DNA of 64,000 bases from Candidatus Aegiribacteria sp. MLS_C (GTDB lineage Bacteria; Fermentibacterota; Fermentibacteria; Fermentibacterales; JCC-6). The notes below the pieces were generated by a model that was not told where the DNA came from, ran no database searches, and saw only the letters and a list, made by a program, of their open reading frames with translations. The DNA is taken from positions 1-64,000 of the forward strand of contig LQBI01000008.1 in assembly GCA_002030045.1 (NCBI GenBank), in the 5' to 3' direction. Positions 1-64,000 of the stretch are shown here, one piece after another (positions within the stretch are counted from its first letter, which is position 1; every line of letters starts with the position of its first letter). Made by a program: the position numbers and the translations under genes.

Positions 1-2
1 TA

Positions 3-31
3 GGGTCCATCCCCGCCTGCGCGGGGGAGCC
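3..31 (-). CRISPR. First repeat of a type I-E CRISPR array
   Basis: Read on the minus strand, this 29-base unit holds the stem CCCCGC-GCAG-GCGGGG and ends GGGGATGGACC, the form usual for subtype I-E repeats. It lies directly beyond the leader after cas2, where the leader-proximal repeat belongs. Only one repeat is visible because the array runs off the left edge, so spacers and repeat number cannot be read. Identification rests on the repeat form and the adjacent I-E operon. Confidence 0.85.
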
Positions 32-124
32 TCTTGTTGAGCTATCATGTCTCTATCGTAATAGGCTATTATTACTTAATATATTTGGAATTACTATAGT
101 AGTATTACTATTATAACTTGAAAC
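32..124 (-). promoter_or_regulatory. CRISPR leader with probable array promoter
   Basis: This very AT-rich stretch separates cas2 from the first repeat. On the minus strand it holds a perfect -10 hexamer TATAAT at 110-115, which would start transcription about 70 bases before the array. No good -35 box stands at 17 bases (the closest, TTGGTA, is about 20 bases away). I see no convincing IHF consensus site. The leader role follows from position and composition. Confidence 0.65.
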
Positions 125-424
125 TCAAGTAGACTTACCAAGTAAAAAACCTTCATGATCGGTCATTACCTTGGGTGGCACTCCCAAGCATTGTATTCCC
201 TGTCCTCCTGGCTCTCTACTGTCCTGCCATGTAATGATGATGGAAGAATCGGATTCATGCAGGTCTTCGAACCATTCAGAACATACTCTCCAAACCCGTT
301 CACGGACAGCCTGGTTCATTATGGGCGACGTATATATCCCTGGACCGATCTCGTACATGCATGATGCCAGAAACCCTCGGATCCGTGGCGCAACACTTCT
401 TGTTACTATAACCGTCATAGGCAT
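125..424 (-). CDS. cas2: Cas2, subtype I-E (adaptation)
   Basis: This 99-residue protein is the structural partner of Cas1 in the spacer-integrating Cas1-Cas2 complex. The N-terminus (MTVIVTRSVAPRIRGFLAS) is the usual I-E Cas2 beginning. It starts immediately after the cas1 stop; an ATG two codons further in is an equally possible start. It lacks the C-terminal DEDDh exonuclease extension that some I-E Cas2 proteins carry. A separate exonuclease gene lies at the head of this operon instead. It is the last gene before the leader. Confidence 0.93.
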   Translation of the reverse strand: MPMTVIVTRSVAPRIRGFLASCMYEIGPGIYTSPIMNQAVRERVWRVCSEWFEDLHESDSSIIITWQDSREPGGQGIQCLGVPPKVMTDHEGFLLGKST

Positions 425-1318
425 TTACGGATCCTTCTTAAGAGGGATATCCTCAAAGAGTTTCTTGATCCGATCGATCATTTCAGGTATAACGTTCTTC
501 TCTCGCATTGCATTCCCCGCGAGTTTCCTCGTTATGCTCTCAATGCTACCTTTCATCTGTTGTCTGAATTTAGATACCGCTTCGAAAGCAACGGGCAGGG
601 TGATGCTGTCCCTGAAAAGGTCTGCGATATCAAGGCAGAACGATATCCCCGAATCCTCATGGATGAAACCAAGCTGTGGTATGGTACCGGTGGCTGATAC
701 CGCTATCATCGCAGCGCCTTCGACGGCTGATGCAGCATGATTGATCGCTTGATTAGGCAGATCGCTGGCATTCGGGTTGTTCCTGTCGTATCTCCTGCCG
801 TTCCAAGTTATGTTGAACTGTTCCGAAATCCTTTTGTACATAGTCCTTGCACGGGAGCCCTCCATCCCCCTTAGAACTTCTATCTCGGCTCCCGGGAATA
901 TCTCTCCCAAGCGCCAGGCATACATCCTCCTCACAATCTCGATCCTTCTACCGCTTACTTCGGCCCAAGCCATGACCTGCTGTCTTGCCAGTCTGGAATC
1001 ATCTGGACCGAAGGGCATTCCTGCGTAAAATCTTACACCGTCTTCTCCTGCTGCTATAAGCCCGGTTCCGTGACGGGAGAGAAGTCTGAGTACATCGTGA
1101 CTCACTGTGCATCCAGGCCCAAGTATGATGACCGATACTGTCTGGAAGGGGATAGCGTACACTCCTGCCTCGAGGTCCTTGAATCCGACTGTCGTAAACT
1201 GCAACGTGCCACTCGTTACGGTTAGATTGCCTCTACACAGCCAGAGAATGCCATGTCTATCTGCATGAGGTATTCTTGCCGTTTCCAGTCCAAGTCTGCC
1301 TGGAAGCATGCCATACAT
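425..1318 (-). CDS. cas1: Cas1 integrase, subtype I-E
   Basis: This 297-residue metal-dependent integrase inserts new spacers at the leader end of the array. The catalytic triad can be placed at E153 (GMEGSRAR), H220 (GFIHED) and D233 (IADLF). Their spacing of 67 and 13 residues equals that of E141, H208 and D221 in E. coli Cas1. It follows cas6e by 78 bases, the largest gap in the operon, and abuts cas2. Nothing suggests inactivation. Confidence 0.96.
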   Translation of the reverse strand: MYGMLPGRLGLETARIPHADRHGILWLCRGNLTVTSGTLQFTTVGFKDLEAGVYAIPFQTVSVIILGPGCTVSHDVLRLLSRHGTGLIAAGEDGVRFYAGMPFGPDDSRLARQQVMAWAEVSGRRIEIVRRMYAWRLGEIFPGAEIEVLRGMEGSRARTMYKRISEQFNITWNGRRYDRNNPNASDLPNQAINHAASAVEGAAMIAVSATGTIPQLGFIHEDSGISFCLDIADLFRDSITLPVAFEAVSKFRQQMKGSIESITRKLAGNAMREKNVIPEMIDRIKKLFEDIPLKKDP

Positions 1319-1396
1319 CTCCTGTCCTCAGATCCGATGAGATTGGTCCTATCGATGAACCCTCACGCTCCGGTCAGATCAAGTACGAGTTTCAGA

Positions 1397-2140
1397 TCAG
1401 CTCAGAGGCTTAAGAAGAAGCATTCCAAAACCGAATGCCCTGTGTCTGCCTATTCCTCTTTTCATGAGTTCCGCAAATGATTCGGGATCATCTACTTCTA
1501 ACACTCCCCGGAAGGTCGCATCAGGACGTTCAATAGAACAGGATCGTCTATCGCTTACATGTCTGCGCCGTAAGAGTTTCTGACGTATGAATCCTGTCAT
1601 TCTAAAGTCGACCAGCTTTGCTCCTCCGTTACGATCGAGATGTGAGGCAAGCCATTCTCTGTATACCTCCCCTCTTTCGACCCTTTTCCCGGGATCGGCC
1701 ACTTCCCAGCATCTTCGCAGGAAGACGTCGACTTCCGCACCCTTGCGGTGCTTTTCTGAATCTAACGCCATTCGCACTACGGGACAGGCCCTGAGTTCAA
1801 AACCAAACTGCTGTCCCTCTATCCAGTCAGCCGGCATCGGTTTGCTTGCAAGACTTCTCCAGTCGCAGGATGCATAAACAGATGGGTCGGCGTATTTCTC
1901 TGCCTGCTCCTTCAGGGCAGTCGAATCTAAACTGGAGTATCCGAGGACCCTGAGCATCCGGCCGTGATTCTCCCGGACAGCGAATGGTTCGGGAGCATTT
2001 TCACCGAACAGTTCCTTGAGCTGTATGTGTACGAAATAGCCCGTATCGGTTTCTCTCAGTGGTAACCTTCGGCGTCTGGCAAGTGCCAGCATGGAGTCCA
2101 TCGCCAGTTCAGCGCTTACCATGTGCAATCGATCAGTCAT
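1397..2140 (-). CDS. cas6e: Cas6e (CasE) pre-crRNA endoribonuclease
   Basis: This 247-residue protein should cut the pre-crRNA in each repeat and stay bound to the 3' hairpin in Cascade. The start is the ATG at 2140, preceded by GGAGGG, rather than an ATG five codons upstream. A Gly-rich C-terminal segment (GIGRHRAFGFGMLLLKP) is the typical Cas6/RAMP signature. An N-terminal His (RLHMVSAELAMD) may be part of the active site. It overlaps the end of cas5e by 8 bases. Confidence 0.92.
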   Translation of the reverse strand: MTDRLHMVSAELAMDSMLALARRRRLPLRETDTGYFVHIQLKELFGENAPEPFAVRENHGRMLRVLGYSSLDSTALKEQAEKYADPSVYASCDWRSLASKPMPADWIEGQQFGFELRACPVVRMALDSEKHRKGAEVDVFLRRCWEVADPGKRVERGEVYREWLASHLDRNGGAKLVDFRMTGFIRQKLLRRRHVSDRRSCSIERPDATFRGVLEVDDPESFAELMKRGIGRHRAFGFGMLLLKPLS

Positions 2141-2888
2141 CGTTCCCTCCTTCAAGATAGAGGAGTCCGTGACAGATCCTGCGTTGCCCGGTATGGACCT
2201 GGTTGAGCCAGTCGCGCATATCAGAGTACTTCATTTCCCTGACTGGCCCCGGGTGTTCTCCTCCATCCTCGGGCGTCCACCAGACCGAGATACCTTCCTC
2301 CAGGCTGCGACTCCTGCGGGAGGATTCAATGGGTGCTGTTCTGCGCAGGGCTTCCAGAGGAGACTCGGCATGGACCGAGCCTATCAGGACGGGCGAGGCA
2401 GGGAGGCAGGATTTCCTCCCGATATACAGGGGTCGGGCCGGCCTTTTCAGGGCTTCCTCAACCTCGAGTACGTCGGGTTTCTCGTCGTTGCTCTCAATAC
2501 CGAGCGAAACGGTATAGATCGCATCCGCAAGGTAGTCGCGTAGCCTGATGTAGGTACCCTTCTGGGCATCTGGACCTCCTTTGCGACGGTCCAGCCTTCC
2601 CCATGTAGTCCAGGCCCGTTCGGTATCCATGTATGTCTGCCCCATGTCGACCGTCTGGAAATCCCGGAGCTGTCTGCCCTGTCTGTCGCACCGTGCGGCA
2701 AACCTCAGACGCTCCTGCAGTCTCTGAATGAGATCGGACTGTTCATGACAGTATCCGAGGGCGTTAGCTACCATTCCGGTCAGAGCGGAAAGGGATGGAA
2801 ACCTTTCGGTGGGTCCGTAGTTATCCACCGCAGGTCCGCCGAAGCTCATCAGCGGCGCATCGAAACGCAGTATAAGATACCTGTTCAT
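2133..2888 (-). CDS. cas5: Cas5e (CasD), Cascade 5'-handle subunit
   Basis: This 251-residue RAMP protein is expected to cap the 5' handle of the crRNA in Cascade. The N-terminus (YLILRFDAPLMSFGGPAVDN) is the family beginning: a beta strand followed by the SFG turn. The length fits the I-E family. Its ATG overlaps the cas7 stop as ATGA and it overlaps cas6e by 8 bases, so it is probably translationally coupled to both. Confidence 0.93.
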   Translation of the reverse strand: MNRYLILRFDAPLMSFGGPAVDNYGPTERFPSLSALTGMVANALGYCHEQSDLIQRLQERLRFAARCDRQGRQLRDFQTVDMGQTYMDTERAWTTWGRLDRRKGGPDAQKGTYIRLRDYLADAIYTVSLGIESNDEKPDVLEVEEALKRPARPLYIGRKSCLPASPVLIGSVHAESPLEALRRTAPIESSRRSRSLEEGISVWWTPEDGGEHPGPVREMKYSDMRDWLNQVHTGQRRICHGLLYLEGGNDD

Positions 2889-4090
2889 TTTATCTCCATA
2901 ATTTTACCAGACGCCCATTTGCTTAGTTCTTCCAGACTGAGACTCTGTCCTTCCTGTAGTTCCTCGACAGGTCCAAGGCACATGAGACGGCGTTCGCTGG
3001 TCTTACCGTATGCCCGGTCAAGATCTGCGATATGGTATCCCAGTGCTCTGTAAGCGTTCGCGAGGAGGTTAGGACTCTCGGATACGGGTTCCAGGAAAGC
3101 ATTTGCAAGTGTCCTGGGCTGGGTATCACCCGCCTCAAGGAGGACCATCTGGGCGTAGGAATGGGGAGCTGTCGAACCAAGTTTGGCACCTGGCGAAACC
3201 GTTGCTATGATCGATATCAATCGCTTGACTACCTCAGCAGCCAATGAACGGTCTACTCGTTGCCAGTCGTCACGCTCGCAACCCTCTAGATTGCTTACCA
3301 GGAGCGGTACGTCCACCACTACATACCCATAGTACAGACCACTGTTCAGCTCAACGCTGTTGATGTGTCCGCTGCCCAGTTCACCTTCTGCGGCAAGCAG
3401 GTCATCCACTGCTGAGAAGTAATCACTCTCACTGGATTCACCGTGAACGGTGAAGGCATGTGCCACATGAATGGCGGCATCTCCACGGGTCAGGATGTCG
3501 CTAGTTACCATTCTTCCGAACATTGCGGCATCGAGTCCCGAGGCTGCCTTAAGACCCTTCAGGTTCTTGCCGGTCTCCTTCTTGAAGAGGTCATTCACGA
3601 TCTTTGTGGCGTTCTTAGGATCATCTGCTTCGGAGCAGACCTGCCTGGCCGTGTCCAGGAGGAATCGCAGTTCAGGTCTGCCCAGGACAGTGACCTGGCT
3701 TGTCTGTAGAACAGTGCCCTCTCCCTCCTCCTCATCGGAGGCCTCAGTCCTGGACTTCCTGGCCTTTTCGCTTTCACCAAGCACCTTGGACACTATCGCC
3801 TGCACCACTGCCACAGCTATGCTGTTATCAACACCCTCTTCCAGGAGAGGCTTCAACACGAATTCATTGAAACTGAGACGGGAGCGTATGCTCAGGTCCG
3901 TTCCCTCTATCTCCTGGAGGCTGCCCTGTCCCGAGTAGGTTCTCCAGTGCCGTTTCAGGCACTGGGATGAGATCCTTGTCCGTACCACGCCCCCGAACGG
4001 GATGCGCTTCGCGAACCCCGCATCGTCCCTGTTCAGCAGAACGGCAGGATAAGACGTCAGGGTATGTATCTGGAGGAATTCATTCTTCAT
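2885..4090 (-). CDS. cas7: Cas7e (CasC), Cascade backbone subunit
   Basis: This 401-residue protein forms the repeated backbone that covers the crRNA spacer. The start is the ATG at 4090, preceded by AAGGAG; an in-frame ATG 28 codons upstream lies inside cse2. The beginning (FLQIHTLTSYPAVLLNRDD, then KRIPFGG and SSQCLKRHWR) is diagnostic of I-E Cas7. The region around residues 105-125 is rich in Glu and Ser and could be a flexible loop. It overlaps cas5 by four bases. Confidence 0.95.
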   Translation of the reverse strand: MKNEFLQIHTLTSYPAVLLNRDDAGFAKRIPFGGVVRTRISSQCLKRHWRTYSGQGSLQEIEGTDLSIRSRLSFNEFVLKPLLEEGVDNSIAVAVVQAIVSKVLGESEKARKSRTEASDEEEGEGTVLQTSQVTVLGRPELRFLLDTARQVCSEADDPKNATKIVNDLFKKETGKNLKGLKAASGLDAAMFGRMVTSDILTRGDAAIHVAHAFTVHGESSESDYFSAVDDLLAAEGELGSGHINSVELNSGLYYGYVVVDVPLLVSNLEGCERDDWQRVDRSLAAEVVKRLISIIATVSPGAKLGSTAPHSYAQMVLLEAGDTQPRTLANAFLEPVSESPNLLANAYRALGYHIADLDRAYGKTSERRLMCLGPVEELQEGQSLSLEELSKWASGKIMEIK

Positions 4091-4091
4091 T

Positions 4092-4661
4092 TCAGTTCTC
4101 CTTTCCTGGACTGTCGCTTTGTCCGTAATAACCCCGAGCAATGCTCCTTCGAACTGATTCGGCTCTTTCCGCATCGGTTACCATCAGCAAACGGGCGATG
4201 TCTACAAGGTCGCACATCTGAGCTTTTGAAGCAAGATAGTGTGCTGCAGTTCGTATCTCCCTGAAGAGGATCGAACCCCTGGCCTTGAGGAGGCGGACGA
4301 ATCGGATCTCGCTGTAACCTGCCGATGCAAGGGCACTGCCCAGGCCAACTTTCCTCGAATTCAGCTTCCTCATGACTGCCGCGGCCTGCATGAACACGGC
4401 CCATCGGCGTTCGATCTCATCGCGGCTGTTTCCGCCAGAAGGGAGTTCCCGGTCAGGGTCCACCGCGGAAGCCATCAGTTTGAAGAAAGCAGGTGAGAAA
4501 GGATCCGACGGAGTCAGTCGCCTCAGTTCTGCAATGTCACCGGGTGGCAGCTGGGAATCAACCGCCCTGATTACCTGTCCCGTCACGCTCGCAATTGACC
4601 TTTGTACGGGTCCCGTGCTCTCTGATGGTGTGCCCACCAATCCACTTTCCGTCTCAGTCAT
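4092..4661 (-). CDS. cse2: Cse2 (CasB), Cascade small subunit
   Basis: This is a 189-residue, mostly helical protein rich in Arg and Ala, as expected for the small subunit that stabilises the displaced DNA strand along the Cascade belly. Recognition rests on its place between cse1 and cas7 and on segments such as RRWAVFMQAAAVM and RFVRLLKARG. It overlaps cse1 by 8 bases and ends one base before the cas7 start. Confidence 0.88.
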   Translation of the reverse strand: MTETESGLVGTPSESTGPVQRSIASVTGQVIRAVDSQLPPGDIAELRRLTPSDPFSPAFFKLMASAVDPDRELPSGGNSRDEIERRWAVFMQAAAVMRKLNSRKVGLGSALASAGYSEIRFVRLLKARGSILFREIRTAAHYLASKAQMCDLVDIARLLMVTDAERAESVRRSIARGYYGQSDSPGKEN

Positions 4662-6228
4662 CTGTTTCTCCTCCGTTCATTCCAGTTCCATCATCCCCGT
4701 TCTTGAAAAGATCAGGGAATGCTTTACGGGCAGATCCATGAAAGACCCGTCTTGCGGCGCATTCAATGCGGTATCTTCTGAGAGAGGGCTGCGGTATGCT
4801 TTCAATAGCGTCCTCCAACTGCTCCTCGGCCAGTTCAAGAAGCTCCCTTGTCCATTCCAGGTCCGCTTCCTCCTTGTTCCGTTCGACCTGTGCGAAAAGC
4901 CTGTCGAAATAGATGGCGTCTATCTCCCTGTCCAGTACCGAGAGCCAGGGGCGTGTCTTGCTGTCGCGAAAGTCCAGCCTGCCTTCGGGAGCACCCTGTG
5001 TGATGACGCAGAGTGCCCTGTTCAGCAGGTTGTTCCTGACCTGCTGGCATATTTGAAGTCGTGACTCGGACATCTCGGCCAGTCTGTCCCTTCCCTCAGG
5101 GGTTTCAAGCATACCCAGGACCGGCTGGGGCACCGGCAGTTCCCTGTGATGATACCCCTCGGTCTTTCCCTGTCCTCTGGTGAGGGCCGAAGCGACAAGG
5201 TACATGTCACCATTCTCACCTCGCTGCCGCCAGGTGGAGGGGTTCATGTACTCACCGCCTATGAGGAGCTGATGGAGCTTCTGGTAGGTAAACCCGGCAG
5301 AGGATATCGTAAGTGCCTTGCCTTCAATCTTATCGATCGGCGTCCAGGGATCTCCCGTCACCCCGTGCAATTCCTCTCCGGCCACTCTGGATGTACTGGT
5401 GCTTATACCGAAAGCTGTGAGCGATCCTTCCTTCCGCTTCAGCCGGATCCGCCTGCATACTTCGATGAAGTAGGGATCACATTCGGCGATATCAATCGAT
5501 CCCTCTCCATCCCATGGAAAAGTCCACAGGAGCTTGTGACCGTCCCTGCCCGAATACGGCAGAGAGCTATTCAGAAGGTTATCGTATTCCGCAAGGAGGA
5601 TCGGCACATCTCGGACGAACCGCGCCCCCCATTCGGTACTGCGGACGAATGTAACGCAAGGACGGGATCCGAAACCTCCGTTCATCCTCACTATTCCGTA
5701 GTTACCCCTGCCAAGGAATCCTTCCATTGTCTGAACGCTGACAAGGGAGTAGCACCAGTGATCCACGGCGGGGGAATTTATCAGCTGTATCTTCACATCG
5801 TGGTTCTTCGATGTTACGAGAAGGTCCAGCATTCCGGGGGTATATATCTCGTTCCACCTGTCTACTATTTGTCCCTCTGGGACGGGAGGCTGCATGAAGG
5901 CGGGTTTCGATAGATCTTTAACATACACGCACCAAGGATCTTCATCTTCAGCCGTGAGTCCCAGAAGCAATTCCGTCCATTCTGCCGCATCCCTGCAGGG
6001 ATCGTTCTCTCCCGAAGAGATGAGGGCCATGGATGCGAGCTGAACCAGGAATGCATACCATGCGTGGTGCTGAAATGGGCGGAGATGCACGAAATCGATT
6101 TCCCGTGTACCTCTTCCAAGGTGTTCAAGCACTTCCGGAAGACTCATCCGGAGTTCTTCATCCCCCTTTCTCACCTGGATGAGCGGTTCCATGATAAGGT
6201 TGAATTCTCTCTCTACATTATTGTTCAT
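4654..6228 (-). CDS. cse1: Cse1 (CasA), Cascade large subunit
   Basis: This 524-residue protein is expected to read the PAM and recruit Cas3. The start is the ATG at 6228 (MNNNVEREFNLI) after a GGGGGCGAG stretch; an ATG 12 codons upstream lies deeper inside cas3. The opening, with the following PLIQVRKG and the LRPFQHHAWYAFLVQLASMAL segment, matches the CasA N-terminal domain. The helical C-terminal part (from about residue 380) is typical of the four-helix bundle. It overlaps the cas3 end by 11 bases. Confidence 0.94.
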   Translation of the reverse strand: MNNNVEREFNLIMEPLIQVRKGDEELRMSLPEVLEHLGRGTREIDFVHLRPFQHHAWYAFLVQLASMALISSGENDPCRDAAEWTELLLGLTAEDEDPWCVYVKDLSKPAFMQPPVPEGQIVDRWNEIYTPGMLDLLVTSKNHDVKIQLINSPAVDHWCYSLVSVQTMEGFLGRGNYGIVRMNGGFGSRPCVTFVRSTEWGARFVRDVPILLAEYDNLLNSSLPYSGRDGHKLLWTFPWDGEGSIDIAECDPYFIEVCRRIRLKRKEGSLTAFGISTSTSRVAGEELHGVTGDPWTPIDKIEGKALTISSAGFTYQKLHQLLIGGEYMNPSTWRQRGENGDMYLVASALTRGQGKTEGYHHRELPVPQPVLGMLETPEGRDRLAEMSESRLQICQQVRNNLLNRALCVITQGAPEGRLDFRDSKTRPWLSVLDREIDAIYFDRLFAQVERNKEEADLEWTRELLELAEEQLEDAIESIPQPSLRRYRIECAARRVFHGSARKAFPDLFKNGDDGTGMNGGETDD

Positions 6229-8878
6229 CTCGCCCCCCTTGTCCGTTCCGTCGGTTCCCTGCAAACCTCAGCCCGTAGCGGTCGTAAAGGTATACACTTC
6301 TTCCGAACCTGAAGGTGATAGAACCATTATCACTCCTTACATCCTCCGGCCTTTCATCGTGCCGGGCGTCCGAAGCCATCCATGAAGGTATTGTCAATTC
6401 CTCTATGTTTCTGCCGAATGGACCCGAGACAGCTGCATCGAACACGGCAAGACGGTCTTCCGCGCCCAGTCGTGTCGATATGTGTCTGTCCGAACTGCCG
6501 GAGAACAGGATCCTGTCCCGTGAAAGGAAATCATCGGACCAGTTGGAGACGTTCATTTCGGCGATAAGTCCTTCCGCACTTGAACTTCCATGCACATGCT
6601 GCTGATGCCTGACCCACGGGCCGCCCTTCCTCTCGGTGACGCATTTCAGGACATCGCTATGCAGTGATGATTCGACAAGGTACCTGTTGTCATCGGGTAT
6701 CTCGATTACCTTTCGCTTTTCCAGTACACTCCATGTCGCCTCTATCATCCTGAGGTCCTCGTAGACGGTGCCAAGGCCGTTAGGTCCCCACGCTTCTCCC
6801 TTTTTACCACGCAGGAAGGGGGTCATGTCGCGTTCTTCAGGAACCAGCACTATCAGGCGGGGTCTGCTGAATGGACCAGGTCTGTCCCTCGAGGGATGGC
6901 GGTGCAGTCTTCCTGCTCGCTGAAGGAGGACGTCCATGGGACACAGATCTGTAATGAGGAGGTCCGCATCCAGGTCGAGGCTCTGCTGGACCGTCTGGGT
7001 AGCAACCAAGACCATTCCTCCTGAATGAAGTTCCTTGCCGTACTGGGCCTCAAGCTCATTGTCGAGCATCTGCCTGTCCGGACGGGCGAACCTCGAATGG
7101 TGCGGCGCAAAAGAACCCCCTATGTTGAAAAGAAGGTGTTCCTGGCCCTGGGAACGGGCTGACCGTTCGACTGCTTCTTGAGTAGCGATGCAGGAAGCGA
7201 TCGTATTCCGGAGGACTATGATCCTGCCTCCATTGGCAGCCATTCCGACCGCTTCATCAGCGATGTCGTCTGGTTTGCCCATAGAACCCATGATGCTTAT
7301 CTCGACTGACTTCCTTCTTCCATCACGCTGCGGGTATAGCTGAATCTTCTGATCTCCGGAGTACATCGACACCAGCGGATAGGGTTCACTTATGGCTTGA
7401 TCCAGTGTTTCCTTGTTGCTCAGGCCAAGACCCAGCAGTTGTTTTCTCATTTCGCAGCCGAGAGTGGCGGACATCAGCAGGGCGTGACCTCCAGCCTTCA
7501 CATGGCGCTCAAGTACTACTTTCAGCAGCTGGTTCATGTAGCGATCCGAGGCATGGACCTCGTCAACTACAAGGAGCTGTCTCAGTAGTGCTGCCGCCCT
7601 CATGTGAGAATGGTTCACCTGGAGGGAGGAGAGCAGTACCTGGTCGATCGTGCCCACGGATATCGAACCTGCAAGGTATCTCTTCGGACGCTCCGCCGCC
7701 CAGCTCCTGTACCTTGTGCGATCATCATCATCGTCGTTCCACAGTACCCTGAAGGGAGCAAGCCTCCTCAATGTGCGATCATCGACTTGCAGATAGCCCG
7801 GAACGGCCATTACGACCGGAGGTCTGTCAATATCCCCGAGAAAAGCGTTCTCTACTGCTTTGGTGACCCTTCTGTGTATCTGGGTGGCTGCTGTCCTGGT
7901 GGGCAGGGCGAAGTAGAGCCCGTCCACCTGGCCGTTCCTGAACAGCCGCAGGAAATGGAGCAGTGCTGCTTCGGTCTTACCCGATCCGGTCTCCGCCTCT
8001 ATTATCGTGATGGAACCGGGTGATGGTGAATCGAGTAAAAGCACGGACTGCTGGACAGGGAAGGGCATGCCATCAGGAAGGATAAGGTCCAGACTGACAT
8101 CCTTCTTCGGGAACTCCCGGATGTTCGATCGGGGATCCAGCCAGAGGAGCGACAGAGCCCTCTTAGCCCGGTCACGGGCATGGTCGATGTATGAGTCACC
8201 TAGGTGTTCGGCGAACGGGAACAGCTCTTCATCGCTGCCTATCCAGTCTGCGAGAGTGAGAAGGCCATAGAATGCGTGCTGGAATTCGGTCGAATCTGGA
8301 AGAAGCTCATCATCATCTGACCATGCTTCCGGGTACCAGGTCTGCAGTAGCTCCCTCAGTCCGCGAATACCATCGATAGGATCGGTTCCACCGGATTCCT
8401 TCCAGAGCGCGGACCGGAACACAGTGGGCGTCTGGGGGCGGCCGTGATGTGAGACCGCCGCTGTAAGCAAAGAGAACATGACACTGTCAGAGTCGCCCCA
8501 CCTTACCATTTCCTCATATGAAAGAGCCTGAACCAGTTTTCTGGTCCACTGACCTTTTTCGTACATCAAAGCAAGCATCTCCCTGACATGTCCGGCGGTT
8601 TCATGTGGAGTTCTCAGTGCCTTGGCCTGGAAGCCGTGGTTGAATTTGCCCATGTCGTGCAGTCCGGCTATAACACAGAGGCGGGATACCTGCGATTCAC
8701 TTAGCCTGTCCTGAGATGCCAAACAGGCAAGCCTGTTACCCATCAGCGTATGCCGGAGCAGGGCCTCAAGACAGGCCGCAACATCGGCGCAGTGTGCTTC
8801 GAGAGGATGCCAGGCCTCCACCTCGTCATGGTCGTCATACCGGAGCTTACCCCATGGAGCAGTGGGGAATCCCCTCAT
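6218..8878 (-). CDS. cas3: Cas3 helicase-nuclease
   Basis: This 886-residue effector unwinds and degrades DNA flagged by Cascade. An N-terminal HD nuclease domain shows HCADVAA and then GLHDMGKFNHGF. The superfamily 2 helicase follows: Walker A ETGSGKTEA, the DEVHAS box, motif III MSATLG, and motif VI QRAGRLHRH. I place the start at 8878, where ATG overlaps the exonuclease stop as ATGA behind AGGAG; a longer reading from 8935 would lie inside that gene. The tight overlap implies coupled expression with the exonuclease. Confidence 0.95.
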   Translation of the reverse strand: MRGFPTAPWGKLRYDDHDEVEAWHPLEAHCADVAACLEALLRHTLMGNRLACLASQDRLSESQVSRLCVIAGLHDMGKFNHGFQAKALRTPHETAGHVREMLALMYEKGQWTRKLVQALSYEEMVRWGDSDSVMFSLLTAAVSHHGRPQTPTVFRSALWKESGGTDPIDGIRGLRELLQTWYPEAWSDDDELLPDSTEFQHAFYGLLTLADWIGSDEELFPFAEHLGDSYIDHARDRAKRALSLLWLDPRSNIREFPKKDVSLDLILPDGMPFPVQQSVLLLDSPSPGSITIIEAETGSGKTEAALLHFLRLFRNGQVDGLYFALPTRTAATQIHRRVTKAVENAFLGDIDRPPVVMAVPGYLQVDDRTLRRLAPFRVLWNDDDDDRTRYRSWAAERPKRYLAGSISVGTIDQVLLSSLQVNHSHMRAAALLRQLLVVDEVHASDRYMNQLLKVVLERHVKAGGHALLMSATLGCEMRKQLLGLGLSNKETLDQAISEPYPLVSMYSGDQKIQLYPQRDGRRKSVEISIMGSMGKPDDIADEAVGMAANGGRIIVLRNTIASCIATQEAVERSARSQGQEHLLFNIGGSFAPHHSRFARPDRQMLDNELEAQYGKELHSGGMVLVATQTVQQSLDLDADLLITDLCPMDVLLQRAGRLHRHPSRDRPGPFSRPRLIVLVPEERDMTPFLRGKKGEAWGPNGLGTVYEDLRMIEATWSVLEKRKVIEIPDDNRYLVESSLHSDVLKCVTERKGGPWVRHQQHVHGSSSAEGLIAEMNVSNWSDDFLSRDRILFSGSSDRHISTRLGAEDRLAVFDAAVSGPFGRNIEELTIPSWMASDARHDERPEDVRSDNGSITFRFGRSVYLYDRYGLRFAGNRRNGQGGRDEQ

Positions 8879-9423
8879 TCCATCAGCTCCTGGCGACTTG
8901 TATGGTCCATGGCCGCTATCATTATCCTGGCACATGCTTCAGCGTCCGAGAGGGGATCATGGTGGGTCAGTCCGATATTCAGGTAACGGCATACGTCGGG
9001 CAGGGATGTCGGGTAGAGCCGCCATACTCTTCTTGCGAGCTTCATTGTACAGGAGAATGGAATATCTGGAACCTCCAGCCCTGAGGACTGCAGACAAGCT
9101 TGAAGGACCGTTCTGTCAAACCTTGCGTTATGGGCGACAAGCATGTCGGTCCCGTCCAGAAGATATTGAATCTCACCCCATACCTTACTGAAGCACGGTT
9201 CTCCGATCACATCCTCCCAGCTGATTCCATGGATGTCTGTATTCCGAAAGGAAGGGCGAGGGGGTCTAATCAACCTGACCACCCTTTCCCTTATTATGCC
9301 CTTATCAACCCTTACCAATCCTACGGCACATGCACTGTCCATTCCGTCGTCTGCTGTCTCGAAATCTATGGCGGTAAAACTGACCTGTGAGCCAAGTGTT
9401 TCGGGAAAGCGCATTCTATGCAT
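8875..9423 (-). CDS. Stand-alone DnaQ-like DEDDh 3'-5' exonuclease in the cas operon
   Basis: This 182-residue protein has all DEDDh motifs: D20 and E22 (AIDFETA), D103 in the HNARFD box, and H155 with D160 (HDPLSD). It is close to a bare exonuclease domain and much like the epsilon-type domain fused to Cas2 in some I-E systems. There it trims the 3' ends of prespacers. Here it is a free gene, first in the operon, and its stop overlaps the cas3 start. Prespacer trimming is the most likely role (inference). A captured housekeeping DnaQ paralogue is the alternative. Confidence 0.88.
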   Translation of the reverse strand: MHRMRFPETLGSQVSFTAIDFETADDGMDSACAVGLVRVDKGIIRERVVRLIRPPRPSFRNTDIHGISWEDVIGEPCFSKVWGEIQYLLDGTDMLVAHNARFDRTVLQACLQSSGLEVPDIPFSCTMKLARRVWRLYPTSLPDVCRYLNIGLTHHDPLSDAEACARIMIAAMDHTSRQELME

Positions 9424-9437
9424 TGCGAATTCCCGTC

Positions 9438-9466
9438 AGTCCACTGCATATGTTCATAATTGTCAA
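9438..9466 (-). promoter_or_regulatory. Possible promoter of the cas operon
   Basis: On the minus strand a perfect -35 TTGACA (9461-9466) stands 17 bases before TGGACT (9438-9443), a poor -10 with three of six matches. The predicted transcript would begin only about 8 bases before the ATG at 9423, or 17 before the in-frame ATG at 9414. The -10 match is weak, and a promoter further upstream in the AT-rich region is quite possible. Confidence 0.3.
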
Positions 9467-9836
9467 TGGTATGACCATTCCGTCACTACTATCCTGTCCT
9501 CTTCTCTCTTGCATATTCTACCCCGGTTTACCATACGGAGCAAGGCCTGTCATTATTAAAGCTCTGAATTGATGAATAGCATAGTTCTTGCCAAACGATG
9601 GTATTAATTTATCCACATTCAATAAACTATAATATGCAAGACTTCTCAGGATACCCACATCACATATTTCACATCTTCGTCAATTCCTGACAAGATAGTG
9701 GGTTTAACAAGCAATATGTCTTTAACACTATGCATTCTGAAAGGCAACTAGGATCTTGCATGTATGATCCGTAGAAGCATTGAAAACTCGAATCATATCC
9801 TTTATGGTTCATCGATTTGCATATGACAGACCGAAC
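9467..9836. other. AT-rich intergenic region, no gene seen
   Basis: This gap separates the divergent cas and ffh operons. It is markedly AT-rich, has no convincing ORF, and shows no tRNA-like or other RNA structure that I can recognise. It may mark the boundary of an acquired cas block. Confidence 0.5.
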
Positions 9837-9865
9837 TTGTGCTATTCCCTTCGATGGAGTATAGT
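9837..9865 (+). promoter_or_regulatory. Promoter of the ffh-rpsP-trmD operon
   Basis: A -10 TATAGT (9860-9865, five of six matches) lies 17 bases after TTGTGC (9837-9842, three of six). Transcription would begin near 9872, giving a leader of about 64 bases before the ffh start. The spacing and the strong -10 support it; the -35 is weak. Confidence 0.5.
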
Positions 9866-9875
9866 TGCATGCTCT

Positions 9876-9898
9876 GCGGACTGGAGGTCCGCCGGACC
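9876..9898 (+). other. Stem-loop at the 5' end of the ffh leader
   Basis: GCGGAC-TGGAG-GTCCGC (9876-9892) forms a perfect six-pair hairpin close to the predicted transcription start. The overlapping GGTCC-GCC-GGACC (9886-9898) offers a mutually exclusive second hairpin. It could stabilise the message or regulate it. No known leader family is recognised. Confidence 0.45.
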
Positions 9899-9935
9899 AT
9901 TTGAACCACAATGAGCAGGCTGTCTGGAGGAAGTT

Positions 9936-11255
9936 TTGTTCGATACCCTCACCGAGAAGCTCTCGGAGACTTTCAGGAAGATCACCGGCAGGGGGGTCCT
10001 CACCGAGTCCGACGTCAGGCAGGCCATGAGGCAGGTGCGGCGTGCCCTGCTGGAGGCCGACGTAAACTTCAGGGTGGCGAAGGACTTCATCGACAGGGTG
10101 ACGGAGAAGGCCGTTGGCGAAAGAGTGCTGAAGAGCATAGACCCCGGCAGCCAGGTCATAAAGATCGTGAACGACGGAATAGTGGACCTCCTGGGCACGG
10201 AACCGTCGCCCCCGGACCTATCGGGAACTCCGCCAATTGTATACCTCCTGGTGGGCCTGCAGGGATCCGGCAAGACCACCACCGCGGCCAGACTGGCCTG
10301 GTGGCTGCAGAAGAACCGGGGCAGGAGGGTGATGCTGGCCGCCTGCGACCTGCAGAGGCCGGCGGCTGTGGACCAGCTGGAGAAGGTGGCCCGGGACGCC
10401 GACGCAGGTTTCTACGCCTTGCGCGACACCACCGATCCGGTGGCAGTGCTGGGCGGGGCGCTGGATGAAGCGAAGCTCCGCGGCTACGACCTTGTGATAG
10501 CGGACACCGCCGGAAGGCTCCACGTTGATGATGCCCTCATGGAGGAGCTTGAAAGGGTCAGCGGGGCTGCGGACCCCAGGGAGACCCTCCTGGTGCTGGA
10601 CGGCCTTTCGGGCCAGGACGCTGTCACCGTTGCGGAGGAGTTCCAGAAGCGCATAGGGTTCACAGGTGCGGTGATAACCAAGATGGACGGCGATTCCAGG
10701 GGCGGCGCGGCACTCTCCTTCAGGGCTGTCACCGGTAAGCCCATAAGGTTCATAGGCACCGGTGAGAAGGTGGACGGCCTGGAGGCCATGGACCCCCGCA
10801 GGCTGGCCGGCAGGATACTGGGAATGGGAGACGTGGTGGGTCTCGTGGAGAGGGCCCAGGAGGCCTTTGACATGGACGAGGCCGTGAAGCTGGAGAAGAA
10901 GCTTGTCTCCAACACCTTCACACTTGACGACTTCGCCCGTGAGCTGGGCAGGATCAGGAAGCTGGGCTCCCTCAGCGACCTCCTGGGAATGCTGCCCAAA
11001 GGCATGAGACCCCAGGGGGTTGAGGTGGACGAGTCGCAGTTCACGAGGATGTCGGCTATAATAGGCTCCATGACCATGAGGGAGAAGCTGCACCCCGAGA
11101 TAATCAACGGCAGCAGGAGGAAGAGGATAGCGATGGGCAGCGGCACCAGCGTCAGCGACGTCAACAGGCTGCTGCGTGAGTTCGGAACGATGAAGAAGAT
11201 GATGAAGCGGGTTAAGGCCGGAAGGGGCACGGGGCTCCAGGGTCTGTTCCGCTGA
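9936..11255 (+). CDS. ffh: Signal recognition particle GTPase Ffh
   Basis: This 439-residue protein binds signal sequences on nascent chains and, with 4.5S RNA and FtsY, delivers ribosomes to the membrane. An N-terminal helical bundle is followed by the G domain: GLQGSGKTTTA (P-loop), DTAGR, and TKMDGDSRGGAAL. The methionine-rich M domain follows from about residue 300. It starts at TTG behind GGAGGA. It heads the operon ffh-rpsP-khpA-rimM-trmD-rplS, a very common bacterial arrangement. Confidence 0.97.
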   Translation: MFDTLTEKLSETFRKITGRGVLTESDVRQAMRQVRRALLEADVNFRVAKDFIDRVTEKAVGERVLKSIDPGSQVIKIVNDGIVDLLGTEPSPPDLSGTPPIVYLLVGLQGSGKTTTAARLAWWLQKNRGRRVMLAACDLQRPAAVDQLEKVARDADAGFYALRDTTDPVAVLGGALDEAKLRGYDLVIADTAGRLHVDDALMEELERVSGAADPRETLLVLDGLSGQDAVTVAEEFQKRIGFTGAVITKMDGDSRGGAALSFRAVTGKPIRFIGTGEKVDGLEAMDPRRLAGRILGMGDVVGLVERAQEAFDMDEAVKLEKKLVSNTFTLDDFARELGRIRKLGSLSDLLGMLPKGMRPQGVEVDESQFTRMSAIIGSMTMREKLHPEIINGSRRKRIAMGSGTSVSDVNRLLREFGTMKKMMKRVKAGRGTGLQGLFR

Positions 11256-11292
11256 TACGGAACGCATGTTCCGCCGATACCGGAGGTGAAGC

Positions 11293-11613
11293 TTGGTAGT
11301 TATCCGTCTCAAGAGAATGGGAAGCAAGGGTGAGCCCTCTTTCCGCATAGTGGCCGCTGACAGGAGGAAGGCCCCAACCGGCAGGTTCCTCGAGAGCTTC
11401 GGCTATTACGATCCCCTTCGCAAGCCCATGGAGATAAAGGTGGACGAAGAGAGGGTCTTTCACTGGCTTGACAGAGGGGCTCAGGTTACAGATACAGTAA
11501 AGAACATCCTCAAGAAAACCGGAACCTGGGAGAAGTGGCACCAGCTCTCTTCCGGGAAGGCGGAGGTCAAGCCGGAAGTGGTCTTCCTGAAGGGGGAGAG
11601 CAGGACTTCCTGA
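11293..11613 (+). CDS. rpsP: 30S ribosomal protein S16
   Basis: This 106-residue small-subunit protein shows the family beginning VVIRLKRMGSKGEPSFRIV and the SFGYYDPL segment. The start is TTG, preceded by GGAGGTG. The C-terminal 25 residues beyond the core domain are an unconserved extension, as in many S16 proteins. It follows ffh by 37 bases. Confidence 0.97.
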   Translation: MVVIRLKRMGSKGEPSFRIVAADRRKAPTGRFLESFGYYDPLRKPMEIKVDEERVFHWLDRGAQVTDTVKNILKKTGTWEKWHQLSSGKAEVKPEVVFLKGESRTS

Positions 11614-11666
11614 AGGCTCATTGGTGCATAAGCAGGCTGAACTAGCATCTAAACTGGAGGGTCCTC

Positions 11667-11897
11667 ATGAAAGAGCTTGTTGAACTGATGGCCAAGACTC
11701 TCGTAGCAGATCCCGATACCGTCTCGGTGTCCGAGACGATCGAGGAGGATGTTACAGTATACGAACTCAGGGTGGCTGAAAGCGACCTCGGAAGGGTCAT
11801 CGGCCGTGAAGGTAAGATTGCCAAAGCCATGCGGCTGATCGTGAGATCGGCTGCCGCCCGCATGGACCAGAAGGCCACTGTCAGGATTATTGACTGA
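11667..11897 (+). CDS. khpA: KhpA, KH-domain RNA-binding protein
   Basis: This single type II KH domain of 76 residues has the RNA-binding loop as GREGK in VIGREGKIAKAMR. KhpA proteins bind RNA broadly, often with KhpB. The position between rpsP and rimM is the standard one. The ATG follows GGAGGG. The gene overlaps the rimM start by 8 bases. Confidence 0.93.
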   Translation: MKELVELMAKTLVADPDTVSVSETIEEDVTVYELRVAESDLGRVIGREGKIAKAMRLIVRSAAARMDQKATVRIID

Positions 11898-12417
11898 TCA
11901 GGCGGTAACGGGGTCCGGGGACCTTGTGCTCCTCGGACGTGCAGAGAAGCCGCACGGGCTCAAGGGGTCTGTCAGTGTCCGGATGTTCGTCGGGCACGGA
12001 AGAGTTGGATTCCGTGAAGGCACGTCCCTGGTCCTCGACGGGATCGGGACGGTCACTGTAGTCAGGTGCACCGAGCGCGGGGATTCCAGGTACAGCCTGA
12101 CCTTCAGGGAGGTACGAAGCCGCCAGGAGGCGGAGGAGCACAGGAACGCGTCCCTGTTCATCTCCAGGGCATCGATGGGGGAACTGGATTTCATACCCCT
12201 GTACGGATTCCCTGGAATGACCCTGGAATCCAGGGGCTCGGTGATGAAGGTGCTTGATGCCGAACCCTCGGGGGCCAACCCCATGCTCCTGGTGGAGCAC
12301 GGGGAAAAGGTGTTCCATGTACCCGTCATCCTCGTGATGGAGACCGGCAGGGTTGACTGGGACGGCATGAGGATCGAAGTTGAACTGCCGGAGGGCCTGG
12401 AGGACCTCCCGCTCTAG
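11890..12417 (+). CDS. rimM: Ribosome maturation factor RimM
   Basis: This 175-residue protein helps assemble the 30S head by binding S19. The N-terminal motif LLGRAEKPHGLKGSV is the family signature, and a PRC-barrel-like C-terminal domain follows from about residue 95 (ELDFIPLYGFPG). I use TTG 11890, overlapping khpA; an internal GTG about 12 codons later, just before LLGRAEKPHG, is an alternative start. Confidence 0.93.
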   Translation: MTDQAVTGSGDLVLLGRAEKPHGLKGSVSVRMFVGHGRVGFREGTSLVLDGIGTVTVVRCTERGDSRYSLTFREVRSRQEAEEHRNASLFISRASMGELDFIPLYGFPGMTLESRGSVMKVLDAEPSGANPMLLVEHGEKVFHVPVILVMETGRVDWDGMRIEVELPEGLEDLPL

Positions 12418-12431
12418 ACTGGAGCCCTGAA

Positions 12432-13184
12432 TTGCGCGTTGCCGTAGCCACTCTGTTCCCCGACCTGTTCGAGCCATTCCTCCAGCACGGTGTGGTAGGA
12501 CGGGCGGTGGAGAGCGGCCTGGCGGACATCACTCTCCTGGACATCCGGGAGAGGGCGGTGGACGTCAGGGGTTCCGTGGACGACTACCAGTTCGGGGGCG
12601 GAGCCGGAATGCTGCTCAGGCCCGAACCCCTTTTCGAGACGCTGGAGAGGGTTCAATGGAGGAGCGGGGCAAGGGTGGTATATTTGACCCCCCGGGGAAG
12701 GAGACTGGACCACAACCTTGCCAGGGAGCTGGCCTCCCACGGGAGCCTGGTGCTCTTCTGCGGGAGGTACGGGGGAATAGACAGCCGCTTCCGCGATGAG
12801 GCTGTCACCGACGAGATATGCATCGGCGATGCCGTGGTGTCCGGAGGGGAGGTGCCGGCCATGTTCCTCATGGAGGCGGTGCTTAGGTGGGTGCCCGGAG
12901 TCCTGGGCAGAATGGAGTCCGCCGGTTCGGACAGTTTCGCGACGGGTCTGCTGGATTATCCCAGGTACACCAGGCCCGCCGAGTACAGGGGAATGAAGGT
13001 GCCGGAGGTGGTCCTTTCCGGCAACCATGCGGAGATAGAGGACTGGAGATTCGAGAGGGCGCTGGAGAACACCAGGAGGTATCGTCCGGAACTGCTGGAA
13101 GGCAGTACCCTCGAAGACCTGAGAGAAAGGTTCTCCCGCTCGATGAGGGCGGCTGAACGGCAGAAGGAGCAGAACGATGGATGA
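12432..13184 (+). CDS. trmD: tRNA (guanine37-N1)-methyltransferase TrmD
   Basis: This 250-residue enzyme methylates G37 next to the anticodon using S-adenosylmethionine and so prevents frameshifting. The trefoil-knot family marks are clear: [21 protein letters not shown], the CGRYGGID loop and [13 protein letters not shown]. The start is TTG with GGAG eight bases upstream. It overlaps rplS by 8 bases. Confidence 0.97.
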
Positions 13185-13539
13185 CATCATGAGAAGCGTC
13201 GAGAGCGCGCAGATGAGGGACGACCACCCGGATTTCAGGGCCGGTGACACCATCCGTGTCCACTTCCTGGTCAGGGAGGGCGACAAGGTGAGGACGCAGG
13301 TGTACCAGGGAATGGTGATATCCCGTAGAGGCAGCGGCATTTCCGAGACCATCACGGTGAGGAAGATGTCCGGCGGCGTCAGCGTGGAGAGGGTGTTTCC
13401 CATCCACACCCCTCTCATCGAGAAGATAGAGGTAACCAGGGCCGGCAAGGTCCGCAGGTCGAAGCTCTTCTACCTCAGGGAGAAGAGGGGCAAGGCCGCA
13501 AGGGTCAAGGAGAAGAAGACCTACGGCCAGGGGAACTGA
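13177..13539 (+). CDS. rplS: 50S ribosomal protein L19
   Basis: This 120-residue protein sits at the subunit interface. Typical segments are [19 protein letters not shown]-like [10 protein letters not shown] and [10 protein letters not shown]. The ATG lies behind GGAG and overlaps the trmD end. The stop codon shares bases with the proposed rnhB start. Confidence 0.97.
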
Positions 13540-14171
13540 GAACCACGGGATCCAGGCTCTTCCTCTTCGACTGCGATTACAGGCGCAGGTTCGCGTCGGT
13601 ATCCGGTATCGACGAGGCCGGCAGGGGACCTCTTGCGGGTCCGCTGGTGGCAGCGGCGGTGTGCTTTCCCCCCGATGCTGACCCTGACGGAATAAACGAC
13701 AGCAAGGTCCTGTCGCCGGAGGCAAGGGAAAAGGCCTACGGGCTCATCGTTCGGAACGCCCTTGGATTCTCCGTCGGCATAGTCGAGCCGGAGGAGTTGG
13801 ATTCCGCAGGCATGTCCGAAGCGGTGAGGCTCTCCTTCACGCGGGCGGCGTCCTCCCTGGGTGTACACACCGACCTATTCATCATCGACGGACTTCCGGT
13901 GAGGGGTTTCCAATTCGAAGCGGATTTCGTGGTCAGGGGCGACTCCAGGAGCCTGTGCGTGGCGGCGGCGGGCATAGTCGCCAAGGTCACCAGGGACAGG
14001 CTGATGATCGAGGCCGATTCCGCATACCCGGGATACGGTTTCGGAAAGCACAAGGGATACTGCACCAGGGAGCACCTGCAGGCCCTGTCCACCCTGGGGC
14101 CCTGCCCCATACACAGGCGCTCTTTTTCACCCCTCCGGAAGAACCGCCAGCTGAGGCTCCCTTTTGAGTGA
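13536..14171 (+). CDS. rnhB: Ribonuclease HII, probably from a CTG start
   Basis: RNase HII nicks RNA in RNA-DNA hybrids, including single ribonucleotides. The signature [11 protein letters not shown], with the first catalytic Asp and Glu, is encoded at about 13608-13640. That is upstream of the first in-frame ATG (13647), so the ATG-started reading would be inactive. Between the rplS stop and the signature there is no in-frame ATG, GTG or TTG. CTG at 13536, overlapping the rplS TGA, gives a 211-residue protein of normal length. Later landmarks are [14 protein letters not shown] and [12 protein letters not shown]. The start remains uncertain. Confidence 0.88.
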
Positions 14172-14523
14172 CCTCTCCGCCGAGGCTGAGTCCTTCGTGT
14201 GCGGATGGCTGGAGGAACGGGGATGGTCCGTGCTCTGCCGCAACTTCAGGACCCGAAGGGCCGAGATCGACCTGATAGCGGCAAGGGAGGACATCACCGC
14301 CTTCGTGGAGGTCAAGTTCGCGGGTGACGGTTCGAGAACCATAGCGCTGGAGAAGATCGACTCGGTGAAGCAGTCCAGGATAGTCCGCGGCGCCCTGGCA
14401 TACCTGTCCGCCAACCCCGCTTCCGGCCAGGTCCGGTTCGACGTCGCTGTGGTAAGGGGCTCTTCCGGGGACATGCGGATGGGCGAGTATATCGAGGATG
14501 CCTTCCGTCCGGGAATTGACTGA
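14164..14523 (+). CDS. yraN: YraN family (UPF0102) nuclease-fold protein
   Basis: This 119-residue protein is of the UPF0102 family, which has an archaeal Holliday-junction-resolvase-like fold and no settled function. The core motif is visible as RAEIDLIA, then TAFVEVKF, with the likely metal-binding D and E-x-K residues. It starts at TTG, overlapping rnhB by 8 bases, the usual rplS-rnhB-yraN context. Confidence 0.92.
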   Translation: MSDLSAEAESFVCGWLEERGWSVLCRNFRTRRAEIDLIAAREDITAFVEVKFAGDGSRTIALEKIDSVKQSRIVRGALAYLSANPASGQVRFDVAVVRGSSGDMRMGEYIEDAFRPGID

Positions 14524-14603
14524 AGGATACTCTATCCTTATCGGGCTTCCCGGCCCGGCGGGGTGCAGCTATCTTACTCCCGGACCGCTGACGGGAGGTC
14601 ACT

Positions 14604-14636
14604 ATGAACCCATCGCTGGACGGCGCCGGAGGGTGA
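14604..14636 (+). CDS. Ten-codon leader ORF coupled to the next gene
   Basis: An ATG at 14604, preceded at good spacing by GGGAGG, opens a 10-residue ORF (MNPSLDGAGG). Its TGA overlaps the ATG of the downstream membrane-protein gene as TGATG. The last codons (GGA GGG) also form the ribosome binding site of the downstream gene. This layout suits translational coupling. No attenuation-type run of one amino acid is present, and chance cannot be excluded. Confidence 0.35.
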   Translation: MNPSLDGAGG

Positions 14637-16168
14637 TGTTCCCGACGGCGGGCATCAGGAGAAACCTCTGGACGATCATCGTCCTGGTCCCTTTCGCAGC
14701 AGCGGCACTGGCGGTGCTGCTGAACGGAGTCCCACAGCTCTACAGGTCCGGGGACGGCGCGCTGCTCGAACTGGGCACCAGGACCACCGCCAGGCTGCAG
14801 ACCATGACCGGTCCCTACTCCAGGTTCGGGTTCCACCATCCGGGCCCGGCCTACTTCTTCGCCAGGATACCCCTCTACTACCTCTTCGGCCGGTCCGCCT
14901 CAGCCGACTACCTCACCACCTGCCTCATCTGCTTCCTGTGCATCGCCGCCTCGGCGCGGATCATGGCCGGATTCTCGGGGAACTCCGGCGCAGCGGTGTT
15001 CTCCATGCTGGTCGCGGTCTGCATGCTGGCCCTCGGGCCCCCGATCTGGCTCAGCGACTGGAATCCCTTCGTGATACTCTTCCCCGTGGTCCTGACCTTC
15101 CTGGCCCTTGCCGCTGCGGCGGCGGGGAGCGCCGCCGGGCTGACCGTCGGGGCAGTGGCCGGTTCCTTCGCGGTGCAGACCCACATGGGTACCTTCCCGG
15201 CGGTGGCCTCCGCCTTCGTTTTCGCTCTGGCGGTCATCCTCATGGACTTGCGTCGAATAGACGACGAAGATCGTCCCGGTGCATTCCGGATCCTTCTGCG
15301 AAGGTCGATCCTCCCGGCCGGTATCGCTCTCCTGGTTATGTGGCTCCCGGTAGCCCTCTCATGGCTGACGCCGGGAGGCGGAAGCAATCCCGGCCGCATC
15401 CTGGCCTTCATGAGGAGCGGTCCGCCTGCCGCGGGGCCCGCGGGGGCGCTTCCGGTCTGGGTCAGCGCCGTAACGAACATCGAGGGTTACTTCCTTCCGT
15501 CCCGCATGCTCAGGCTCCGGGGGCTCCTCACGGGGGTACACGCAGTGATCGTGGCAGCAAGGCTGGTCCTGCTGGCCCTCTGCGCAAGGGCTACCTCGGG
15601 CCGCCCGCTGATGAGGTTCCAGGGAATGCTCTGCCGCATGGCCCTGCTCCTGCATCCCGTCACCTTCCTGTCCGTCATGATGGTCCGGGGCGAGCCCCAT
15701 TCCTACCTGTTCATATGGTTCGCATCCATGACCCTGGTCTCCTGGACCGGAATCGTCCTTACCGCGGTTTCCCTGGCCGGCCTGCGCTGGAGGCCCGCCA
15801 TTCGAAGGTGGGCATTACCGGCCGCCCTTGTCCTGCTGGTGCTGCTCTCCACCATGAACACCCTCGCCGTCCGGAGGGAAGGGGGTATGGCCGACGGTGA
15901 CCTGCTGGAGTACGACGACCCCGCCGTGCTGCGGATGACCGAGGCGGTCTCCGGCTCCCTTCAGGGATACCGGGACGTGCTGCTGGCAGTCACTCCCGCC
16001 GTGCACGAACTCTGGCCGAAAATGGCTGGGCTGCTGAACGCACTGGACAGGGAGGGCTTCGACGTGAGTCCCGGGGAGGGGTACGGGTTCATGACCGGCC
16101 TTCCTCCGTACCTGGTCTCCCGTACACTGGTGGTAACCGAGCCGGACCATGTTGACTGGGCAGACTGA
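14636..16168 (+). CDS. Polytopic membrane protein, GT-C glycosyltransferase-like
   Basis: This 510-residue protein has roughly ten hydrophobic segments. The motif SRFGFHHPGPAYFF after the first segment resembles the first periplasmic loop of polytopic sugar transferases (GT-C fold) that use lipid-linked donors. That assignment is inference. The ATG at 14636 sits behind GGAGGG and begins just before the first membrane segment; an in-frame ATG at 14498 would run through yraN. The C-terminal 100 residues look periplasmic. An inverted-repeat element begins 5 bases after the stop. Confidence 0.7.
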   Translation: MFPTAGIRRNLWTIIVLVPFAAAALAVLLNGVPQLYRSGDGALLELGTRTTARLQTMTGPYSRFGFHHPGPAYFFARIPLYYLFGRSASADYLTTCLICFLCIAASARIMAGFSGNSGAAVFSMLVAVCMLALGPPIWLSDWNPFVILFPVVLTFLALAAAAAGSAAGLTVGAVAGSFAVQTHMGTFPAVASAFVFALAVILMDLRRIDDEDRPGAFRILLRRSILPAGIALLVMWLPVALSWLTPGGGSNPGRILAFMRSGPPAAGPAGALPVWVSAVTNIEGYFLPSRMLRLRGLLTGVHAVIVAARLVLLALCARATSGRPLMRFQGMLCRMALLLHPVTFLSVMMVRGEPHSYLFIWFASMTLVSWTGIVLTAVSLAGLRWRPAIRRWALPAALVLLVLLSTMNTLAVRREGGMADGDLLEYDDPAVLRMTEAVSGSLQGYRDVLLAVTPAVHELWPKMAGLLNALDREGFDVSPGEGYGFMTGLPPYLVSRTLVVTEPDHVDWAD

Positions 16169-16172
16169 AACA

Positions 16173-16420
16173 CGGGGTCGTACGTTACTTCGGGTCACTT
16201 ACATACTACATTTACCGAAATATAACGAACAGAAGATTTAAAGTACCTTAATAAAAACTCCTTAGTATTCTATAATTGTATATTTATCTATATTTATCAA
16301 TATTTTTAAATGATAGTTATATATATGGTTATTTAGTTTGGATTATTAATTATTAGGCGGAAACGATTTCATATGCGATATCGTTCTTCTATAAGTGACC
16401 CGAAGTAACGTACGACCCCG
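16173..16420. mobile_element. MITE-like element with 29-bp perfect terminal inverted repeats
   Basis: Positions 16173-16201 and 16392-16420 are perfect inverted complements of 29 bases, each beginning CGGGGTCGTACG at its outer end. The 190 bases between them are extremely AT-rich with runs of T and A, unlike the flanks, and encode nothing. This is the form of a miniature inverted-repeat transposable element moved in trans. No clear target-site duplication is visible. Just outside, CGACCCCGGCAGC occurs twice in tandem (16413-16425 and 16427-16439), the first copy overlapping the right end. Confidence 0.75.
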
Positions 16421-16451
16421 GCAGCCCGACCCCGGCAGCTTCTGGATCTCA

Positions 16452-16481
16452 TTGACGTGGTGAAAGCAGGCCCCTTATCGT
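16452..16481 (+). promoter_or_regulatory. Promoter of the C25 peptidase gene
   Basis: TTGACG (16452-16457, five of six) and TATCGT (16476-16481, four of six) are 18 bases apart. They are about 60 bases before the peptidase start and just downstream of the inverted-repeat element. The insertion therefore separates this gene from the upstream operon. Confidence 0.5.
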
Positions 16482-16540
16482 ATTGTTGATGACCGAATAC
16501 CGACGGAGTACCGTTTAAATCCCACCGAAGAGGAAGACCG

Positions 16541-19030
16541 ATGTTCCACCTGATGGCAGCTATGCTGATAGCTTTCTCCGTAGTACCCACCGGGCCGCAG
16601 ACCGCGCCCATGTCAGTAGTCGAGAGGTCGCCGCTGGAGGACCTGCCTCCCTCCTTCACGGAGGTTTCCGTTCTTCAGGGGAGCAGGGGTGACAAGGTGC
16701 TGGTGGTGGTGGCGGACTACCTGGCCGGCCCCCTCTCGGCCCAGCTCTCGCAGCTGCAGGACGACATGGCATCGGAGGGATGGACGGTGGAGCTGCATGT
16801 CATGGGCGGCGGAACGGCGCAGGACCTGCGGACCCTCCTTCAGAACACTTCCGACCTGGACGGGGCGCTCTTCATCGGCTTCCTTCCCTGCGCCTGGTTC
16901 GAGGAGAGTTCCTGGGGGCAGGAGGAGTTCCCCTGCGAGCTGTACTTCATGGACCTGGACGGGACCTGGACCGATTCCGACCAGGACAGCCTCTTCGACG
17001 GCCACAGCGGAGACGTTGCGCCGGAAATCTGGGTGGGCCGCATCGACGCCCATACGGCCTACGGGCCGGAGATCCCTCTTCTCGCGCAGTATCTGGAGAA
17101 GAACCACCTTTACAGGACCGGAGCCATGGGCCTGAACTCCAGGGCCCTCACCTTCATAGACGACGACTGGAGCGGGTACGGGAGCTGCGGGCTGGACGCC
17201 GTGTACGGCGCTGCGGGGGTCACGGTGGTGAACTCCTCCAGCCAGACCACCGCGGAGAACTACCTCTACTACCTCTCCCAGGGATACGAGTTCGTGCATC
17301 TCATGTCCCACTCCTGCCCCTGGGGGCATACCTTCAAGGTCCCGGGAGGCATGGCCGGCACCGTCATGGCCCCGGAGATAGCAGAGGTGAACCCCAGGAC
17401 AGCGTTCCTGCAGCTCTTCAGCTGCTCCAACGCCCGGTGGGTGGAGGAGGGATGCCTGGGGAACTGGTACCTCTACGGCACCGATTACGGGCTTCTCGTG
17501 ACCGGGGCGGCCAAGACCGGCTCGATGCTGGACTTCGAGGAGTACTACGGACCGCTGGGAACGGGACTCACATTCGGCGAGGCTTTCCGCGAGTGGTGGG
17601 AGTACGAGGCCCAGGGCGGGTTTTCCTCCTACGAACGGGCCTGGTTCTACGGCAACGCGCTGCTGGGCGACCCTACCCTGAAACCCGTCGGGGGAGGGAT
17701 GGCCTGCAGCGGCCTCTACTACCCCGGGCAGGGAACCGACGACTTCACACAGCTCTCGACGAGCCAGCACTCCGACTGTTTCCCGGCCCTGGCGGCCCCT
17801 CCCGGGGGACCGGACAGGGTGGTGGCGGCATGGCTCAGCGGGGAGAACGGCAGGCTGGACGTGGCCGCCAGGCTCTACGACGGGACCTCGGGCTGGGGAC
17901 CTGTCATCTACGTGGATCCCGACGAGTACTGGGACACCGGCGTCTCCGCGTGCTACCACGACACCTCGCCCTGGATAGCCTGGAGCGATTTCGAGTACGC
18001 GACCTACAGCTACAGGATAAAGACCGCCTGCGGGCCGGACTTCTCCCAGGTCGAGGTTCAGGTTGAACAGGAAGGCTACCAGGTGGACCCGGTGCTGGCT
18101 TCCGACGGCGAGACCCTGTGGCTTGCCTGGCTGGACTGGGACGGCCACGGCGGGGCGGTTATGGTCAGATCGGTGAACGGTTCCTTCCCTGCAACTCGGG
18201 TCAGCGACTGGGACACCTGGTGCCGGGAGCCCGGCATGGCGGTGGATGCCTCCGGAACGGTTCACCTGGTGTGGGAGGACAGGTCCCCGGAGGGCAGCAG
18301 GATAATGTGGTCCAGCGGAGGGGCCGGAGGTTTCGGCCAGCCCCAGGAGCTTTCTTCCGGAGAGCTGTGCAGCGCGCCCTCCATCTCCACCAGATGGTCC
18401 GACGGGGCCCTGTGCCTGACCTGGCTGGACGGCGCGTCGACCACCTCCATCAGGATGAGGTCCTGGAACGGGTCCTCCTGGGAGAGCGAGGAGGACCTTC
18501 ACCAGACCGGCCAGCGTATATCCCACCTGACCTTCGGCAGCATATCCGGTTCCGGCGGCGAGGGGCTGGTATGGCAGGAGGGGGTCGGCTCGAACGCCCG
18601 AATAATGGCCCTTCCGTCAGGGGCCGATGAACCGGAGCAGCTGGTGTGGTTCCAGGGTCCCGCCTGGGCGCCGGTGGTGACCGACGGCGAGATCAGCTGG
18701 GCCGGGAACTCCGGCGACGGCTGGGAGGTCTATTTCCAGCGCCTGGACGAACTGGGTATCGGAGGAGGTGCCGGCCTTATGGCCGCGCATCCGGAAACGG
18801 CCTCGAACCCGGTCAGGGGTAACCTGGTGCTGACCCTGCCGCAGGGAAGTCCCGCCTTCGATTCTGACATGACCGTGTACGACATGGCGGGAAGGGCGAT
18901 GGTCAGGGACAGGCTCTCACTGGATCCAGGCGGCTCGGCCACCGTTGACTGCTCGGGACTGCCGTCCGGTGTCTACGTGGTGGACTTCCATGGTGGAGCA
19001 CCCCCCGTGAGGTTCCTTCTCCTGAGGTGA
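16541..19030 (+). CDS. Secreted C25 (gingipain-like) cysteine peptidase with T9SS-type C-terminus
   Basis: This 829-residue protein has an N-terminal signal peptide (MAAMLIAFSVVPTG). A caspase-like C25 catalytic domain follows: the His at 257 or 263 in MSHSCPWGH, and Cys295 in LFSCSNAR. After residue 390 comes a beta-rich region with repeated Trp-containing strands (AWLSG, AWSDF, WLAWLD, VWEDR), probably a beta-propeller-like binding domain. The last 80 residues (NPVRGNLVLTLP, TVYDMAGRAM, SGLPSGVYVV) form a T9SS type A sorting domain. It is probably exported across the outer membrane by the machinery encoded near 29-44 kb. Confidence 0.82.
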   Translation: MFHLMAAMLIAFSVVPTGPQTAPMSVVERSPLEDLPPSFTEVSVLQGSRGDKVLVVVADYLAGPLSAQLSQLQDDMASEGWTVELHVMGGGTAQDLRTLLQNTSDLDGALFIGFLPCAWFEESSWGQEEFPCELYFMDLDGTWTDSDQDSLFDGHSGDVAPEIWVGRIDAHTAYGPEIPLLAQYLEKNHLYRTGAMGLNSRALTFIDDDWSGYGSCGLDAVYGAAGVTVVNSSSQTTAENYLYYLSQGYEFVHLMSHSCPWGHTFKVPGGMAGTVMAPEIAEVNPRTAFLQLFSCSNARWVEEGCLGNWYLYGTDYGLLVTGAAKTGSMLDFEEYYGPLGTGLTFGEAFREWWEYEAQGGFSSYERAWFYGNALLGDPTLKPVGGGMACSGLYYPGQGTDDFTQLSTSQHSDCFPALAAPPGGPDRVVAAWLSGENGRLDVAARLYDGTSGWGPVIYVDPDEYWDTGVSACYHDTSPWIAWSDFEYATYSYRIKTACGPDFSQVEVQVEQEGYQVDPVLASDGETLWLAWLDWDGHGGAVMVRSVNGSFPATRVSDWDTWCREPGMAVDASGTVHLVWEDRSPEGSRIMWSSGGAGGFGQPQELSSGELCSAPSISTRWSDGALCLTWLDGASTTSIRMRSWNGSSWESEEDLHQTGQRISHLTFGSISGSGGEGLVWQEGVGSNARIMALPSGADEPEQLVWFQGPAWAPVVTDGEISWAGNSGDGWEVYFQRLDELGIGGGAGLMAAHPETASNPVRGNLVLTLPQGSPAFDSDMTVYDMAGRAMVRDRLSLDPGGSATVDCSGLPSGVYVVDFHGGAPPVRFLLLR

Positions 19031-19101
19031 CGCAGCCCGCCCCTTGAAACCCGGCACCATCCGGAGTACACTCCTTCCGGAGGACATAGCAGGGAGGGTG
19101 T

Positions 19102-20637
19102 ATGCTGGCCACAACAATGAGCCTCGCGGTATTCGGGATCGATTCCTACCCGGTGGAGGTCGAGGCCGACATGTCCCTGGGCCTTCCCACCTTCACCATC
19201 GTGGGGCTTCCGGACAACGCCGTCAGGGAGTCCAGGCAGAGGATAATGGCCGCCCTGTCCAACCTGGGGTTGAAGCTCCCCGGCAAGAAGCTCACCATAA
19301 ACATGGCTCCGGCGGGCCGGAAGAAGGAGGGCCCCGGTTTCGACCTTCCCATAGCTGTGAGCATCCTGGCCGCCAGCGGAATAGTCGCTCCGGAGTCGGT
19401 CAGGGGATACTACTTCGTGGGAGAGCTTGCGCTGGACGGCTCCCTCAGGCCGGTGAACGGCGTGCTCTCCATGGCCGACAGGGCCCGGAGGGAAGAGCAC
19501 CAGGGGCTGGTGGTGCCGGCGGCCAACGGGAGGGAGGCCGCGGTGGCCGGAGGGCAGAAGGTCTACCCCGCCGACAGTCTGGCTGGCGTTATAGAATTCA
19601 TGAGGGATAAAAGTATCCTTGAACCGGCGGTTTATGATCTGATGGCGCCTTCCGTCCCTTCCGGTTCCGAGCCGGACTTCGCCGACGTCCGCGGCCAGGA
19701 GTTCGCCAAGAGGGCGCTGGAGGTCGCCGCTGCAGGCGGACACAACATCCTGATGATAGGTCCCCCGGGTTCGGGGAAGACCATGCTGGCCCGGAGGCTC
19801 CCGTCGATACTGCCTCCCCTGACCCCGGAGGAGGCGGTTGAGACCACCAAGATCCACAGCGTGGCGGGGCTCCTCCGGGCAGGCGACTCCCTGCTCGTCA
19901 CCAGGCCCTTCCGTTCGCCGCACCACACGGTCTCCGATGCCGGCCTTATAGGGGGAGGTGCGATACCGGGCCCCGGAGAGGTGAGCCTGGCCCACAACGG
20001 GGTACTCTTCCTGGACGAACTCCCGGAGTTCAGGAGGAACGTCCTGGAGGTCCTCAGGCAGCCCCTGGAGGACGGAACGGTGACCATAACCAGGGCCTCG
20101 ATGACCATGACCTTCCCGGCGGACTTCACGCTGGCCGCGGCCATGAACCCCTGTCCCTGCGGCTACCTGACCGATCCCTCCCATGCGTGCAACTGCACCG
20201 GGCCGCAGATACAGAGATACCTGAACAGGATATCAGGTCCCCTGATGGACAGGATAGACATACATGTGGACGTGGCACCCGTAAGGTACCGGGAGCTATC
20301 CAGCTCGCTTCCCACCGGAGAGCCGTCGTCGGAGATAAGGGGAAGGGTCATAAGGGCCAGGGGGGCCCAGACGGAAAGGTTCTCGGTGGTGCCCGGAGTC
20401 CACTCCAACGCCGGAATGACATCCTCCCTTGTAAGGCGGTTCTGCGGACTGGATACCGAGAGCAGGAGGCTCCTCAGGTCCGCCATGGAACTCTACGGCT
20501 TCTCCGCAAGGGCCTACGACAGGATAGTGAAGGTCTCCAGGACCATAGCGGACCTTGCAGGATCCGGCAGCATCGGTCCCGAGCACATAGCCGAGGCGGT
20601 GCAGTACAGGTCGATGGGAACGGACCGGGCCTGCTGA
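19102..20637 (+). CDS. comM: ComM/YifB family Mg-chelatase-like AAA+ ATPase
   Basis: This 511-residue protein has an N-terminal Lon-protease-like domain (GLPTFTIVGLPDNAVRES and NMAPAGRKKEGPGFDLP). A Mg-chelatase AAA+ module follows with Walker A GPPGSGKTMLAR and Walker B VLFLDELPEF. The C-terminal helical domain carries SARAYDRIVKVSRTIADL. ComM is a branch-migration helicase that aids integration of foreign DNA in natural transformation. The start ATG follows GGGAGG. No competence genes are nearby. Confidence 0.93.
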   Translation: MLATTMSLAVFGIDSYPVEVEADMSLGLPTFTIVGLPDNAVRESRQRIMAALSNLGLKLPGKKLTINMAPAGRKKEGPGFDLPIAVSILAASGIVAPESVRGYYFVGELALDGSLRPVNGVLSMADRARREEHQGLVVPAANGREAAVAGGQKVYPADSLAGVIEFMRDKSILEPAVYDLMAPSVPSGSEPDFADVRGQEFAKRALEVAAAGGHNILMIGPPGSGKTMLARRLPSILPPLTPEEAVETTKIHSVAGLLRAGDSLLVTRPFRSPHHTVSDAGLIGGGAIPGPGEVSLAHNGVLFLDELPEFRRNVLEVLRQPLEDGTVTITRASMTMTFPADFTLAAAMNPCPCGYLTDPSHACNCTGPQIQRYLNRISGPLMDRIDIHVDVAPVRYRELSSSLPTGEPSSEIRGRVIRARGAQTERFSVVPGVHSNAGMTSSLVRRFCGLDTESRRLLRSAMELYGFSARAYDRIVKVSRTIADLAGSGSIGPEHIAEAVQYRSMGTDRAC

Positions 20638-20649
20638 AAGCTCATGAAC

Positions 20650-20679
20650 TTGACTAATGCGGTTCAACTGCTCTAGTAT
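20650..20679 (+). promoter_or_regulatory. Promoter of the 20701 secreted-protein gene
   Basis: TTGACT (20650-20655) and TAGTAT (20674-20679) are separated by 18 bases and lie directly before the ribosome site GGAGGTG of the next gene. Confidence 0.55.
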
Positions 20680-20700
20680 ATTCATGTATGGAGGTGCATT

Positions 20701-22506
20701 ATGAAGATTTTCAGCATATTGGTGATGATTGCCACCGCTTCAGTATCAGGTGCTGATTTCTTTGATGATTTCGAGGATGATTACATAGGCGACTGGGTGG
20801 AAAGGTGCAACCCGGCTGACTGGTATGCACAGGATGGAATGGCACATTGCGAGAGCTGGTCGGGTCCGAGCCCGAACGCGCTCATAGCTCCCGGCAGTAT
20901 CTTCACCGAAGACTGCACAATCCGGGCCTCCGGATCAGCTGTTCACGTAATTGGTCTGGTAGCAAGGCTCGATGAGTCCGATACGGGAGTAATGGGTTAT
21001 GTATCACCCGACCATAATGTAGCCAGAATAAGACTCGTCAGCAACGGGAACCTTGGAGAGATCCTGGCATCCATTGATGCCGACTTCCCTTCGGATGTGC
21101 AGTATAACCTGACTCTGGTATGCCAGGGCGAAGACCTGCAGTTCCTGATAGAGGCCCCTGTGCTTGATATGGAATGGCAGCTGTCTGCGACCGATCCGGA
21201 TCCGGGAACCGGGCAATTCGGTCTACTGACCGGAGACGAACCTCATGCCTGCTGGGAATGGTTCCAGGCATCCCAGAACCTCGAATCGGAGACGGGCATC
21301 TGGGCCTGCGACGTCGACGACGATTCACAGGGCGGTTCTGCGGGTGACGGCGACATGGCCTTCGAGGCCGGCGAGACCATCGAATTCGGCCTTGCTGTAT
21401 GGAACGGCGAGCAGGATGAACTGGAGAACGCCTTCGCGGTCCTCCAGTCGCTGTCGCCGGAAATAGACGTCCCTGTGGCCACGGCGGAGTTCGGCACCAT
21501 TCTGCCGGGTTCATTCACCTGGTCCGGGTCGGATTACGTTATCGCTGCCGATCCGGGTGCGGCGGAAGGCGTAACCTATCCCATGGTACTGAGCCTGTTC
21601 GCCGACGGCGGTTACTTCAGCCAGCATTCCTTCGACCTGCCTCTCGGGGAGGGATACTGCAGCGACTTTGAGACCGGAGGCGAAGGATGGACATGGAGTC
21701 CTGTGGAGGCCGGCTGGAACGACCAGTGGCATGTAACGGGGCAGAGGAACCACACCCCGGGCGGTTCGGCAAGCTTCAAGTGCGGCGACGAAGGCGGCGG
21801 AGACTACGCCGACCATCTGTATTCCGGTCTTGGCTCCCCATGCTTCAATGCTGCGCTGGGTTCCACCCTTAGCTTCTGGATGTGGATCGACGCCCAGAGC
21901 GTCAGGTCCGCCGCGGAGGCCCTTGACGGCGGCAGGCTGCAGATAGGCCAGTTCGGGCGCTGGCAGGACCTGGTCCCTCCGGGAGGCTACCCTTACGATA
22001 TCGTGTCCGGTACGACGGGCCCTTTCGAACCGGGCACCGGTGTATACTCGGGCACGGAGGGATGGCAGCTGGTAACCATTGCTCTACCCGACAGTCTCTG
22101 CGGGCCGAGACAGCTCAGATGGGTATTCGGGAGCGACGACGAGGGCAACCGGGAGGGCTGGTACATAGACGACGTCCTGGTGGTCGCCGACCAGGTTTCC
22201 ACGGAGGGGGCGGACCTTCCCTCGCTCCCTTTCGGAATATCGGTATTCCCGAACCCATGCGGCGTTCTCGCAAATCTTCGATTGACCGGAGATCCAATGG
22301 GGATTGCGGTCATCGAGGTCTACGACCTGTCCGGCAGGATGGTATGGTCACATACGGGCCAGCTTGACGCCGACGGCACACTGGAGCTGGGCTGGGACCT
22401 CACATCCTGCAGCGGGGAGAGACTGCCCGCCGGCATATACTCAGCTTTGGTCCTGGCAGGCGACCGGAGCGTGAAGTCCCGGCTGGTGATAACGGGAACA
22501 CAGTAG
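20701..22506 (+). CDS. Secreted protein with T9SS sorting domain, binding-type
   Basis: This 601-residue protein has a signal peptide (FSILVMIATASVSGA). Residues 20-190 look like a concanavalin-type beta-sandwich (DDFEDDYIGDWVER opening). A further region, rich in Gly, Asp and aromatic residues (GWTWSPVEAGWNDQWHVTG and WYIDDVLV), resembles an immune-inhibitor-like carbohydrate or protein binding domain. The C-terminal 80 residues carry the sorting-domain marks VFPNPCG, VYDLSGRMVW and LPAGIYSALV. No catalytic residues can be assigned. Its codon use is slightly less GC-rich than its neighbours near the start. Confidence 0.72.
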   Translation: MKIFSILVMIATASVSGADFFDDFEDDYIGDWVERCNPADWYAQDGMAHCESWSGPSPNALIAPGSIFTEDCTIRASGSAVHVIGLVARLDESDTGVMGYVSPDHNVARIRLVSNGNLGEILASIDADFPSDVQYNLTLVCQGEDLQFLIEAPVLDMEWQLSATDPDPGTGQFGLLTGDEPHACWEWFQASQNLESETGIWACDVDDDSQGGSAGDGDMAFEAGETIEFGLAVWNGEQDELENAFAVLQSLSPEIDVPVATAEFGTILPGSFTWSGSDYVIAADPGAAEGVTYPMVLSLFADGGYFSQHSFDLPLGEGYCSDFETGGEGWTWSPVEAGWNDQWHVTGQRNHTPGGSASFKCGDEGGGDYADHLYSGLGSPCFNAALGSTLSFWMWIDAQSVRSAAEALDGGRLQIGQFGRWQDLVPPGGYPYDIVSGTTGPFEPGTGVYSGTEGWQLVTIALPDSLCGPRQLRWVFGSDDEGNREGWYIDDVLVVADQVSTEGADLPSLPFGISVFPNPCGVLANLRLTGDPMGIAVIEVYDLSGRMVWSHTGQLDADGTLELGWDLTSCSGERLPAGIYSALVLAGDRSVKSRLVITGTQ

Positions 22507-22547
22507 AACGGGACATACCCGCCGGACCGCTTTGACAAGGAGTCCAT

Positions 22548-22834
22548 GTGCAGATAAGCACTCTTCTAATGATATTCCTCTCCGTATTCATTGCCGAGCT
22601 GGGGGACAAGACGCAGCTGGCTACGATGCTCTTCTCGACCAACAGCGGCCACGGCCGTCTGGCTGTCTTCCTGGCGGCATCCGCCGCCCTGGTGTGTCCA
22701 CGCTGGTGGTGGTGCTCCTCGGCGGCTCAATCTCCCGTCTGGTAAGCCGAAGGCTGATCACCGTGATAGCGGGAACGGGCTTCATGATCATCGGTGCCTG
22801 GACGCTGGTCCAGGGTCTCAGGACTCCGGCCTGA
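22548..22834 (+). pseudogene. GDT1/TMEM165 family (UPF0016) gene with a frameshift
   Basis: A GTG start behind AAGGAG opens the characteristic FIAELGDKTQLAT motif of the UPF0016 cation (Mn2+/Ca2+) transporter family. The reading frame changes near 22693-22698, within the short GTGTG run, and the rest (VSTLVVVLLGGSISRLV through LITVIAGTGFMIIGAW) is in another frame. A one-base deletion explains this exactly. Rejoined, the product is a three-helix, 95-residue half-size protein. It is either a recent pseudogene or a sequencing or assembly error. Confidence 0.75.
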
Positions 22835-22851
22835 GGAATTGGGAGGATACA

Positions 22852-23907
22852 TTGAAATACCTGTCTGTTCTGTTCTTCGCCGCCACAGTCTTCTGCGGCG
22901 GGACCACCGTTCTGACGGAGGATGCTGACACCTACTGCTGCGACATTGCGGTCACCGACTGGGGTGCGGTCATCTACGTGAACGAGGAAGGGCTGCTGAG
23001 CATACTCAATCCCGACTACACGGGTGATCCCATAACCATGACGATCGACTGGGGCCGGGAACTCGGCGAATGGGGCGAGACCGGCCGGGTATTCGACCTC
23101 TCGGCCAGCCCCGACGGAAGGAATATCTGCTTCGCGCAGATGGTGGCGGTACCAGCGGAATACGTAGAGGAGGACAGTTACGTCCCCTACCCCCTGATCG
23201 TGGCCACCTGCAGGTCCGACGGCATGGCCCCCCGACTGCTGGGACTGTCCTTCGAGGTGGGGAGCGGACCGCATTTCTGTTTCACTCAGGATTCCAGGTA
23301 CGTCTACGGCGGACCCTGGCTGGAGTGCGACCCGGATCCGGCATCCTTCGTCGGCTACTTCTCAGGTGACGATTCCTGCGGGCTTACCCCGTGGCTGATG
23401 GTCGACGCCGCGACCGGTACCAGGAGCGGCGACCCTTCTGTGATAGGCGACGGTTTTCTTGAGAACCCCTGCTCAGACCTCGTGGCCGCCGGCTGGTACC
23501 CGCCGAACACCATAGTTGACATCCTGACCCAGCAGGTGCTGCTGGAGGACACCTCCATTCACAGTCCCGCCATCATCGATACATGGGTGCTGCCCGATGC
23601 CGGACTGGCCCGGGATGCCGACGGCAACCAGCTGCTCCGGTTCGCCGACGGCACATCCATCGTGAACCCCGGGAGCCCTGTCGACGTCTACTGCAGGCTG
23701 TCAGACGGAAGGTTCCTCTTCACGGATGACGGGGGGGGGACGGTGATGCTCGGGAGCATTGCTCTTCCGGATTTCTCTTCACCCGACGCGGTGCGCGTGC
23801 CCTGGCTGGACGGCCTCTATTCGGGAACCGCCGTCCATGAGCTGCCGGGGGATGCGGGGGTGGTGTACCTAGACGGCGGGGACCTGGTCCTGGCTGAGTT
23901 GCCCTGA
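22852..23907 (+). CDS. Exported protein of unknown function
   Basis: This 351-residue protein starts at TTG behind GGGAGG, with a signal peptide (KYLSVLFFAATVFCGG). It is rich in Asp, Gly and aromatic residues, with repeated strands such as VFDLSASPDGRNICFAQM and LSDGRFLFTDDGGG. These resemble TolB-like or WD-like propeller blades. No sorting domain and no catalytic motif are visible. It may reside in the periplasm. Confidence is good for the gene and low for any role. Confidence 0.7.
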   Translation: MKYLSVLFFAATVFCGGTTVLTEDADTYCCDIAVTDWGAVIYVNEEGLLSILNPDYTGDPITMTIDWGRELGEWGETGRVFDLSASPDGRNICFAQMVAVPAEYVEEDSYVPYPLIVATCRSDGMAPRLLGLSFEVGSGPHFCFTQDSRYVYGGPWLECDPDPASFVGYFSGDDSCGLTPWLMVDAATGTRSGDPSVIGDGFLENPCSDLVAAGWYPPNTIVDILTQQVLLEDTSIHSPAIIDTWVLPDAGLARDADGNQLLRFADGTSIVNPGSPVDVYCRLSDGRFLFTDDGGGTVMLGSIALPDFSSPDAVRVPWLDGLYSGTAVHELPGDAGVVYLDGGDLVLAELP

Positions 23908-23952
23908 ACCACTGATGATCTGTTCGATCCCTTCAGTCGGAGCTGGCGGGAC

Positions 23953-24972
23953 TCAGACCTTCCTGAGTTCCCCGGCGGCGGAGGAGTTCACGGGGCAGCT
24001 GAGGCAGTTGCCGGTGTAGTTCCCGGTCATGATGCTCTCCCTCAGGGCCGAGTAAGCAGCGCCTTTCCATATTTCCCGGAAGGATTCCTCGCGGAGGTTC
24101 CCCAGAGGCATGGAGGTGTCCCAGTAGGGGCATGGGTTCACACGCCCCTGCGGATCGATGTAGACCCAGTCGTCTATGAACCCGCATCGATCCCCCTCTG
24201 ACTCGGGAGTGGCTGTCACCAGCTTTATTCCCAGGTTCCCGGCCAGTTTCGAGGCTTTCTCGATCGTACATGCAACCCGGCTGGAGGCCATGTCGACCAC
24301 CTCTCCGGACATACCCAGGCCCTCGTAGGGGACCAGGGGGACTATTCCGACGGATACCGCCCCGGTCTCCGCAGCCAGTTCCACCACCCCGTCGAGTTCT
24401 TCAAGGTTCCCTCTCTGCAGTGTCATGCTGAAGGCGACCATGGGGAACCTCGACCCGGAGGAATCCCTGGCTCGCACCAGCTCCTTTACGGATTCGATGA
24501 TCGAGTCCAGGTCGGCACCTCCCCTGATGGCGGCATGGGTCGACGGCGAGGCTCCGTCGATCGAGACGGTTAGGGATGTGGGCGGTGTGGAGAGGAGGGC
24601 GGCCGTCTCTGCGGGTCCCATGAGGGTGCCGTTGGTTACAACCTCCCGAACCGGCACGTCCGCCCTGTATAGGGCTTCGAGGTACAGGGGGAAACGGGGG
24701 TTGCAGAAGGGCTCGGCCCCGCACGACAGGCCCACCGTCACCGCCAGGGGGAAGACCTCGGTCTCCATCCTGTGGAAGAGTTCCGGGTCTATATCCTCCC
24801 AGACCCTGAGGGGGTCACGGTCCGAAAGCCTCATCGGGCACATGCTGCACCTGAGGTTGCACCTGTTCGTGGTGTCCATCCTCACGGTGAGGAAGCGCCT
24901 GCCGGTCCTGAAACGGTAGCCGGGGAAGCGGGTGGACCTCCTCAGGAACTTACCGGCCAGTGATCTCAGCAT
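23953..24972 (-). CDS. Radical SAM protein with SPASM-type C-terminus
   Basis: This 339-residue protein has the radical SAM cluster motif C38-x3-C42-x2-C45 (CNLRCSMC). A glycine-rich SAM-binding strand and a C-terminal cysteine set (DRCGFID, VNPCPYWD, CLSCP) typical of an auxiliary SPASM/twitch Fe-S site follow. The substrate is unknown. I chose ATG 24972, behind AGGGGAA, over an upstream reading. It lies 64 bases after znuB and may be co-transcribed with the zinc genes. Relatives modify peptides or cofactors; no precursor peptide gene is visible here. Confidence 0.82.
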   Translation of the reverse strand: MLRSLAGKFLRRSTRFPGYRFRTGRRFLTVRMDTTNRCNLRCSMCPMRLSDRDPLRVWEDIDPELFHRMETEVFPLAVTVGLSCGAEPFCNPRFPLYLEALYRADVPVREVVTNGTLMGPAETAALLSTPPTSLTVSIDGASPSTHAAIRGGADLDSIIESVKELVRARDSSGSRFPMVAFSMTLQRGNLEELDGVVELAAETGAVSVGIVPLVPYEGLGMSGEVVDMASSRVACTIEKASKLAGNLGIKLVTATPESEGDRCGFIDDWVYIDPQGRVNPCPYWDTSMPLGNLREESFREIWKGAAYSALRESIMTGNYTGNCLSCPVNSSAAGELRKV

Positions 24973-25036
24973 ACCATTCCCCTGGACACATTCGCATTCC
25001 TCATCATGGTGATTACCCCCGACACTGTGAACCGGC

Positions 25037-25849
25037 TCATGCCCGGGCGGACCTGGCTCTGTCCACAAGGAGCGCCACAGTGTAGCAGAGGGCTGATATG
25101 AGGATTATCACCGCTCCGGGAGGAAGGTCAAGCACCGTGGCCAGAAGGAGACCTGAAACGCTGAAGACGGCGGCCAGCGCCGAGGAAAGGACCATCATCC
25201 TTCGGAGGCTTCCCGTGAACATCTCCGCTATCGCAGGTGGAATTGAGAGCATGGCTATAACCATTATCAGCCCTGTGACGCGCATCAGGAGGACAGCCGT
25301 CAGGGCTGTCAGGACCAGGAAAACTATACGGAAGAGATTCACCGGCACTCCCTGCAGCCTGCTGAACTGCCCGTCGTAGGAGACCGCAAGGAACTCCTTG
25401 TAGAAGACGGTGACTACCAGCAGGACCACTACGTCAAGCGCTCCGGCGTACAGGATGTCCCTTGAGGAGACCGCCAGGAGACTGCCGAAGAGCCAGCTCA
25501 TCAGGTCCGCCGCGTAGGTCCCCGAAAGCTTTATGAAGACGAGTCCCGTCGCCATGCCGGTGGCCCACACCGCCGCCATGGCGGTGCCCGATCTCCTGCT
25601 GCTGGACGAGGATATGGCCGCGATGCCCAGGGATGACAGGACCGCGAAGCCGGTGGCCCCGGCCAGGGGGTCGAAGCCTGCCGCGTAGGCCAGACCCAGG
25701 CCTCCGAAGGAGGCGTGGGCGATGCTTCCCGCCAGGGCCGACATTCTGTTCACGGTGACCAGAGTCCCCATGATGCCGGCGGCGATCGAGGCCAGCACCG
25801 ATACCGCCAGGGCGTTCTGCATGAACGTATAGGACAGGATGCCGTTCAT
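25037..25849 (-). CDS. znuB: Zinc/manganese ABC transporter permease
   Basis: This 270-residue integral membrane protein of the ABC-3 family has about eight hydrophobic segments. Family segments include the early GIMGTLVTVNRMSALAGSIA stretch, the HASFGGLGLAY loop and VTGLIMVIAMLSIPPA. It starts at ATG 25849, overlapping the ATPase stop. It completes a three-part uptake system with the two genes upstream. The adjacent Zur-like regulator argues for zinc. Confidence 0.9.
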   Translation of the reverse strand: MNGILSYTFMQNALAVSVLASIAAGIMGTLVTVNRMSALAGSIAHASFGGLGLAYAAGFDPLAGATGFAVLSSLGIAAISSSSSRRSGTAMAAVWATGMATGLVFIKLSGTYAADLMSWLFGSLLAVSSRDILYAGALDVVVLLVVTVFYKEFLAVSYDGQFSRLQGVPVNLFRIVFLVLTALTAVLLMRVTGLIMVIAMLSIPPAIAEMFTGSLRRMMVLSSALAAVFSVSGLLLATVLDLPPGAVIILISALCYTVALLVDRARSARA

Positions 25850-26634
25850 CGCCTGCTCCCCTCGTCGTTCCTGCCCAGCACCCTGTGTGGCACGCCGCCG
25901 TGGGAGATCAGTTCGAAGGGGCATCCGTAGGCCCGGGAGACGGTCTCCTGTGATATGGTGTCGCCGTGGCTCACCAGAAGGCGGTTGATGCAGGCTATGC
26001 TCTTGATGTGGGAGGATACCGCGCCGACATCGTGGGTGACCATGACGATTGTCATGTTCTCGTTCATGCGCGCCAGGAGATTGAAGAAGCTCTCCTGGGT
26101 CTCGTGGTCGACGCTTGCCACCGGTTCGTCCAGCATCAGTATCTCCGGGTCCCCCGCCAGGGCCCTGGCTATGAGGACACGCTGCTTCTGGCCGCCTGAC
26201 AGGGAGTTCATGTCGGTGTACGCCAGGTCGGCCACATCCAGTCTTTCCAGGTCCTCCATGGCCCTTCTCCTGTCCTTCCCGCCGAACCAGCCCGGTCTTC
26301 CGGCGGACTTGAGCCGCCCCATCAGAACCACGTCCATGACCGTGATAGGGAAGGTCTCCTCGGGCATCACCTGGGGAACGTAGCCAACTTCACCCCATGC
26401 CTGTCCGGGAGGTCCGCCCAGGACTTCCACGGTTCCATGCCATGGTTCCAGAAGTCCCAGTATCACTTTGATAAGGGTGGACTTGCCTCCGCCGTTGGGA
26501 CCTATCACGGCCAGGAAATCGTTCCTGCATACCTCCAGGTCTATTCCGTCTATGACGGGCTTCCCCCTCTGGTAGCCGGCAGTGACATCCTCCAGGCGGA
26601 TGACCTTCTCCTGTGAAGCCGGACCTTCTTTCAT
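25846..26634 (-). CDS. znuC: Zinc/manganese ABC transporter ATPase
   Basis: This 262-residue ATPase has Walker A GPNGGGKST, signature LSGGQKQRVLIARAL, Walker B ILMLDEP and the switch His in MVTHDVG. The Q-loop region VGYVPQ is typical of metal transporters. Four-base overlaps join it to both the binding-protein gene and the permease gene, so the three are surely one transcript. Confidence 0.93.
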   Translation of the reverse strand: MKEGPASQEKVIRLEDVTAGYQRGKPVIDGIDLEVCRNDFLAVIGPNGGGKSTLIKVILGLLEPWHGTVEVLGGPPGQAWGEVGYVPQVMPEETFPITVMDVVLMGRLKSAGRPGWFGGKDRRRAMEDLERLDVADLAYTDMNSLSGGQKQRVLIARALAGDPEILMLDEPVASVDHETQESFFNLLARMNENMTIVMVTHDVGAVSSHIKSIACINRLLVSHGDTISQETVSRAYGCPFELISHGGVPHRVLGRNDEGSRR

Positions 26635-27566
26635 CTTCGAGCCCCTCCGGCAAGGACCTCCGCCACCCTGAGAAGGTTGCCGGTCCAGTCCTCCGCAAGC
26701 GGGTCCATCACGGCAACTTCACCGTCCAGCTCCGCGGCTATGGCCTCCGCCGCCGAAGTGCTGAACTGGGGGGACACGAAGACCCTCTCGATGCCGTGCT
26801 GCCTGGCGTAGTCCACCAGATCGGCCAGTTCGCCGGGTGAGGGTTCGCTGCCGCCGCTCTCAACAGGCACCTGGACCAGGTGGAACTCGTCGGCGAAGTA
26901 GCCCCAGGCCGGGTGGAACACCATGAAGCTCCTGGATTCCAGGGTGTCCAGCGCGGAATGGATTCCGGCCTGAAGCGAGTCTATCTCCCGGAGGAAGCCC
27001 TCCAGGTTCTCCATGTAAAGATCCGAGGCGGTGGTGTCCATGGAGGCAAGGGTCTCCGCCATGATCCTGGCCTGGTGCTTCACCAGTTCCGGAGACAGCC
27101 AGACGTGTGGATCCGGCGAGCCCTCCCCGTGGCTGTGGCCGCCGTGCCCGGTATTCCGGCCCCCGCCGCCGGCTGAATGCTCGATCGAGTACCTGTCTAT
27201 GGGAAGCCTTTCCAGGCCCTCGACCGTACTGACTACGATCAGGTCCGGATTCGATCCTCTGAACCTGGGGATCCAGGTCTCCTCGAATGCCACGCCCACC
27301 GTGAACCAGAACCGGGTATCGCTCATGGTCCTCATGTCCGACGGGGCAGGCTCGTACGTGGCGGGATTCGCTCCCGGCGGCACCACCACGGTTACACGAA
27401 TCCTGTCCCCTCCCACACGTTCGAGGAAGTACTTCTGGGGCAGAACGCTTACAGCTGCACGGATCAATCCGTCCCCGGCCCCCGAAGCCCCTCCGCAGGA
27501 TGAAACCGCGGCCAGCGCCATGAGCGAACAGATGGCAGTTGCGGTCAGTCTTCGGATCCTGCGCAT
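26631..27566 (-). CDS. znuA: Zinc-binding lipoprotein of the ABC transporter
   Basis: This 311-residue cluster A-I solute-binding protein has a lipoprotein signal (LAAVSSCGG). The His-rich loop (about HSAGG, then GHGGHSHGEG, then DPHVWLSP) is a hallmark of zinc-specific ZnuA. Metal ligands of this family are usually three His and one acidic residue, here likely in DPHVW, FHPAWGYF and a late Asp or Glu. The start at 27566 lies within the end of zur. Confidence 0.9.
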   Translation of the reverse strand: MRRIRRLTATAICSLMALAAVSSCGGASGAGDGLIRAAVSVLPQKYFLERVGGDRIRVTVVVPPGANPATYEPAPSDMRTMSDTRFWFTVGVAFEETWIPRFRGSNPDLIVVSTVEGLERLPIDRYSIEHSAGGGGRNTGHGGHSHGEGSPDPHVWLSPELVKHQARIMAETLASMDTTASDLYMENLEGFLREIDSLQAGIHSALDTLESRSFMVFHPAWGYFADEFHLVQVPVESGGSEPSPGELADLVDYARQHGIERVFVSPQFSTSAAEAIAAELDGEVAVMDPLAEDWTGNLLRVAEVLAGGARR

Positions 27567-27970
27567 TTGTTGCACTTCCCTTCGAGTATAAGGTCTGAAC
27601 CCTCTATCCTGAAGCCTCCCGAACTCTCTATCTCGCGGAGAAAAGCCTCCGGCAGCCTGTAGTGCACGGGGAACCGCCTGCCGCATCCCGCGCACCTGAA
27701 ATGGCCGTGGTCGGGGTAGAACTGCCTGGAGCACCTGTACCTGTGGACTCCGTCATCGTTCCTGTCGGGTCTGAGGAAGCCGGCCTTCTCCAGGGAGGCG
27801 AGACAGCGGTGGACGGAGGATATGTGGACTCCGGTGCTAAGCCTGTCCATTATGTCCCTTGCAGTGAGGCCGCAGGCGCCGTCGAGGAAGAGGCCCACCA
27901 CCTCCTTCTTGAGCGGCGTCATCCGCAGGCCCTGTTCGCGGAGCCTTTCCCATGCCCTGTTCGATTCCAC
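27545..27970 (-). CDS. zur: Fur-family regulator, probably Zur
   Basis: This 141-residue metal-sensing repressor has an N-terminal winged helix (RMTPLKKEVVGLFL, ISSVHRCLASLEKAGFL). The C-terminal dimer domain has the structural zinc cysteines CAGC and CNKC. HGHF supplies sensory metal ligands. It is the first gene of the operon with znuA, znuC and znuB, which makes zinc the likely signal. A long dyad 46 bases upstream is a candidate self-operator. Confidence 0.9.
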   Translation of the reverse strand: MESNRAWERLREQGLRMTPLKKEVVGLFLDGACGLTARDIMDRLSTGVHISSVHRCLASLEKAGFLRPDRNDDGVHRYRCSRQFYPDHGHFRCAGCGRRFPVHYRLPEAFLREIESSGGFRIEGSDLILEGKCNKCAGSED

Positions 27971-28015
27971 GCATGCCTCCTGAGTACCTTCCAGGGTCCT
28001 TTCCGCGACCCGGGC

Positions 28016-28038
28016 TTATCGCAAAGCGTTTGCAATAA
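28016..28038. promoter_or_regulatory. zur box: Candidate Zur operator (23-bp dyad)
   Basis: TTATCGCAAA-GCG-TTTGCAATAA is a 10-3-10 inverted repeat with nine of ten arm bases complementary. It lies between the divergent zur and yggS genes, 46 bases before the zur start, where an operator would overlap the promoter. The size and symmetry match Fur-family sites. The sequence is not a textbook Zur or Fur box, so the match is by form and context. Confidence 0.6.
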
Positions 28039-28104
28039 TATAGTCGGTCGCGGTGTGACAGCAAGAGCGGTATTGGCCATATTCCAGCAACCGGGAGGTG
28101 GAAT

Positions 28105-28812
28105 TTGGACATCAGCGTAGAGAGCGTGCGAGGCAACCTGGAACTGGCCAGGGAACTTATGGATAGAGCCATCCGTTCAGCCGGGGGGGAGAACGGGACG
28201 GTGAGGGTGATGGCCGTGACCAAGACGCATCCGGCGGAAGTGGTCGGTATGGCGGTGAAGGCCGGTGCGGACATGATCGGCGAGAACAGGGTAAGCGAGG
28301 GGGGCAGGAAGGTCCGCGCCCTGGGCCGCGACCTGGCCGAGTTCCACATGATAGGTCCCCTCCATACCGGTGAGGTGCGGCAGGCGGTCCGCGACTTCCA
28401 CTGGATAGATTCCCTGGACAGGGTCGACATCGCATCCGAGATAGCCAGGAGGACAGTGGAGAAGGGTGAGGAGCAGCCGGGTCTTCTTCTGGAGGTCAAC
28501 ACCTCCGGCGAGGATTCCAAGTACGGATACCCTCCAGATGCGGCGGAGCTGGAGGATGTCCTGGGCGACATTGGAGGCATGGGCCTTCGCGTCTCCGGTC
28601 TCCTGACCGTCGGTCCCCTGGGAGCCTCCGACAGGGAGGTGAGAAGTGCCTTCGCGCTTCTCAGGAAGCTTCGGGACGAACTTGCCGGCAGGTGCGGGAT
28701 CCCGCTGGAGGAGCTTTCCATGGGCATGAGCGACGATTTCCAGCTGGCAGCGGCGGAAGGGGCAACTACCGTACGGCTGGGCAGGTTCCTTTTCGGTCCC
28801 CGGAGGAGATGA
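28105..28812 (+). CDS. yggS: YggS/PLPBP family PLP homeostasis protein
   Basis: This 235-residue, single-domain alanine-racemase-fold protein binds pyridoxal phosphate and buffers its supply. The Schiff-base lysine is K40 (AVTKTHP). Family marks are GENRVSEG, FHMIGPLHTGEVRQ, LLEVNTSGEDSKYG and LSMGMSDDFQLA. It starts at TTG behind GGGAGGTG. The usual yggS-then-divIVA pairing is kept with the next gene. Confidence 0.94.
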   Translation: MDISVESVRGNLELARELMDRAIRSAGGENGTVRVMAVTKTHPAEVVGMAVKAGADMIGENRVSEGGRKVRALGRDLAEFHMIGPLHTGEVRQAVRDFHWIDSLDRVDIASEIARRTVEKGEEQPGLLLEVNTSGEDSKYGYPPDAAELEDVLGDIGGMGLRVSGLLTVGPLGASDREVRSAFALLRKLRDELAGRCGIPLEELSMGMSDDFQLAAAEGATTVRLGRFLFGPRRR

Positions 28813-28817
28813 CGGAA

Positions 28818-28845
28818 TTGACTTGCCAACGGGCGGAACTAATAT
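28818..28845 (+). promoter_or_regulatory. Promoter of the DivIVA-domain gene
   Basis: TTGACT (28818-28823) and TAATAT (28840-28845) are 16 bases apart, about 75 bases before the next start codon. Confidence 0.45.
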
Positions 28846-28921
28846 CTGTCTGAACAGTCGCGGTGCCCGCCTTATGCACATGTCCGAGTAAAGGGGTCGA
28901 ACAAGGGAATGGAGATGCACC

Positions 28922-29455
28922 TTGCGAATAACGCCGCTTGATATAAGAAGACAGAATTTCCGCAAGATAATGCGTGGATACGATGTCGACGAGGTGGAGG
29001 CCTTCCTGGAGATGGTGGCATCCGCCTGGGAGGAGCTGGTGGAGGACCTGGACAAGGCGGAAAAGGAACTCAGCGTCCTCAGGGCCAGGGCCGCCGATTT
29101 CGACCGCATGGAGGGAGCTGTGAGGGACGTCCTGGTCCAGCAGCAGCAGAGCGCCGCCCAGGCCCGCAAGGAGGCTGACCGGGAGGCGGAACTCATCATC
29201 ATGGACGCGGAGGTCAAAGCCTCCAACCTCATCTCCGAGGCCAGGGAGAGGGTCCAGGTCCTGACGGAGACCATTCGGGAGCTTCAGGACAGGAGACTGT
29301 CCGTACTATCGCAGGTAAGGTCCTTCGTCGATTCCCAGAACAGGATGCTGGACATGGAGGAGGAGAGGATAAAATCCGAGATGGTTCCCGAGGAGGAGAA
29401 GCTCCCCGGGGAGGAGGACGGCGATTCACCACTGCTGGAACTCACGGAACTATAA
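28922..29455 (+). CDS. DivIVA-domain coiled-coil protein
   Basis: This 177-residue protein starts at TTG. The N-terminal membrane-curvature domain is clear (RITPLDIRRQNFRKIMRGYD, VDEVEAFLEMV). A long coiled coil runs from about residue 35 to 145, and the tail is acidic. DivIVA-type proteins mark poles or septa. In this lineage the exact role is unknown. It sits just before the porU-like gene. Confidence 0.85.
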   Translation: MRITPLDIRRQNFRKIMRGYDVDEVEAFLEMVASAWEELVEDLDKAEKELSVLRARAADFDRMEGAVRDVLVQQQQSAAQARKEADREAELIIMDAEVKASNLISEARERVQVLTETIRELQDRRLSVLSQVRSFVDSQNRMLDMEEERIKSEMVPEEEKLPGEEDGDSPLLELTEL

Positions 29456-29473
29456 GGACATGAGGGGCGGCCT

Positions 29474-32400
29474 ATGAGTTACCTCCTGCTGATGACGGCG
29501 CTGGTTCTCCAGTACGGCGGGACCGGCAATGCCTGGGATTCCGTGCGTGAGGCTGCAGAGGCGGATGTGCGGGTGGGCGCGTCTGAGACCGTCCTCATCT
29601 GGGAGTGCCCGGAGCTGATACCTCTTGAAGTGCCCCTTGAAGGCGTCGTCGGATACATGGCGGAAGGATGCTCCTTCGCGGGTGACGATGGCGGTATCCT
29701 GCTTCCGGCCGCCTACCTGTTCTTCGCAGTGCCTCCGGATTCGGATTGCGAGCTGGAGGTTTTCCCGGAAGGCGCCCGTAGCCTGGGCCGGCACCAGGTG
29801 GCGAATGTGGAGGTCTCCGAAGAGGGAATGGACGTCTACACCGTCGCGGAACCGGGAAGCCAGCCCTCTGAATGGGGCGGGATCGTCCACCGTGGGACCT
29901 TCAGGAGGGCCGGCTACGCAATGGTGAGGCTCAATCCGGTGATACTCGACGGCGACGGGCTCATGACCGCCCGCAGCCTGACCGTGCGGCTTTCCTACGA
30001 TGGAAGGACTGCGCCATCCCCCGCCGGGGGGACCTCGGGCGCCATCTTCGACCTCCTGTTCGAGGGGGGTGACAGGGTATGGCAGTCCCCTCCCGAGAGA
30101 CAGGGTCCGGGACCCTTCTGGGGTCTTCCCTGGTACCGCATGGAAGTCGATACCGCAGGGATGTACAGTGTCGAATGCTCCGAAGTCCCGCAGGCCGAGG
30201 GAGCCCCTTCCGCCAGCCTTGCCCTCTTCTGCGGCATGGGCAGGGAGATGGGCGATGCCCCCTGGGAGAACGCCTACACCCCCAGGCCAGTGCCGATACT
30301 GATGCTGGACGGAGGGGACGGAACCTTCGACCAGGGGGACAGTTTCATCTTCTTCGGCCGCGGTCTCTCCTGGTGGGAGGCCGATGGCCAGTCCATGCCG
30401 GGCCATTACGGACACCGGTTCGACGACGCCAACGTCTACTGGCTCACCTGGGGCGGCGAGAACGGACAGAGGATGGCCGAGCAGAACGGGGAACTCACCG
30501 GGGCCCCGGCCATGCCCGATACCTTCCTGGGCAGGATCCACCGGGAGCAGAACACCGAGAGGTGCAGGGGGACCGCGGGTTTCGAGGACGACTGGGCCTG
30601 GCTCCGCTCCACCGGAGGTTCCGACAGCTGGCACTACTTCGACTTCGAGGCCCCCGGGGCCACCGGTGACGGCTACCTGAGGATGCGCCTGGCCTCCACC
30701 ACGGGAATACAGCACAGGGTCAGGGTTTACCTGAATTCGGAGTTCATGGCCGATACCAGCTGGTCCGGGACCGGCTTCATGGATGTCTTCTGCGGGCTTG
30801 AGGGGATACAGCCCGGCGGCAACAGCCTGGCCCTGGAGATAGTGCGGGATTACGGCAGCGACGAGCTATTCATGGACTGGTTCCAGGTATTCCCCTGGAC
30901 CGGGTGCACGTCTTCCCCCGTGGTCCAGGTTCCCCTGGAATGGTGGCCCGAGTACGAAAGGCATTCCCTTGACTGGGGTGAGGGCCTGGAGGACGCTCTG
31001 GTGTTCCTGGTGAGCGGCGATACGCTGGCCCGGAGGGTACTTCCGGACGATCCCCGGGTCTTCGAGTTCCAGGTCCCGGCCGACTGGGAGGCAAGGGAGC
31101 TCTGGATAGTGGGCGAAAACGGGCTTCTGACACCCCAGGCCATCACCTACAGGACCCCGGGACGCATAGCGGGGACCGTGACAGGGGCCGGTTGCGTCTA
31201 CATCGCCGCAGACCAGTTCCTGGACGATATCGAGCCTCTCTCCGACAGGTACGGGACCCTTTCCTTCTCCGCGTCGGAGGTGTACGAGGAGTTCAACGGC
31301 GGCGTGCGTGACCCGGGAGCCATAAGGGCCCTGGTCTCACGCATGATGGCCTCCTGGGACCCGATCCCCGCCGATCTGGTCCTGGTGGGGGGTGGCACAT
31401 GGGATCCCAGGAATTTCGTTTTCTCCAAACCGTCCCTTATAGACGTCCTCTACCTGGGCACCACCACCATCGTCAGCGACGACGAGTTCGCCGTCGTGGA
31501 CGGGATGACCGCCCCACAGACGGCGGTATCCAGGATAGGGGTCTGCAACGCCACCGATCTCCAGAGGGTGGTGCAGAGATCCGTCGAATACAGGTCAGGC
31601 ATGAACCGCGGGAGCTGGCAGACGGCGGTGATCGGAGCCGCCGACGACGAGAGGTCGCCTCTCCACGGGAGCGACGAACGCTACCACACCCAGAGCGTTG
31701 AAAGGCTCCTTACCTCCTGGCTTCCAGAAATCCTCAGGCCCGAGAAGCTCTACATGATCTTCTACGACTGGAACAGCATCTGGAGCAAGCCCGAGGCCAG
31801 GGAGGACTACATAGACCTCTGGAGCGAGGGAGCCCTCGTCTCGTTCTACCTCGGTCACGGGTCCTTCGATCAGCTGGCCGACGAGGGGCTTCTCTACCTC
31901 GAGGACACGGATGTGCTGGAATGCGGTCCCCGCCTTCCGGTAGCCTTCTTCGGCTCCTGCGACGTGGGTCGTTTTCAGGACCCTTCGTCCGAGTGCATAG
32001 GCCAGCAGGTAACCGTCTCGCAATCGGGAGGGGCGATCATAGGCGTCGCCGCCTCGGACAAGACCTCCGGCCCGATGAACGAGACCCTGATAGCAAGCAT
32101 TTTCGACCATCTCCTGGTCGAACCGGGAGTATCCGTGGGCACGGCCATACTGCTGGGAAAGCTCGACGCCGGTTATTCGACCAACAACGCCCAGTACGTT
32201 GTATTCGGCGACGGAAGCCTGCCACTGGCCTTTCCATGGGACAGCTTCGGCATGGCTGCGGACACAATGCTGGCGGGAGAGATGAACTCGCTCTCAGGGA
32301 CCGGCCCGGAACCGGGCCTCCTGATCGTGGAGGCCTGGGAGTCCTGCATTCCCGATACCTATTACACCTTCAGGCAGTCGCTGCCCATCGGCTACCTGTC

Positions 32401-33235
32401 CATACCGGGGAGGTACTACTACGGCACAGCCGCCGCCCAGCCGGATTATTCCCTCGAGATGTTCGTCCCCATCGATGCTGACACCGGCAGGTCGGCCAGG
32501 ACGCAGATGGTTCTCCTGAGTGACGGGGGCCTCTCGACGGCCTCCTCGTATCCGGGGTGGCTGCTTCGGGGCGATCCGGGACAGGATGCGCAGGGGCCGG
32601 ATATCGAACTCTGGATCGAGGGGTACAGGTACGCCACCCGGCCTGAGGTTTCGGGTGAGATCGTCGCCAGTGCGATACTGTCTGACAGCTCGGGCATCAA
32701 CCTCCTCGGAGGGGTTGGACGGCAGCTGGTCCTCTACGTGGACGGCGCGCCGCAGGACGTCTCGTCACTTTTTCAGTACGACAGGGGATCCAGCACCACA
32801 GGCAGCCTGAGCTGCAACATAGGCGAACTTGAGCCGGGTCCCCATACCCTCGGGCTTCGAGCGGCGGACGGTCTCCTCAACATTTCCGAGGAGGAGATCG
32901 ACATCACGGTTACCGAGGACAACAGCTTCATGATACTCGAGGTATTTCCCTATCCGAATCCCTGCTCCGACGGCACTTCGATAAACTGGACCCAGACCGC
33001 TCCGGGGACCGTGGGCATATCCGTCTTCACCGTCGCGGGCAGAAGGGTGGCCGCCTTCGGGAACATCGAGGGGAGCGCAGGATATAACCAGTGCTGGTGG
33101 GACTGCCGGGACGCTGACGGCGATGAGGTGGCCAGCGGATCGTATATTTTCGTGGTTGCCCCTGACATGCCCGGCGGCGATGCCGGATCATCTTCGGTTA
33201 CCGGGATCATCGCGGTGGTCAGAGGGCAGGACTGA
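29474..33235 (+). CDS. porU: PorU-like C25 peptidase (T9SS sortase candidate)
   Basis: This 1253-residue secreted protein has a C25 catalytic domain with His795 (YLGHGSFDQLADE) and Cys829 (AFFGSCDVG). The long N-terminal beta-rich half, the size near that of PorU, and the PorV-like gene directly downstream all match the porU-porV pair of Bacteroidota. PorU cleaves sorting domains from cargo and attaches it to the surface. The C-terminus (YPNPCSDGT, VFTVAGRRVA, ASGSYIFVV) is itself a sorting domain, as in PorU. A plain gingipain-type protease is the alternative. Confidence 0.78.
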   Translation: MSYLLLMTALVLQYGGTGNAWDSVREAAEADVRVGASETVLIWECPELIPLEVPLEGVVGYMAEGCSFAGDDGGILLPAAYLFFAVPPDSDCELEVFPEGARSLGRHQVANVEVSEEGMDVYTVAEPGSQPSEWGGIVHRGTFRRAGYAMVRLNPVILDGDGLMTARSLTVRLSYDGRTAPSPAGGTSGAIFDLLFEGGDRVWQSPPERQGPGPFWGLPWYRMEVDTAGMYSVECSEVPQAEGAPSASLALFCGMGREMGDAPWENAYTPRPVPILMLDGGDGTFDQGDSFIFFGRGLSWWEADGQSMPGHYGHRFDDANVYWLTWGGENGQRMAEQNGELTGAPAMPDTFLGRIHREQNTERCRGTAGFEDDWAWLRSTGGSDSWHYFDFEAPGATGDGYLRMRLASTTGIQHRVRVYLNSEFMADTSWSGTGFMDVFCGLEGIQPGGNSLALEIVRDYGSDELFMDWFQVFPWTGCTSSPVVQVPLEWWPEYERHSLDWGEGLEDALVFLVSGDTLARRVLPDDPRVFEFQVPADWEARELWIVGENGLLTPQAITYRTPGRIAGTVTGAGCVYIAADQFLDDIEPLSDRYGTLSFSASEVYEEFNGGVRDPGAIRALVSRMMASWDPIPADLVLVGGGTWDPRNFVFSKPSLIDVLYLGTTTIVSDDEFAVVDGMTAPQTAVSRIGVCNATDLQRVVQRSVEYRSGMNRGSWQTAVIGAADDERSPLHGSDERYHTQSVERLLTSWLPEILRPEKLYMIFYDWNSIWSKPEAREDYIDLWSEGALVSFYLGHGSFDQLADEGLLYLEDTDVLECGPRLPVAFFGSCDVGRFQDPSSECIGQQVTVSQSGGAIIGVAASDKTSGPMNETLIASIFDHLLVEPGVSVGTAILLGKLDAGYSTNNAQYVVFGDGSLPLAFPWDSFGMAADTMLAGEMNSLSGTGPEPGLLIVEAWESCIPDTYYTFRQSLPIGYLSIPGRYYYGTAAAQPDYSLEMFVPIDADTGRSARTQMVLLSDGGLSTASSYPGWLLRGDPGQDAQGPDIELWIEGYRYATRPEVSGEIVASAILSDSSGINLLGGVGRQLVLYVDGAPQDVSSLFQYDRGSSTTGSLSCNIGELEPGPHTLGLRAADGLLNISEEEIDITVTEDNSFMILEVFPYPNPCSDGTSINWTQTAPGTVGISVFTVAGRRVAAFGNIEGSAGYNQCWWDCRDADGDEVASGSYIFVVAPDMPGGDAGSSSVTGIIAVVRGQD

Positions 33236-33375
33236 ACCGGTCGATGAATGGGCCGGTCTGTCCGGTGAAGAGGACCGGGTGAAGGAACCCGCACCTGTCC
33301 TGGCGTGTTACGCTCCTTGACTGGTATGGATAACTCAGGCCGAAGCAGGACTTCGGTGTATCTCAGGAGGAACCG

Positions 33376-34380
33376 ATGATCAAAGGACTAGTTCTCTTTC
33401 TCGCAGTTCTTGCTTTGGCCGGCGTTTCCGGCGGATCCACCGCCAGCGTCATCTGGATGACCATAACCCCCGGTGCCAGGCCCAACGGAATGGGCGAGGC
33501 CTTCACCGCCATGGCCGACGACGCCACCGCCTCGTACTGGAACCCGGCGGGGCTGGCCTTCGCGGACACCACGGGGCAGGAGATAACCCTGCAGCACAGC
33601 AACTGGCTGCCGCAGCTGGCGGACGATCTCTACTACGAGTTCCTCGGATACTCGAACTACATCGACGGCTGGGGCGGAGTGGGCGGCAACATAACCTTCA
33701 TGTCCATGGGAGAGCAGCTGGAGACCACCGAATCAGGCCAGGAACTCGGCGAGTTCTACTCATACGGCATTGCCCTGACCGGCTCCTTCGGTACCGAAGT
33801 GGCACCCGGAGTCTCCGTCGGACTGGGCCTCAAGTTCATATACGATCATCTCTACTACGAGGATTCCGGCAAGGGGACCTCCTTCGGCGCAGACCTGGGC
33901 GTCCTGTACCAGCTTCCGATGGAGCAGCTGGGCATAGGGAACATAGGCCGGATCAACCTTGGAGCCAGCCTGGCGAACCTCGGTCCCAACATGAGCTACG
34001 GTGGAAGCACCGAGAACAACCCGCTGCCCAGGACTCTCCGCGTTGGAATGGCCTACGTCCCGTTCGACAGTCACCTCACGAGGCTCAGCTGTACGGCGGA
34101 CTACAGCAAGATACTGGTGAACGTCGACGACGGCATCGGTGAGGAGTTCAACGAGAACAAGTGGGGTGCCGGCGCCGAATTCTGGTACTACGACCTGCTG
34201 GCCCTGAGGGCCGGTTACATACACGATACCGAGGGCATCTCCACCATACAGGGTCCCACCTTCGGCGCCGGTCTTCAGTACTCGGGCTTCCAGCTGGACA
34301 TGGCCTTCATACCTGTAGAGGAGAACCTCCAGGGTTCAGGCAAGTACAATTCCAAGTACTCGCTGTCCGTAAGGTTCTAG
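33376..34380 (+). CDS. porV: PorV-like outer-membrane beta-barrel (T9SS)
   Basis: This 334-residue protein has a signal peptide and is then rich in alternating aromatic strands, ending in Phe (YSLSVRF) as outer-membrane barrels do. The N-terminal segment GARPNGMGEAFTAMADDATA, then SYWNPAGLAF, is the FadL/PorV-type plug motif. PorV carries cargo from the T9SS translocon to the PorU sortase. Neighbourhood with the C25 protein supports that role over a general FadL-like transporter. AGGAGGA precedes the ATG. Confidence 0.8.
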   Translation: MIKGLVLFLAVLALAGVSGGSTASVIWMTITPGARPNGMGEAFTAMADDATASYWNPAGLAFADTTGQEITLQHSNWLPQLADDLYYEFLGYSNYIDGWGGVGGNITFMSMGEQLETTESGQELGEFYSYGIALTGSFGTEVAPGVSVGLGLKFIYDHLYYEDSGKGTSFGADLGVLYQLPMEQLGIGNIGRINLGASLANLGPNMSYGGSTENNPLPRTLRVGMAYVPFDSHLTRLSCTADYSKILVNVDDGIGEEFNENKWGAGAEFWYYDLLALRAGYIHDTEGISTIQGPTFGAGLQYSGFQLDMAFIPVEENLQGSGKYNSKYSLSVRF

Positions 34381-34386
34381 GGTTCG

Positions 34387-37218
34387 ATGTCCAGTCCCTT
34401 CCGGGTACTCCTGCCCCTCCTGCTGGCGCTTCCCGCCGCGGCTGCCCCCCCGCTGGTTCACGGTGCGGTGCCTCCGCTTCATGAGAGACCCTCTGAGGGA
34501 AGGGCGATAACCGGGCCCGGCTCGAGGGACGGCACCGACGAGACCATGCGCGTATGCATGCTGAGGGTGCAGTTCCTGGAGGACTTCACGGACCTTACCA
34601 CAGGCAGCGGCCTGATCGACCTGGATGCCGACCCGCCCCACGACAGGGACTATTTCCGTGGTCTGGCCGACGACCTTTCCGCTTACTACGACGACGTAAG
34701 CGGCGGGGAGGTAGTGCTGGACATCGACATATACCCGTCGGGATTCAATGACAGCTACACCATGGACCACCAGATGCTCCACTACGGCGACGACGGCGCC
34801 TACATGGAAGGCGCCTGCCTCCTGCTCCGGGATGCCGTCCTGGCGGCCGACCAGGACCTGGACTTCAGCCAGTACGACGCGGTGATCGTGATACATGCCG
34901 GCTCCGGCCAGGAGGCCGACATATACGGGGACAGCCCCGGCGACATAGGTTCCGTCTTCCTCACACTGACGGATCTCATCTATTACCTCCCCGGCGCGGG
35001 GACCGGATACCAGGGCATACCCACCGGGGACGGCGTCTACGTAGCGGAAGGGATGATAGTGCCCGAACAGGAATCACAGGACGGCTTCGGCCTGGGAGTG
35101 CTGGGCACGATAGTCCACGAGTTCGGCCACCAGCTTGGTCTTCCGGACCTCTACGACACGTACACGGGCAGGGTGGGAGTTGGCGGATGGTGCCTGATGG
35201 GCTACGGCCAGTGGATGATGAGCGGTTACTGGCCCTCGGCGCCGAGCGCCTGGTGCAGGGTATACCTGGGATGGGAGGTACCCCGGGAGGTGGAGGAGGG
35301 CACCTACACCCTGGCCGCTGACGATTCCATACTGATGGTTCCGCTGAACGGCACCGAGTACCTGCTGATCGAGAACAGGCAGGAGGATCCCGACGGCGAC
35401 GGGATGTGCGGTACGGACGAGCACGATTTCGGTCTTGCAGGCTCCGGAGTGCTGATCTGGCACATAGACAGGACCCGACTGGGGGAATACGTGGGGGCCA
35501 ACATCGTGAACGTGGATCCCGAACACAAGGGGGTGGACCTGGAGGAGGCCGACGGCATACAGGATTTCGACTACTCCCTGCCTGACATATACGGCTACGA
35601 GGGCAGCAGCTACGATCCATGGTTCCCGTCGGGGTACGCATGGGAATTCTCTCCCTGGTCGGAGCCCTCCAGCGACGCAAGCTGGGGAGGCAGGACCTTC
35701 GTTACGGTGGAGGTGCTGGACGATCCGGCCGATGAGATGCAGGTCAGGATATCAAGGTCCACCGTCTGCGACGGATGGCCCCTGAGTACTGCTCCCCTTG
35801 CCTTCGGTCCGGTGATCTGGCCGGAAGCCGACGAAGAGGGGGACAGAATGGTTGTCACCACCAGCACCGGAATGGCGCTGGCCTACACCGCCGACGGTGA
35901 GGGTCCTCTCTCCATGGGGCTTGGCGTGACCGCCCCCCCGGTGTCCGCCTGGACCGGAAGCTCCAGCAGGCTCCTGGTCTGCGAGGACGACGGAGAGGTT
36001 CACCTTCGGGACACCCGGTGGAACGAACCGGCGGGATGGCCGGTGACGCTGCAGGGCGGGGGTTCCGGAGCGAGTGCGATGTACATCGAGGAGGAAGGCG
36101 TCGTCGCGGTGGCATGTGACAACGACAGGCTCCATCTGTACCATGGTAACGGGGAACCGGTTGACGGATTCCCGGTCCCCCTCACGGCTCCCGTCTCCGG
36201 ACTGGCTCTCTATCCCGGCCCCGATGAGCACCGGCTGCTGGCCGCCACGTTAGACGGCAGGGTCCACATGTGGGACATGACCGGAAGGGTCGTTTCCGGA
36301 TGGCCCGCGACTCCGGGGGACGAGACCATAGGAGTGCCCCTTGCGGCGGACATCGACCGCGACGGAAGCACCGACGTGGTGGCCGTCAGCGGCGATTGTG
36401 TCTACGCCTGGGACGGCGGGGGAGGCCTTCTTCCGGGATTCCCGTCCACGCTTCCCGCTGAACCTCTCTCCTCGCCCTGTCTGGCCGATCCCGACGGTGA
36501 CGGCAGACTGGAGACGGTGGTCCTGACATGGGAGGGGATATCCGCGGTGGGTCCCTCGGGGGCCACCGTGGAGGACTGGCCCGCAGTAATTCTTCAGGAC
36601 AGCCTGACTGCTGGTTTCAGCAGCGGAAGGGCCGGGGTGGGAGGCTCAGGTTTCGTCATGGTCACCATGGACGACGGCAGGGTATGCCTCCTTGAAGGCG
36701 ACGGCTCCCAGAGCGGCATCTTCCCGGTATCCGTGGGAGACAGGCCGACGGGAAGACCCCTGCTGTGGGACCCTGACGGTTCAGGGCAGTACAGGGTCGC
36801 GGCAGCGGCCGCTGACGGGACCATCTACTGCTGGAACACCGATTTCGAGCCCCGGGGATGGCACACGGGAATGGACCATTCCGGTTGCAACTGCTGGCGG
36901 ACCGGCGACCTGCCGGCTCTCGAGGACACGGACCGGGTACTGGAAGACGGTTCCTTCTACGTTTATCCCAATCCCGTGACCGGAGGGTCGGGGATCGTGA
37001 GGTTCAGGCCCGGGGAAGACTGCGCCTGGGAGATACGCGTTTTCAACATGGGAGGTGACCTCGTGGCCCACATGACCGGAAGCGCCCCCGGGGGGGCGGC
37101 CTGGGAGGAGACCTGGGACACGCGGGACCTGGCGCCGGGCGTCTATTTCGTGAGCCTGAGCCTGAGGACCGGCGGAAGCTCCACAGAAGCCCTCTTCCAT
37201 GCGGCGGTGATCAACTGA
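34387..37218 (+). CDS. Secreted M6-family metallopeptidase with T9SS sorting domain
   Basis: This 943-residue protein has a signal peptide. The zinc site is H244-E-F-G-H248, followed by G251 and D254 (HEFGHQLGLPD), the immune-inhibitor-A/M6 extended motif. A long propeller-like region follows from about residue 460, with repeated strands (VVVTTSTGMALAYTADG, MWDMTGRVVSGWP). The sorting domain (FYVYPNPVTG to GVYFVSLSLR) ends it. It begins 6 bases after the porV-like gene and ends TGATG into the next, so it is probably co-expressed with the exporter. Confidence 0.83.
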   Translation: MSSPFRVLLPLLLALPAAAAPPLVHGAVPPLHERPSEGRAITGPGSRDGTDETMRVCMLRVQFLEDFTDLTTGSGLIDLDADPPHDRDYFRGLADDLSAYYDDVSGGEVVLDIDIYPSGFNDSYTMDHQMLHYGDDGAYMEGACLLLRDAVLAADQDLDFSQYDAVIVIHAGSGQEADIYGDSPGDIGSVFLTLTDLIYYLPGAGTGYQGIPTGDGVYVAEGMIVPEQESQDGFGLGVLGTIVHEFGHQLGLPDLYDTYTGRVGVGGWCLMGYGQWMMSGYWPSAPSAWCRVYLGWEVPREVEEGTYTLAADDSILMVPLNGTEYLLIENRQEDPDGDGMCGTDEHDFGLAGSGVLIWHIDRTRLGEYVGANIVNVDPEHKGVDLEEADGIQDFDYSLPDIYGYEGSSYDPWFPSGYAWEFSPWSEPSSDASWGGRTFVTVEVLDDPADEMQVRISRSTVCDGWPLSTAPLAFGPVIWPEADEEGDRMVVTTSTGMALAYTADGEGPLSMGLGVTAPPVSAWTGSSSRLLVCEDDGEVHLRDTRWNEPAGWPVTLQGGGSGASAMYIEEEGVVAVACDNDRLHLYHGNGEPVDGFPVPLTAPVSGLALYPGPDEHRLLAATLDGRVHMWDMTGRVVSGWPATPGDETIGVPLAADIDRDGSTDVVAVSGDCVYAWDGGGGLLPGFPSTLPAEPLSSPCLADPDGDGRLETVVLTWEGISAVGPSGATVEDWPAVILQDSLTAGFSSGRAGVGGSGFVMVTMDDGRVCLLEGDGSQSGIFPVSVGDRPTGRPLLWDPDGSGQYRVAAAAADGTIYCWNTDFEPRGWHTGMDHSGCNCWRTGDLPALEDTDRVLEDGSFYVYPNPVTGGSGIVRFRPGEDCAWEIRVFNMGGDLVAHMTGSAPGGAAWEETWDTRDLAPGVYFVSLSLRTGGSSTEALFHAAVIN

Positions 37219-37880
37219 TGAGAAAAACCACCCTGCTGACAGTCTTTGCGGTGCTGCTGGCGGCTGCGGGACCATCGGGAGCGGTCAACCCCAGGGCCGG
37301 GGCCATGCTCCGTTCCGCCGTCCTGCCCGGATGGGGCCAGATGCACCTGGGCCACGGGACCAGGGGAATAGTGTTCATGAGCCTGGACCTTGTCACCTGG
37401 GCCGGCGTGGGCCTCTCCTACCTCGAGGGAACGTTCAGGCGTGACGACTACACGTGGCTTGCTGTGTCCGAGGCTGGTATATCGGTGGACGGAAGGCCCG
37501 GGGATTTCCTGGACGACATATCCGACTTCGACTCCAGCATGGAGTACAACGACTACATCCACAGGCTGGCCCGGTACTACTACCCCGACGATCCCGACGC
37601 CCAGCGCCAGTACTACGAGTCCCACGCAAGGTACGGCGACGATTCCTGGGACTGGTCCTCCGAGGAGGCGAGGGCGATGTTCGGAAGCCGACTCCGGGAC
37701 AGCAGGGAGTGGTTCAGGCGGAGCCTCTACATAGCCGCCTTCGCCCTGGTCAACAGGGCCGTGAGCGTCATCGACGCATCACTGCTGGACGAGAACCGAC
37801 CGGGGATGTACACTTCGCTCTCGTTCCCCGAGAAGCGTGATTTCTCCTCCTTCAGGTTCTCCGTGGGGGCACGGTTCTGA
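37218..37880 (+). CDS. DUF5683-like membrane-associated protein
   Basis: This 220-residue protein has a signal peptide or anchor. The motif MLRSAVLPGWGQMHLGHG, with a hydrophobic turn after it, resembles DUF5683 proteins common in FCB bacteria. Those have no known function. Later parts are rich in Tyr, Asp and Arg, and a second hydrophobic stretch lies near residue 175. ATG overlaps the preceding TGA, and its own stop overlaps the next ATG. Confidence 0.65.
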   Translation: MRKTTLLTVFAVLLAAAGPSGAVNPRAGAMLRSAVLPGWGQMHLGHGTRGIVFMSLDLVTWAGVGLSYLEGTFRRDDYTWLAVSEAGISVDGRPGDFLDDISDFDSSMEYNDYIHRLARYYYPDDPDAQRQYYESHARYGDDSWDWSSEEARAMFGSRLRDSREWFRRSLYIAAFALVNRAVSVIDASLLDENRPGMYTSLSFPEKRDFSSFRFSVGARF

Positions 37881-39541
37881 TGGCGCCGCTACTGCTCGCC
37901 CTGTTGCTGGGCACGGCTCCCCGGGCGTACTGGACCGACGGCACGCTCCAGGTGCCGGGGCTGATGGAGATCGACAGGCGCCACGACCCGGCATTCGAGC
38001 CCACCGGACCGCTGGCAGGCGCAAAGGGCCACGAGATAGGCGATACGATCAATTTCTGGTCCATCGACTACAGCGAGGACATTCCGAGGTTCTACCTGAC
38101 GCCGGCGACCTGCAGGTACGTGGGCAACCACACCTACATCTTCGTGGAGGATTCCCAGTGGGGTGTCCACTACGACCAGGATGCGGTCAGCGCACTGGCG
38201 ACGGCGCTGGAGACCGAGACCCCCTCGGGTCCGGGAGGGATCATGGACAAGGACATAGAAGTCTTCGGGCAGCCTCCCGACGCCATAGACGGTGACCCCA
38301 GGGTCTATTTCCTGGTACTGAACATAAGGGACGGCTTCGATCCCCAGCAGGGCGGAGTCTACATCGCCGGCTTCTTCAGTCCCTACAACCAGTTCACCGA
38401 GACCGAGGCCTACCTCTACTACGGGGGGCATTCCAACGAGGTGGAGATGCTCTACATAGACTGTTTCCCCTCGGACCAGTACGATGCGGCCTACACCGCC
38501 TCCCACGAGCTGGTCCACCTGATACAGTGGGGCATCGAGCCCTTCAGCTCCGAGGAGCTGTGGGTCATAGAGAACCAGGCCCAGTCGGGAACCTTCGTGT
38601 GCGGATACCCGGCCTTCCAGGTGGAGACATTCCTTGAGGTGGGCGGCATCACCCCCATCAAGTGGACCAGCCTCACCGACGACATAGAGTACGTGGCAGG
38701 CTACGGAGCCGGGTTCCTGTTCTTCTCCTACCTCTACGAGAACTACGGCGGCGACGATTTCCTGCACAGCTCGCTCAGGGTATCCGACAGGGGAGTGTCA
38801 GGAGTGAGCGAGGCCATAAGGAACGCCACCGGTGAGACGCCCGACATGGACCAGGTGCTGGCCGATTGGATGCTGGCATGCTGGATCGACGATCCCGGTT
38901 TCGGCGACGGAAGGTACGGCTGGGACGCTTTCCGCATCGCAGACTACGACACAGTGTCACCGGGGAACCGCGCCGGTCTCGACTACTCCCGCATCATCGA
39001 ATCGGACCCCTTCATCGATACCGGCCGACGCATGTCCTCCTACCAGGGAAGCTACTACCGGGTCGACCAGGGCGTCGGCGGCAGTTTCAGGGCCGACGGG
39101 TCGGGCCTGGGCGACATGAGGGCGTACCTCTTCGACGGCTCCGCGGGTATTCTGGAAGTACTGGACACGGGATCCTCCAACGACGTGGCCCTTTCACTTC
39201 CCCAGACCGGCGACGTTCTTCTCATGTGCAGCTCCTTCAGCGGCCTCGACCTGGATGTGGCGGCAGGTTCCGTCGCGTCCGCCTCCGATGATTTCGCCGT
39301 CTACCCGCAGCCCTGCCAGGGCACCCTCTACATGCAGTTCCTCTCGGACGGCGGGAGCGCCGAACTCTCGGTCTTCTCCGTCACCGGAGGGCTGGTGGGG
39401 ACGGTGGAGTTCCCCTCAGTTGCAGGCGGTGAAGCCACTCTCGCCTACCCGGGAGCCTCAGAGCTCGCCTCGGGCACCTACTTCTACAGGTTCACCCAGG
39501 GAGGAAGAGTGGAGACCGGTTCGTTCGCAGTTGTGCGCTAG
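37880..39541 (+). CDS. Secreted HExxH protein with T9SS sorting domain
   Basis: This 553-residue protein has a signal-like N-terminus (APLLLALLLGTAPRAYW). HELVH at 209-213 in TASHELVHLIQWG is a zinc-binding motif of the M30 or peptidase MA kind. ELWVIEN about 18 residues later could give the third ligand. The C-terminal 80 residues (FAVYPQPCQG, VFSVTGGLVG, ASGTYFYRF) form a sorting domain. It is probably a surface or released peptidase. The HExxH is clear; the family is not. Confidence 0.75.
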   Translation: MAPLLLALLLGTAPRAYWTDGTLQVPGLMEIDRRHDPAFEPTGPLAGAKGHEIGDTINFWSIDYSEDIPRFYLTPATCRYVGNHTYIFVEDSQWGVHYDQDAVSALATALETETPSGPGGIMDKDIEVFGQPPDAIDGDPRVYFLVLNIRDGFDPQQGGVYIAGFFSPYNQFTETEAYLYYGGHSNEVEMLYIDCFPSDQYDAAYTASHELVHLIQWGIEPFSSEELWVIENQAQSGTFVCGYPAFQVETFLEVGGITPIKWTSLTDDIEYVAGYGAGFLFFSYLYENYGGDDFLHSSLRVSDRGVSGVSEAIRNATGETPDMDQVLADWMLACWIDDPGFGDGRYGWDAFRIADYDTVSPGNRAGLDYSRIIESDPFIDTGRRMSSYQGSYYRVDQGVGGSFRADGSGLGDMRAYLFDGSAGILEVLDTGSSNDVALSLPQTGDVLLMCSSFSGLDLDVAAGSVASASDDFAVYPQPCQGTLYMQFLSDGGSAELSVFSVTGGLVGTVEFPSVAGGEATLAYPGASELASGTYFYRFTQGGRVETGSFAVVR

Positions 39542-40289
39542 GAGGATCCTCTCCGCGCTGTCACTGCTGGTCGCCCTGCAGCCGCTCCATTCAGCACCTG
39601 TATCCGCCTTTGCCGAATCCCGCCGGGTGACCTTCCCTCCGGACCTTGTGGACGCCTCCATCGATGGAAGCGGAGACATCTACCTCCTCCTGAGGGGGAT
39701 GCCCCACCTGGTGGTCCTCAGAGCCGACGGCTCGAGCGAGGAGTACGATCTCCGGGAGATAACCGTTCCGGGAGGTCTGCACCTGGACCAGGGCTGGGGA
39801 TGGTACGCCACCGGGGAACTGTCGGGAACCCTGTACCGCTACGACAGGAACGGAGTGATGACGGGATCCTGGGATGCCCCCGGTCTTCCCGGGGATGTCT
39901 GCGTGGCAGGGCTGTCCGTACTGTACGTTTCCCGTACCGACGGGACCGTGAGGTCCGTCAGGGACCCGGAGGAGGAACTTCTCGGTCTGGAGGGGTCGGG
40001 GGACGGCCAGCTGACTCCGATGGGGAGAAGGTTCGTCTACTCCTCCCCGGACGAGTCCATGGTGCTCGACGAGTACAACTCCCCCCTGCCCCTGCCCGCC
40101 TCGGGAATATGGACTGCCGCCGGAGAGGAACTGGTGCTGCTGACCGATTCGTGCGTATGCACCCGGGAGGGCCTGGAACTCTTCAGGCTGCCTCCCGGGG
40201 AGACCTTCGGAAGGATCTCCCTCGCGGGAGGAGGGGCCTTCTGCCTCCTCTGGTCGCCGGGAGAGGAGAAGGCTCTGGTACTGAGGTGA
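39531..40289 (+). CDS. Exported protein of unknown function in the T9SS locus
   Basis: This 252-residue protein begins at TTG 39531, inside the end of the previous gene. That start gives a good signal peptide (ARRILSALSLLVALQPLHSA). AGGAGG at 39541-39546 could instead serve a CTG start at 39558. The body holds short repeated strands (ISL-, YRYDRNGV, VYSSPDE) like a beta-propeller of 4-5 blades. The stop overlaps the next gene as GTGA. It is small and acidic, with no known domain recognised. Confidence 0.6.
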   Translation: MCARRILSALSLLVALQPLHSAPVSAFAESRRVTFPPDLVDASIDGSGDIYLLLRGMPHLVVLRADGSSEEYDLREITVPGGLHLDQGWGWYATGELSGTLYRYDRNGVMTGSWDAPGLPGDVCVAGLSVLYVSRTDGTVRSVRDPEEELLGLEGSGDGQLTPMGRRFVYSSPDESMVLDEYNSPLPLPASGIWTAAGEELVLLTDSCVCTREGLELFRLPPGETFGRISLAGGGAFCLLWSPGEEKALVLR

Positions 40290-43200
40290 TCCAGGGAGCC
40301 GTCCTCATGATGGCCATTTCCGCGATGACCCTGGAGTTCAGGGGCGACGGAGGGGAGTTCTTTCAGGTCCCCGACTCGTTGTGGATCGAACCGGGCACCC
40401 TCACGGCAACGGTAGACGGCGATACCGTAGAGGTCACGGCTGGAGCCTCCGGTTCCAGGACCGGTGTATTCCTCTCTCCGGCTCCTCCCACCGACAGCAG
40501 GGTGATCGTCTCCTTCGACACGCTCCCTCTGGGTGTGCCCTCCACCGTTGTTCTGGACGTTGGTTTCGCCGGCGGAAGGACTATCGAGCAGCTTCCCGTC
40601 CATTCCTCCGACCCGTTCATGGAGAGAGGCCTGTACATCTCGGGTTCGAAGAGGATAGGCTTCTCCGTGGGCGACGGAGGCGGACTGGACCAGGGGACGA
40701 GGATATCGGTGGAGGGTACGGCGGCTCCGGGAATAACCGTCTCCGGAAGCGTCACCGACCAGAACCTGGCATCGGGGCAGTACTCGTCGGAACTGGTATC
40801 CCAGCTGGACAGGGTGTTCTTCCTCGTTGACGGCGGAAAGTGGCGGGCCAGGCTGGGCGACATGGAATGGACCAGCGGCGGGGGGGAGACCGGTCCGCTC
40901 TCCTGGAGACGCGAGGTGAGCGGCATCGACGGGTTCGGTCAGCTCTCGGACCGGTATTCGGCGTCGGCCGGGTACGGCACTTCCGGCGATTCACGGCAGA
41001 GGACCGTTTTCTACACGCAGGAAGGCGTCCAGGGACCCTATCAGGTTACTTCCGGATGGGAGGTGGTCCCCGGGAGCGAGAGGGTCTGGCTGGACGGGGA
41101 ACTCATGACCAGGGGCGCCACCGGGGATTACGTCATGGAATACTCGGCCGGCCTGGTCACCTTCACCTCCTCGAGGCTCATCAGGAACGACCAGAGGGTG
41201 GAGATAACCTTCTTCCAGAGGGGGGACGGGTTCAGGAAGGACCTGGTGACTGCGGCCGGTTCCTACGGCAGCGGTCCCCTCACCATAGAGGTGAAAGGTC
41301 TCCTCGCCGAGGACGACAGGGGTTCTCCCCTTGGCTTCGTGCTGACCGAGGAGGCCGTGGAGGTGCTTTCCCGGGCCGGAGAGGACCCTTCGGAAGCCTG
41401 GGTGGACGGGGCCGAGTACGTCGGGGAGGGCCAGGGCAACTACACGCTCGATTCCCTGGGACATTTCGTCTACATGGGACCCGACCAGGGGGACTGGACG
41501 GTGGTCTTCGGCCGTCCGCCGGAGGACCCGGGCGACTACATATACGACAGTTCCCTGGGAGGCTACCTCTGGGTGGGAGAGGGTATGGGGACCCATCTTC
41601 CCAGGCAGTACGTGCAGATACCATCGGGTTACAGGACCGGCGGGGCGGTCATGGCCCTGGACGGGGACCTGCTTCACCTCGGAATGGAACTGGCCGTCTC
41701 CCGGAGGACCGGGAACATGTTCAATCCCGGCGCAACCACCAGGGAGGGGGTATTCCTGAAAGCCTCCGGGCTCATGGACTTCTGGGAGGACGGTCCCGGA
41801 CTGGGGCTGGGAGGCAGGCTGGTATCCGAGGGCTACAGGCCTCCGGGGGAGCTGGAGTCCGACAGCTCCCTTGCGGCATGGTCACTGCCCCCCGGGCATT
41901 CGGGCAACGACCAGCTGGTGGAGATGAGCATCGGCGGTGAGGCGCTCCTTCTCTCCAGCGGCGGCAGGTTCCTGGAGACCGGGGGCATCATCGAGAGCTA
42001 CAGGGTGGTCTCGAGACCCGTACTGGCAGGCGTCGGGCTCACCGCCACCTGCGGCTGGCTTGGCAGAACGGGCACCGACAGCCTGTCCGAGGGGAAAAAC
42101 TCCCGGTACGGGGTCTCGGGAATGCCGGTCCATGGAACGCTCAGGCCCTTCGCGGGCCTCGATCTCTACAGCGAGGCCTGGACGGACAGCCTCTCGGGAA
42201 GGGTGGGGACCGGCCACGCCGGTATGCTCCTGGATGCCGGGAGCACAACGGGTCTACTCCGCATGGAGGTCCAGAGGGACGACCGGACCGGCGGGACCTC
42301 CGAAGGCCCGTTCACAGTATGGAGAGGCAGGATAGAGGGTTCCGGTCCCGCGGGAAGCCTCAGGCTGAAGGGAAGCGCGGAACACTCCTCCACCTACTAC
42401 GACACGGGAGGAAATCTGCAGGCCGACGCGGTGAGGGTGACCCTCTCCGGCACCGCGGGGGGCGTATGGTCCGAGACCGTGTACAGCGGCTCCGGAACCG
42501 TCAGCAGTTCACTGGACGTAGTGTACGTGTACGCAGGAGAGGGTGAGGGGGACTACAGCTACGACCCGGAGAGCGGGGAGTACTACCCTGATCCCGACGG
42601 GGACTATCTGATAAGCTACCAGCCGGGAACACAGGGAGGCAAGGTGACGTCCGCCTCCATCGAGAACACCGTCACCTGGGCCGAGGCGTCGCACGGCTTC
42701 AGTTCCAGGGCCACCGTCTCCTCCACAAGCGCGGAGGACCGGTCCAGCGCCCTGCTTCTCTACGGAGCCTTCGACAGCGGACAGGAAGGGGGCTACAGCC
42801 TGGAGTCATCCCCATGGCTCCGCTGGGAGGATGAATTCCTGGCCAGGCTCGGCTTCACCGGGGCGCTCAGCGACCAGAGGGTGGCCTACAGCGGCGCCGG
42901 ATTGCGGCGGAAGAGGGCATGGTCACTTCGGGCGGCCCCTCAGCTCATCCCCTTCGAGGAACTGGTGGTGGACCTGTCCGCCAGGATCTGGAGGGAGGAG
43001 GACGAACTCTACAGCCCAAGGGACGTCAGAGGGACGAGGCTGGAGGTTGACCCTGCCCTGGAGGTGCTTGCCGGGCTCAGACCCGGTTTGCTGGGGGCCT
43101 GGGAGACCCGCAGGGAGGTCGTATCGGGGCTTTCCGAATACATGCTGGAGGCGGGGCCTCACGTATCCTGGACCGGAGGAGGATGGACCGCCACCGCCAG

Positions 43201-43408
43201 GTTGACCGCAGGATACATACCCGGCGAAGGGGACCTTCCCGCATGGTTCTTCGACGGAAACGACTTCGGGGTTTCCTGGAGGGCGTCTGCAAGAGTGGGC
43301 AGGAGCCTCGCGTCCGGTCTGGACATGAGCGTCTTCTACTGGGGGAGGAGACCGGCAGGGGGCGAGCTGAGCCAGAGGGCCGGCCTGGAGGGGACGGTGA
43401 ACTTCTGA
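40286..43408 (+). CDS. Large beta-rich outer-membrane-type protein, possible divergent translocon part
   Basis: This 1040-residue protein has a GTG start overlapping the previous stop. The N-terminus is weakly hydrophobic (AVLMMAISAM). Repeated motifs such as RVWLDGELMTRGATGDYVME, AWVDGAEYVGEGQGNY and YVYAGEGEGDYSYD recur. The second half alternates in barrel fashion (GLRRKRAWSLRAAP, FYWGRRPAGGEL) and ends VNF. The motif style is like that seen in SprA/Sov-type proteins, which form the T9SS pore, but this one is less than half their usual size. The function is open. Confidence 0.55.
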   Translation: MIQGAVLMMAISAMTLEFRGDGGEFFQVPDSLWIEPGTLTATVDGDTVEVTAGASGSRTGVFLSPAPPTDSRVIVSFDTLPLGVPSTVVLDVGFAGGRTIEQLPVHSSDPFMERGLYISGSKRIGFSVGDGGGLDQGTRISVEGTAAPGITVSGSVTDQNLASGQYSSELVSQLDRVFFLVDGGKWRARLGDMEWTSGGGETGPLSWRREVSGIDGFGQLSDRYSASAGYGTSGDSRQRTVFYTQEGVQGPYQVTSGWEVVPGSERVWLDGELMTRGATGDYVMEYSAGLVTFTSSRLIRNDQRVEITFFQRGDGFRKDLVTAAGSYGSGPLTIEVKGLLAEDDRGSPLGFVLTEEAVEVLSRAGEDPSEAWVDGAEYVGEGQGNYTLDSLGHFVYMGPDQGDWTVVFGRPPEDPGDYIYDSSLGGYLWVGEGMGTHLPRQYVQIPSGYRTGGAVMALDGDLLHLGMELAVSRRTGNMFNPGATTREGVFLKASGLMDFWEDGPGLGLGGRLVSEGYRPPGELESDSSLAAWSLPPGHSGNDQLVEMSIGGEALLLSSGGRFLETGGIIESYRVVSRPVLAGVGLTATCGWLGRTGTDSLSEGKNSRYGVSGMPVHGTLRPFAGLDLYSEAWTDSLSGRVGTGHAGMLLDAGSTTGLLRMEVQRDDRTGGTSEGPFTVWRGRIEGSGPAGSLRLKGSAEHSSTYYDTGGNLQADAVRVTLSGTAGGVWSETVYSGSGTVSSSLDVVYVYAGEGEGDYSYDPESGEYYPDPDGDYLISYQPGTQGGKVTSASIENTVTWAEASHGFSSRATVSSTSAEDRSSALLLYGAFDSGQEGGYSLESSPWLRWEDEFLARLGFTGALSDQRVAYSGAGLRRKRAWSLRAAPQLIPFEELVVDLSARIWREEDELYSPRDVRGTRLEVDPALEVLAGLRPGLLGAWETRREVVSGLSEYMLEAGPHVSWTGGGWTATARLTAGYIPGEGDLPAWFFDGNDFGVSWRASARVGRSLASGLDMSVFYWGRRPAGGELSQRAGLEGTVNF

Positions 43409-44766
43409 TGCCGCACCTGGTCTGGCTGCTCCTCGTGATGACCCCCTCCGCCGGGGATATGCTGTCGGTGGAGATGGGGGGCAGTCCGCCGGTCCCGGAA
43501 CTCTACCAGCTGGACCTGGATTCTGTGGTCCTCTCAGACTCCTCAATAGCACTTCTTCAGGAAAGGCTGCTGCAGTGGTACCTGGAGGAGGGCTATCCCT
43601 TCGCCTCGGCGGGTCTCTACCTGTCCTCGCCGGGGACCCTGGCGGTGAACGCCGTGCCGGGAAGGAGGGCCCTCCTTGAAGAGGTGCGGATATCGGGAAT
43701 GCCCGGCACCAGGCCCGAGGTGTTCGTCAGGCTCCTTCCCATGAAGCCCGGCGACCCCTACAGCAGGGAGGCGGTGGAGGAGTGGGTATCCAGGCTGGAG
43801 AACCTGAGTTTCGTCGGATCGGTGGGACAGACCCGGCTCCTTCTGGGCAGACTGGGTAACCTGGTCCTGGAGCAGGACCTGGAGAAGGGCAGCTCGGGTT
43901 ATTTCTCGGCCTCCATGGACTGGCAGGGCGATTACCTTGAAGGCATGGGAGAGGTCCTCTTCCTCAACCTGGCTGGTACCGCCAGGGAACTTGAGATAAC
44001 CGGACGGACCACCGAATGGGGAGGGTTCAACGCTTACCTGAGGTACCGCGAGCCGTGGATATTCGGAATTCCCCTCTCTCTCCAGCTTGAGCTGTCCCAG
44101 GACACTCCGGAGAGCGCCTGGGTCAACAGGGAGGGGAGCCTCACAGGCATATGGAGCTTCGGCGGTATCGAACTCATGGGCGGCGCCGGACTGTGGAGGG
44201 GCTATCCACCGGACGGGGACGAGGAGCGGTACGACTTCGGGCTTGCCGGCATCTCCTACTCAACCAGGCGGCGGGTTTCCCAGGGATTCCGGGGCCTGGT
44301 CCTGGAAATGGAGGGCAGGACCGGCAACAGGACCGGAGGGGATTCCACCGGCATCCTCACCATGGCCGAAATGACGGTTCGGTACGACCGTTACAGTGGA
44401 CCCCTCGGTTACGGCGGAAGCCTCCTGGCAGGCGGAGTGATGCAGGGGGACTGGTTCACCGGTCTTCTTCAGCGGCTTGGAGGACAGTCCACCCTGAGGG
44501 GATATCCCGAGGATGCCTTCAGGGGCGTCAGGTATGCCGTAGCAAGGCCGGAGGTCTCGCTGGGAGAGACTGAGACCAGGGTCTACGTGTTCACCGACCT
44601 GGCCGCAGTGCTGACCGACGGGGACGAGACCCGGTATCCTGCGGGTGCCGGAGCGGGGATAAGGGGCAGGAGCGGCGCCTTCAAGGCCGACGCCGCAGTG
44701 GGTTTCCCCCTGGGGGAAGGCGTGGGGAGCGCAAGGGTATACCTGCGTCTCACGGCTTCGATGTGA
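43408..44766 (+). CDS. Omp85/BamA-type outer-membrane assembly protein
   Basis: This 452-residue protein has at most one POTRA-like domain near residues 60-130 (LEEVRISGMPGTRPEVFVR, AVEEWVSRLENLSFVG). A 16-strand-type barrel follows, with the Omp85 motif LRGYPEDAFRG and a C-terminal strand ending LRLTASM. It is far smaller than BamA (five POTRA domains), so it is a specialised paralogue. ATG overlaps the previous stop as TGATG. It may insert the preceding barrel protein. Confidence 0.75.
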   Translation: MPHLVWLLLVMTPSAGDMLSVEMGGSPPVPELYQLDLDSVVLSDSSIALLQERLLQWYLEEGYPFASAGLYLSSPGTLAVNAVPGRRALLEEVRISGMPGTRPEVFVRLLPMKPGDPYSREAVEEWVSRLENLSFVGSVGQTRLLLGRLGNLVLEQDLEKGSSGYFSASMDWQGDYLEGMGEVLFLNLAGTARELEITGRTTEWGGFNAYLRYREPWIFGIPLSLQLELSQDTPESAWVNREGSLTGIWSFGGIELMGGAGLWRGYPPDGDEERYDFGLAGISYSTRRRVSQGFRGLVLEMEGRTGNRTGGDSTGILTMAEMTVRYDRYSGPLGYGGSLLAGGVMQGDWFTGLLQRLGGQSTLRGYPEDAFRGVRYAVARPEVSLGETETRVYVFTDLAAVLTDGDETRYPAGAGAGIRGRSGAFKADAAVGFPLGEGVGSARVYLRLTASM

Positions 44767-44845
44767 CGGAGTTATTATTCTTGCTGAAGGACAGTCTTCG
44801 CGGGCAGTGCGGAAGACCCCCGCACCGGAAATGCAGAAAGGCGAC

Positions 44846-46078
44846 ATGATGGCAGCCAGAAAACAGGTGGTCATATCAGCGGAGATCCTCTACGACGGAC
44901 GGGGTAGCAGGGAGAACTGCACCGTGGTGGTGGAGGACGGCGCAGTTGCAGATATCACCGGCAGGAAGATGAAGGCCGACTTCACCGGTTTCGTCACCCC
45001 TGCTTTCATAGACGCCCATTCACACATCGGCATGGACAGGGAGGGTGAACCCTGGACCGAGTCGGAGACCAACGACGTCCTGAACCAGATCCTTCCCGTG
45101 AACGATCCCCTGAACAGCATCTATTTCGACGACAGGGCCTTTGCTGACGCGGTGGACTTCGGCGTACTCTACAGCTGCGTGGTACCCGGCAGCGGCAACC
45201 TGCTGGGAGGAAGGGCCAGGGTCATCAGGAACTTCGTGCCCCACCGCAAGGAGGCTCTGGTAAGCGACTACGGGTTCAAGATGGCCCTGGGGTACAACCC
45301 CCGCTCCACCACCGACTGGAAGGGGGACAGGCCCAGCACCAGGATGGGCGTCTACGCCATGCTGGAGCAGAAGTTCGATGACGTCCTCCTGAAGAGGAAG
45401 AAGGCTCTCCTGAAGAAGGAGAGGGAACACCACAAGCTGGAGCAGGACACCAGGGAGAAGGACCTGCCGAAGAAGGAGAGGAAGTTCCTGGAGGAGGCGA
45501 TCGAAACCGAATACCGGCAGACCTTCTCTCCGGCGGACAACGCCCTTCTGGAGCTTCTTGACGGCAGCAAGACCGCCAAGGTACACGTCCACAAGGAGGA
45601 CGACGTCCTCTACCTCATCGACCTGGCAAGGAGGTACTCCCTCAGGGTGACCGCCGACCACACCTGCGACGTCTTCCACAGGGAGGTATTCGACGAGCTG
45701 GGGAAGGCGGACATTCCGGTCGTGTACGGGCCCATGGGTTCCCTGAACTACAAGGTCGAGCTGAAGCACGCGTACTACCAGAACGCCGCGCTGCTGATGA
45801 AATCCAGGGCCTTCTTCGGGCTGATGACCGATCACCCGGTGATAATGTCGCCCGCGCTGCGGGACAGCCTGAAGTTCTTCCTCATCGCCGGCATGAAGCC
45901 CGAGGAGGCGATATCCCTGATAACGTGGAGGAACGCGAGAATCCTGGGTATCGACGACAGGCTCGGCACCGTCGAGAAGGGCAGGACCGCCAGCCTGCTG
46001 GTCTGGGACCGCCATCCGCTGGACCTGGCGGCCTTCCCGCGGATGGTCATGGCGGAGGGAAAGATCATAAGGAAGTGA
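44846..46078 (+). CDS. Amidohydrolase superfamily protein
   Basis: This 410-residue metal-dependent hydrolase has the first metal motif TPAFIDAHSHIG, a later metal His region RVTADHTCD, and the C-terminal Asp in LMTDHPV. The typical end is RNARILGIDDRLGTVEKGRTASLLVWD. Residues 185-225 are an unusual Lys/Glu-rich insertion (LKKEREHHKLEQ). The family is closest to imidazolonepropionase-like enzymes; the substrate is unknown. Two ATGs compete; I use the first of ATGATG. Confidence 0.82.
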   Translation: MMAARKQVVISAEILYDGRGSRENCTVVVEDGAVADITGRKMKADFTGFVTPAFIDAHSHIGMDREGEPWTESETNDVLNQILPVNDPLNSIYFDDRAFADAVDFGVLYSCVVPGSGNLLGGRARVIRNFVPHRKEALVSDYGFKMALGYNPRSTTDWKGDRPSTRMGVYAMLEQKFDDVLLKRKKALLKKEREHHKLEQDTREKDLPKKERKFLEEAIETEYRQTFSPADNALLELLDGSKTAKVHVHKEDDVLYLIDLARRYSLRVTADHTCDVFHREVFDELGKADIPVVYGPMGSLNYKVELKHAYYQNAALLMKSRAFFGLMTDHPVIMSPALRDSLKFFLIAGMKPEEAISLITWRNARILGIDDRLGTVEKGRTASLLVWDRHPLDLAAFPRMVMAEGKIIRK

Positions 46079-46100
46079 AGAGAGGGAGAGAAGGGATGAT

Positions 46101-46562
46101 ATGAGGCTTGCGGCCGTTCCCGGAGTGGTTCTTGTTTCCGTTCTGAGCGCCGGCCAGGTTTTCTACATGGACCTGGAACAGGCGGCGGGAATGGCGGAGA
46201 ACATCTTCGTAGCGGAGATGGGCGAGTCCGCGGTGATAGCGATGGACTACCTGATACGGGTGGAATACGAGATGGACGTGCTTCAGGTGCTCCGGGGGAC
46301 GGGGGTGAACGCGGGGGGCCTCTTCGTGTTCTACACCTTCGACGTTCCCAGGTCCTACGTCGACGAAGACGGGATGGAGGTCTGGGAATCGCCGATGGTT
46401 ACAGGCTCGGGCATAGAGACGGCAGTGGAGGAGGGCGATACGGTGATCGTGTTCGCCTACGGCCTTCACAGCGACCTCCCCGCAGGGATCGAGGTGCTCA
46501 GGATGGAGCCTCTGGACAGCCTGGCGGTGGTAATGGCCATGCTCGATGGATCGGAGCCCTGA
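46101..46562 (+). CDS. Small exported protein of unknown function
   Basis: This 153-residue protein has a signal peptide (AAVPGVVLVSVLSAGQ). Strongly acidic, with an alternating strand pattern (YLIRVEYEMDVLQVLRGTG, GDTVIVFAYG). This resembles the small beta-fold proteins with a conserved VLRG-type segment that are found in secreted proteins with an unsolved role. It follows the amidohydrolase by 22 bases and is convergent with the next gene. Confidence 0.6.
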   Translation: MRLAAVPGVVLVSVLSAGQVFYMDLEQAAGMAENIFVAEMGESAVIAMDYLIRVEYEMDVLQVLRGTGVNAGGLFVFYTFDVPRSYVDEDGMEVWESPMVTGSGIETAVEEGDTVIVFAYGLHSDLPAGIEVLRMEPLDSLAVVMAMLDGSEP

Positions 46563-46589
46563 CGGCTGTCTTTCGAATTCGATTACCCG

Positions 46590-48443
46590 TCACCGTTCGG
46601 ATATGACCACCACCCTGAGGGTGCCGTCCTCCGGCAGGGGTTCATGGCGGGAGGGATTGAGGGTCGCCCTGGCATCGGTGCCGGTGCCGGTCAGCCATCC
46701 CAGCACCACTTCCCTTCTGGAGATACCCTTGAGGACCAGGTCGTCGAAGGTGGCGCAGCCGTAGAGTTCCGGGCACCTGAGCTGTATCTCGCAGCCGGTG
46801 GGATCGAATATCTCCTCGTAGAGCGGGCTGAGGTCCGGCTGTATGACCAGCTGTGCCATTATCATGCTGCACACCTCGTTGGAGATCACGAAATCATCTA
46901 TTCCCGCCGCCGAGGCCAACCGCCTGTTCCTGGGATTCCTGATCTCGGACACGACCGTCGACTTCCAGGCGTCTCCCAGCCTGTCCGCCATGTCCCTCAG
47001 TATCAGAAGCGATACTATGCACTCGGAGTCAGCCTCCTCGTCGGTCATGTGCCTGTTCCTGCCCGATACCACCATGATGCTGTCGAATTCCTCGGGATGG
47101 AGAGCTTCCATGCATTCCGGGTCTGTCCTGTCGACCTTCCTGTAGGACACGGTGCTGGTTGTGATCTCCACGCCGGCCAGCAGTTCCTCGCCTTCCTCCG
47201 CAGGCAGGGACCCCGCCACAACTATCTCCGCTCCTTCCATGGAGTACCGGTCCAGCAGCCTCATCATCAGTCTGAACTTCCGGCTCTGGCCCGACAGGAC
47301 CAGCATCCTGAGGGGCTGCCTGCAGGTCTCGCCGGGGGATGCCGTCAGCAGCTCAGGATAGGTTTCCTCGTCGGACAGTCCCGGAAGCCTGGAGTTCTCC
47401 GACAGGAACACCAGTCTGTCCCCGTCCGCGATCGGGCTCTCCGGCGGCGGATTGAGTTCCATGCCCGCATCGGACATCACGCCCACCGCAACCGCGCCGC
47501 GGATCCTGCACGCCGCCTCTCCGAAGGTGAGCCCGCGGGTACCCGGCACACGCTCTATGTAGAACTCGTTCCCGGCGAAGCTGAGAAGTTCGCTGTAGAC
47601 AGCGCTCAGTCCCGGCTGTCTGCAGACCTGTACTATGAGGCGCATCACCATCTCCCTGACGGGGACGGAGTGAATGCCATGGAATGCCATTCCGGCTATC
47701 CTGTCCCTGGAAGGGTCCCTCAGCTCGCAGACCCCGACAGGGCGGTTGCCTTCCAGCAGTGCCCGTATGCCGACCAGTGTCTTTATTATCCTGTCGTCGT
47801 CGTCCCCCACTATCACGAATCCCCTGCAGCGATGGAAGCAGGGCAGCTGAAGGGCGTCCACGTCGGAGGTGTCGCCGGACCTGCAGATGATCTTCCTGAC
47901 GCTCTTCCTGCCGAGTCTCTGGATCAGTATTGACTCGACGGTCTCCCTCGAACTACCTGAGAAGATCACTATCCCGCCCTTCAGGCTGTGATCCCTTCGG
48001 GCCCGCAGCAGTTCCCTGGCAACCTCGAAAAGCCTGTCACCCTCGCCGCAGACTATGTAGTGTCCCTTTTCAAGTACAGGTGACCTCCCCTTCTTGAGCG
48101 CATCCAGCTGGGAGATGATCTTGGAGGAGAAGATACCTATCAGGAGCGAGAGGACAATAATTCCGCCAAGTGTGATCATCACACCCACGGCGGTCATTCC
48201 CGGCTGGTACTGGTTGTCCCTTATGAAGGTTCCCTGGTCCAGGAGCCTGGTGAAGGTCCACCAGAACCCCCCCTCTTCCGGACTTCCCACAAGCAGCATG
48301 CCGACAGCGATTATCACCGCGGAGATGACAACCAGGACAAGCATCTGCCAGGCGGGGTTCCTTATGAGGAGGTTGTTGAAGAAGTACCTTATCCTGCTGC
48401 CGGGGCCTGTCCTTTTTCGGTCGTCACCCCCGCCGAAGCTCAT
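46590..48443 (-). CDS. CASTOR/POLLUX-like ion channel with RCK domains
   Basis: This 617-residue protein has two N-terminal membrane helices (MLVLVVISAVIIAVGMLLV and MITLGGIIVLSLLIGIFSS). Rossmann-like RCK domains follow at about 125-350 (GHYIVCGEGDRLFEVARELL) and 370-600 (LRMLVLSGQSRKFRLMM). This domain order is that of the CASTOR/POLLUX/DMI1 family, cation channels of plants with bacterial relatives. Ion selectivity cannot be read. It overlaps the small LapA-like gene by four bases. Confidence 0.82.
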   Translation of the reverse strand: MSFGGGDDRKRTGPGSRIRYFFNNLLIRNPAWQMLVLVVISAVIIAVGMLLVGSPEEGGFWWTFTRLLDQGTFIRDNQYQPGMTAVGVMITLGGIIVLSLLIGIFSSKIISQLDALKKGRSPVLEKGHYIVCGEGDRLFEVARELLRARRDHSLKGGIVIFSGSSRETVESILIQRLGRKSVRKIICRSGDTSDVDALQLPCFHRCRGFVIVGDDDDRIIKTLVGIRALLEGNRPVGVCELRDPSRDRIAGMAFHGIHSVPVREMVMRLIVQVCRQPGLSAVYSELLSFAGNEFYIERVPGTRGLTFGEAACRIRGAVAVGVMSDAGMELNPPPESPIADGDRLVFLSENSRLPGLSDEETYPELLTASPGETCRQPLRMLVLSGQSRKFRLMMRLLDRYSMEGAEIVVAGSLPAEEGEELLAGVEITTSTVSYRKVDRTDPECMEALHPEEFDSIMVVSGRNRHMTDEEADSECIVSLLILRDMADRLGDAWKSTVVSEIRNPRNRRLASAAGIDDFVISNEVCSMIMAQLVIQPDLSPLYEEIFDPTGCEIQLRCPELYGCATFDDLVLKGISRREVVLGWLTGTGTDARATLNPSRHEPLPEDGTLRVVVISER

Positions 48444-48646
48444 CTATCCTTCTTCTTGCCGTCTGCACGGTGGCGGATAAGACATCCTATGGCAAAACCG
48501 ATGAGTGCCGCCAGGAAGATTATGACGATCATGGACATGCTGATCGTCCAGAAGAGAAGCTTGACAGCGGCTATCGAAGAGTTCTGTACTATTATCACGG
48601 CCAGCAGGAGCGTCAGCAGAAGAGCGGCGATCTGCTTGCTTTTCAT
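48440..48646 (-). CDS. LapA/DUF1049-like small membrane protein
   Basis: This 68-residue protein has two hydrophobic helices (ALLLTLLLAVIIVQNSSIA and IVIIFLAALIGFAIGCLI) and a basic tail (RHRADGKKKDR). The first helix ending in QNS and the second after WTISMS fit the LapA (DUF1049) family. Its stop overlaps the channel gene start, so they are probably made together. The family function is poorly known. Confidence 0.78.
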   Translation of the reverse strand: MKSKQIAALLLTLLLAVIIVQNSSIAAVKLLFWTISMSMIVIIFLAALIGFAIGCLIRHRADGKKKDR

Positions 48647-48816
48647 CGGATCCCCCCGTCGAAGGTTAGTGTTACGGAAGGAACATATCCGGGGTGTTCT
48701 TCATCGTAAAGAACGGAAGGATCAGCGGCATGCCCGGCGCGTTCCCGTAGTGCCCTCATTGCCGCAGACCCGCAACAGGCGTATTATCTATCAGCAAGCA
48801 TCCAGGAGGTGACGGA

Positions 48817-49398
48817 ATGCCGAGGATTCTCAGAGTGACGGCCTGCCTGCTGGCTTCAGGCCTGATTGTTGCGGGCTGCGGCGACGACGCCACCGGTCCA
48901 GGGGGTATACTGCCCGACGACTACAGCCTGGGCTGGGGCCGGGAAATAGCGGACGGCGTGAGGGACAGCGAGTACCCGGAAGGTTACCTGTACATGATAT
49001 CCTGCATAGACGTGAACGACAGCGGCGAGCCTGAGACCGCGATATCCTGGCAGTTCAACTACGGCGCCCCCGGCGACTCGAACAACGTGCTCATAGTGAT
49101 CGTGCAGTACATCGGTACAACGAACACCCTGTGGGAGTCGGACCCCACCGTACCCGACGGCGAGCTGCCCGACTACGACGACGCCGGGCCCTGGGTGGAG
49201 GCGGCAAGGGAGCAGCTCGGGAGCCAGTACGGCGACTGGGAGGAGTACGCCCTTCTGGTCAAGGGCAACGATTATTCACAGTTCCCGTGGGTGCTGAACG
49301 TGGCGGTGCTGCAGTTCATGCTGCCGGACACCACGGAGCAGATGACGGCCGTCATAGACGCCGACACCGACTCGGTACTGGTGGTATTCAACTACTGA
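48817..49398 (+). CDS. Lipoprotein of unknown function
   Basis: This 193-residue protein has a lipobox (LIVAGCGDD), so lipidation at C21 is likely. The mature part is acidic and Trp/Tyr-rich with no recognised domain. The ATG follows AGGAGG. The stop lies 2 bases before a 16-base tandem repeat array. Confidence 0.65.
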   Translation: MPRILRVTACLLASGLIVAGCGDDATGPGGILPDDYSLGWGREIADGVRDSEYPEGYLYMISCIDVNDSGEPETAISWQFNYGAPGDSNNVLIVIVQYIGTTNTLWESDPTVPDGELPDYDDAGPWVEAAREQLGSQYGDWEEYALLVKGNDYSQFPWVLNVAVLQFMLPDTTEQMTAVIDADTDSVLVVFNY

Positions 49399-49399
49399 T

Positions 49400-49479
49400 A
49401 GTCCAGATCAACACCAGTCCAGATCAACACCAGTCCAGATCAACACCAGTCCAGATCAACGTCAGTCCCGATCAACGTC
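49400..49479. repeat. Five-copy 16-bp tandem repeat
   Basis: The unit AGTCCAGATCAACACC is repeated three times exactly. A fourth copy ends CGTC and a fifth has one more change (AGTCCC). A partial unit follows. It spans the convergent gap between the lipoprotein and the polymerase-domain gene, and its last two bases fall in the polymerase stop. The unit is not self-complementary, so it is not an ordinary terminator, and there are no spacers. Confidence 0.85.
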
Positions 49480-50395
49480 AATCAGTCCCGTTCAGCAGAC
49501 GGTCCAGTGCTTCCCGCCTGGACCCGATGCTGATCCCGTGGCGGCGGATACCATGCCACGGATCCTCTGTCTGCGCAAACCTGCGTGGTATGCTCCCGAT
49601 GTCCCAGTCGCCGGGGGCAGCCCCCTCCTCCAGCTCCCTCCAGGACAGGGGAGTGGCCACCGGGGCTCCCGGAAGCGCCCTGACCGCGTAGGGGGCCACC
49701 GCCGTCGCTCCGTAGGAATTCCTTAGCGTGTCGAGGAACACCCTGCCTTTGCGCTTCTCCTTCCGGTGCTCCAGCGTGTAACTGTCCGGATGCCTTCCTG
49801 CCAGTACACGGGCCACCCCCCGTGCGAAATCCCTCACATCATCGAATCCCGGCCCCCGCTTGAGTGGAACCACCAGATGGTATCCCTTCGAACCGGTGGT
49901 ATTGACGAAGGCGGTGATGTCCAGTTCCGACAGCATCTCCCTCAGGTCAAGGGCGGCTCTCCTCACGGCGCTGAAGTCCTCCGTCCTCTCAGGCGGGTCC
50001 AGGTCGAAGACCATCCTGTCGGGATGCGACAGGTCGTCTATTCGGGAGAGGTAGAGGTGCGGCGTGACCACCGCCTGGTCCGCAAGGTAAACCAGGGAAG
50101 CCACGCCGTCCACAACGGGTGCGCTGTAACTCCCGCCCTCCTTCCCGGGTATCCTCACCGTCTTCAGCCATTCCGGAAAGTAGTCCCCCGCATCCTTCTG
50201 GTAGAAGCCCTCTCCCCGAATACCGTCGGGGTACCGGTGCATGCTTACGCCGTAGTATCGCATGTGCTGCACCATGGTGCCGGCCACACCGCGGTAGTAG
50301 TCCACCAGGTCGCCCTTGGTGATGCCGCTCTCCGGGAAGAAGACCTTGTCCCTGTTGGAAAGGTCGATCTCCCTTCCTCCTATTCTAACCCTCAT
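49478..50395 (-). CDS. LigD polymerase domain (NHEJ primase-polymerase), stand-alone
   Basis: This 305-residue archaeo-eukaryotic primase-type polymerase fills gaps at broken DNA ends. Visible are GREIDLSNRDKVFFPESG at the start, the catalytic FDLDPP, and NTTGSKGYHLVVPLKRG. The ATG at 50395 overlaps the ligase stop. It corresponds to the last domain of classic LigD. The stop uses the tandem repeat. No Ku gene is in the window. Confidence 0.9.
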   Translation of the reverse strand: MRVRIGGREIDLSNRDKVFFPESGITKGDLVDYYRGVAGTMVQHMRYYGVSMHRYPDGIRGEGFYQKDAGDYFPEWLKTVRIPGKEGGSYSAPVVDGVASLVYLADQAVVTPHLYLSRIDDLSHPDRMVFDLDPPERTEDFSAVRRAALDLREMLSELDITAFVNTTGSKGYHLVVPLKRGPGFDDVRDFARGVARVLAGRHPDSYTLEHRKEKRKGRVFLDTLRNSYGATAVAPYAVRALPGAPVATPLSWRELEEGAAPGDWDIGSIPRRFAQTEDPWHGIRRHGISIGSRREALDRLLNGTD

Positions 50396-51435
50396 CCGCC
50401 GGTCCTTCCCGACGGCGGTTCGGCCACGGCCTCCGCGTCTTCCCTCACTACGTCCCCGGGATCCTTGTCCCTCCTGAGTCCCCTGTAGGCGGGATGTCTC
50501 AGCTTGTGGCCGGAGGTCCACCCGGTGAAAGCCACCTGGCATACCAGTTCGGGGGTCACGAAATGCACCCCGTCTTCCCGGACCTCACCGGCGAAGGGGG
50601 AGGTCTTCCTGCGGATGTCCCCGAGGGTTCTGCCAAGGTTTTCCAGGGTCTCGTCGTCGAAGCCGGTGCCTACCTTTCCAGCGTATACGAGTCTGCCGTC
50701 ACTGTGGAAGCCGATAAGGAGTGCTCCGAAACCTCTGCGCTCCCCGCCCGGGTCCGTGTAGCCGCCTATGACGAACTCCTGCCGGAGGACGCACTTGAAC
50801 TTCAGCCAATTTGCCGAACGGCCGTGTACGTACTGCGCGTCGGCCTTCTTGGCGATGACGCCCTCCCATCCCTTCCCGCATGCCTCGCGGTAGTACTCCA
50901 AGCCGCTGCCGTTGCGGTGGGGTGTGAATCGGAGGGGATCCGACCAGTCCAGGGCCATCCTGAGCAGTCTCTTCCGTCCCCTCAGGCTGCAGCCGGTTAT
51001 GTCGCTGCCGTCGATGTAGAGAAGGTCGAAGATGTAGTAGTACACTCTGACCGCTTCCTTCCCGGCCGCTTCCCGGGAGGATGCCTGCATCCTGGGCTGC
51101 AGCTTCTGAAAATCGCTGGTCCCGTCGCTTCCGAAGGCCACCATCTCCCCGTCTACTATGCAGTCCTTTGGAGCCTGGATTCCCAGGACCCTCTCAATCT
51201 CGGGATAGCTGTCGTTGGTCCTCTTCCCGTTGCGGGACATGATACGGGTGCTTCCGTCGCGCTCGAGGTAGCACAGAGCCCTCTCACCGTCCAGTTTCCG
51301 CTCGTATACCCAGCTGTCGTCGGAGAAGGGGTCGTGGGTGAGCTTCGCCAGCATCGGCTCCATCCATTCGGGCATTCTCCGTTCCTCGGCCCGTTCCATG
51401 TCTTCCCTGGAGAGTGCTTCCAGGATATCACCCAT
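50392..51435 (-). CDS. LigD-type ATP-dependent DNA ligase, stand-alone
   Basis: This 347-residue ligase has the nucleotide-accepting lysine K47 in YERKLDGER, motif III-like YYYIFDLLYIDG, motif IV GWEGVIAKKADA and motif V NWLKFKC. The OB-fold domain (GGYTDPGGERRGFGALLIGF) follows. It overlaps the phosphoesterase gene by 8 bases and the polymerase by 4. The length equals one LigD ligase module. Confidence 0.92.
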   Translation of the reverse strand: MGDILEALSREDMERAEERRMPEWMEPMLAKLTHDPFSDDSWVYERKLDGERALCYLERDGSTRIMSRNGKRTNDSYPEIERVLGIQAPKDCIVDGEMVAFGSDGTSDFQKLQPRMQASSREAAGKEAVRVYYYIFDLLYIDGSDITGCSLRGRKRLLRMALDWSDPLRFTPHRNGSGLEYYREACGKGWEGVIAKKADAQYVHGRSANWLKFKCVLRQEFVIGGYTDPGGERRGFGALLIGFHSDGRLVYAGKVGTGFDDETLENLGRTLGDIRRKTSPFAGEVREDGVHFVTPELVCQVAFTGWTSGHKLRHPAYRGLRRDKDPGDVVREDAEAVAEPPSGRTGG

Positions 51436-52048
51436 CCTGACCCTTCACCTTCCCCTCGCCGGCTATCTCCTCCATGGTCCTGCCCGATTTCACCGAGTCC
51501 GGTTCCGTGGAAACGGGATTGCGCCTGGCGTCGGCCCTGTCGTCCTTCATCTTGACCAGCAGCCATCCGGGTTTCTTCCCGCCGCCGGTCCTTATAAGGA
51601 CGTAGCCGCCGGATATCTTCTCCCCCTCCAGCCAGACGGCTGCAAGACCGTCCTCCAGCTGCTCGGCCACGGACGGCACGTTTCCGTCGTCATCCACTCC
51701 CTTGTTGTTCCTGTACCAGCCCCTGTCCCATACCATAACCGTACCGCCGCCGTACTGGTCCTCGGGTATGGTCCCCTCGAAATCGGCGTAGGGAAGGGGG
51801 TGATCCTCGGTGGGAACCGCAAGCCTCTTCACCGAGGGATCCGTGGACGGACCCTTCGGAACCGCCCATGATCTGAGCACCCCGTCCACCTCGAGCCGGA
51901 AGTCGTAGTGCAGGCTGGAGGCGTCGTGCTTCTGTATCACGAACACCGGTCTCTTCTCCGCCCAATCGAAGTCGGCCTCGCCCTCTCCCGGCTCCGGCGT
52001 CTTCCTGAGATCCCTTTTGCCTGAATATTCGCTCAACCTGCTGGACAT
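51428..52048 (-). CDS. LigD 3'-phosphoesterase domain, stand-alone
   Basis: This 206-residue enzyme cleans 3' ends by removing phosphates and ribonucleotides. The conserved HDASSLHYDFRLEVDGVLRS stretch, then SWAVPKGPS and EGTIPEDQYGGGTV, is present. The ATG at 52048 has GGAGGAG upstream. It is first in transcription order, so the three genes reproduce the domain order of fused LigD. Confidence 0.92.
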   Translation of the reverse strand: MSSRLSEYSGKRDLRKTPEPGEGEADFDWAEKRPVFVIQKHDASSLHYDFRLEVDGVLRSWAVPKGPSTDPSVKRLAVPTEDHPLPYADFEGTIPEDQYGGGTVMVWDRGWYRNNKGVDDDGNVPSVAEQLEDGLAAVWLEGEKISGGYVLIRTGGGKKPGWLLVKMKDDRADARRNPVSTEPDSVKSGRTMEEIAGEGKVKGQDG

Positions 52049-52142
52049 GGGGTTCTCCTCCGCAAGTCGCTGTTGATCCCTGCTTCTTTTTACAGTATAC
52101 GGATACAAGATGCCGTGACCAACCCCCGAAAACGGGAACGGG

Positions 52143-52162
52143 CCCTCCCCGAACGGGGAAGG
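52143..52162 (-). terminator. Hairpin between peroxiredoxin and the ligD genes
   Basis: A strong GC hairpin (read on the minus strand CTTCCCCG-TT-CGGGGAGG) lies 24 bases after the peroxiredoxin stop. No long T run follows, only TTTT further on, so termination is possible but unproven. Confidence 0.35.
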
Positions 52163-52185
52163 ACCTCCCATGGCTGCCGCCGCGG

Positions 52186-52833
52186 CTATTCCAGGGGCTT
52201 GTGGCAGAACCACCAGTCGAAGCAGTCGTGCTTGCCCTTGCGCTCATTCGCGGTTTTCTCGTCCGATGGCGGCGGGACTATTATCCTGTCGCCGATCAGC
52301 TCGTTGTTCGGCCATCCGGCGGGTACCGCGCCCTGCCTGTCGGCTATCTGGAGAACCTTCACGGCGCGGACCACCTCGTCCATGTTCCTGCCCACTTCCT
52401 GCGGGTAGTACATGATAAGCCTGACCACACCCTTGCCGTCCACTATGAAGACCGCCCTGACGGTGTTAGTACCCTTGCCGGGGTGCAGCATTCCCAGCTT
52501 CAGGGCTATGGCGTCGTTGGCGGCTATGATGGGGAACTTGATGTCCACCTTCAGCTCGTCCCTTATCCACTCCACCCACTTGATGTGCGAGAACACCTGG
52601 TCCACGGACATGCCGATGAGCTTGCAGCCCAGCTCCTCGAACTGCTCGAACCTCTTCTGGAAAGCCACGAACTCGGTGGTGCAGACCGGCGTGAAGTCCG
52701 CCGGGTGGCTGAACAGGACGAACCAGCTTCCCTTCAGGTCGTCGGGGATGGTCATGGGGCCGTGGGTTGTCTTGACCTCCATCCTGGGGAACTGGTCTCC
52801 GAGAAGGGGCATGTTCAACTCCTGACCTTCCAT
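52186..52833 (-). CDS. Peroxiredoxin, Prx6-like
   Basis: This 215-residue thiol peroxidase has the peroxidatic cysteine C51 in [11 protein letters not shown]-terminal Cys204 and Cys210 (DCFDWWFC) match the pair in archaeal 2-Cys members of this subfamily, so it is likely a two-cysteine cycle. Length and motifs ([20 protein letters not shown]) fit. The ATG follows AAGGAG. The ligD genes downstream may share its transcript unless the hairpin stops it. Confidence 0.93.
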
Positions 52834-53217
52834 GATTCAGCTCCTTTCATTGTGTGTTGCAGGATTGGAACGATTCATAACATGTCACTTGCGTTGCCGA
52901 CAGGCAATGGGAATGAAACCGGCGATCGAATAGTCTGACAAACCCGATCATTCCAGGGTCGCCTTCCCCCTGGAGCATGTTCCGGTCGTCTTCCTCAGGC
53001 GAAAGATGCCGGGTGCGGCAGTGCGGAGGTACCTTCGTGAAGGAGCGGCACCGGGAAGGCGGGTCGTGACCTGACGCTGGCCGACCGGCTGCCGTCCACG
53101 AGGAATCCCGAGGACAGGGAAGCGGTACCGGGATGCTTGGAACGGGCCGGGAAGAGGATCCCGGAATATCTCGGTCCGGCGCGACCGCCGTGAGCACATT
53201 CCGCTGAATGGGAGCGG
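52834..53217. other. Gap without a clear gene
   Basis: This 384-base stretch upstream of the peroxiredoxin and downstream of the ABC permease holds only poor ORFs in several frames. It probably contains the peroxiredoxin promoter. I see no strong -35/-10 pair, inverted repeat or RNA structure. Confidence 0.45.
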
Positions 53218-53982
53218 CTAGTACTGCCCCAGCTTGTTCAGCTTCCTGGCCCTCTTCTCGAAGAGCCTGAACACCAGTATTCCCACACCCAGGTAGAAGC
53301 CGCTGTTGGCCGCTATGTAGAGGTACCACCAGAGGGGGAACGAGGCGTTCCCCGTTATCTGCGAGTTGATGGTCCTGGCCCCGGCCAGGAAAGGTAGGAG
53401 GGAGTAGGGGGTGAAGGGATACACCGGAAGGAGCATCAGGCCGATCATGCCGAAGGAAAGGATACCGTAGACAGCGTTTATACGCTTGTGTATCAGCCCT
53501 ATGCCCCCCAGCATGAAGCCTATTCCGTTCAGTGAGAGAAGCGAGAGCAGCAGCATTCCGTAGAAGTAAGGCAGGTTGACCGAATGGTACCTGCCTGTCG
53601 TCAGCATCGCCGAGTAGAGGAGCACGGTGATGAAGAAGAAGTTGAACAGGGTGGCAAGTATCGCCTTGCTCAGGAATATCGGCTCCGAGCCCAGTGGGGA
53701 GAGGTAGAGCTGCTCAAGGGTCCCCCTCTGAGATTCCTCCAGGACTATGCCCCCGGTTCCCTGCAGGGCGAACATGGCGCTCATCCACAGGACGTAGCCC
53801 ACCACCATGGAGTCAAGCGAGCCCTCCTGCATTCCCGGGCCGGCTATGGACTTCACCCCCCAGAACATCCCGATGAAGATGACGTACATCACCACCACCA
53901 TGGACACCGTGTTGAACATGTACCTCTTCATGCTCCACCAGGTCATCATGGCTTCCGCGGCCAGAAGGCTGACTATTCCCAT
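53218..53982 (-). CDS. ABC-2 type exporter permease
   Basis: This 254-residue membrane protein has six hydrophobic segments. The cytoplasmic motif EESQRGTLEQLYLSPLGS is the coupling region of ABC-2 permeases. The first 20 residues resemble a membrane entry helix. It overlaps the ATPase gene by 10 bases. The substrate is unknown; drug, lipid or small-molecule export are possible. Confidence 0.85.
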   Translation of the reverse strand: MGIVSLLAAEAMMTWWSMKRYMFNTVSMVVVMYVIFIGMFWGVKSIAGPGMQEGSLDSMVVGYVLWMSAMFALQGTGGIVLEESQRGTLEQLYLSPLGSEPIFLSKAILATLFNFFFITVLLYSAMLTTGRYHSVNLPYFYGMLLLSLLSLNGIGFMLGGIGLIHKRINAVYGILSFGMIGLMLLPVYPFTPYSLLPFLAGARTINSQITGNASFPLWWYLYIAANSGFYLGVGILVFRLFEKRARKLNKLGQY

Positions 53983-54914
53983 ATCTTTCCCATCAGGTCG
54001 AGGAAGATGTCCTCCAGGCTGGATTCCACAACCCTGAGGTCCAGCAGGGACAGTCCGTCCCGCTCGAGGTCCCTCAGTATCCCGAGGAGCTGCATCGGCT
54101 CCTCCAGCCTCATGCTGAGCTGAACGGAACCGTCCTCGGAGGGCTCGACCGCCGCCTGACGGGAGTTCCCGATGGAGACTGCGAAGGAATCGGCTCCGGT
54201 ACCGGCTATTCTAAGCGAGTAGATCTTGTTGGAGAACTTGTTCCGAAGGCTGGCGATGGTCTCGTGGGACACTATCCTGCCCTGCCTTATGATGAGCACC
54301 CTGTCGCAGACCGATTCCACGAAGGACATGTCATGGGACGTTATGAGTATGGTCTTGCCGTCATTGCGAACCAGGGACCTGAGCATCTTCCTGACGGAGG
54401 CCGAGGTCTCCACGTCCAGGCCCAGGGTCGGCTCGTCCAGGAGCAGCACCTCGGGATCGTGGACCAGGGCGCAGGCCAGGGCCGTCTTCTGCTTCATCCC
54501 GCTGGAGAACTCCCTGACCTCCTTGTCCCTGACCCCCTCCAGGTCCAGGGTCTCGAGCAGCTGGTCGATCCTGCGGGAGACCGACCTCCTTGAACGGCCC
54601 TTGATACCGGCGAAGTATATGAGGTTCTCTTCCGGGGAGAGGTACCAGTAGATGTTCCTGGCGCCTTCCAGAATGGCTCCCGCGTACCTTACCGCGCCGG
54701 TCCTGTTCCTTGCGACGTCGATGCCCTTCAGTCTCACGTTACCGGCATCGAAGGTGATTAGACCCAGTAGGGACTTGAGCGTGGTGGTCTTGCCCGAGCC
54801 GTTGGGACCCAGTATTCCGAGTATCTCGCCGTGCGCTACCTCGAAGGAGATACCGTCCACGGCTACCAGGTTCCCGTATGTCTTTCGGAGCCCCTCGACT
54901 TCGATGATTCCCAA
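53973..54914 (-). CDS. ABC exporter ATPase
   Basis: This 313-residue ATPase has Walker A GPNGSGKTT, signature EFSSGMKQKTALA, Walker B LLLDEPTLGLD and the switch His in ITSHDM. The C-terminal 80 residues (VRLEEPMQLLGILRDL-like) are the usual extension of the DrrA/NodI group. It overlaps the permease. Confidence 0.92.
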   Translation of the reverse strand: MGIIEVEGLRKTYGNLVAVDGISFEVAHGEILGILGPNGSGKTTTLKSLLGLITFDAGNVRLKGIDVARNRTGAVRYAGAILEGARNIYWYLSPEENLIYFAGIKGRSRRSVSRRIDQLLETLDLEGVRDKEVREFSSGMKQKTALACALVHDPEVLLLDEPTLGLDVETSASVRKMLRSLVRNDGKTILITSHDMSFVESVCDRVLIIRQGRIVSHETIASLRNKFSNKIYSLRIAGTGADSFAVSIGNSRQAAVEPSEDGSVQLSMRLEEPMQLLGILRDLERDGLSLLDLRVVESSLEDIFLDLMGKIWE

Positions 54915-55025
54915 GGATACCCCCTCCGGGACGCATGCCGGTGGAACACGATGAAGCTGTGAATATAATCACCAACGGGACGGGACCGTCACGCGGGCGG
55001 TCGCCGCCGAGAAGCAGTTCGGGTA

Positions 55026-55898
55026 TCAGCCCTCGGTTATCATCTCCTCCAGCACTCCGGTGACCGCCCGGTCCACATCGTCCAGGAGCGCTATGGTCTC
55101 GAGATCGCTGGACCTCTCAAGCCGCAGGATCACTTCGTGTCCCAGGTAGTGGCCGCAGTGCTTCCGGCCCTCTATCTCGTACCATGAGCCGAAGAAGGGC
55201 CTCACATCCTCTCCCTGCGCCACCGCCTGGAGGAACTTGCCCGCCAGCCAGACCCTGTTGTCCTCGCACCAGTCCAGCCAGTCCGGCGGGTTCACCGCAA
55301 GGCCCGCGTGCCAGGTTTCGCTTTCCATGATCATGTGCTCGCACCTCTGGGCGAATCCCTCGGCGTAGAGCTGCCAGAGGGGACCTTTCCCGCGGCTGAG
55401 GTCGGGTTCCCCGCGGAGGAGAGCATGGACGGCGTGGCCCAGTTCGTGGGCCAGCAGCCCCCTCAGGGAGTCCTCTTCGGTCCATCCGTTCTCCACTATC
55501 ATCTCCAGTCCCAGCAGTATGGCCGTCCCTCCCTCGAGTTCCGTGAGCCATCCCGCACCGCAGCCCAGGCCCGCGTAGATCACATAGGTGATGTCCAGAT
55601 CCCTTGCGAAGGTCTCCTCGGCGGAAGCATGCACCTGGTCGATGAGCACCGAGAGCAGCGCCCTTGCCCTGCTCATCCTCTCCAGACGCTCTCCAAGGTA
55701 TGGGAAAACCCGGTCCTCCGCCACGGACTTCCAGTCCATGCCCATATCCTCGTAGTCACCGACCTGCTTCCGAAGCAGTTCCGGCCAGGCGGACATGTAC
55801 TCCTTCTCCCAGCCGTCGATCTTCTCGGTGGTGCTCCGACCACCGTATTTTTCCCAGAATGAAAGGAACGCTGAATAGGTATCGACTATCCTGTTCAT
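55026..55898 (-). CDS. Zinc metallopeptidase-like protein, DUF2268-like
   Basis: This 290-residue protein has HELGH at 151-155 within LLAHELGHAVH, and a downstream LWQLYAEGFAQRCEH that supplies the third ligand Glu. The pattern resembles DUF2268 or gluzincin-type predicted peptidases. There is no signal peptide, so it probably acts in the cytoplasm. The ATG at 55898 overlaps the end of the membrane gene below. Confidence 0.72.
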   Translation of the reverse strand: MNRIVDTYSAFLSFWEKYGGRSTTEKIDGWEKEYMSAWPELLRKQVGDYEDMGMDWKSVAEDRVFPYLGERLERMSRARALLSVLIDQVHASAEETFARDLDITYVIYAGLGCGAGWLTELEGGTAILLGLEMIVENGWTEEDSLRGLLAHELGHAVHALLRGEPDLSRGKGPLWQLYAEGFAQRCEHMIMESETWHAGLAVNPPDWLDWCEDNRVWLAGKFLQAVAQGEDVRPFFGSWYEIEGRKHCGHYLGHEVILRLERSSDLETIALLDDVDRAVTGVLEEMITEG

Positions 55899-56330
55899 GG
55901 ATCGTTCCTCCTGCCGGAAACCGCTGCGGCGGTCGCGAAGGCCGAAACCTGGACCAGTGCCAGTAATACAAGCAGCCAGCAGCCGGCCGTCGCGCCGGCG
56001 GGATCCATTATGTAGTACCATCCCGGCTTCCAGTGCAGCAGGAACTGCCAGAGAGCCAGGGCGATCCTGGCGGCAGCCGCCAGAAGGGAAGGCATCCTTC
56101 CCGCCCGGCGGCCGGACAGCATCAGGAAGGCGGCCGCCACAGCGAAGGACACCGATATCAGAGCCTCTCCTGTGATGAGGTTGGATTCATGGACCCTGGC
56201 CGCGCTGACATCGGCCGTTCCCTGCAGGGGTCACCGATAAGGACAGGTACACAACCGACAGCAGAGCGCCGACAAGTGACGCCGCGAAGGCTGCCTTAAG
56301 AGCTTTTCCGTAAGAACCGGAATCATCCAT
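55895..56330 (-). pseudogene. Small membrane-protein gene split by a frameshift
   Basis: The N-terminal part (MDDSGSYGKALKAAFAASLVGALLSVVYLSLSV) is in one frame. The membrane-rich remainder (GTADVSAARVHESNLITGEA onward, then MLSGRRAG to GRRNDP) is in another. Removing one C from the CCCC run (GGGG on the plus strand, 56226-56229) restores one ORF of about 144 residues with four helices. It is either a recent lesion or an indel error in a homopolymer. The protein is otherwise unrecognised. Confidence 0.6.
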
Positions 56331-56484
56331 TTCCCACCTGCCAATCCATTGATTCAGTCTGGCGGTCAAGGACTCGACCCGCTCGCTTCCTGTAGGGGAA
56401 GCCGCTCACTTCTGGTTCTTCAGCCCCGTATCCAACGCATGTTCTCCGAGGACGCCCATGATTCGATGAGGTCGCCCATCGGTC

Positions 56485-56673
56485 TCAACGCCTGTCGAAG
56501 AGCAGCACACCGCCTATACCGACGTTTTCCGGGGTGTACTCCCTTATGAGAACGACATAAGCCTCCCGTGGAATGCCGTATGCTTTCTCGGCGGCGTCGG
56601 TGATATCCCGTACAAGCTCCCTCTTAATGGCGGTGTCGGCTATCGGTGGGCCGTCTATGGTGATCGTAGGCAT
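56485..56673 (-). CDS. 4-oxalocrotonate tautomerase-like protein
   Basis: This 62-residue protein, MPTITIDGPP after the initiator Met, gives the catalytic N-terminal Pro1. The rest (KRELVRDITDAAEKAYG, YVVLIREYTPENVG) matches the small tautomerase family. I begin at 56673 because Pro1 must be exposed; a longer ORF of six extra codons exists. The substrate is unknown. Confidence 0.88.
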   Translation of the reverse strand: MPTITIDGPPIADTAIKRELVRDITDAAEKAYGIPREAYVVLIREYTPENVGIGGVLLFDRR

Positions 56674-56865
56674 GGTTCTCCTTTCTCGCACGGCACTCCA
56701 TTTCCTGGTGCGTTCGCAGCTGCATTATACATCAAATGCGAGCCACGTGAGAAATGACGGCTGAACGACCGGGACCGCATCAGGTGCGGTATTAGGGTCT
56801 GTCACAATTAAAACACTGTATAAAGAGCAATAAATACTCAGTTATTCAACAACCAGTCCAGGGTA

Positions 56866-56896
56866 TTGACTTTTTTTTTGGATTTATTCGTATATT
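56866..56896 (+). promoter_or_regulatory. Promoter of the Lys-rich microprotein gene
   Basis: TTGACT (56866-56871) and TATATT (56891-56896) are 19 bases apart (18 using GTATAT), with an unusual poly-T tract between them. Transcription would begin at the base of the stem-loop at 56902. Confidence 0.6.
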
Positions 56897-56901
56897 ACTT
56901 T

Positions 56902-56921
56902 TGCACCCAATGGTGGGTGCA
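56902..56921 (+). other. 5' stem-loop of the microprotein message
   Basis: TGCACCCA-ATGG-TGGGTGCA is a perfect eight-pair hairpin with a four-base loop, starting at the predicted transcript start and ending seven bases before the AGGGAG ribosome site. It may protect the 5' end from decay. Confidence 0.65.
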
Positions 56922-56936
56922 TGAAAGGGAGTCGAA

Positions 56937-57017
56937 ATGGTTGCGAAGAAGGCCCCGGAGAAAAAGGCAAAGCCCGCAAAGACCGAGAAGCCTGCCAAGA
57001 AGACCAAGAAGAAGTAA
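56937..57017 (+). CDS. 26-residue Lys/Ala-rich basic microprotein
   Basis: ATG, five bases after AGGGAG, opens MVAKKAPEKKAKPAKTEKPA and a Lys-rich end (KKTKKK). Twelve of 26 residues are Lys, with Ala and Pro between them, like the disordered tails of histone H1-like and HU-extension proteins. It probably binds nucleic acid (inference). The whole unit is self-contained: promoter, 5' stem-loop, strong ribosome site, terminator at 57093. It has no coding partner, and was too short for common ORF cut-offs. Confidence 0.65.
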   Translation: MVAKKAPEKKAKPAKTEKPAKKTKKK

Positions 57018-57092
57018 GACCTGCACATTAGCAGGGTCGCAGGGGAGCGCAGGCCTGAACGGCACATGCTTCCGCGGTTCTGAAGCACTGAA

Positions 57093-57136
57093 GGTCAGGG
57101 CCGGGACTGGAAACGATCCCGGCCCTGACCCTTTTT
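57093..57136 (+). terminator. Strong intrinsic terminator
   Basis: A perfect 14-pair stem (57093-57106 with 57117-57130; arm GGTCAGGGCCGGGA) with a 10-base loop is followed by CTTTTT. It is the clearest Rho-independent terminator in the window and ends the microprotein unit. Confidence 0.9.
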
Positions 57137-57160
57137 ATCAATCTATCCTTACAGACTTCC

Positions 57161-57511
57161 ATGACACACTTCCGGAAGAGATTCACAGCGGAATCGCTGC
57201 AGGAGATCAACCGGAGGATATTCCCCGATGAAGATGCTCCGCAGGATGATGATGATCCTCCAGAAGAAGATGATGATGATAAGAAGCGCCGGAACCGGGG
57301 CAGTCTCATTCTTGATGCAACGGTATCACCTGCCGACATGACATTCACTGCGGACTCGAAGCTTCTCAACGGCTCACGGGAATGTCTCGAAGGGATAATG
57401 GATGCCCTTCGGGAACTTCGACCACCTGGCAGCACGAAGCCCGGGACCTACAGGGAGAACGTCCGGCGTGATTACCTGAGAGTACGGACTGACCCCGGCG
57501 TTCGAAAATGA
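57161..57511 (+). pseudogene. Transposase remnant (IS5/IS1182-like)
   Basis: This 116-residue fragment starts MTHFRKRFTAESLQEINRRI, then an acidic linker (DDDDPPEEDDDDKK). RGSLILDATVSPADM carries the first catalytic Asp of a DDE transposase, and a TYRENVRRDYLRV segment follows. Family members are several times longer; here the frame ends soon after. No inverted repeat ends are evident. The unit is therefore inactive. Confidence 0.75.
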
Positions 57512-57650
57512 AACCCGAGCTGGTCCGTCGCATAGTGTGGATATTCAAGGTATCGGCAACCGCTGAAGAACCGTCCTACTGGAACAAGATGACCTCAATG
57601 ATTCTATATGTGCATGATCGCACTTTTGAACGATCTCGAAAGGAGCCGGT

Positions 57651-58226
57651 TTGAAGGAATTCTTCACTTTGACGATTTCGTCCGCTGTCCTGGCGGCAGT
57701 CGTGGCGGGATGCGGGACCGCGGGCCAGATGGCATCCATGGGGCTTCCGGCCGACTACGCCAGGTCCCCGGTCCTTGATACCAGGGATTACTGGAGGACG
57801 GCGGTGCTGCCCATGGCGTCCCCGGTCCCCGTAAGCGGCATCGATCTCGGCATGCTTTCCGACTACGCGGGAATGGCCCTTCTGCGGACGGGGAAGTTCA
57901 CCGTTGTCGACCGGTCCGTGCTCGACGAGATACTGGAGGAGCAGGAGCTGTCCTACTCCGGAATAGTGGACCAGTCCACCGCGGTGGAACTGGGAAGGGT
58001 AATGGGGGCCGAGGCCGTGATGACGGTGCGGGTGGGTTCCATTTCCCACGATGATTTCTGGTCCGACGAGCCGGGCCAGAGGGATGCCAGTATCCACGTC
58101 AGAATAGTATCGGTGGAGACCTCGGAGGTGCTGTATACCGCAACAGGTCAGGGCAACAGCTTCGAGGGGGCGGAGGACGCTCTGAAGATGGCTGTGGAAG
58201 TGGCCCTCATAGGCCTGTTCAGATAG
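57651..58226 (+). CDS. CsgG/FlgO-like outer-membrane lipoprotein
   Basis: This 191-residue protein starts at TTG behind AAAGGAG, with a lipobox (AAVVAGCGT). The central fold (TGKFTVVDRSVLDEILEEQE, then VELGRVMGAEAVMTVRVGS) is that of CsgG, FlgO and TolB-N type proteins. It is the first of three consecutive small lipoprotein genes with 1-11 base gaps. FlgO-like H-ring or surface-complex assembly is likely by analogy. Confidence 0.8.
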   Translation: MKEFFTLTISSAVLAAVVAGCGTAGQMASMGLPADYARSPVLDTRDYWRTAVLPMASPVPVSGIDLGMLSDYAGMALLRTGKFTVVDRSVLDEILEEQELSYSGIVDQSTAVELGRVMGAEAVMTVRVGSISHDDFWSDEPGQRDASIHVRIVSVETSEVLYTATGQGNSFEGAEDALKMAVEVALIGLFR

Positions 58227-58237
58227 GGAAGGTAAGA

Positions 58238-59230
58238 ATGAGGTTATACATTGTCTGCCTGATGACGCTCTCTTTCCTGCTTGCCGGATGCGGCACTACC
58301 TTGTCGGGCTCGGGGAGCGAATCCTCGTCAGTACGTCCGGAGACGGTCCCCATGCTTGCGGAGACTTCGGATGAGCAGGAACAGGTACCCTCCGGCGTCG
58401 AAGTCGAACTCTTCCCCGAACTGCTGGAACCGGTCCATGCGGCGGTTCCCGGTGAGGTCGTGGAAACTGTGCCGGGCGGCGAGATAGACTGGTCGGGCAA
58501 CAGCATAAGGGCCACCGGGACCGGCGTGGTGGATACCGGTAACCCGAACCTCGCCCAGGCCAGGCTCATGGCGGAAAGGGCGGCGGTGGTGGTCGCCCAG
58601 CGGAACCTCCTGGAGGCCGTCCAGGGTGTGACCGTGGACTCGGAGACAAGGGTAGAGAACTTCATGACCGATTACGACGTGATATACACGAGGGTGGAGG
58701 GCGTGGTCAGGAACGCCCGGCAGCCGGGCCCCGCCGTCTACGATTCCGTCGCCGGGACAGTGGCGGTGGAGCTGGAGATGGAGATCTACGGGTCCCGGGG
58801 CCTGGCCGGTGCGCTGAGCACGGCCTTTGCCGGAACGGACCCGGGTCAGGTATCCATGTCGGATCAGACCAGGGACTTCCTCCAGCAGTACTCAGCGTTG
58901 GTCCTTGACGGGAGCCAGGCGGGGCTGCAGCCGTCCCTGTACCCCAAGATATACGATGCCGACGGCAACCTTCTGCTGGATACCTCCCTGTACGCCTCCT
59001 ACCTCGGTTCCGGAGGCAGTGCTGCGCTGCAGTTCGTATCGGACCTGGACAGGGTGCTCTCCCTTCCCGCGTTCTCCGGTTCGCCCCTGGTGCTGAGCGT
59101 GAGACAGGTAACCGGGCAGCTTGGCACGGATATCATCCTCGGCAGGGAGGAATCGGACGCGATGGGCTGGCTGGGATCCGCCCTTCCGTTCCTGCTCAGC
59201 GCCGGCAAGTTCCTCCTGGGGGTTATCTAG
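58238..59230 (+). CDS. LPP20/FlgP-like lipoprotein
   Basis: This 330-residue protein has a lipobox (SFLLAGCGT). The LPP20-type domain (ATGTGVVDTG, RLMAERAAVVVAQRNLLEAV, then DSETRVENFM and IYTRVEGVVRNAR) spans about residues 85-185. A second region of unknown fold follows, with a terminal hydrophobic stretch (LPFLLSAGKFLLGVI). LPP20/FlgP proteins form rings around Vibrio flagellar basal bodies or are surface lipoproteins. Confidence 0.78.
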   Translation: MRLYIVCLMTLSFLLAGCGTTLSGSGSESSSVRPETVPMLAETSDEQEQVPSGVEVELFPELLEPVHAAVPGEVVETVPGGEIDWSGNSIRATGTGVVDTGNPNLAQARLMAERAAVVVAQRNLLEAVQGVTVDSETRVENFMTDYDVIYTRVEGVVRNARQPGPAVYDSVAGTVAVELEMEIYGSRGLAGALSTAFAGTDPGQVSMSDQTRDFLQQYSALVLDGSQAGLQPSLYPKIYDADGNLLLDTSLYASYLGSGGSAALQFVSDLDRVLSLPAFSGSPLVLSVRQVTGQLGTDIILGREESDAMGWLGSALPFLLSAGKFLLGVI

Positions 59231-59231
59231 C

Positions 59232-60425
59232 ATGACCTACCTCAAGCGTGCGGCCGGCATCGCGCTGATGCTGTCCATCTTTGCCATGACAGCATGCACC
59301 GCGGCGACCTCCACAGTTGGCGGGGGAGCGCTGCAGGCAGGCGCGGTGCAGGAGATCCCAGCAACCGCGGCCGGAGAGACCGAAGTGCTGGCAGAGGGTG
59401 TCGCCTCCGTATCGGGGAGCGCGGTGGACATGGCCAGGGACAGCGCCCTGGACGACGCTCTGAGGAAGGCCGTGGAGCAGGGCGTGGGCGCCTTCATCGA
59501 CTCCGAGACACGGGTCAGCAGCTTCCAGCTGATCTCGGACGAGATCTACTCAAGGACCTCGGGTTACGTATCATCGTACCGGATCATAGAAGAGGGCGTA
59601 TACGGCGACCTTTACCGGGTGGTCCTGAGGGCGGTGGTGAAGACCGACCGGATCCAGGACGACCTTGCCGCTATCGGTCTTCTGCTCCGGCAGCAGGGAA
59701 GACCCAGGGTGATGGCGGTGATAAGGGAGTACTCCGCGCCTTCAGCATCTGAGTCGGATTCCGGAGGGTCGGACCTCTTCGAGACGGCGGTGCTTGAGCA
59801 TTTCAGGAACAGGGGATTCCCGGTGGTGGATGCCGCCGCGGTAAGGGAACTGATGGACGATGACAGGACAAGGCTTTTACTGGCCGGCGATGAGGAGACC
59901 GCCGTGCTCCTGGGGCTCGAAACCGGGGCCGAGATAGTGGTGAGCGGCACCGTGGACCACAGCAGGATATCAAGGGACATCGGCGGCACTCGAAGGGAGG
60001 TTCACGAATACAGCGTAAGCGCCCGTGCGATAAACACCCGTACGGGAAGCATGCTGGCCGGCGCCTCGCTTACAGTGGCGCTGCCCTTCAGCAGGGCGGA
60101 GGCCCGCTCCAGGGCCGCGGACAGCACAGCCGCCCGACTGGAGTCGGCAATCCTGGAGGGATGGACGGAAAGCGTTAACACAACGGTCATAGTCGCCTCG
60201 GGAGCGGATTTCCAGAAGGTGCAGGAACTCAGGACAGAGATTATGGAAGGGGTCAGGGGCGTCACAGACGTGGTGATAAGGGAGCTGACCGGTTCCATGG
60301 CGACTCTGGAGGTCGTATCGGAGACATCCGGCATTGAGGTCATGGACGACCTCTACGGGCTGGGTACCGGTTTCGTCATCACGAGGATGGGGAGTAACAG
60401 GATAGACATCGAGTTCGTCGACTGA
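59232..60425 (+). CDS. FlgT-like lipoprotein
   Basis: This 397-residue lipoprotein (FAMTACTAA) has an N-terminal FlgT-type domain (EGVASVSGSAVDMARDSALD, then RTSGYVSSYRIIEEGVYG). A CsgG-like middle (FRNRGFPVVDAAAVRELM) and a C-terminal beta domain follow. It begins one base after the previous stop. The trio FlgO-, FlgP-, FlgT-like recalls the Vibrio outer rings, yet no flagellar gene is present in the window. Confidence 0.75.
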   Translation: MTYLKRAAGIALMLSIFAMTACTAATSTVGGGALQAGAVQEIPATAAGETEVLAEGVASVSGSAVDMARDSALDDALRKAVEQGVGAFIDSETRVSSFQLISDEIYSRTSGYVSSYRIIEEGVYGDLYRVVLRAVVKTDRIQDDLAAIGLLLRQQGRPRVMAVIREYSAPSASESDSGGSDLFETAVLEHFRNRGFPVVDAAAVRELMDDDRTRLLLAGDEETAVLLGLETGAEIVVSGTVDHSRISRDIGGTRREVHEYSVSARAINTRTGSMLAGASLTVALPFSRAEARSRAADSTAARLESAILEGWTESVNTTVIVASGADFQKVQELRTEIMEGVRGVTDVVIRELTGSMATLEVVSETSGIEVMDDLYGLGTGFVITRMGSNRIDIEFVD

Positions 60426-60436
60426 AGCCGAATCCC

Positions 60437-60655
60437 CTAGTCCCGGTCCATAGGTTTCTCCTTGACCGTTGAAATCCCGAAGGGGACGTAGAAGGAGCAG
60501 AAACCCGTAACGCTGGTGAAAAGAAGTGCCAGGGCCACCACGCCGAGTACGATTGCAGGTGTTCCCTCGATGACGCCTGCCAGGTACAGTATTCCGACGA
60601 GGACCGCTAACGACGCCCTGACGATCCTGTCCGTTCTACCGACGTTCTTCTTCAT
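60437..60655 (-). CDS. DUF2892-like inner-membrane protein
   Basis: This 72-residue protein has the start KKNVGRTDRIVRASLAVLVG, a second hydrophobic stretch and the CSFYVPFGIST turn of DUF2892 (YgaP-like membrane part). It is convergent with the FlgT-like gene. The function is unknown; family members often accompany rhodanese genes, which are absent here. Confidence 0.85.
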   Translation of the reverse strand: MKKNVGRTDRIVRASLAVLVGILYLAGVIEGTPAIVLGVVALALLFTSVTGFCSFYVPFGISTVKEKPMDRD

Positions 60656-61115
60656 TGCCGGACCGCTCCTTTCGCTGGTGTGAACTCCATTATCAACATA
60701 CCACTAAGCGTTCAGGTTGCAAGTGTGAAGAAACGGCCCTCCTTCAGCGGCGTGTTGAGCGCAGCTTCCGGGAACGGGGAGGAGGGGTCGTTCGACTTCC
60801 CATGGATGGGCCGGAAGCCGGTTTCAGGATTCGGGTACCTCAGTTAACGCAACTGTTTCATGATCCCGTACGTTTCTCGATAGGTGAATTGAAAAAAACA
60901 CGGGGCTCCATATCACGACCCCGAATTGTGGAAGCAGGCAGGCATGGACCGTCAGGAATTCATTTCAGAGTGCTGTCAGGAGTTCTATGAGATCGATGAC
61001 CCGTGAACTCCCTGATCGCCCGCGACCCTTCCGAGCAGGTGGATCGGCCGGCAGGGGGATAATGCAGGAATCCGTGGATTCGGATTCACACCGGTACAGG
61101 ACAGGGCAATGGTGT
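60656..61115. other. Gap, mostly non-coding
   Basis: This 460-base interval has no good gene. A 20-codon ORF at 60945-61007 (MDRQEFISECCQEFYEIDDP) behind AGGCAGG is possible but not supported by anything else. A terminator-like hairpin on the minus strand lies within it, and a short inverted repeat (GAATCC to GGATTC, near 61068-61087) is present. Confidence 0.4.
60892..60923 (-). terminator. Intrinsic terminator on the minus strand
   Basis: Read on the minus strand, CGGGG (60919-60923) pairs with CCCCG (60901-60905) over a 13-base loop, followed by TG and seven T residues (60892-60898). It should end transcription arriving from the 61-63 kb minus-strand genes, almost 200 bases after the last stop codon. 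Confidence 0.55.
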
Positions 61116-61379
61116 TTACGCGATATGTGTTAACGCCAAGTGGTGTTCATGATTCAGGACCTGGTTCCACCTGATCTGGAATTCGATCTCCTCCCCGGTC
61201 TTCCCGCGCTCATGTTCTATGTTTATGACAGCATCGGGAGGTACCGTAACCCTTTCACCGGCCACCTGGATCCGGAACCTCGTTCCTTTCTCGATACAGT
61301 CGGCAAGTCGGCGGAGCTTCCTCACCATATCCTTCTTCGAATAGTCCTTCTCGATATCCCTGGGGACCCTTTCGCTCAT
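61116..61379 (-). CDS. Amphi-Trp domain protein
   Basis: This 87-residue protein is of the amphi-Trp type: KKDMVRKLRRLADCIEKGTR, then VTVPPDAVINIEHERG, ending in an alternating strand (EEIEFQIRW) with the conserved Trp. I use ATG 61379, set behind AGGAGG; an ATG eight codons earlier is possible. Family members are small, often with stress or protease-associated genes; the role is unclear. Confidence 0.72.
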   Translation of the reverse strand: MSERVPRDIEKDYSKKDMVRKLRRLADCIEKGTRFRIQVAGERVTVPPDAVINIEHERGKTGEEIEFQIRWNQVLNHEHHLALTHIA

Positions 61380-61383
61380 CCTC

Positions 61384-61797
61384 TCATACCTCCTCGACAA
61401 CATCAGGTGCCGGCGCTGCGCGATCGCCGCCGAAGAGCCAGTCCTCCGCCTCTTCCATCGTTCCGAACACCTCTATTGTCATGGGTATCCTGTTGAGCAG
61501 GACGGCCAGCATCCTCATCATGCCTACGGATGCTGGTTTGTGTGTCACCACGGCCCATCGGCAGCCCGACATCACTTCCCTGAGGCTCTCCATCCTTGAC
61601 ACCATCGCTTGGACCTGAGGTGTCGTAAGAGGTTCCCCGACGGCCCTGTGGTCGGAGAGTATGCTGAATCCCGGCTCTGCATCCGGATCACTTACGGCGT
61701 CGTCTATTGAGTCCAGTATGTCCTCGGTTGTGGAATCCCCCTCTATCTCTATCCTGACGAGTCTCCGTTCCGGCTCGATCCAGACCCGAATGGGCAT
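61384..61797 (-). CDS. SpoIIAA/STAS-like protein
   Basis: This 137-residue protein starts at ATG 61797 behind GGAGGGGG. The alternating strand-helix layout (VRIEIEGDSTTEDILDSIDD, FSILSDHRAVGEPLTT, RWAVVTHKPASVGMMRMLAV) is like the SpoIIAA-type (DUF3478) and STAS-like folds. The phosphorylatable Ser of true anti-anti-sigma factors is not clear. It overlaps no gene but lies four bases above the amphi-Trp gene. Confidence 0.65.
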   Translation of the reverse strand: MPIRVWIEPERRLVRIEIEGDSTTEDILDSIDDAVSDPDAEPGFSILSDHRAVGEPLTTPQVQAMVSRMESLREVMSGCRWAVVTHKPASVGMMRMLAVLLNRIPMTIEVFGTMEEAEDWLFGGDRAAPAPDVVEEV

Positions 61798-61889
61798 GGC
61801 CCCCTCCATCCACACTTCAGAATTGCTGATCCAGTTTCCTCGAACACTACCCCTGCTGTCCAGGCGATGTATGTAACATGATGATGATG

Positions 61890-62267
61890 TCAATTCCGAT
61901 GCCGGTTGCCAAGTGTCTCGGACGGCACCCAGCCCGAAGCGCCAAGGGAATTGCGTACCAGGGACCAGCCTCCGGTCTCCTCGAGCAGGAATACGGTCTC
62001 TCCCCTGCAGGTGTCCAGTTCATTGGAATCGTAGTCTCGAAGAGCGGTTCCCTCGCTGCCATTTCGCGCAATGAAGGTTTCCGGGGCCCAACCCTCTTTT
62101 CCTTCGGAGGTGACCACCCATAACCATTCGGGGTATTCGTCGTCGTTCCCGCCGATGCTCAGGCTGTCGCCGGTGCTGAAGGCAACAGGTTCCGGATAGC
62201 AGGCTGAATGGCCCCTCGCCACGACCCTCGGTCCGGTGGCCTGTCGCGGCCCTGTCTTTCTGTTCAC
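61890..62267 (-). CDS. SH3-like domain protein
   Basis: This 125-residue protein holds two SH3-like motifs: FSTGDSLSIGG to EGWAPETFI, and ALRDYDSNELDTCRGE to GWVPSETL. This is the form of variant SH3 proteins that act as adaptors. There is no signal peptide. Its start overlaps the methyltransferase stop by four bases. Confidence 0.75.
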   Translation of the reverse strand: MNRKTGPRQATGPRVVARGHSACYPEPVAFSTGDSLSIGGNDDEYPEWLWVVTSEGKEGWAPETFIARNGSEGTALRDYDSNELDTCRGETVFLLEETGGWSLVRNSLGASGWVPSETLGNRHRN

Positions 62268-63034
62268 TCCGCAGGCTTCCCGGCGAGGACCATCAGTGCA
62301 ACAGCATCGCTCCCGTAAGGCGTTCCGTCCAGCCTGCCCATGGTCCTGGCACCGGTGAAGCCGCAGCCTTCGAGCAGATCGACGATCTCATCCTTTCCGT
62401 AGATCCTCATGCCGTACTGCCATTCCGTCCTGGATGAACCATCGATAACCTTCCAACTGGTGGTCATCCAGTCCCATTCATCGTTCACTTCGATCTCCTC
62501 CAGCACGATGCGGCCTTTCTCCTCTCTCCAGGACCTGTTCCTGCCTGTTCTCAGGTGCCGTCCGAGTATCTCCCTTCCGGTGATAGAGATCAGCAGGCTG
62601 CCTCCCGGAACAAGGGATCCGCAGCAGTTCTCGAGGACCCTGACGTCGTCCCCGGGATCATGGAAGTATCCGAAGGAGTTGAACATCATTATGATATGAT
62701 CGTAGCTTTCCGGTTCCCGGAAATCCCTCATGTCCCGCTGTACGAATCTGGTGTCCAGTCCCATGGATCGGGCGGTCTCAGAGGCTTCTTCGATGAGGGG
62801 TCCGTTGATATCTACCCCTGTCACCCTCAGACCCAGCCTGGAGAATTCCACTGAATGCCTTCCGAAGCCGCAGGCGAGGTCGAGGAGCGACTGACCCCGT
62901 TTCATTCCCAGCAGGGAGAACACCTTTTCCGCTGCCCTTGCTGAGGAGTCCACCAGACTCTCGCTCCATATGAGTTCCCTGTTGAAGGTCCAGTAATCCT
63001 CGACTCCGTACCAGTCGGTGTCGCCGATAGCCAT
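62264..63034 (-). CDS. SAM-dependent methyltransferase
   Basis: This 256-residue class I methyltransferase has motif I LLDLACGFGRHSVEFSRLG, the acidic residue VDIN at the end of strand 2, and the MMFNSFGYF loop. It resembles type 11/25 small-molecule methyltransferases. The substrate is unknown. It precedes three small genes on the same strand. Confidence 0.87.
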   Translation of the reverse strand: MAIGDTDWYGVEDYWTFNRELIWSESLVDSSARAAEKVFSLLGMKRGQSLLDLACGFGRHSVEFSRLGLRVTGVDINGPLIEEASETARSMGLDTRFVQRDMRDFREPESYDHIIMMFNSFGYFHDPGDDVRVLENCCGSLVPGGSLLISITGREILGRHLRTGRNRSWREEKGRIVLEEIEVNDEWDWMTTSWKVIDGSSRTEWQYGMRIYGKDEIVDLLEGCGFTGARTMGRLDGTPYGSDAVALMVLAGKPAE

Positions 63035-63143
63035 TTTTTCTCCTCGGAGGTGAACTGCTGCGTGGAATATTCTGCTATCATGCCGGATCCTGCAAGATGG
63101 GGACCATGCGATCGTTCCTCGTCCCGGCGTGATGTGATGACCA

Positions 63144-63173
63144 TTGACCGGTTCGAATTCTGTATTGTATTAT
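63144..63173 (+). promoter_or_regulatory. Promoter of the last gene
   Basis: TTGACC (63144-63149) and TATTAT (63168-63173, five of six) are 18 bases apart. A GC-rich leader of about 100 bases follows, with partial self-complementarity (GTGCCCGGC near 63192 with GCCGGG near 63246). I recognise no riboswitch family in it. Confidence 0.6.
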
Positions 63174-63281
63174 CGTTCCACTAGGAAATAGGTGCCCGGC
63201 AGCCAGAAAGAGGTTGCTGGAAACGTGACTCCGATGCCACCCGCGCCGGGTGCACGGTGCAAGCTGCAGAAAGGGAACCGG

Positions 63282-64000
63282 ATGATGAGACTAGCGCCTC
63301 TGATACTGTTCATTCCAGCACTCGCTACGGGAGCATCGGTGGTTAACAGCTTCGATGCCCCGGACACCGGCATCTCGGCCCTGGCATGGGACGGGACCGG
63401 CCTATGGGCGGTGGACGGGACCACGCAGTACGTCTACCAGCTCGATCCCTCCGACGGGACGGTCCTCTCCAGCTTCTACATCGTAGACAACACGACCGCC
63501 TACGACCCTGTGCCGGGGGGAGCCACCTTCCTTAACGGTACGCTTTACGTGGCCATGCACTACTCCACTAATTACGGCAAGGTCTACAAGTACGACACCG
63601 GTGGCGGTTACCTGGGCGAGTTCGACGTATACTGTTGAGGCAGCTACATGTACTCGTCGGTGACGGGTATGGCGAACGACGGCACCTACCTCCTTGTTCA
63701 CGGAAACGACTACTACGGCGACCCCGTGATACAGAAATTCAGTTCGACCGGTTCCACGGGCAGCCTCTACATGGATGATTTTCCAGGCATCGGGAGCACC
63801 AGGTACGATACGGCCTGGATGAGCGGCGGTATCTGGATAGCAAGGGACGATCCGGACAGTCCCATCCTGGGATACGACACAACAGGTCTGCTGGTGGGTT
63901 ATGTTGACGGTTCTACGGTCAGCGCTGCCATGGGTCTAACCATGGACGGTGAGGGTTACCTCTGGGCATCCAACCCCGACGACGACAGGATCTACCAGAT
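63282..64000 (+). CDS. Exported repeat protein, interrupted by an in-frame TGA, continues off the window
   Basis: ATG behind AAAGGGAA starts a signal peptide (RLAPLILFIPALATGA). Repeats of the type LAWDGTGLWAVDGTTQYVYQ and YLWASNPDDDRIYQI indicate a beta-propeller. At 63636-63638 a TGA interrupts the frame after VYC. The same frame then stays open for the remaining 120 codons to the window edge, with matching codon use and the same repeat style. It may be a recent nonsense mutation, an error, or a recoded Sec codon; an 8-pair stem-loop with a GGT loop follows at 63651. The protein is incomplete at the right edge. Confidence 0.7.

Follow-up and report, generated by a model that had tools for sequence, protein, structure and literature searches.

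A conserved gene row in a Fermentibacteria genome as the probable outer-membrane module of a general T9SS

We analyzed a window of 64,000 nucleotides, belonging to contig C8 of a 2.98-Mb genome (97.65% complete) whose closest named relatives belong to Candidatus Aegiribacteria and other Fermentibacteria. The window contains a row of nine genes that is probably the outer-membrane or cell-surface module of a general T9SS, one that would serve cargo encoded throughout the genome. The row spans positions 28922-44766 on the + strand and encodes, in this order, DivIVA, PorU, PorV, an M6 protease, a DUF5683-like protein, an HExxH protein, a beta-propeller, a giant barrel and an Omp85 protein. An earlier note on this DNA had described T9SS genes, including cargo-type proteins, in one tightly coupled row; the open reading frames that it had placed were confirmed, coordinates included, and its description is borne out by profile and structure matches for PorU and PorV, by the overlaps and by the conserved gene order. 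The genes were thus correctly assigned to one row, although the row begins one gene earlier than proposed, with a DivIVA-family protein at 28922-29455 (+; Pfam DivIVA, 8.3e-30).

The sole loose junction of the row is the gap of +140 nt between PorU and PorV. DivIVA and PorU are separated by +18 nt and PorV and the M6 gene by +6 nt, and from the M6 gene to the Omp85 gene all junctions are overlaps of 1-11 nt, which agrees with the TGATG- and GTGA-type overlaps noticed earlier. These are -1 (TGATG) for both M6/DUF5683-like and DUF5683-like/HExxH, -11 for HExxH/propeller (with an uncertain propeller start codon), -4 (GTGA) for propeller/barrel and -1 (TGATG) for barrel/Omp85. Judging from the sequence, the row is likely a single transcript. 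An amidohydrolase gene follows +40 nt after Omp85 and, further downstream of the cluster and on the opposite strand, a Castor/Pollux-type ion-channel protein is encoded (window positions 46590-48443).

The order DivIVA-PorU-PorV-M6-DUF5683-peptidase-propeller-barrel-Omp85 is kept throughout the host order (Aegiribacteria/Fermentibacteria) where the contig is long enough, with identities from about 40% to >90%, and of 22-30% for the propeller in the most distant members. DivIVA holds the same position in those fetched relatives of the order whose loci reach that far. Candidatus Sabulitectum silens JCC-6 (L105) presents the same cluster order, with most genes matching in fragments and many stops in one frame of the barrel match region, meaning either broken genes or assembly errors. 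Outside the host order, 29 barrel-carrying loci were scanned with profiles built from Fermentibacteria alone; profiles rebuilt with members from outside the order inflate the E-values of those members, and our counts use the Fermentibacteria-only profiles. PorV-M6-DUF5683-barrel occurs in eight of these genomes (G110, G143, G170, G140, G050, G107, G066 and G175), which are classed with the host only as belonging to the same domain, each in a different family. PorU is seen in six of the eight; in the remaining two, the fetched stretch is too short to reach it. Of the 29 loci, 16 have Omp85 next to the barrel. The synteny comparison thus gave the same order across the host order and, without the second peptidase, in eight genomes outside it, and this conservation is, at the level of sequence, beyond chance. 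Promoter- and terminator-like sites across the row are at background level, as one might expect if unrelated outer-membrane genes were merely neighbors in a compact genome. Such a chance neighborhood is, however, contradicted by an order that is kept at widely varying identity within the host order, and kept outside it as well, and we consider it extremely improbable.

The identification of the row with T9SS is supported by PorU and PorV. The PorU-like C25 cysteine peptidase (sortase; 29474-33235, +), which has a weak C-terminal sorting-tail signal, is over the cut-off for Pfam C25 (E 2.9e-49) and matches NF033707, the NCBIfam PorU model, with 7e-87 and 292 bits, below the equivalog cut-off of 420. 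Its closest solved relative is PorU 6za2 (1.5e-18), and the catalytic His and Cys motifs are present (GHG at 794 and SCDVG, of the form SCxxG, at 828). The PorV-family outer-membrane shuttle (33376-34380, +) passes NF033709 (3.2e-69, 234 bits against a cut-off of 90), misses the stricter PorV equivalog (169.7 against 250) and has PorV 6h3i_F as a solved relative (8e-26). The C25 and PorV-like calls of the earlier note thus held against solved structures.

Two metal-dependent peptidase-like cargo proteins with sorting domains had also been proposed, and the evidence is fuller for the first than for the second. The M6-family metalloprotease (34387-37218, +), with FG-GAP repeats, is over the cut-off both for TIGR03296 (117.5 bits) and, in its T9SS sorting tail, for the NCBIfam model TIGR04183 (Por_Secre_tail, 24.6 bits), and its active-site motif HEFGH is intact at 244. 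Although its best NCBIfam match is NF052323, the T9SS-dependent M6-like inactivated metalloproteases (E 2.5e-85), 287 bits lie under the cut-off of 600, and we rejected this 'inactivated' family because the protein has kept the catalytic HExxHxxGxxD, as have its eight counterparts in the clusters outside the order. The HExxH protein (37880-39541, +), a putative metalloprotease, presents HELVH at 209, NF045524 at E 0.0026 and a sorting tail (TIGR04183) of 20.1 bits, just below the cut-off of 23. In the cluster it is found only within the order; next to the cluster in the 29 barrel loci outside, the Fermentibacteria profiles did not clearly identify an orthologue. Between the two, the gene at 37218-37880 (+) encodes a small exported or membrane protein that had been called DUF5683-like. 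PF18935 matches it weakly (E 0.006), and a profile of its orthologues finds the same-position proteins in genomes outside the order, one paired copy of which reaches the Pfam cut-off.

Further T9SS parts are encoded elsewhere in the genome. SprA is a 1870-aa protein on contig C13 (TIGR04189, 422.9 bits against a cut-off of 200), matches to the sorting-tail model TIGR04183 number 93 across many contigs, most of them over the cut-off, and four more PorV-family genes lie outside the row. Two additional T9SS-tail proteins are found in the window outside the cluster, at 16541-19030 (which also weakly resembles C25 peptidases) and at 20701-22506. PorU and PorV therefore most likely serve unlinked, genome-wide cargo, which matches the T9SS logic in Bacteroidota. 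The suggestion of a dedicated, compact secretion system, by contrast, is not supported by these findings. In such a self-contained system, the two linked cargo proteins would pass through the giant barrel rather than SprA, and PorU and PorV would process them. The translational coupling and the presence of cargo genes within the row speak for it, as do the conserved synteny, the distant relation of the barrel to SprA and its own Omp85 and propeller. However, the same genome also encodes SprA and some 90 sorting tails that are not linked to the row, which argues against it, as does the distribution of the barrel, which in many genomes lacks linked cargo or PorU and is almost exclusive to genomes with SprA; we thus regard a dedicated system as quite unlikely.

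The last three genes form a triad of propeller, barrel and Omp85, which is new. What had been noted as a small exported protein (39531-40289, +; start codon uncertain, TTG 39531) is indeed exported, and is corrected to a protein of up to 252 aa that is predicted to fold as a six-bladed propeller. Its AlphaFold model (pLDDT 86.8, pTM 0.82, 24 strands) leads Foldseek to NHL/Pizza6/Vgb propellers. Pfam detected no NHL repeats in the copy of the window, although same-position orthologues elsewhere have such repeats over the cut-off, and neither a sorting tail nor a further domain was detected. The short protein at 43408-44766 (+), noted as Omp85-like, has a POTRA over the cut-off (27.2 against 21.3; 6.6e-6) and a weak Omp85 domain (E 0.029), while its positional orthologues outside the order present three POTRAs and the Omp85 domain over the cut-off. 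BamA was rejected as its identity, as it fails TIGR03303 (OM_YaeT, the BamA equivalog; 39 bits against 297), while the true BamA (463 bits) lies on contig C13 with skp beside it.

The large barrel-type protein (40286-43408, +; GTG start, or ATG 40307) is predicted to be a giant outer-membrane barrel of ~1040 aa by an AlphaFold model of moderate confidence (~36-38 strands, pLDDT 64, pTM 0.46). No Pfam family covers it. It fails TIGR04189, the SprA model, which it matches over a single 57-residue stretch (E 2.5e-4, 18.3 bits against a cut-off of 200). When alignments of 58 and 26 sequences were compared by hhalign, barrel and SprA shared blocks of 97%, 93%, 84% and 40% probability, all four collinear along both proteins and including the C-terminal end; a shallower comparison of the barrel profile with two SprA sequences gave one 54-column domain only. 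The domain in common has ~55 residues and reads GSE.V...G...RG..DY...Y..G..TF. Given the collinear segments on the one hand and 18 bits against 200 on the other, the barrel is, by profile comparison, a distant, shorter relative of SprA and not itself SprA. Searching PDB sequences with the profile of the barrel gave chance matches only (E > 0.5), and Foldseek and VIA-align on the model gave generic outer-membrane barrels, with SprA (8gl8_A) at rank 44, and therefore the fold alone does not prove the kinship. FimD, LptD, TonB receptors and AlgE appear in the structure-match lists, and were rejected as identities since nothing else backs them.

The distribution of the barrel follows that of SprA closely. 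Of 148 Bacteroidota genomes, 117 have SprA and 93 have the barrel, so that its absence from this phylum could be rejected, and all 93 have SprA. The barrel is thus present in 93/117 SprA-bearing and 0/31 SprA-lacking Bacteroidota (Fisher p about 3e-17). In a general sample of 150 genomes outside the host order, 32 of the 33 genomes with the barrel have SprA (Fisher p 3e-18), the exception being G160, where the SprA match is weak; both tests ignore shared ancestry, and most SprA-lacking Bacteroidota belong to one family. As the two profiles share the ~55-residue domain, weak matches can cross-ring, and two genomes (G252 and G272) in which the match lies in SprA itself were left out of the Bacteroidota barrel count. 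The restriction of the barrel almost entirely to SprA genomes speaks for an accessory channel and against an alternative one. T9SS does not depend on the barrel, as 24 of the 117 T9SS-bearing Bacteroidota lack it. In G026, outside the order (L070 884-5036), propeller and barrel lie beside an ABC transporter and genes called from sequence as ftsZ, ftsA, murB and murC, with porU and porV absent nearby.

The triad need not act in T9SS directly: it could be a unit for envelope biogenesis or transport, sharing an outer-membrane program with porU and porV. Indeed, the triad stands away from porU and porV in many genomes outside the host order, and in the sampled Bacteroidota loci the barrel mostly stands alone, with neither Omp85 nor propeller as a neighbor. 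The generic barrels returned by Foldseek fit such a unit too. Set against it are the near-exclusive co-occurrence of the barrel with SprA, the homology blocks common to both and its adjacency to PorV, M6 and PorU in eight genomes outside the order and in the whole of it, which leave it a possibility that we hold to be less than even. It is compatible with a general T9SS for PorU and PorV.

In the barrel tree, which has a midpoint root only and several unsupported deep nodes, barrels with propeller or Omp85 neighbors occur in each of the two halves that the root separates. The 18 Bacteroidota sequences all belong to a single supported half (0.934-0.977). The tree thus points to an old origin of the compact arrangement, with the dispersal in Bacteroidota probably derived.

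A complete standard T9SS elsewhere in the genome, together with a locus lacking synteny, would have spoken against the earlier note; the synteny is strong, and GldL/GldM (PorL/PorM) gave no profile match in the genome of the window or its order, though SprA is present there. These profiles, whose reach outside Bacteroidota is unproven so that divergent motors may escape, were over the cut-off in 1 of 192 genomes. This genome, G103, is Bacteroidota-like and in one contig, with adjacent gldL-gldM (G103:C1:3472730-3475060), and no SprA match was found in it by profile search. The T9SS of the order thus either works without a GldLM motor or has a motor that lies beyond these profiles. On C13, sprA is followed on the same strand, after about 130-250 nt, by pilB, a second pilB, pilT and pilC (L072 4178-15919). 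The order sprA-pil recurs in each of the four relatives from the host order that were checked (L243-L246) and in none of five other genomes. On its other side, sprA is adjoined divergently by lptF-lptG in Fermentibacteria and, outside the order, in G140 and G024 (L072 16004-18507; L249 4363-6761; L071 4756-7337). It is conceivable, if rather unlikely, that the barrel acts as another, small translocon of the SprA type, with an Omp85 insertase of its own and a propeller plug, in a T9SS without GldLM that is otherwise energized; since sprA heads the pil row in this order, the pilus ATPases would then be the first candidate power source.

For these protein families, it is established that SprA passes cargo, that PorV carries it and that PorU cleaves the tail (PMC10994853, PMC8564354). 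In the general T9SS that we favor, cargo with sorting tails would accordingly cross the outer membrane via the SprA encoded elsewhere, PorV would carry it to PorU, and PorU would remove the sorting tail and then attach or release the cargo, with the M6 protease as a resident cargo of the module. Less certain are the roles of the last genes: the short Omp85 might insert the giant barrel and, with the propeller, the barrel might form an accessory conduit or a platform on which cargo docks. For the barrel itself, we infer a role resembling that of SprA, as a conduit in the outer membrane or a platform that handles cargo, with the Omp85 partner as its insertase.

T9SS is described as specific to Bacteroidota and motor-driven. 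The occurrence of SprA throughout the FCB superphylum has been described before (PMC12611786), and our results add to this a linked outer-membrane module that recurs outside the host order, with motor genes undetectable by profile where SprA is present. A large outer-membrane family without a Pfam model tracks SprA closely, also in many Bacteroidota; should the barrel be a T9SS part, it would be an overlooked component in well-studied bacteria, where deletion could test it. The common gene order would also aid in finding missing T9SS parts by neighborhood. Our literature search on T9SS in Fermentibacteria/Hyd24-12, on a SprA-paralogous barrel and on the gene cluster found nothing relevant in the sources covered, which exclude most subscription journals and preprints.

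When compared with known systems, the row resembles the Bacteroidota machinery in having porU directly followed by porV, cargo with sorting tails and SprA elsewhere. The earlier statement that T9SS genes are scattered in Bacteroidota is only partly true, as porU-porV adjacency is known there from P. gingivalis and C. hutchinsonii (CHU_3237/3238; PMC8564354). In contrast to that pair, the row here starts with DivIVA and runs on into M6, DUF5683, propeller, barrel and Omp85, and the GldL/GldM motor of Bacteroidota is not detected by profile. Other T9SS propeller proteins, PorZ and PorE/PG1058 (PMC5053529), are likewise beta-propellers encoded with T9SS parts, whereas the protein here is a single six-bladed propeller of the NHL/Vgb type without a detected tail or other domain. 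As with BamA and TamA, the short Omp85 carries POTRA, yet it is the third Omp85 of the genome, with BamA and the second encoded elsewhere. Finally, the SprA/Sov translocon is a 36-strand barrel (PMC10994853, PMC8754138), and the protein described here, likewise predicted to be a giant outer-membrane barrel, has the ~55-residue domain and further collinear segments in common with it; compared with SprA/Sov (1870-2400 aa), however, it is about half the length and has a gene of its own in genomes that carry SprA as well.

Follow-up and report, generated by a model that had tools for sequence, protein, structure and literature searches.

A gene for a lysine-rich microprotein, equipped with its own promoter and terminator, appears to occupy positions 56866–57136 of the window (the whole 64,000-nucleotide stretch of DNA analysed here, from a genome of 2.98 Mb in Candidatus Fermentibacterota, a phylum of the FCB group). 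Inspection of the sequence locates within these 271 bases, on the forward strand, a promoter, a 5′ hairpin, a ribosome site, a 26-codon open reading frame (ORF) and an intrinsic terminator, a layout that we read as a monocistronic, dedicated transcription unit. Comparison with a relative makes it very probable that the ORF (56937–57017, stop included) is a real protein-coding gene, and for the combined claim—that it is protein-coding and that its product binds nucleic acid—we arrive, by analogy with known proteins, at a probability of roughly 0.55. On the same analogy, the peptide would most likely correspond to the Lys/Ala/Pro tail of a histone H1-like bacterial protein, but as a molecule on its own.

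The promoter (TTGACT-N19-TATATT, 56866–56896) consists of a −35 hexamer, TTGACT, at 56866–56871 and a −10 hexamer, TATATT, at 56891–56896. The 19-nt spacer between them exceeds the length that is optimal in E. coli and is equally long in the relative; the simple promoter scan allows spacers of 16–18 nt, and this promoter is absent from its list. A perfect hairpin of eight pairs with a loop of four (TGCACCCA-ATGG-TGGGTGCA, 56902–56921) begins six bases 3′ of the −10 hexamer, which places it at about the predicted start of the transcript. In shuffled sequence, a perfect hairpin of eight or more pairs turns up roughly every 9 kb, so that ~0.005 would be expected per leader of this length. A purine-rich ribosome binding site follows (GAAAGGGAG, 56923–56931), and because an in-frame TGA lies five codons upstream of the ATG at 56937, that ATG is the only plausible start. 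Beyond the stop codon, a 3′ untranslated spacer of 75 nt (57018–57092) leads to the terminator (57093–57136), which comprises a stem of 13–14 bp (57093–57130) and a run of five T (57132–57136). At −33.4 kcal/mol, it is more stable than any other hairpin of the window that has a T-run (the runner-up reaches −28.7 kcal/mol), as a preliminary description of this DNA had proposed. The same description had called the ribosome site strong; the site is present and its GAAAGG recurs in the relative, but its strength is good rather than exceptional. In genome G018 (L018, 1500–1525), TTATTCGTATATGACTTTTG, nearly identical to the end of the unit's promoter, precedes a gene for a cyclic-nucleotide-binding-like protein, and promoters of this kind are possibly a lineage-wide type.

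An orthologous unit is carried by one other member of the genus (G006; contig JAFGPK010000009.1, a Candidatus Fermentibacteraceae MAG) in the same place, between genes for a DmpI-type tautomerase and a CsgG/LpoB-type lipoprotein. Its promoter reads TTGACA-N19-TATATT, and GTATATTACT is identical in both genomes. The promoter, eight-pair stem-loop, Lys/Ala/Pro ORF and terminator that the preliminary description had fitted into 271 bases were each located in the window and are each conserved in this relative, where the basic ORF that it had suggested seeking between the same stem-loop and terminator was duly found. We also looked for the outcome that it had named as pointing to an RNA gene—hairpins kept, frame lost—and the relative retains hairpins and frame alike. 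Its peptide, MAGKKIPEKKAKPVKTEKPKKAKKK, has 12 Lys and a net charge of +10, as does the window copy, in agreement with the earlier claim of a small basic protein made from its own unit. Identity between the two copies varies by part: it is 82% from the −10 hexamer to the start codon, 85% in the hairpin (17/20 bases), ~88.5% of aligned bases (ungapped) in the ORF, 41% (ungapped) in the spacer between stop and terminator and 70% in the terminator. The two flanking genes reach 70% and 62% identity, and synonymous differences affect 60–75% of sites there.

Within the ORF, start and stop are identically placed, and the two copies differ by ten substitutions, four of them synonymous, and by one codon lost in frame. 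The codon alignment leaves all 12 Lys, all three Pro and both Glu unchanged, and the five aligned amino-acid changes are confined to small or aliphatic residues. When ten substitutions are placed at random, 0.55% of trials retain all 12 Lys and 0.015% retain every K/E/P/M/stop position; the Lys tracts are preserved partly through codon bias (AAG). Five four-fold codons retain their residue (P7, A11, P13, T16, P19), and three of these have a changed third base, a rate about that of the neighbouring genes and hence as expected under selection on the protein. The Nei–Gojobori dN/dS of ~0.31 is imprecise, resting as it does on ten substitutions. The genomes searched contain only two sequences of the family, and all conservation therefore rests on one comparison.

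On its 5′ side, the unit adjoins a gene on the reverse strand for a DmpI-type 4-oxalocrotonate tautomerase (56485–56691), which is patchily distributed (9/42 phylum genomes, each belonging to the same genus). On its 3′ side lies a remnant of an IS5-family transposase gene on the forward strand (57161–57511), 93% of which aligns with plasmid-borne IS5 transposases at ~40% identity. This remnant is absent between the corresponding genes of the relative, in which the lipoprotein gene starts about 120 bases 3′ of the terminator. Further along the window, a run of lipoprotein-like genes on the forward strand (57651–60425) encodes a CsgG/LpoB-like protein (57651), an unnamed lipoprotein (58238) and a FlgT_N-domain protein (59238–60422), a run that we take to resemble a FlgO/FlgP/FlgT-like outer-membrane set.

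Two alternatives to a protein with a function of its own can be weighed against these data. A structured small RNA with an incidental reading frame would draw on the RNA structure: in the relative, the hairpin keeps 8/8 pairs (one A-U replaced by G-C on both sides, one C-G by U-G) and the terminator keeps 13/13, two of them altered on both sides, though with two sequences, and with shuffles that often reach such counts, these compensatory changes are suggestive rather than statistically strong. The whole transcript also folds better than shuffles in both species (z ~ −3.8), a value that probably owes much to the terminator. However, the best conserved of the longer stretches is the ORF, with its whole-codon indel and its constraint at the amino-acid level, and the window yielded no RNA-family match in a search of Rfam. 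The non-coding spacer, moreover, is not conserved: its RNA folds differently in the two species and its core aligns within chance (138 of 1000 shuffles score equally well), which undercuts the suggestion that the 75-base stretch from stop to terminator acts as an RNA in its own right. With the ORF conserved and the spacer hardly alignable beyond chance, we favour a protein gene with a 5′ hairpin and regard an RNA gene as very improbable. A Lys-rich leader peptide, whose translation would decide whether transcription runs through the terminator to the next gene, is also highly unlikely. Twelve Lys codons with structured RNA and a terminator behind them do give the outline of an amino-acid attenuator, but the downstream gene encodes the CsgG/LpoB-like lipoprotein rather than a protein of lysine biosynthesis or transport, the Lys codons are mixed with those for Ala, Pro and Glu with no single run, and the unconserved, differently folding spacer is where alternative structures would have to form. 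The IS5 remnant intervenes in the window, and in another 17 relatives that have the lipoprotein gene the flank available does not contain the unit; both observations argue against a leader for the lipoprotein.

Among 385 genomes searched, the 42 of the phylum included, G006 is the one other genome in which the unit was found. Searches of the 42 phylum genomes by DNA, 5′ pattern, peptide back-translation, profile and hairpin pattern gave no further copy, nor did the peptide profile across all 385; a covariance model of the promoter–hairpin–ATG segment recovered nothing beyond the two species, the exact hairpin pattern retrieved G006 as the sole relative from a collection of 84,980 species, and no copy of the unit was found in viral contigs or in phages. 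At the lipoprotein and tautomerase loci of relatives, no Lys-rich ORF lies within about 1.5 kb. A weak match to the peptide profile in G031 falls inside a 560-aa protein and was rejected, and none of the other matches to a KKxKKK-stop pattern that were inspected is a small Lys-rich ORF arranged in this way. A tree of the lipoprotein from nine genomes pairs the two carriers, though weakly (80/82). From these sequence searches, the Lys-rich microprotein gene appears clade-restricted, and it would be either young or changing too fast to follow; short peptides of low complexity easily escape such searches, which leaves absence elsewhere unproven.

The peptide (MVAKKAPEKKAKPAKTEKPAKKTKKK) has 26 residues, among them 12 Lys, and a net charge of +10. 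With 46% Lys, 19% Ala and 12% Pro, it has the Lys/Ala/Pro composition of H1-like proteins of the AlgP type. Its Lys fraction is the highest among the 709 ATG-initiated ORFs of 15–60 aa in the window, the next reaching 22%, and the maximum in 100 dinucleotide shuffles of the window was 20% (ORFs of 20–60 aa). It lacks a signal sequence and is probably disordered. Models of Pfam, NCBIfam and PHROGs gave no match, nor did solved structures, in a type of search that very short peptides can escape, and a literature search turned up no mention of this peptide. The peptide is thus new to the libraries searched, while Lys/Ala/Pro tails are already known as parts of larger proteins.

How such a unit might work can be pictured from its parts. 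Transcription would start at the foot of the hairpin, so that the 5′ end of the mRNA would be base-paired and shielded from 5′-end-dependent decay, and a long-lived message would result. In both E. coli and B. subtilis, mRNAs are stabilised by 5′-terminal stem-loops, according to work on ompA, papA and aprE cited in a review (PMC3997798); as in these cases, the unit has a perfect stem upstream of its ribosome site at the predicted 5′ end, with a different sequence and with a 5′-end position that is here predicted from the −10 hexamer. The Lys clusters of the peptide, spaced by Ala, Pro and Glu, would then bind a polyanion, most likely DNA or RNA. We favour this target because AlgP-derived peptides with KPAA repeats bind DNA in vitro (PMC9239181) and because the disordered C-terminus of MDP1 is required for nucleoid compaction (PMC5974015). 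We tentatively propose, as one possible form of the reading, a domain-less, H1-tail-like microprotein that would serve as an abundant condenser of nucleoid or RNA, encoded by a minimal one-gene unit that may have arisen within one Fermentibacterota lineage.

The likeness to known proteins has clear bounds. With the histone H1-like proteins AlgP and PhaF of Pseudomonas, the peptide shares Lys/Ala/Pro richness, KPA-type motifs, expected disorder and, we infer, polyanion binding; AlgP, however, has an N-terminal helical domain and a KPAA-repeat tail of 154 residues (PMC9239181), whereas the 26 residues here come with no other domain, no regular repeat and no family-model homology. As homology did not emerge and nucleic-acid binding is here presumed rather than observed, we do not count the peptide as a member of the H1-like family. 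It can likewise be compared to the tails of mycobacterial MDP1/HupB and Streptomyces HupS, which are basic and disordered and drive DNA compaction (PMC5974015), but those tails belong to proteins with an HU fold and this one would be encoded alone. The HU proteins read from both carrier genomes (two HU loci were left out) show no Lys/Ala-rich tail of the MDP1/HupS kind, so that an origin of the peptide as a tail detached from HU finds no support. HU is present in 41/42 genomes of the phylum, so there is no evident need for a second DNA compactor, which counts against nucleoid condensation. Five HU-family matches (C4, C5, C7, C10, C14) occur in the window genome; relatives mostly have two or three.

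Other partners for a short polycation deserve consideration. A lineage-specific ribosomal peptide—a stoichiometric subunit packed into rRNA, with the size and charge of bTHX—would suit the size (25–26 aa), the charge and the dedicated unit, as well as a sequence better conserved than the neighbouring genes. We nevertheless think it rather unlikely: the peptide matches no Pfam or NCBIfam model and no solved structure, no ribosomal gene adjoins it, and only two species of the phylum carry the gene, an uncommon distribution for a ribosomal protein. The known form of bTHX is rich in Arg, and apart from its similar size and positive charge it differs from the peptide in sequence, with no family match between them. 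A partner outside the nucleic acids, whether an acidic polymer (polyphosphate, for example) or an acidic protein, seems less likely still. AlgP, whose KPAA tail is of similar composition, sits on polyphosphate granules (PMC9239181), but polyphosphate is less favoured here because PPK1 (PF02503) was found in 0/19 genomes of the genus, against 7/14 control genomes, in a search directed at PPK1 alone among the polyphosphate kinases PPK1 and PPK2.

Lys/Ala/Pro tails are otherwise known in bacteria as appendages on larger proteins; a gene product of 26 residues made up of such a tail and no more, with a conserved promoter, leader hairpin and terminator to itself, would offer a minimal natural test of the tail's action alone. 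A 26-codon gene of this sort is easily overlooked by annotation pipelines, and the comparison of two species can recover microproteins that length-limited gene callers likely skip, in a phylum without genetics.
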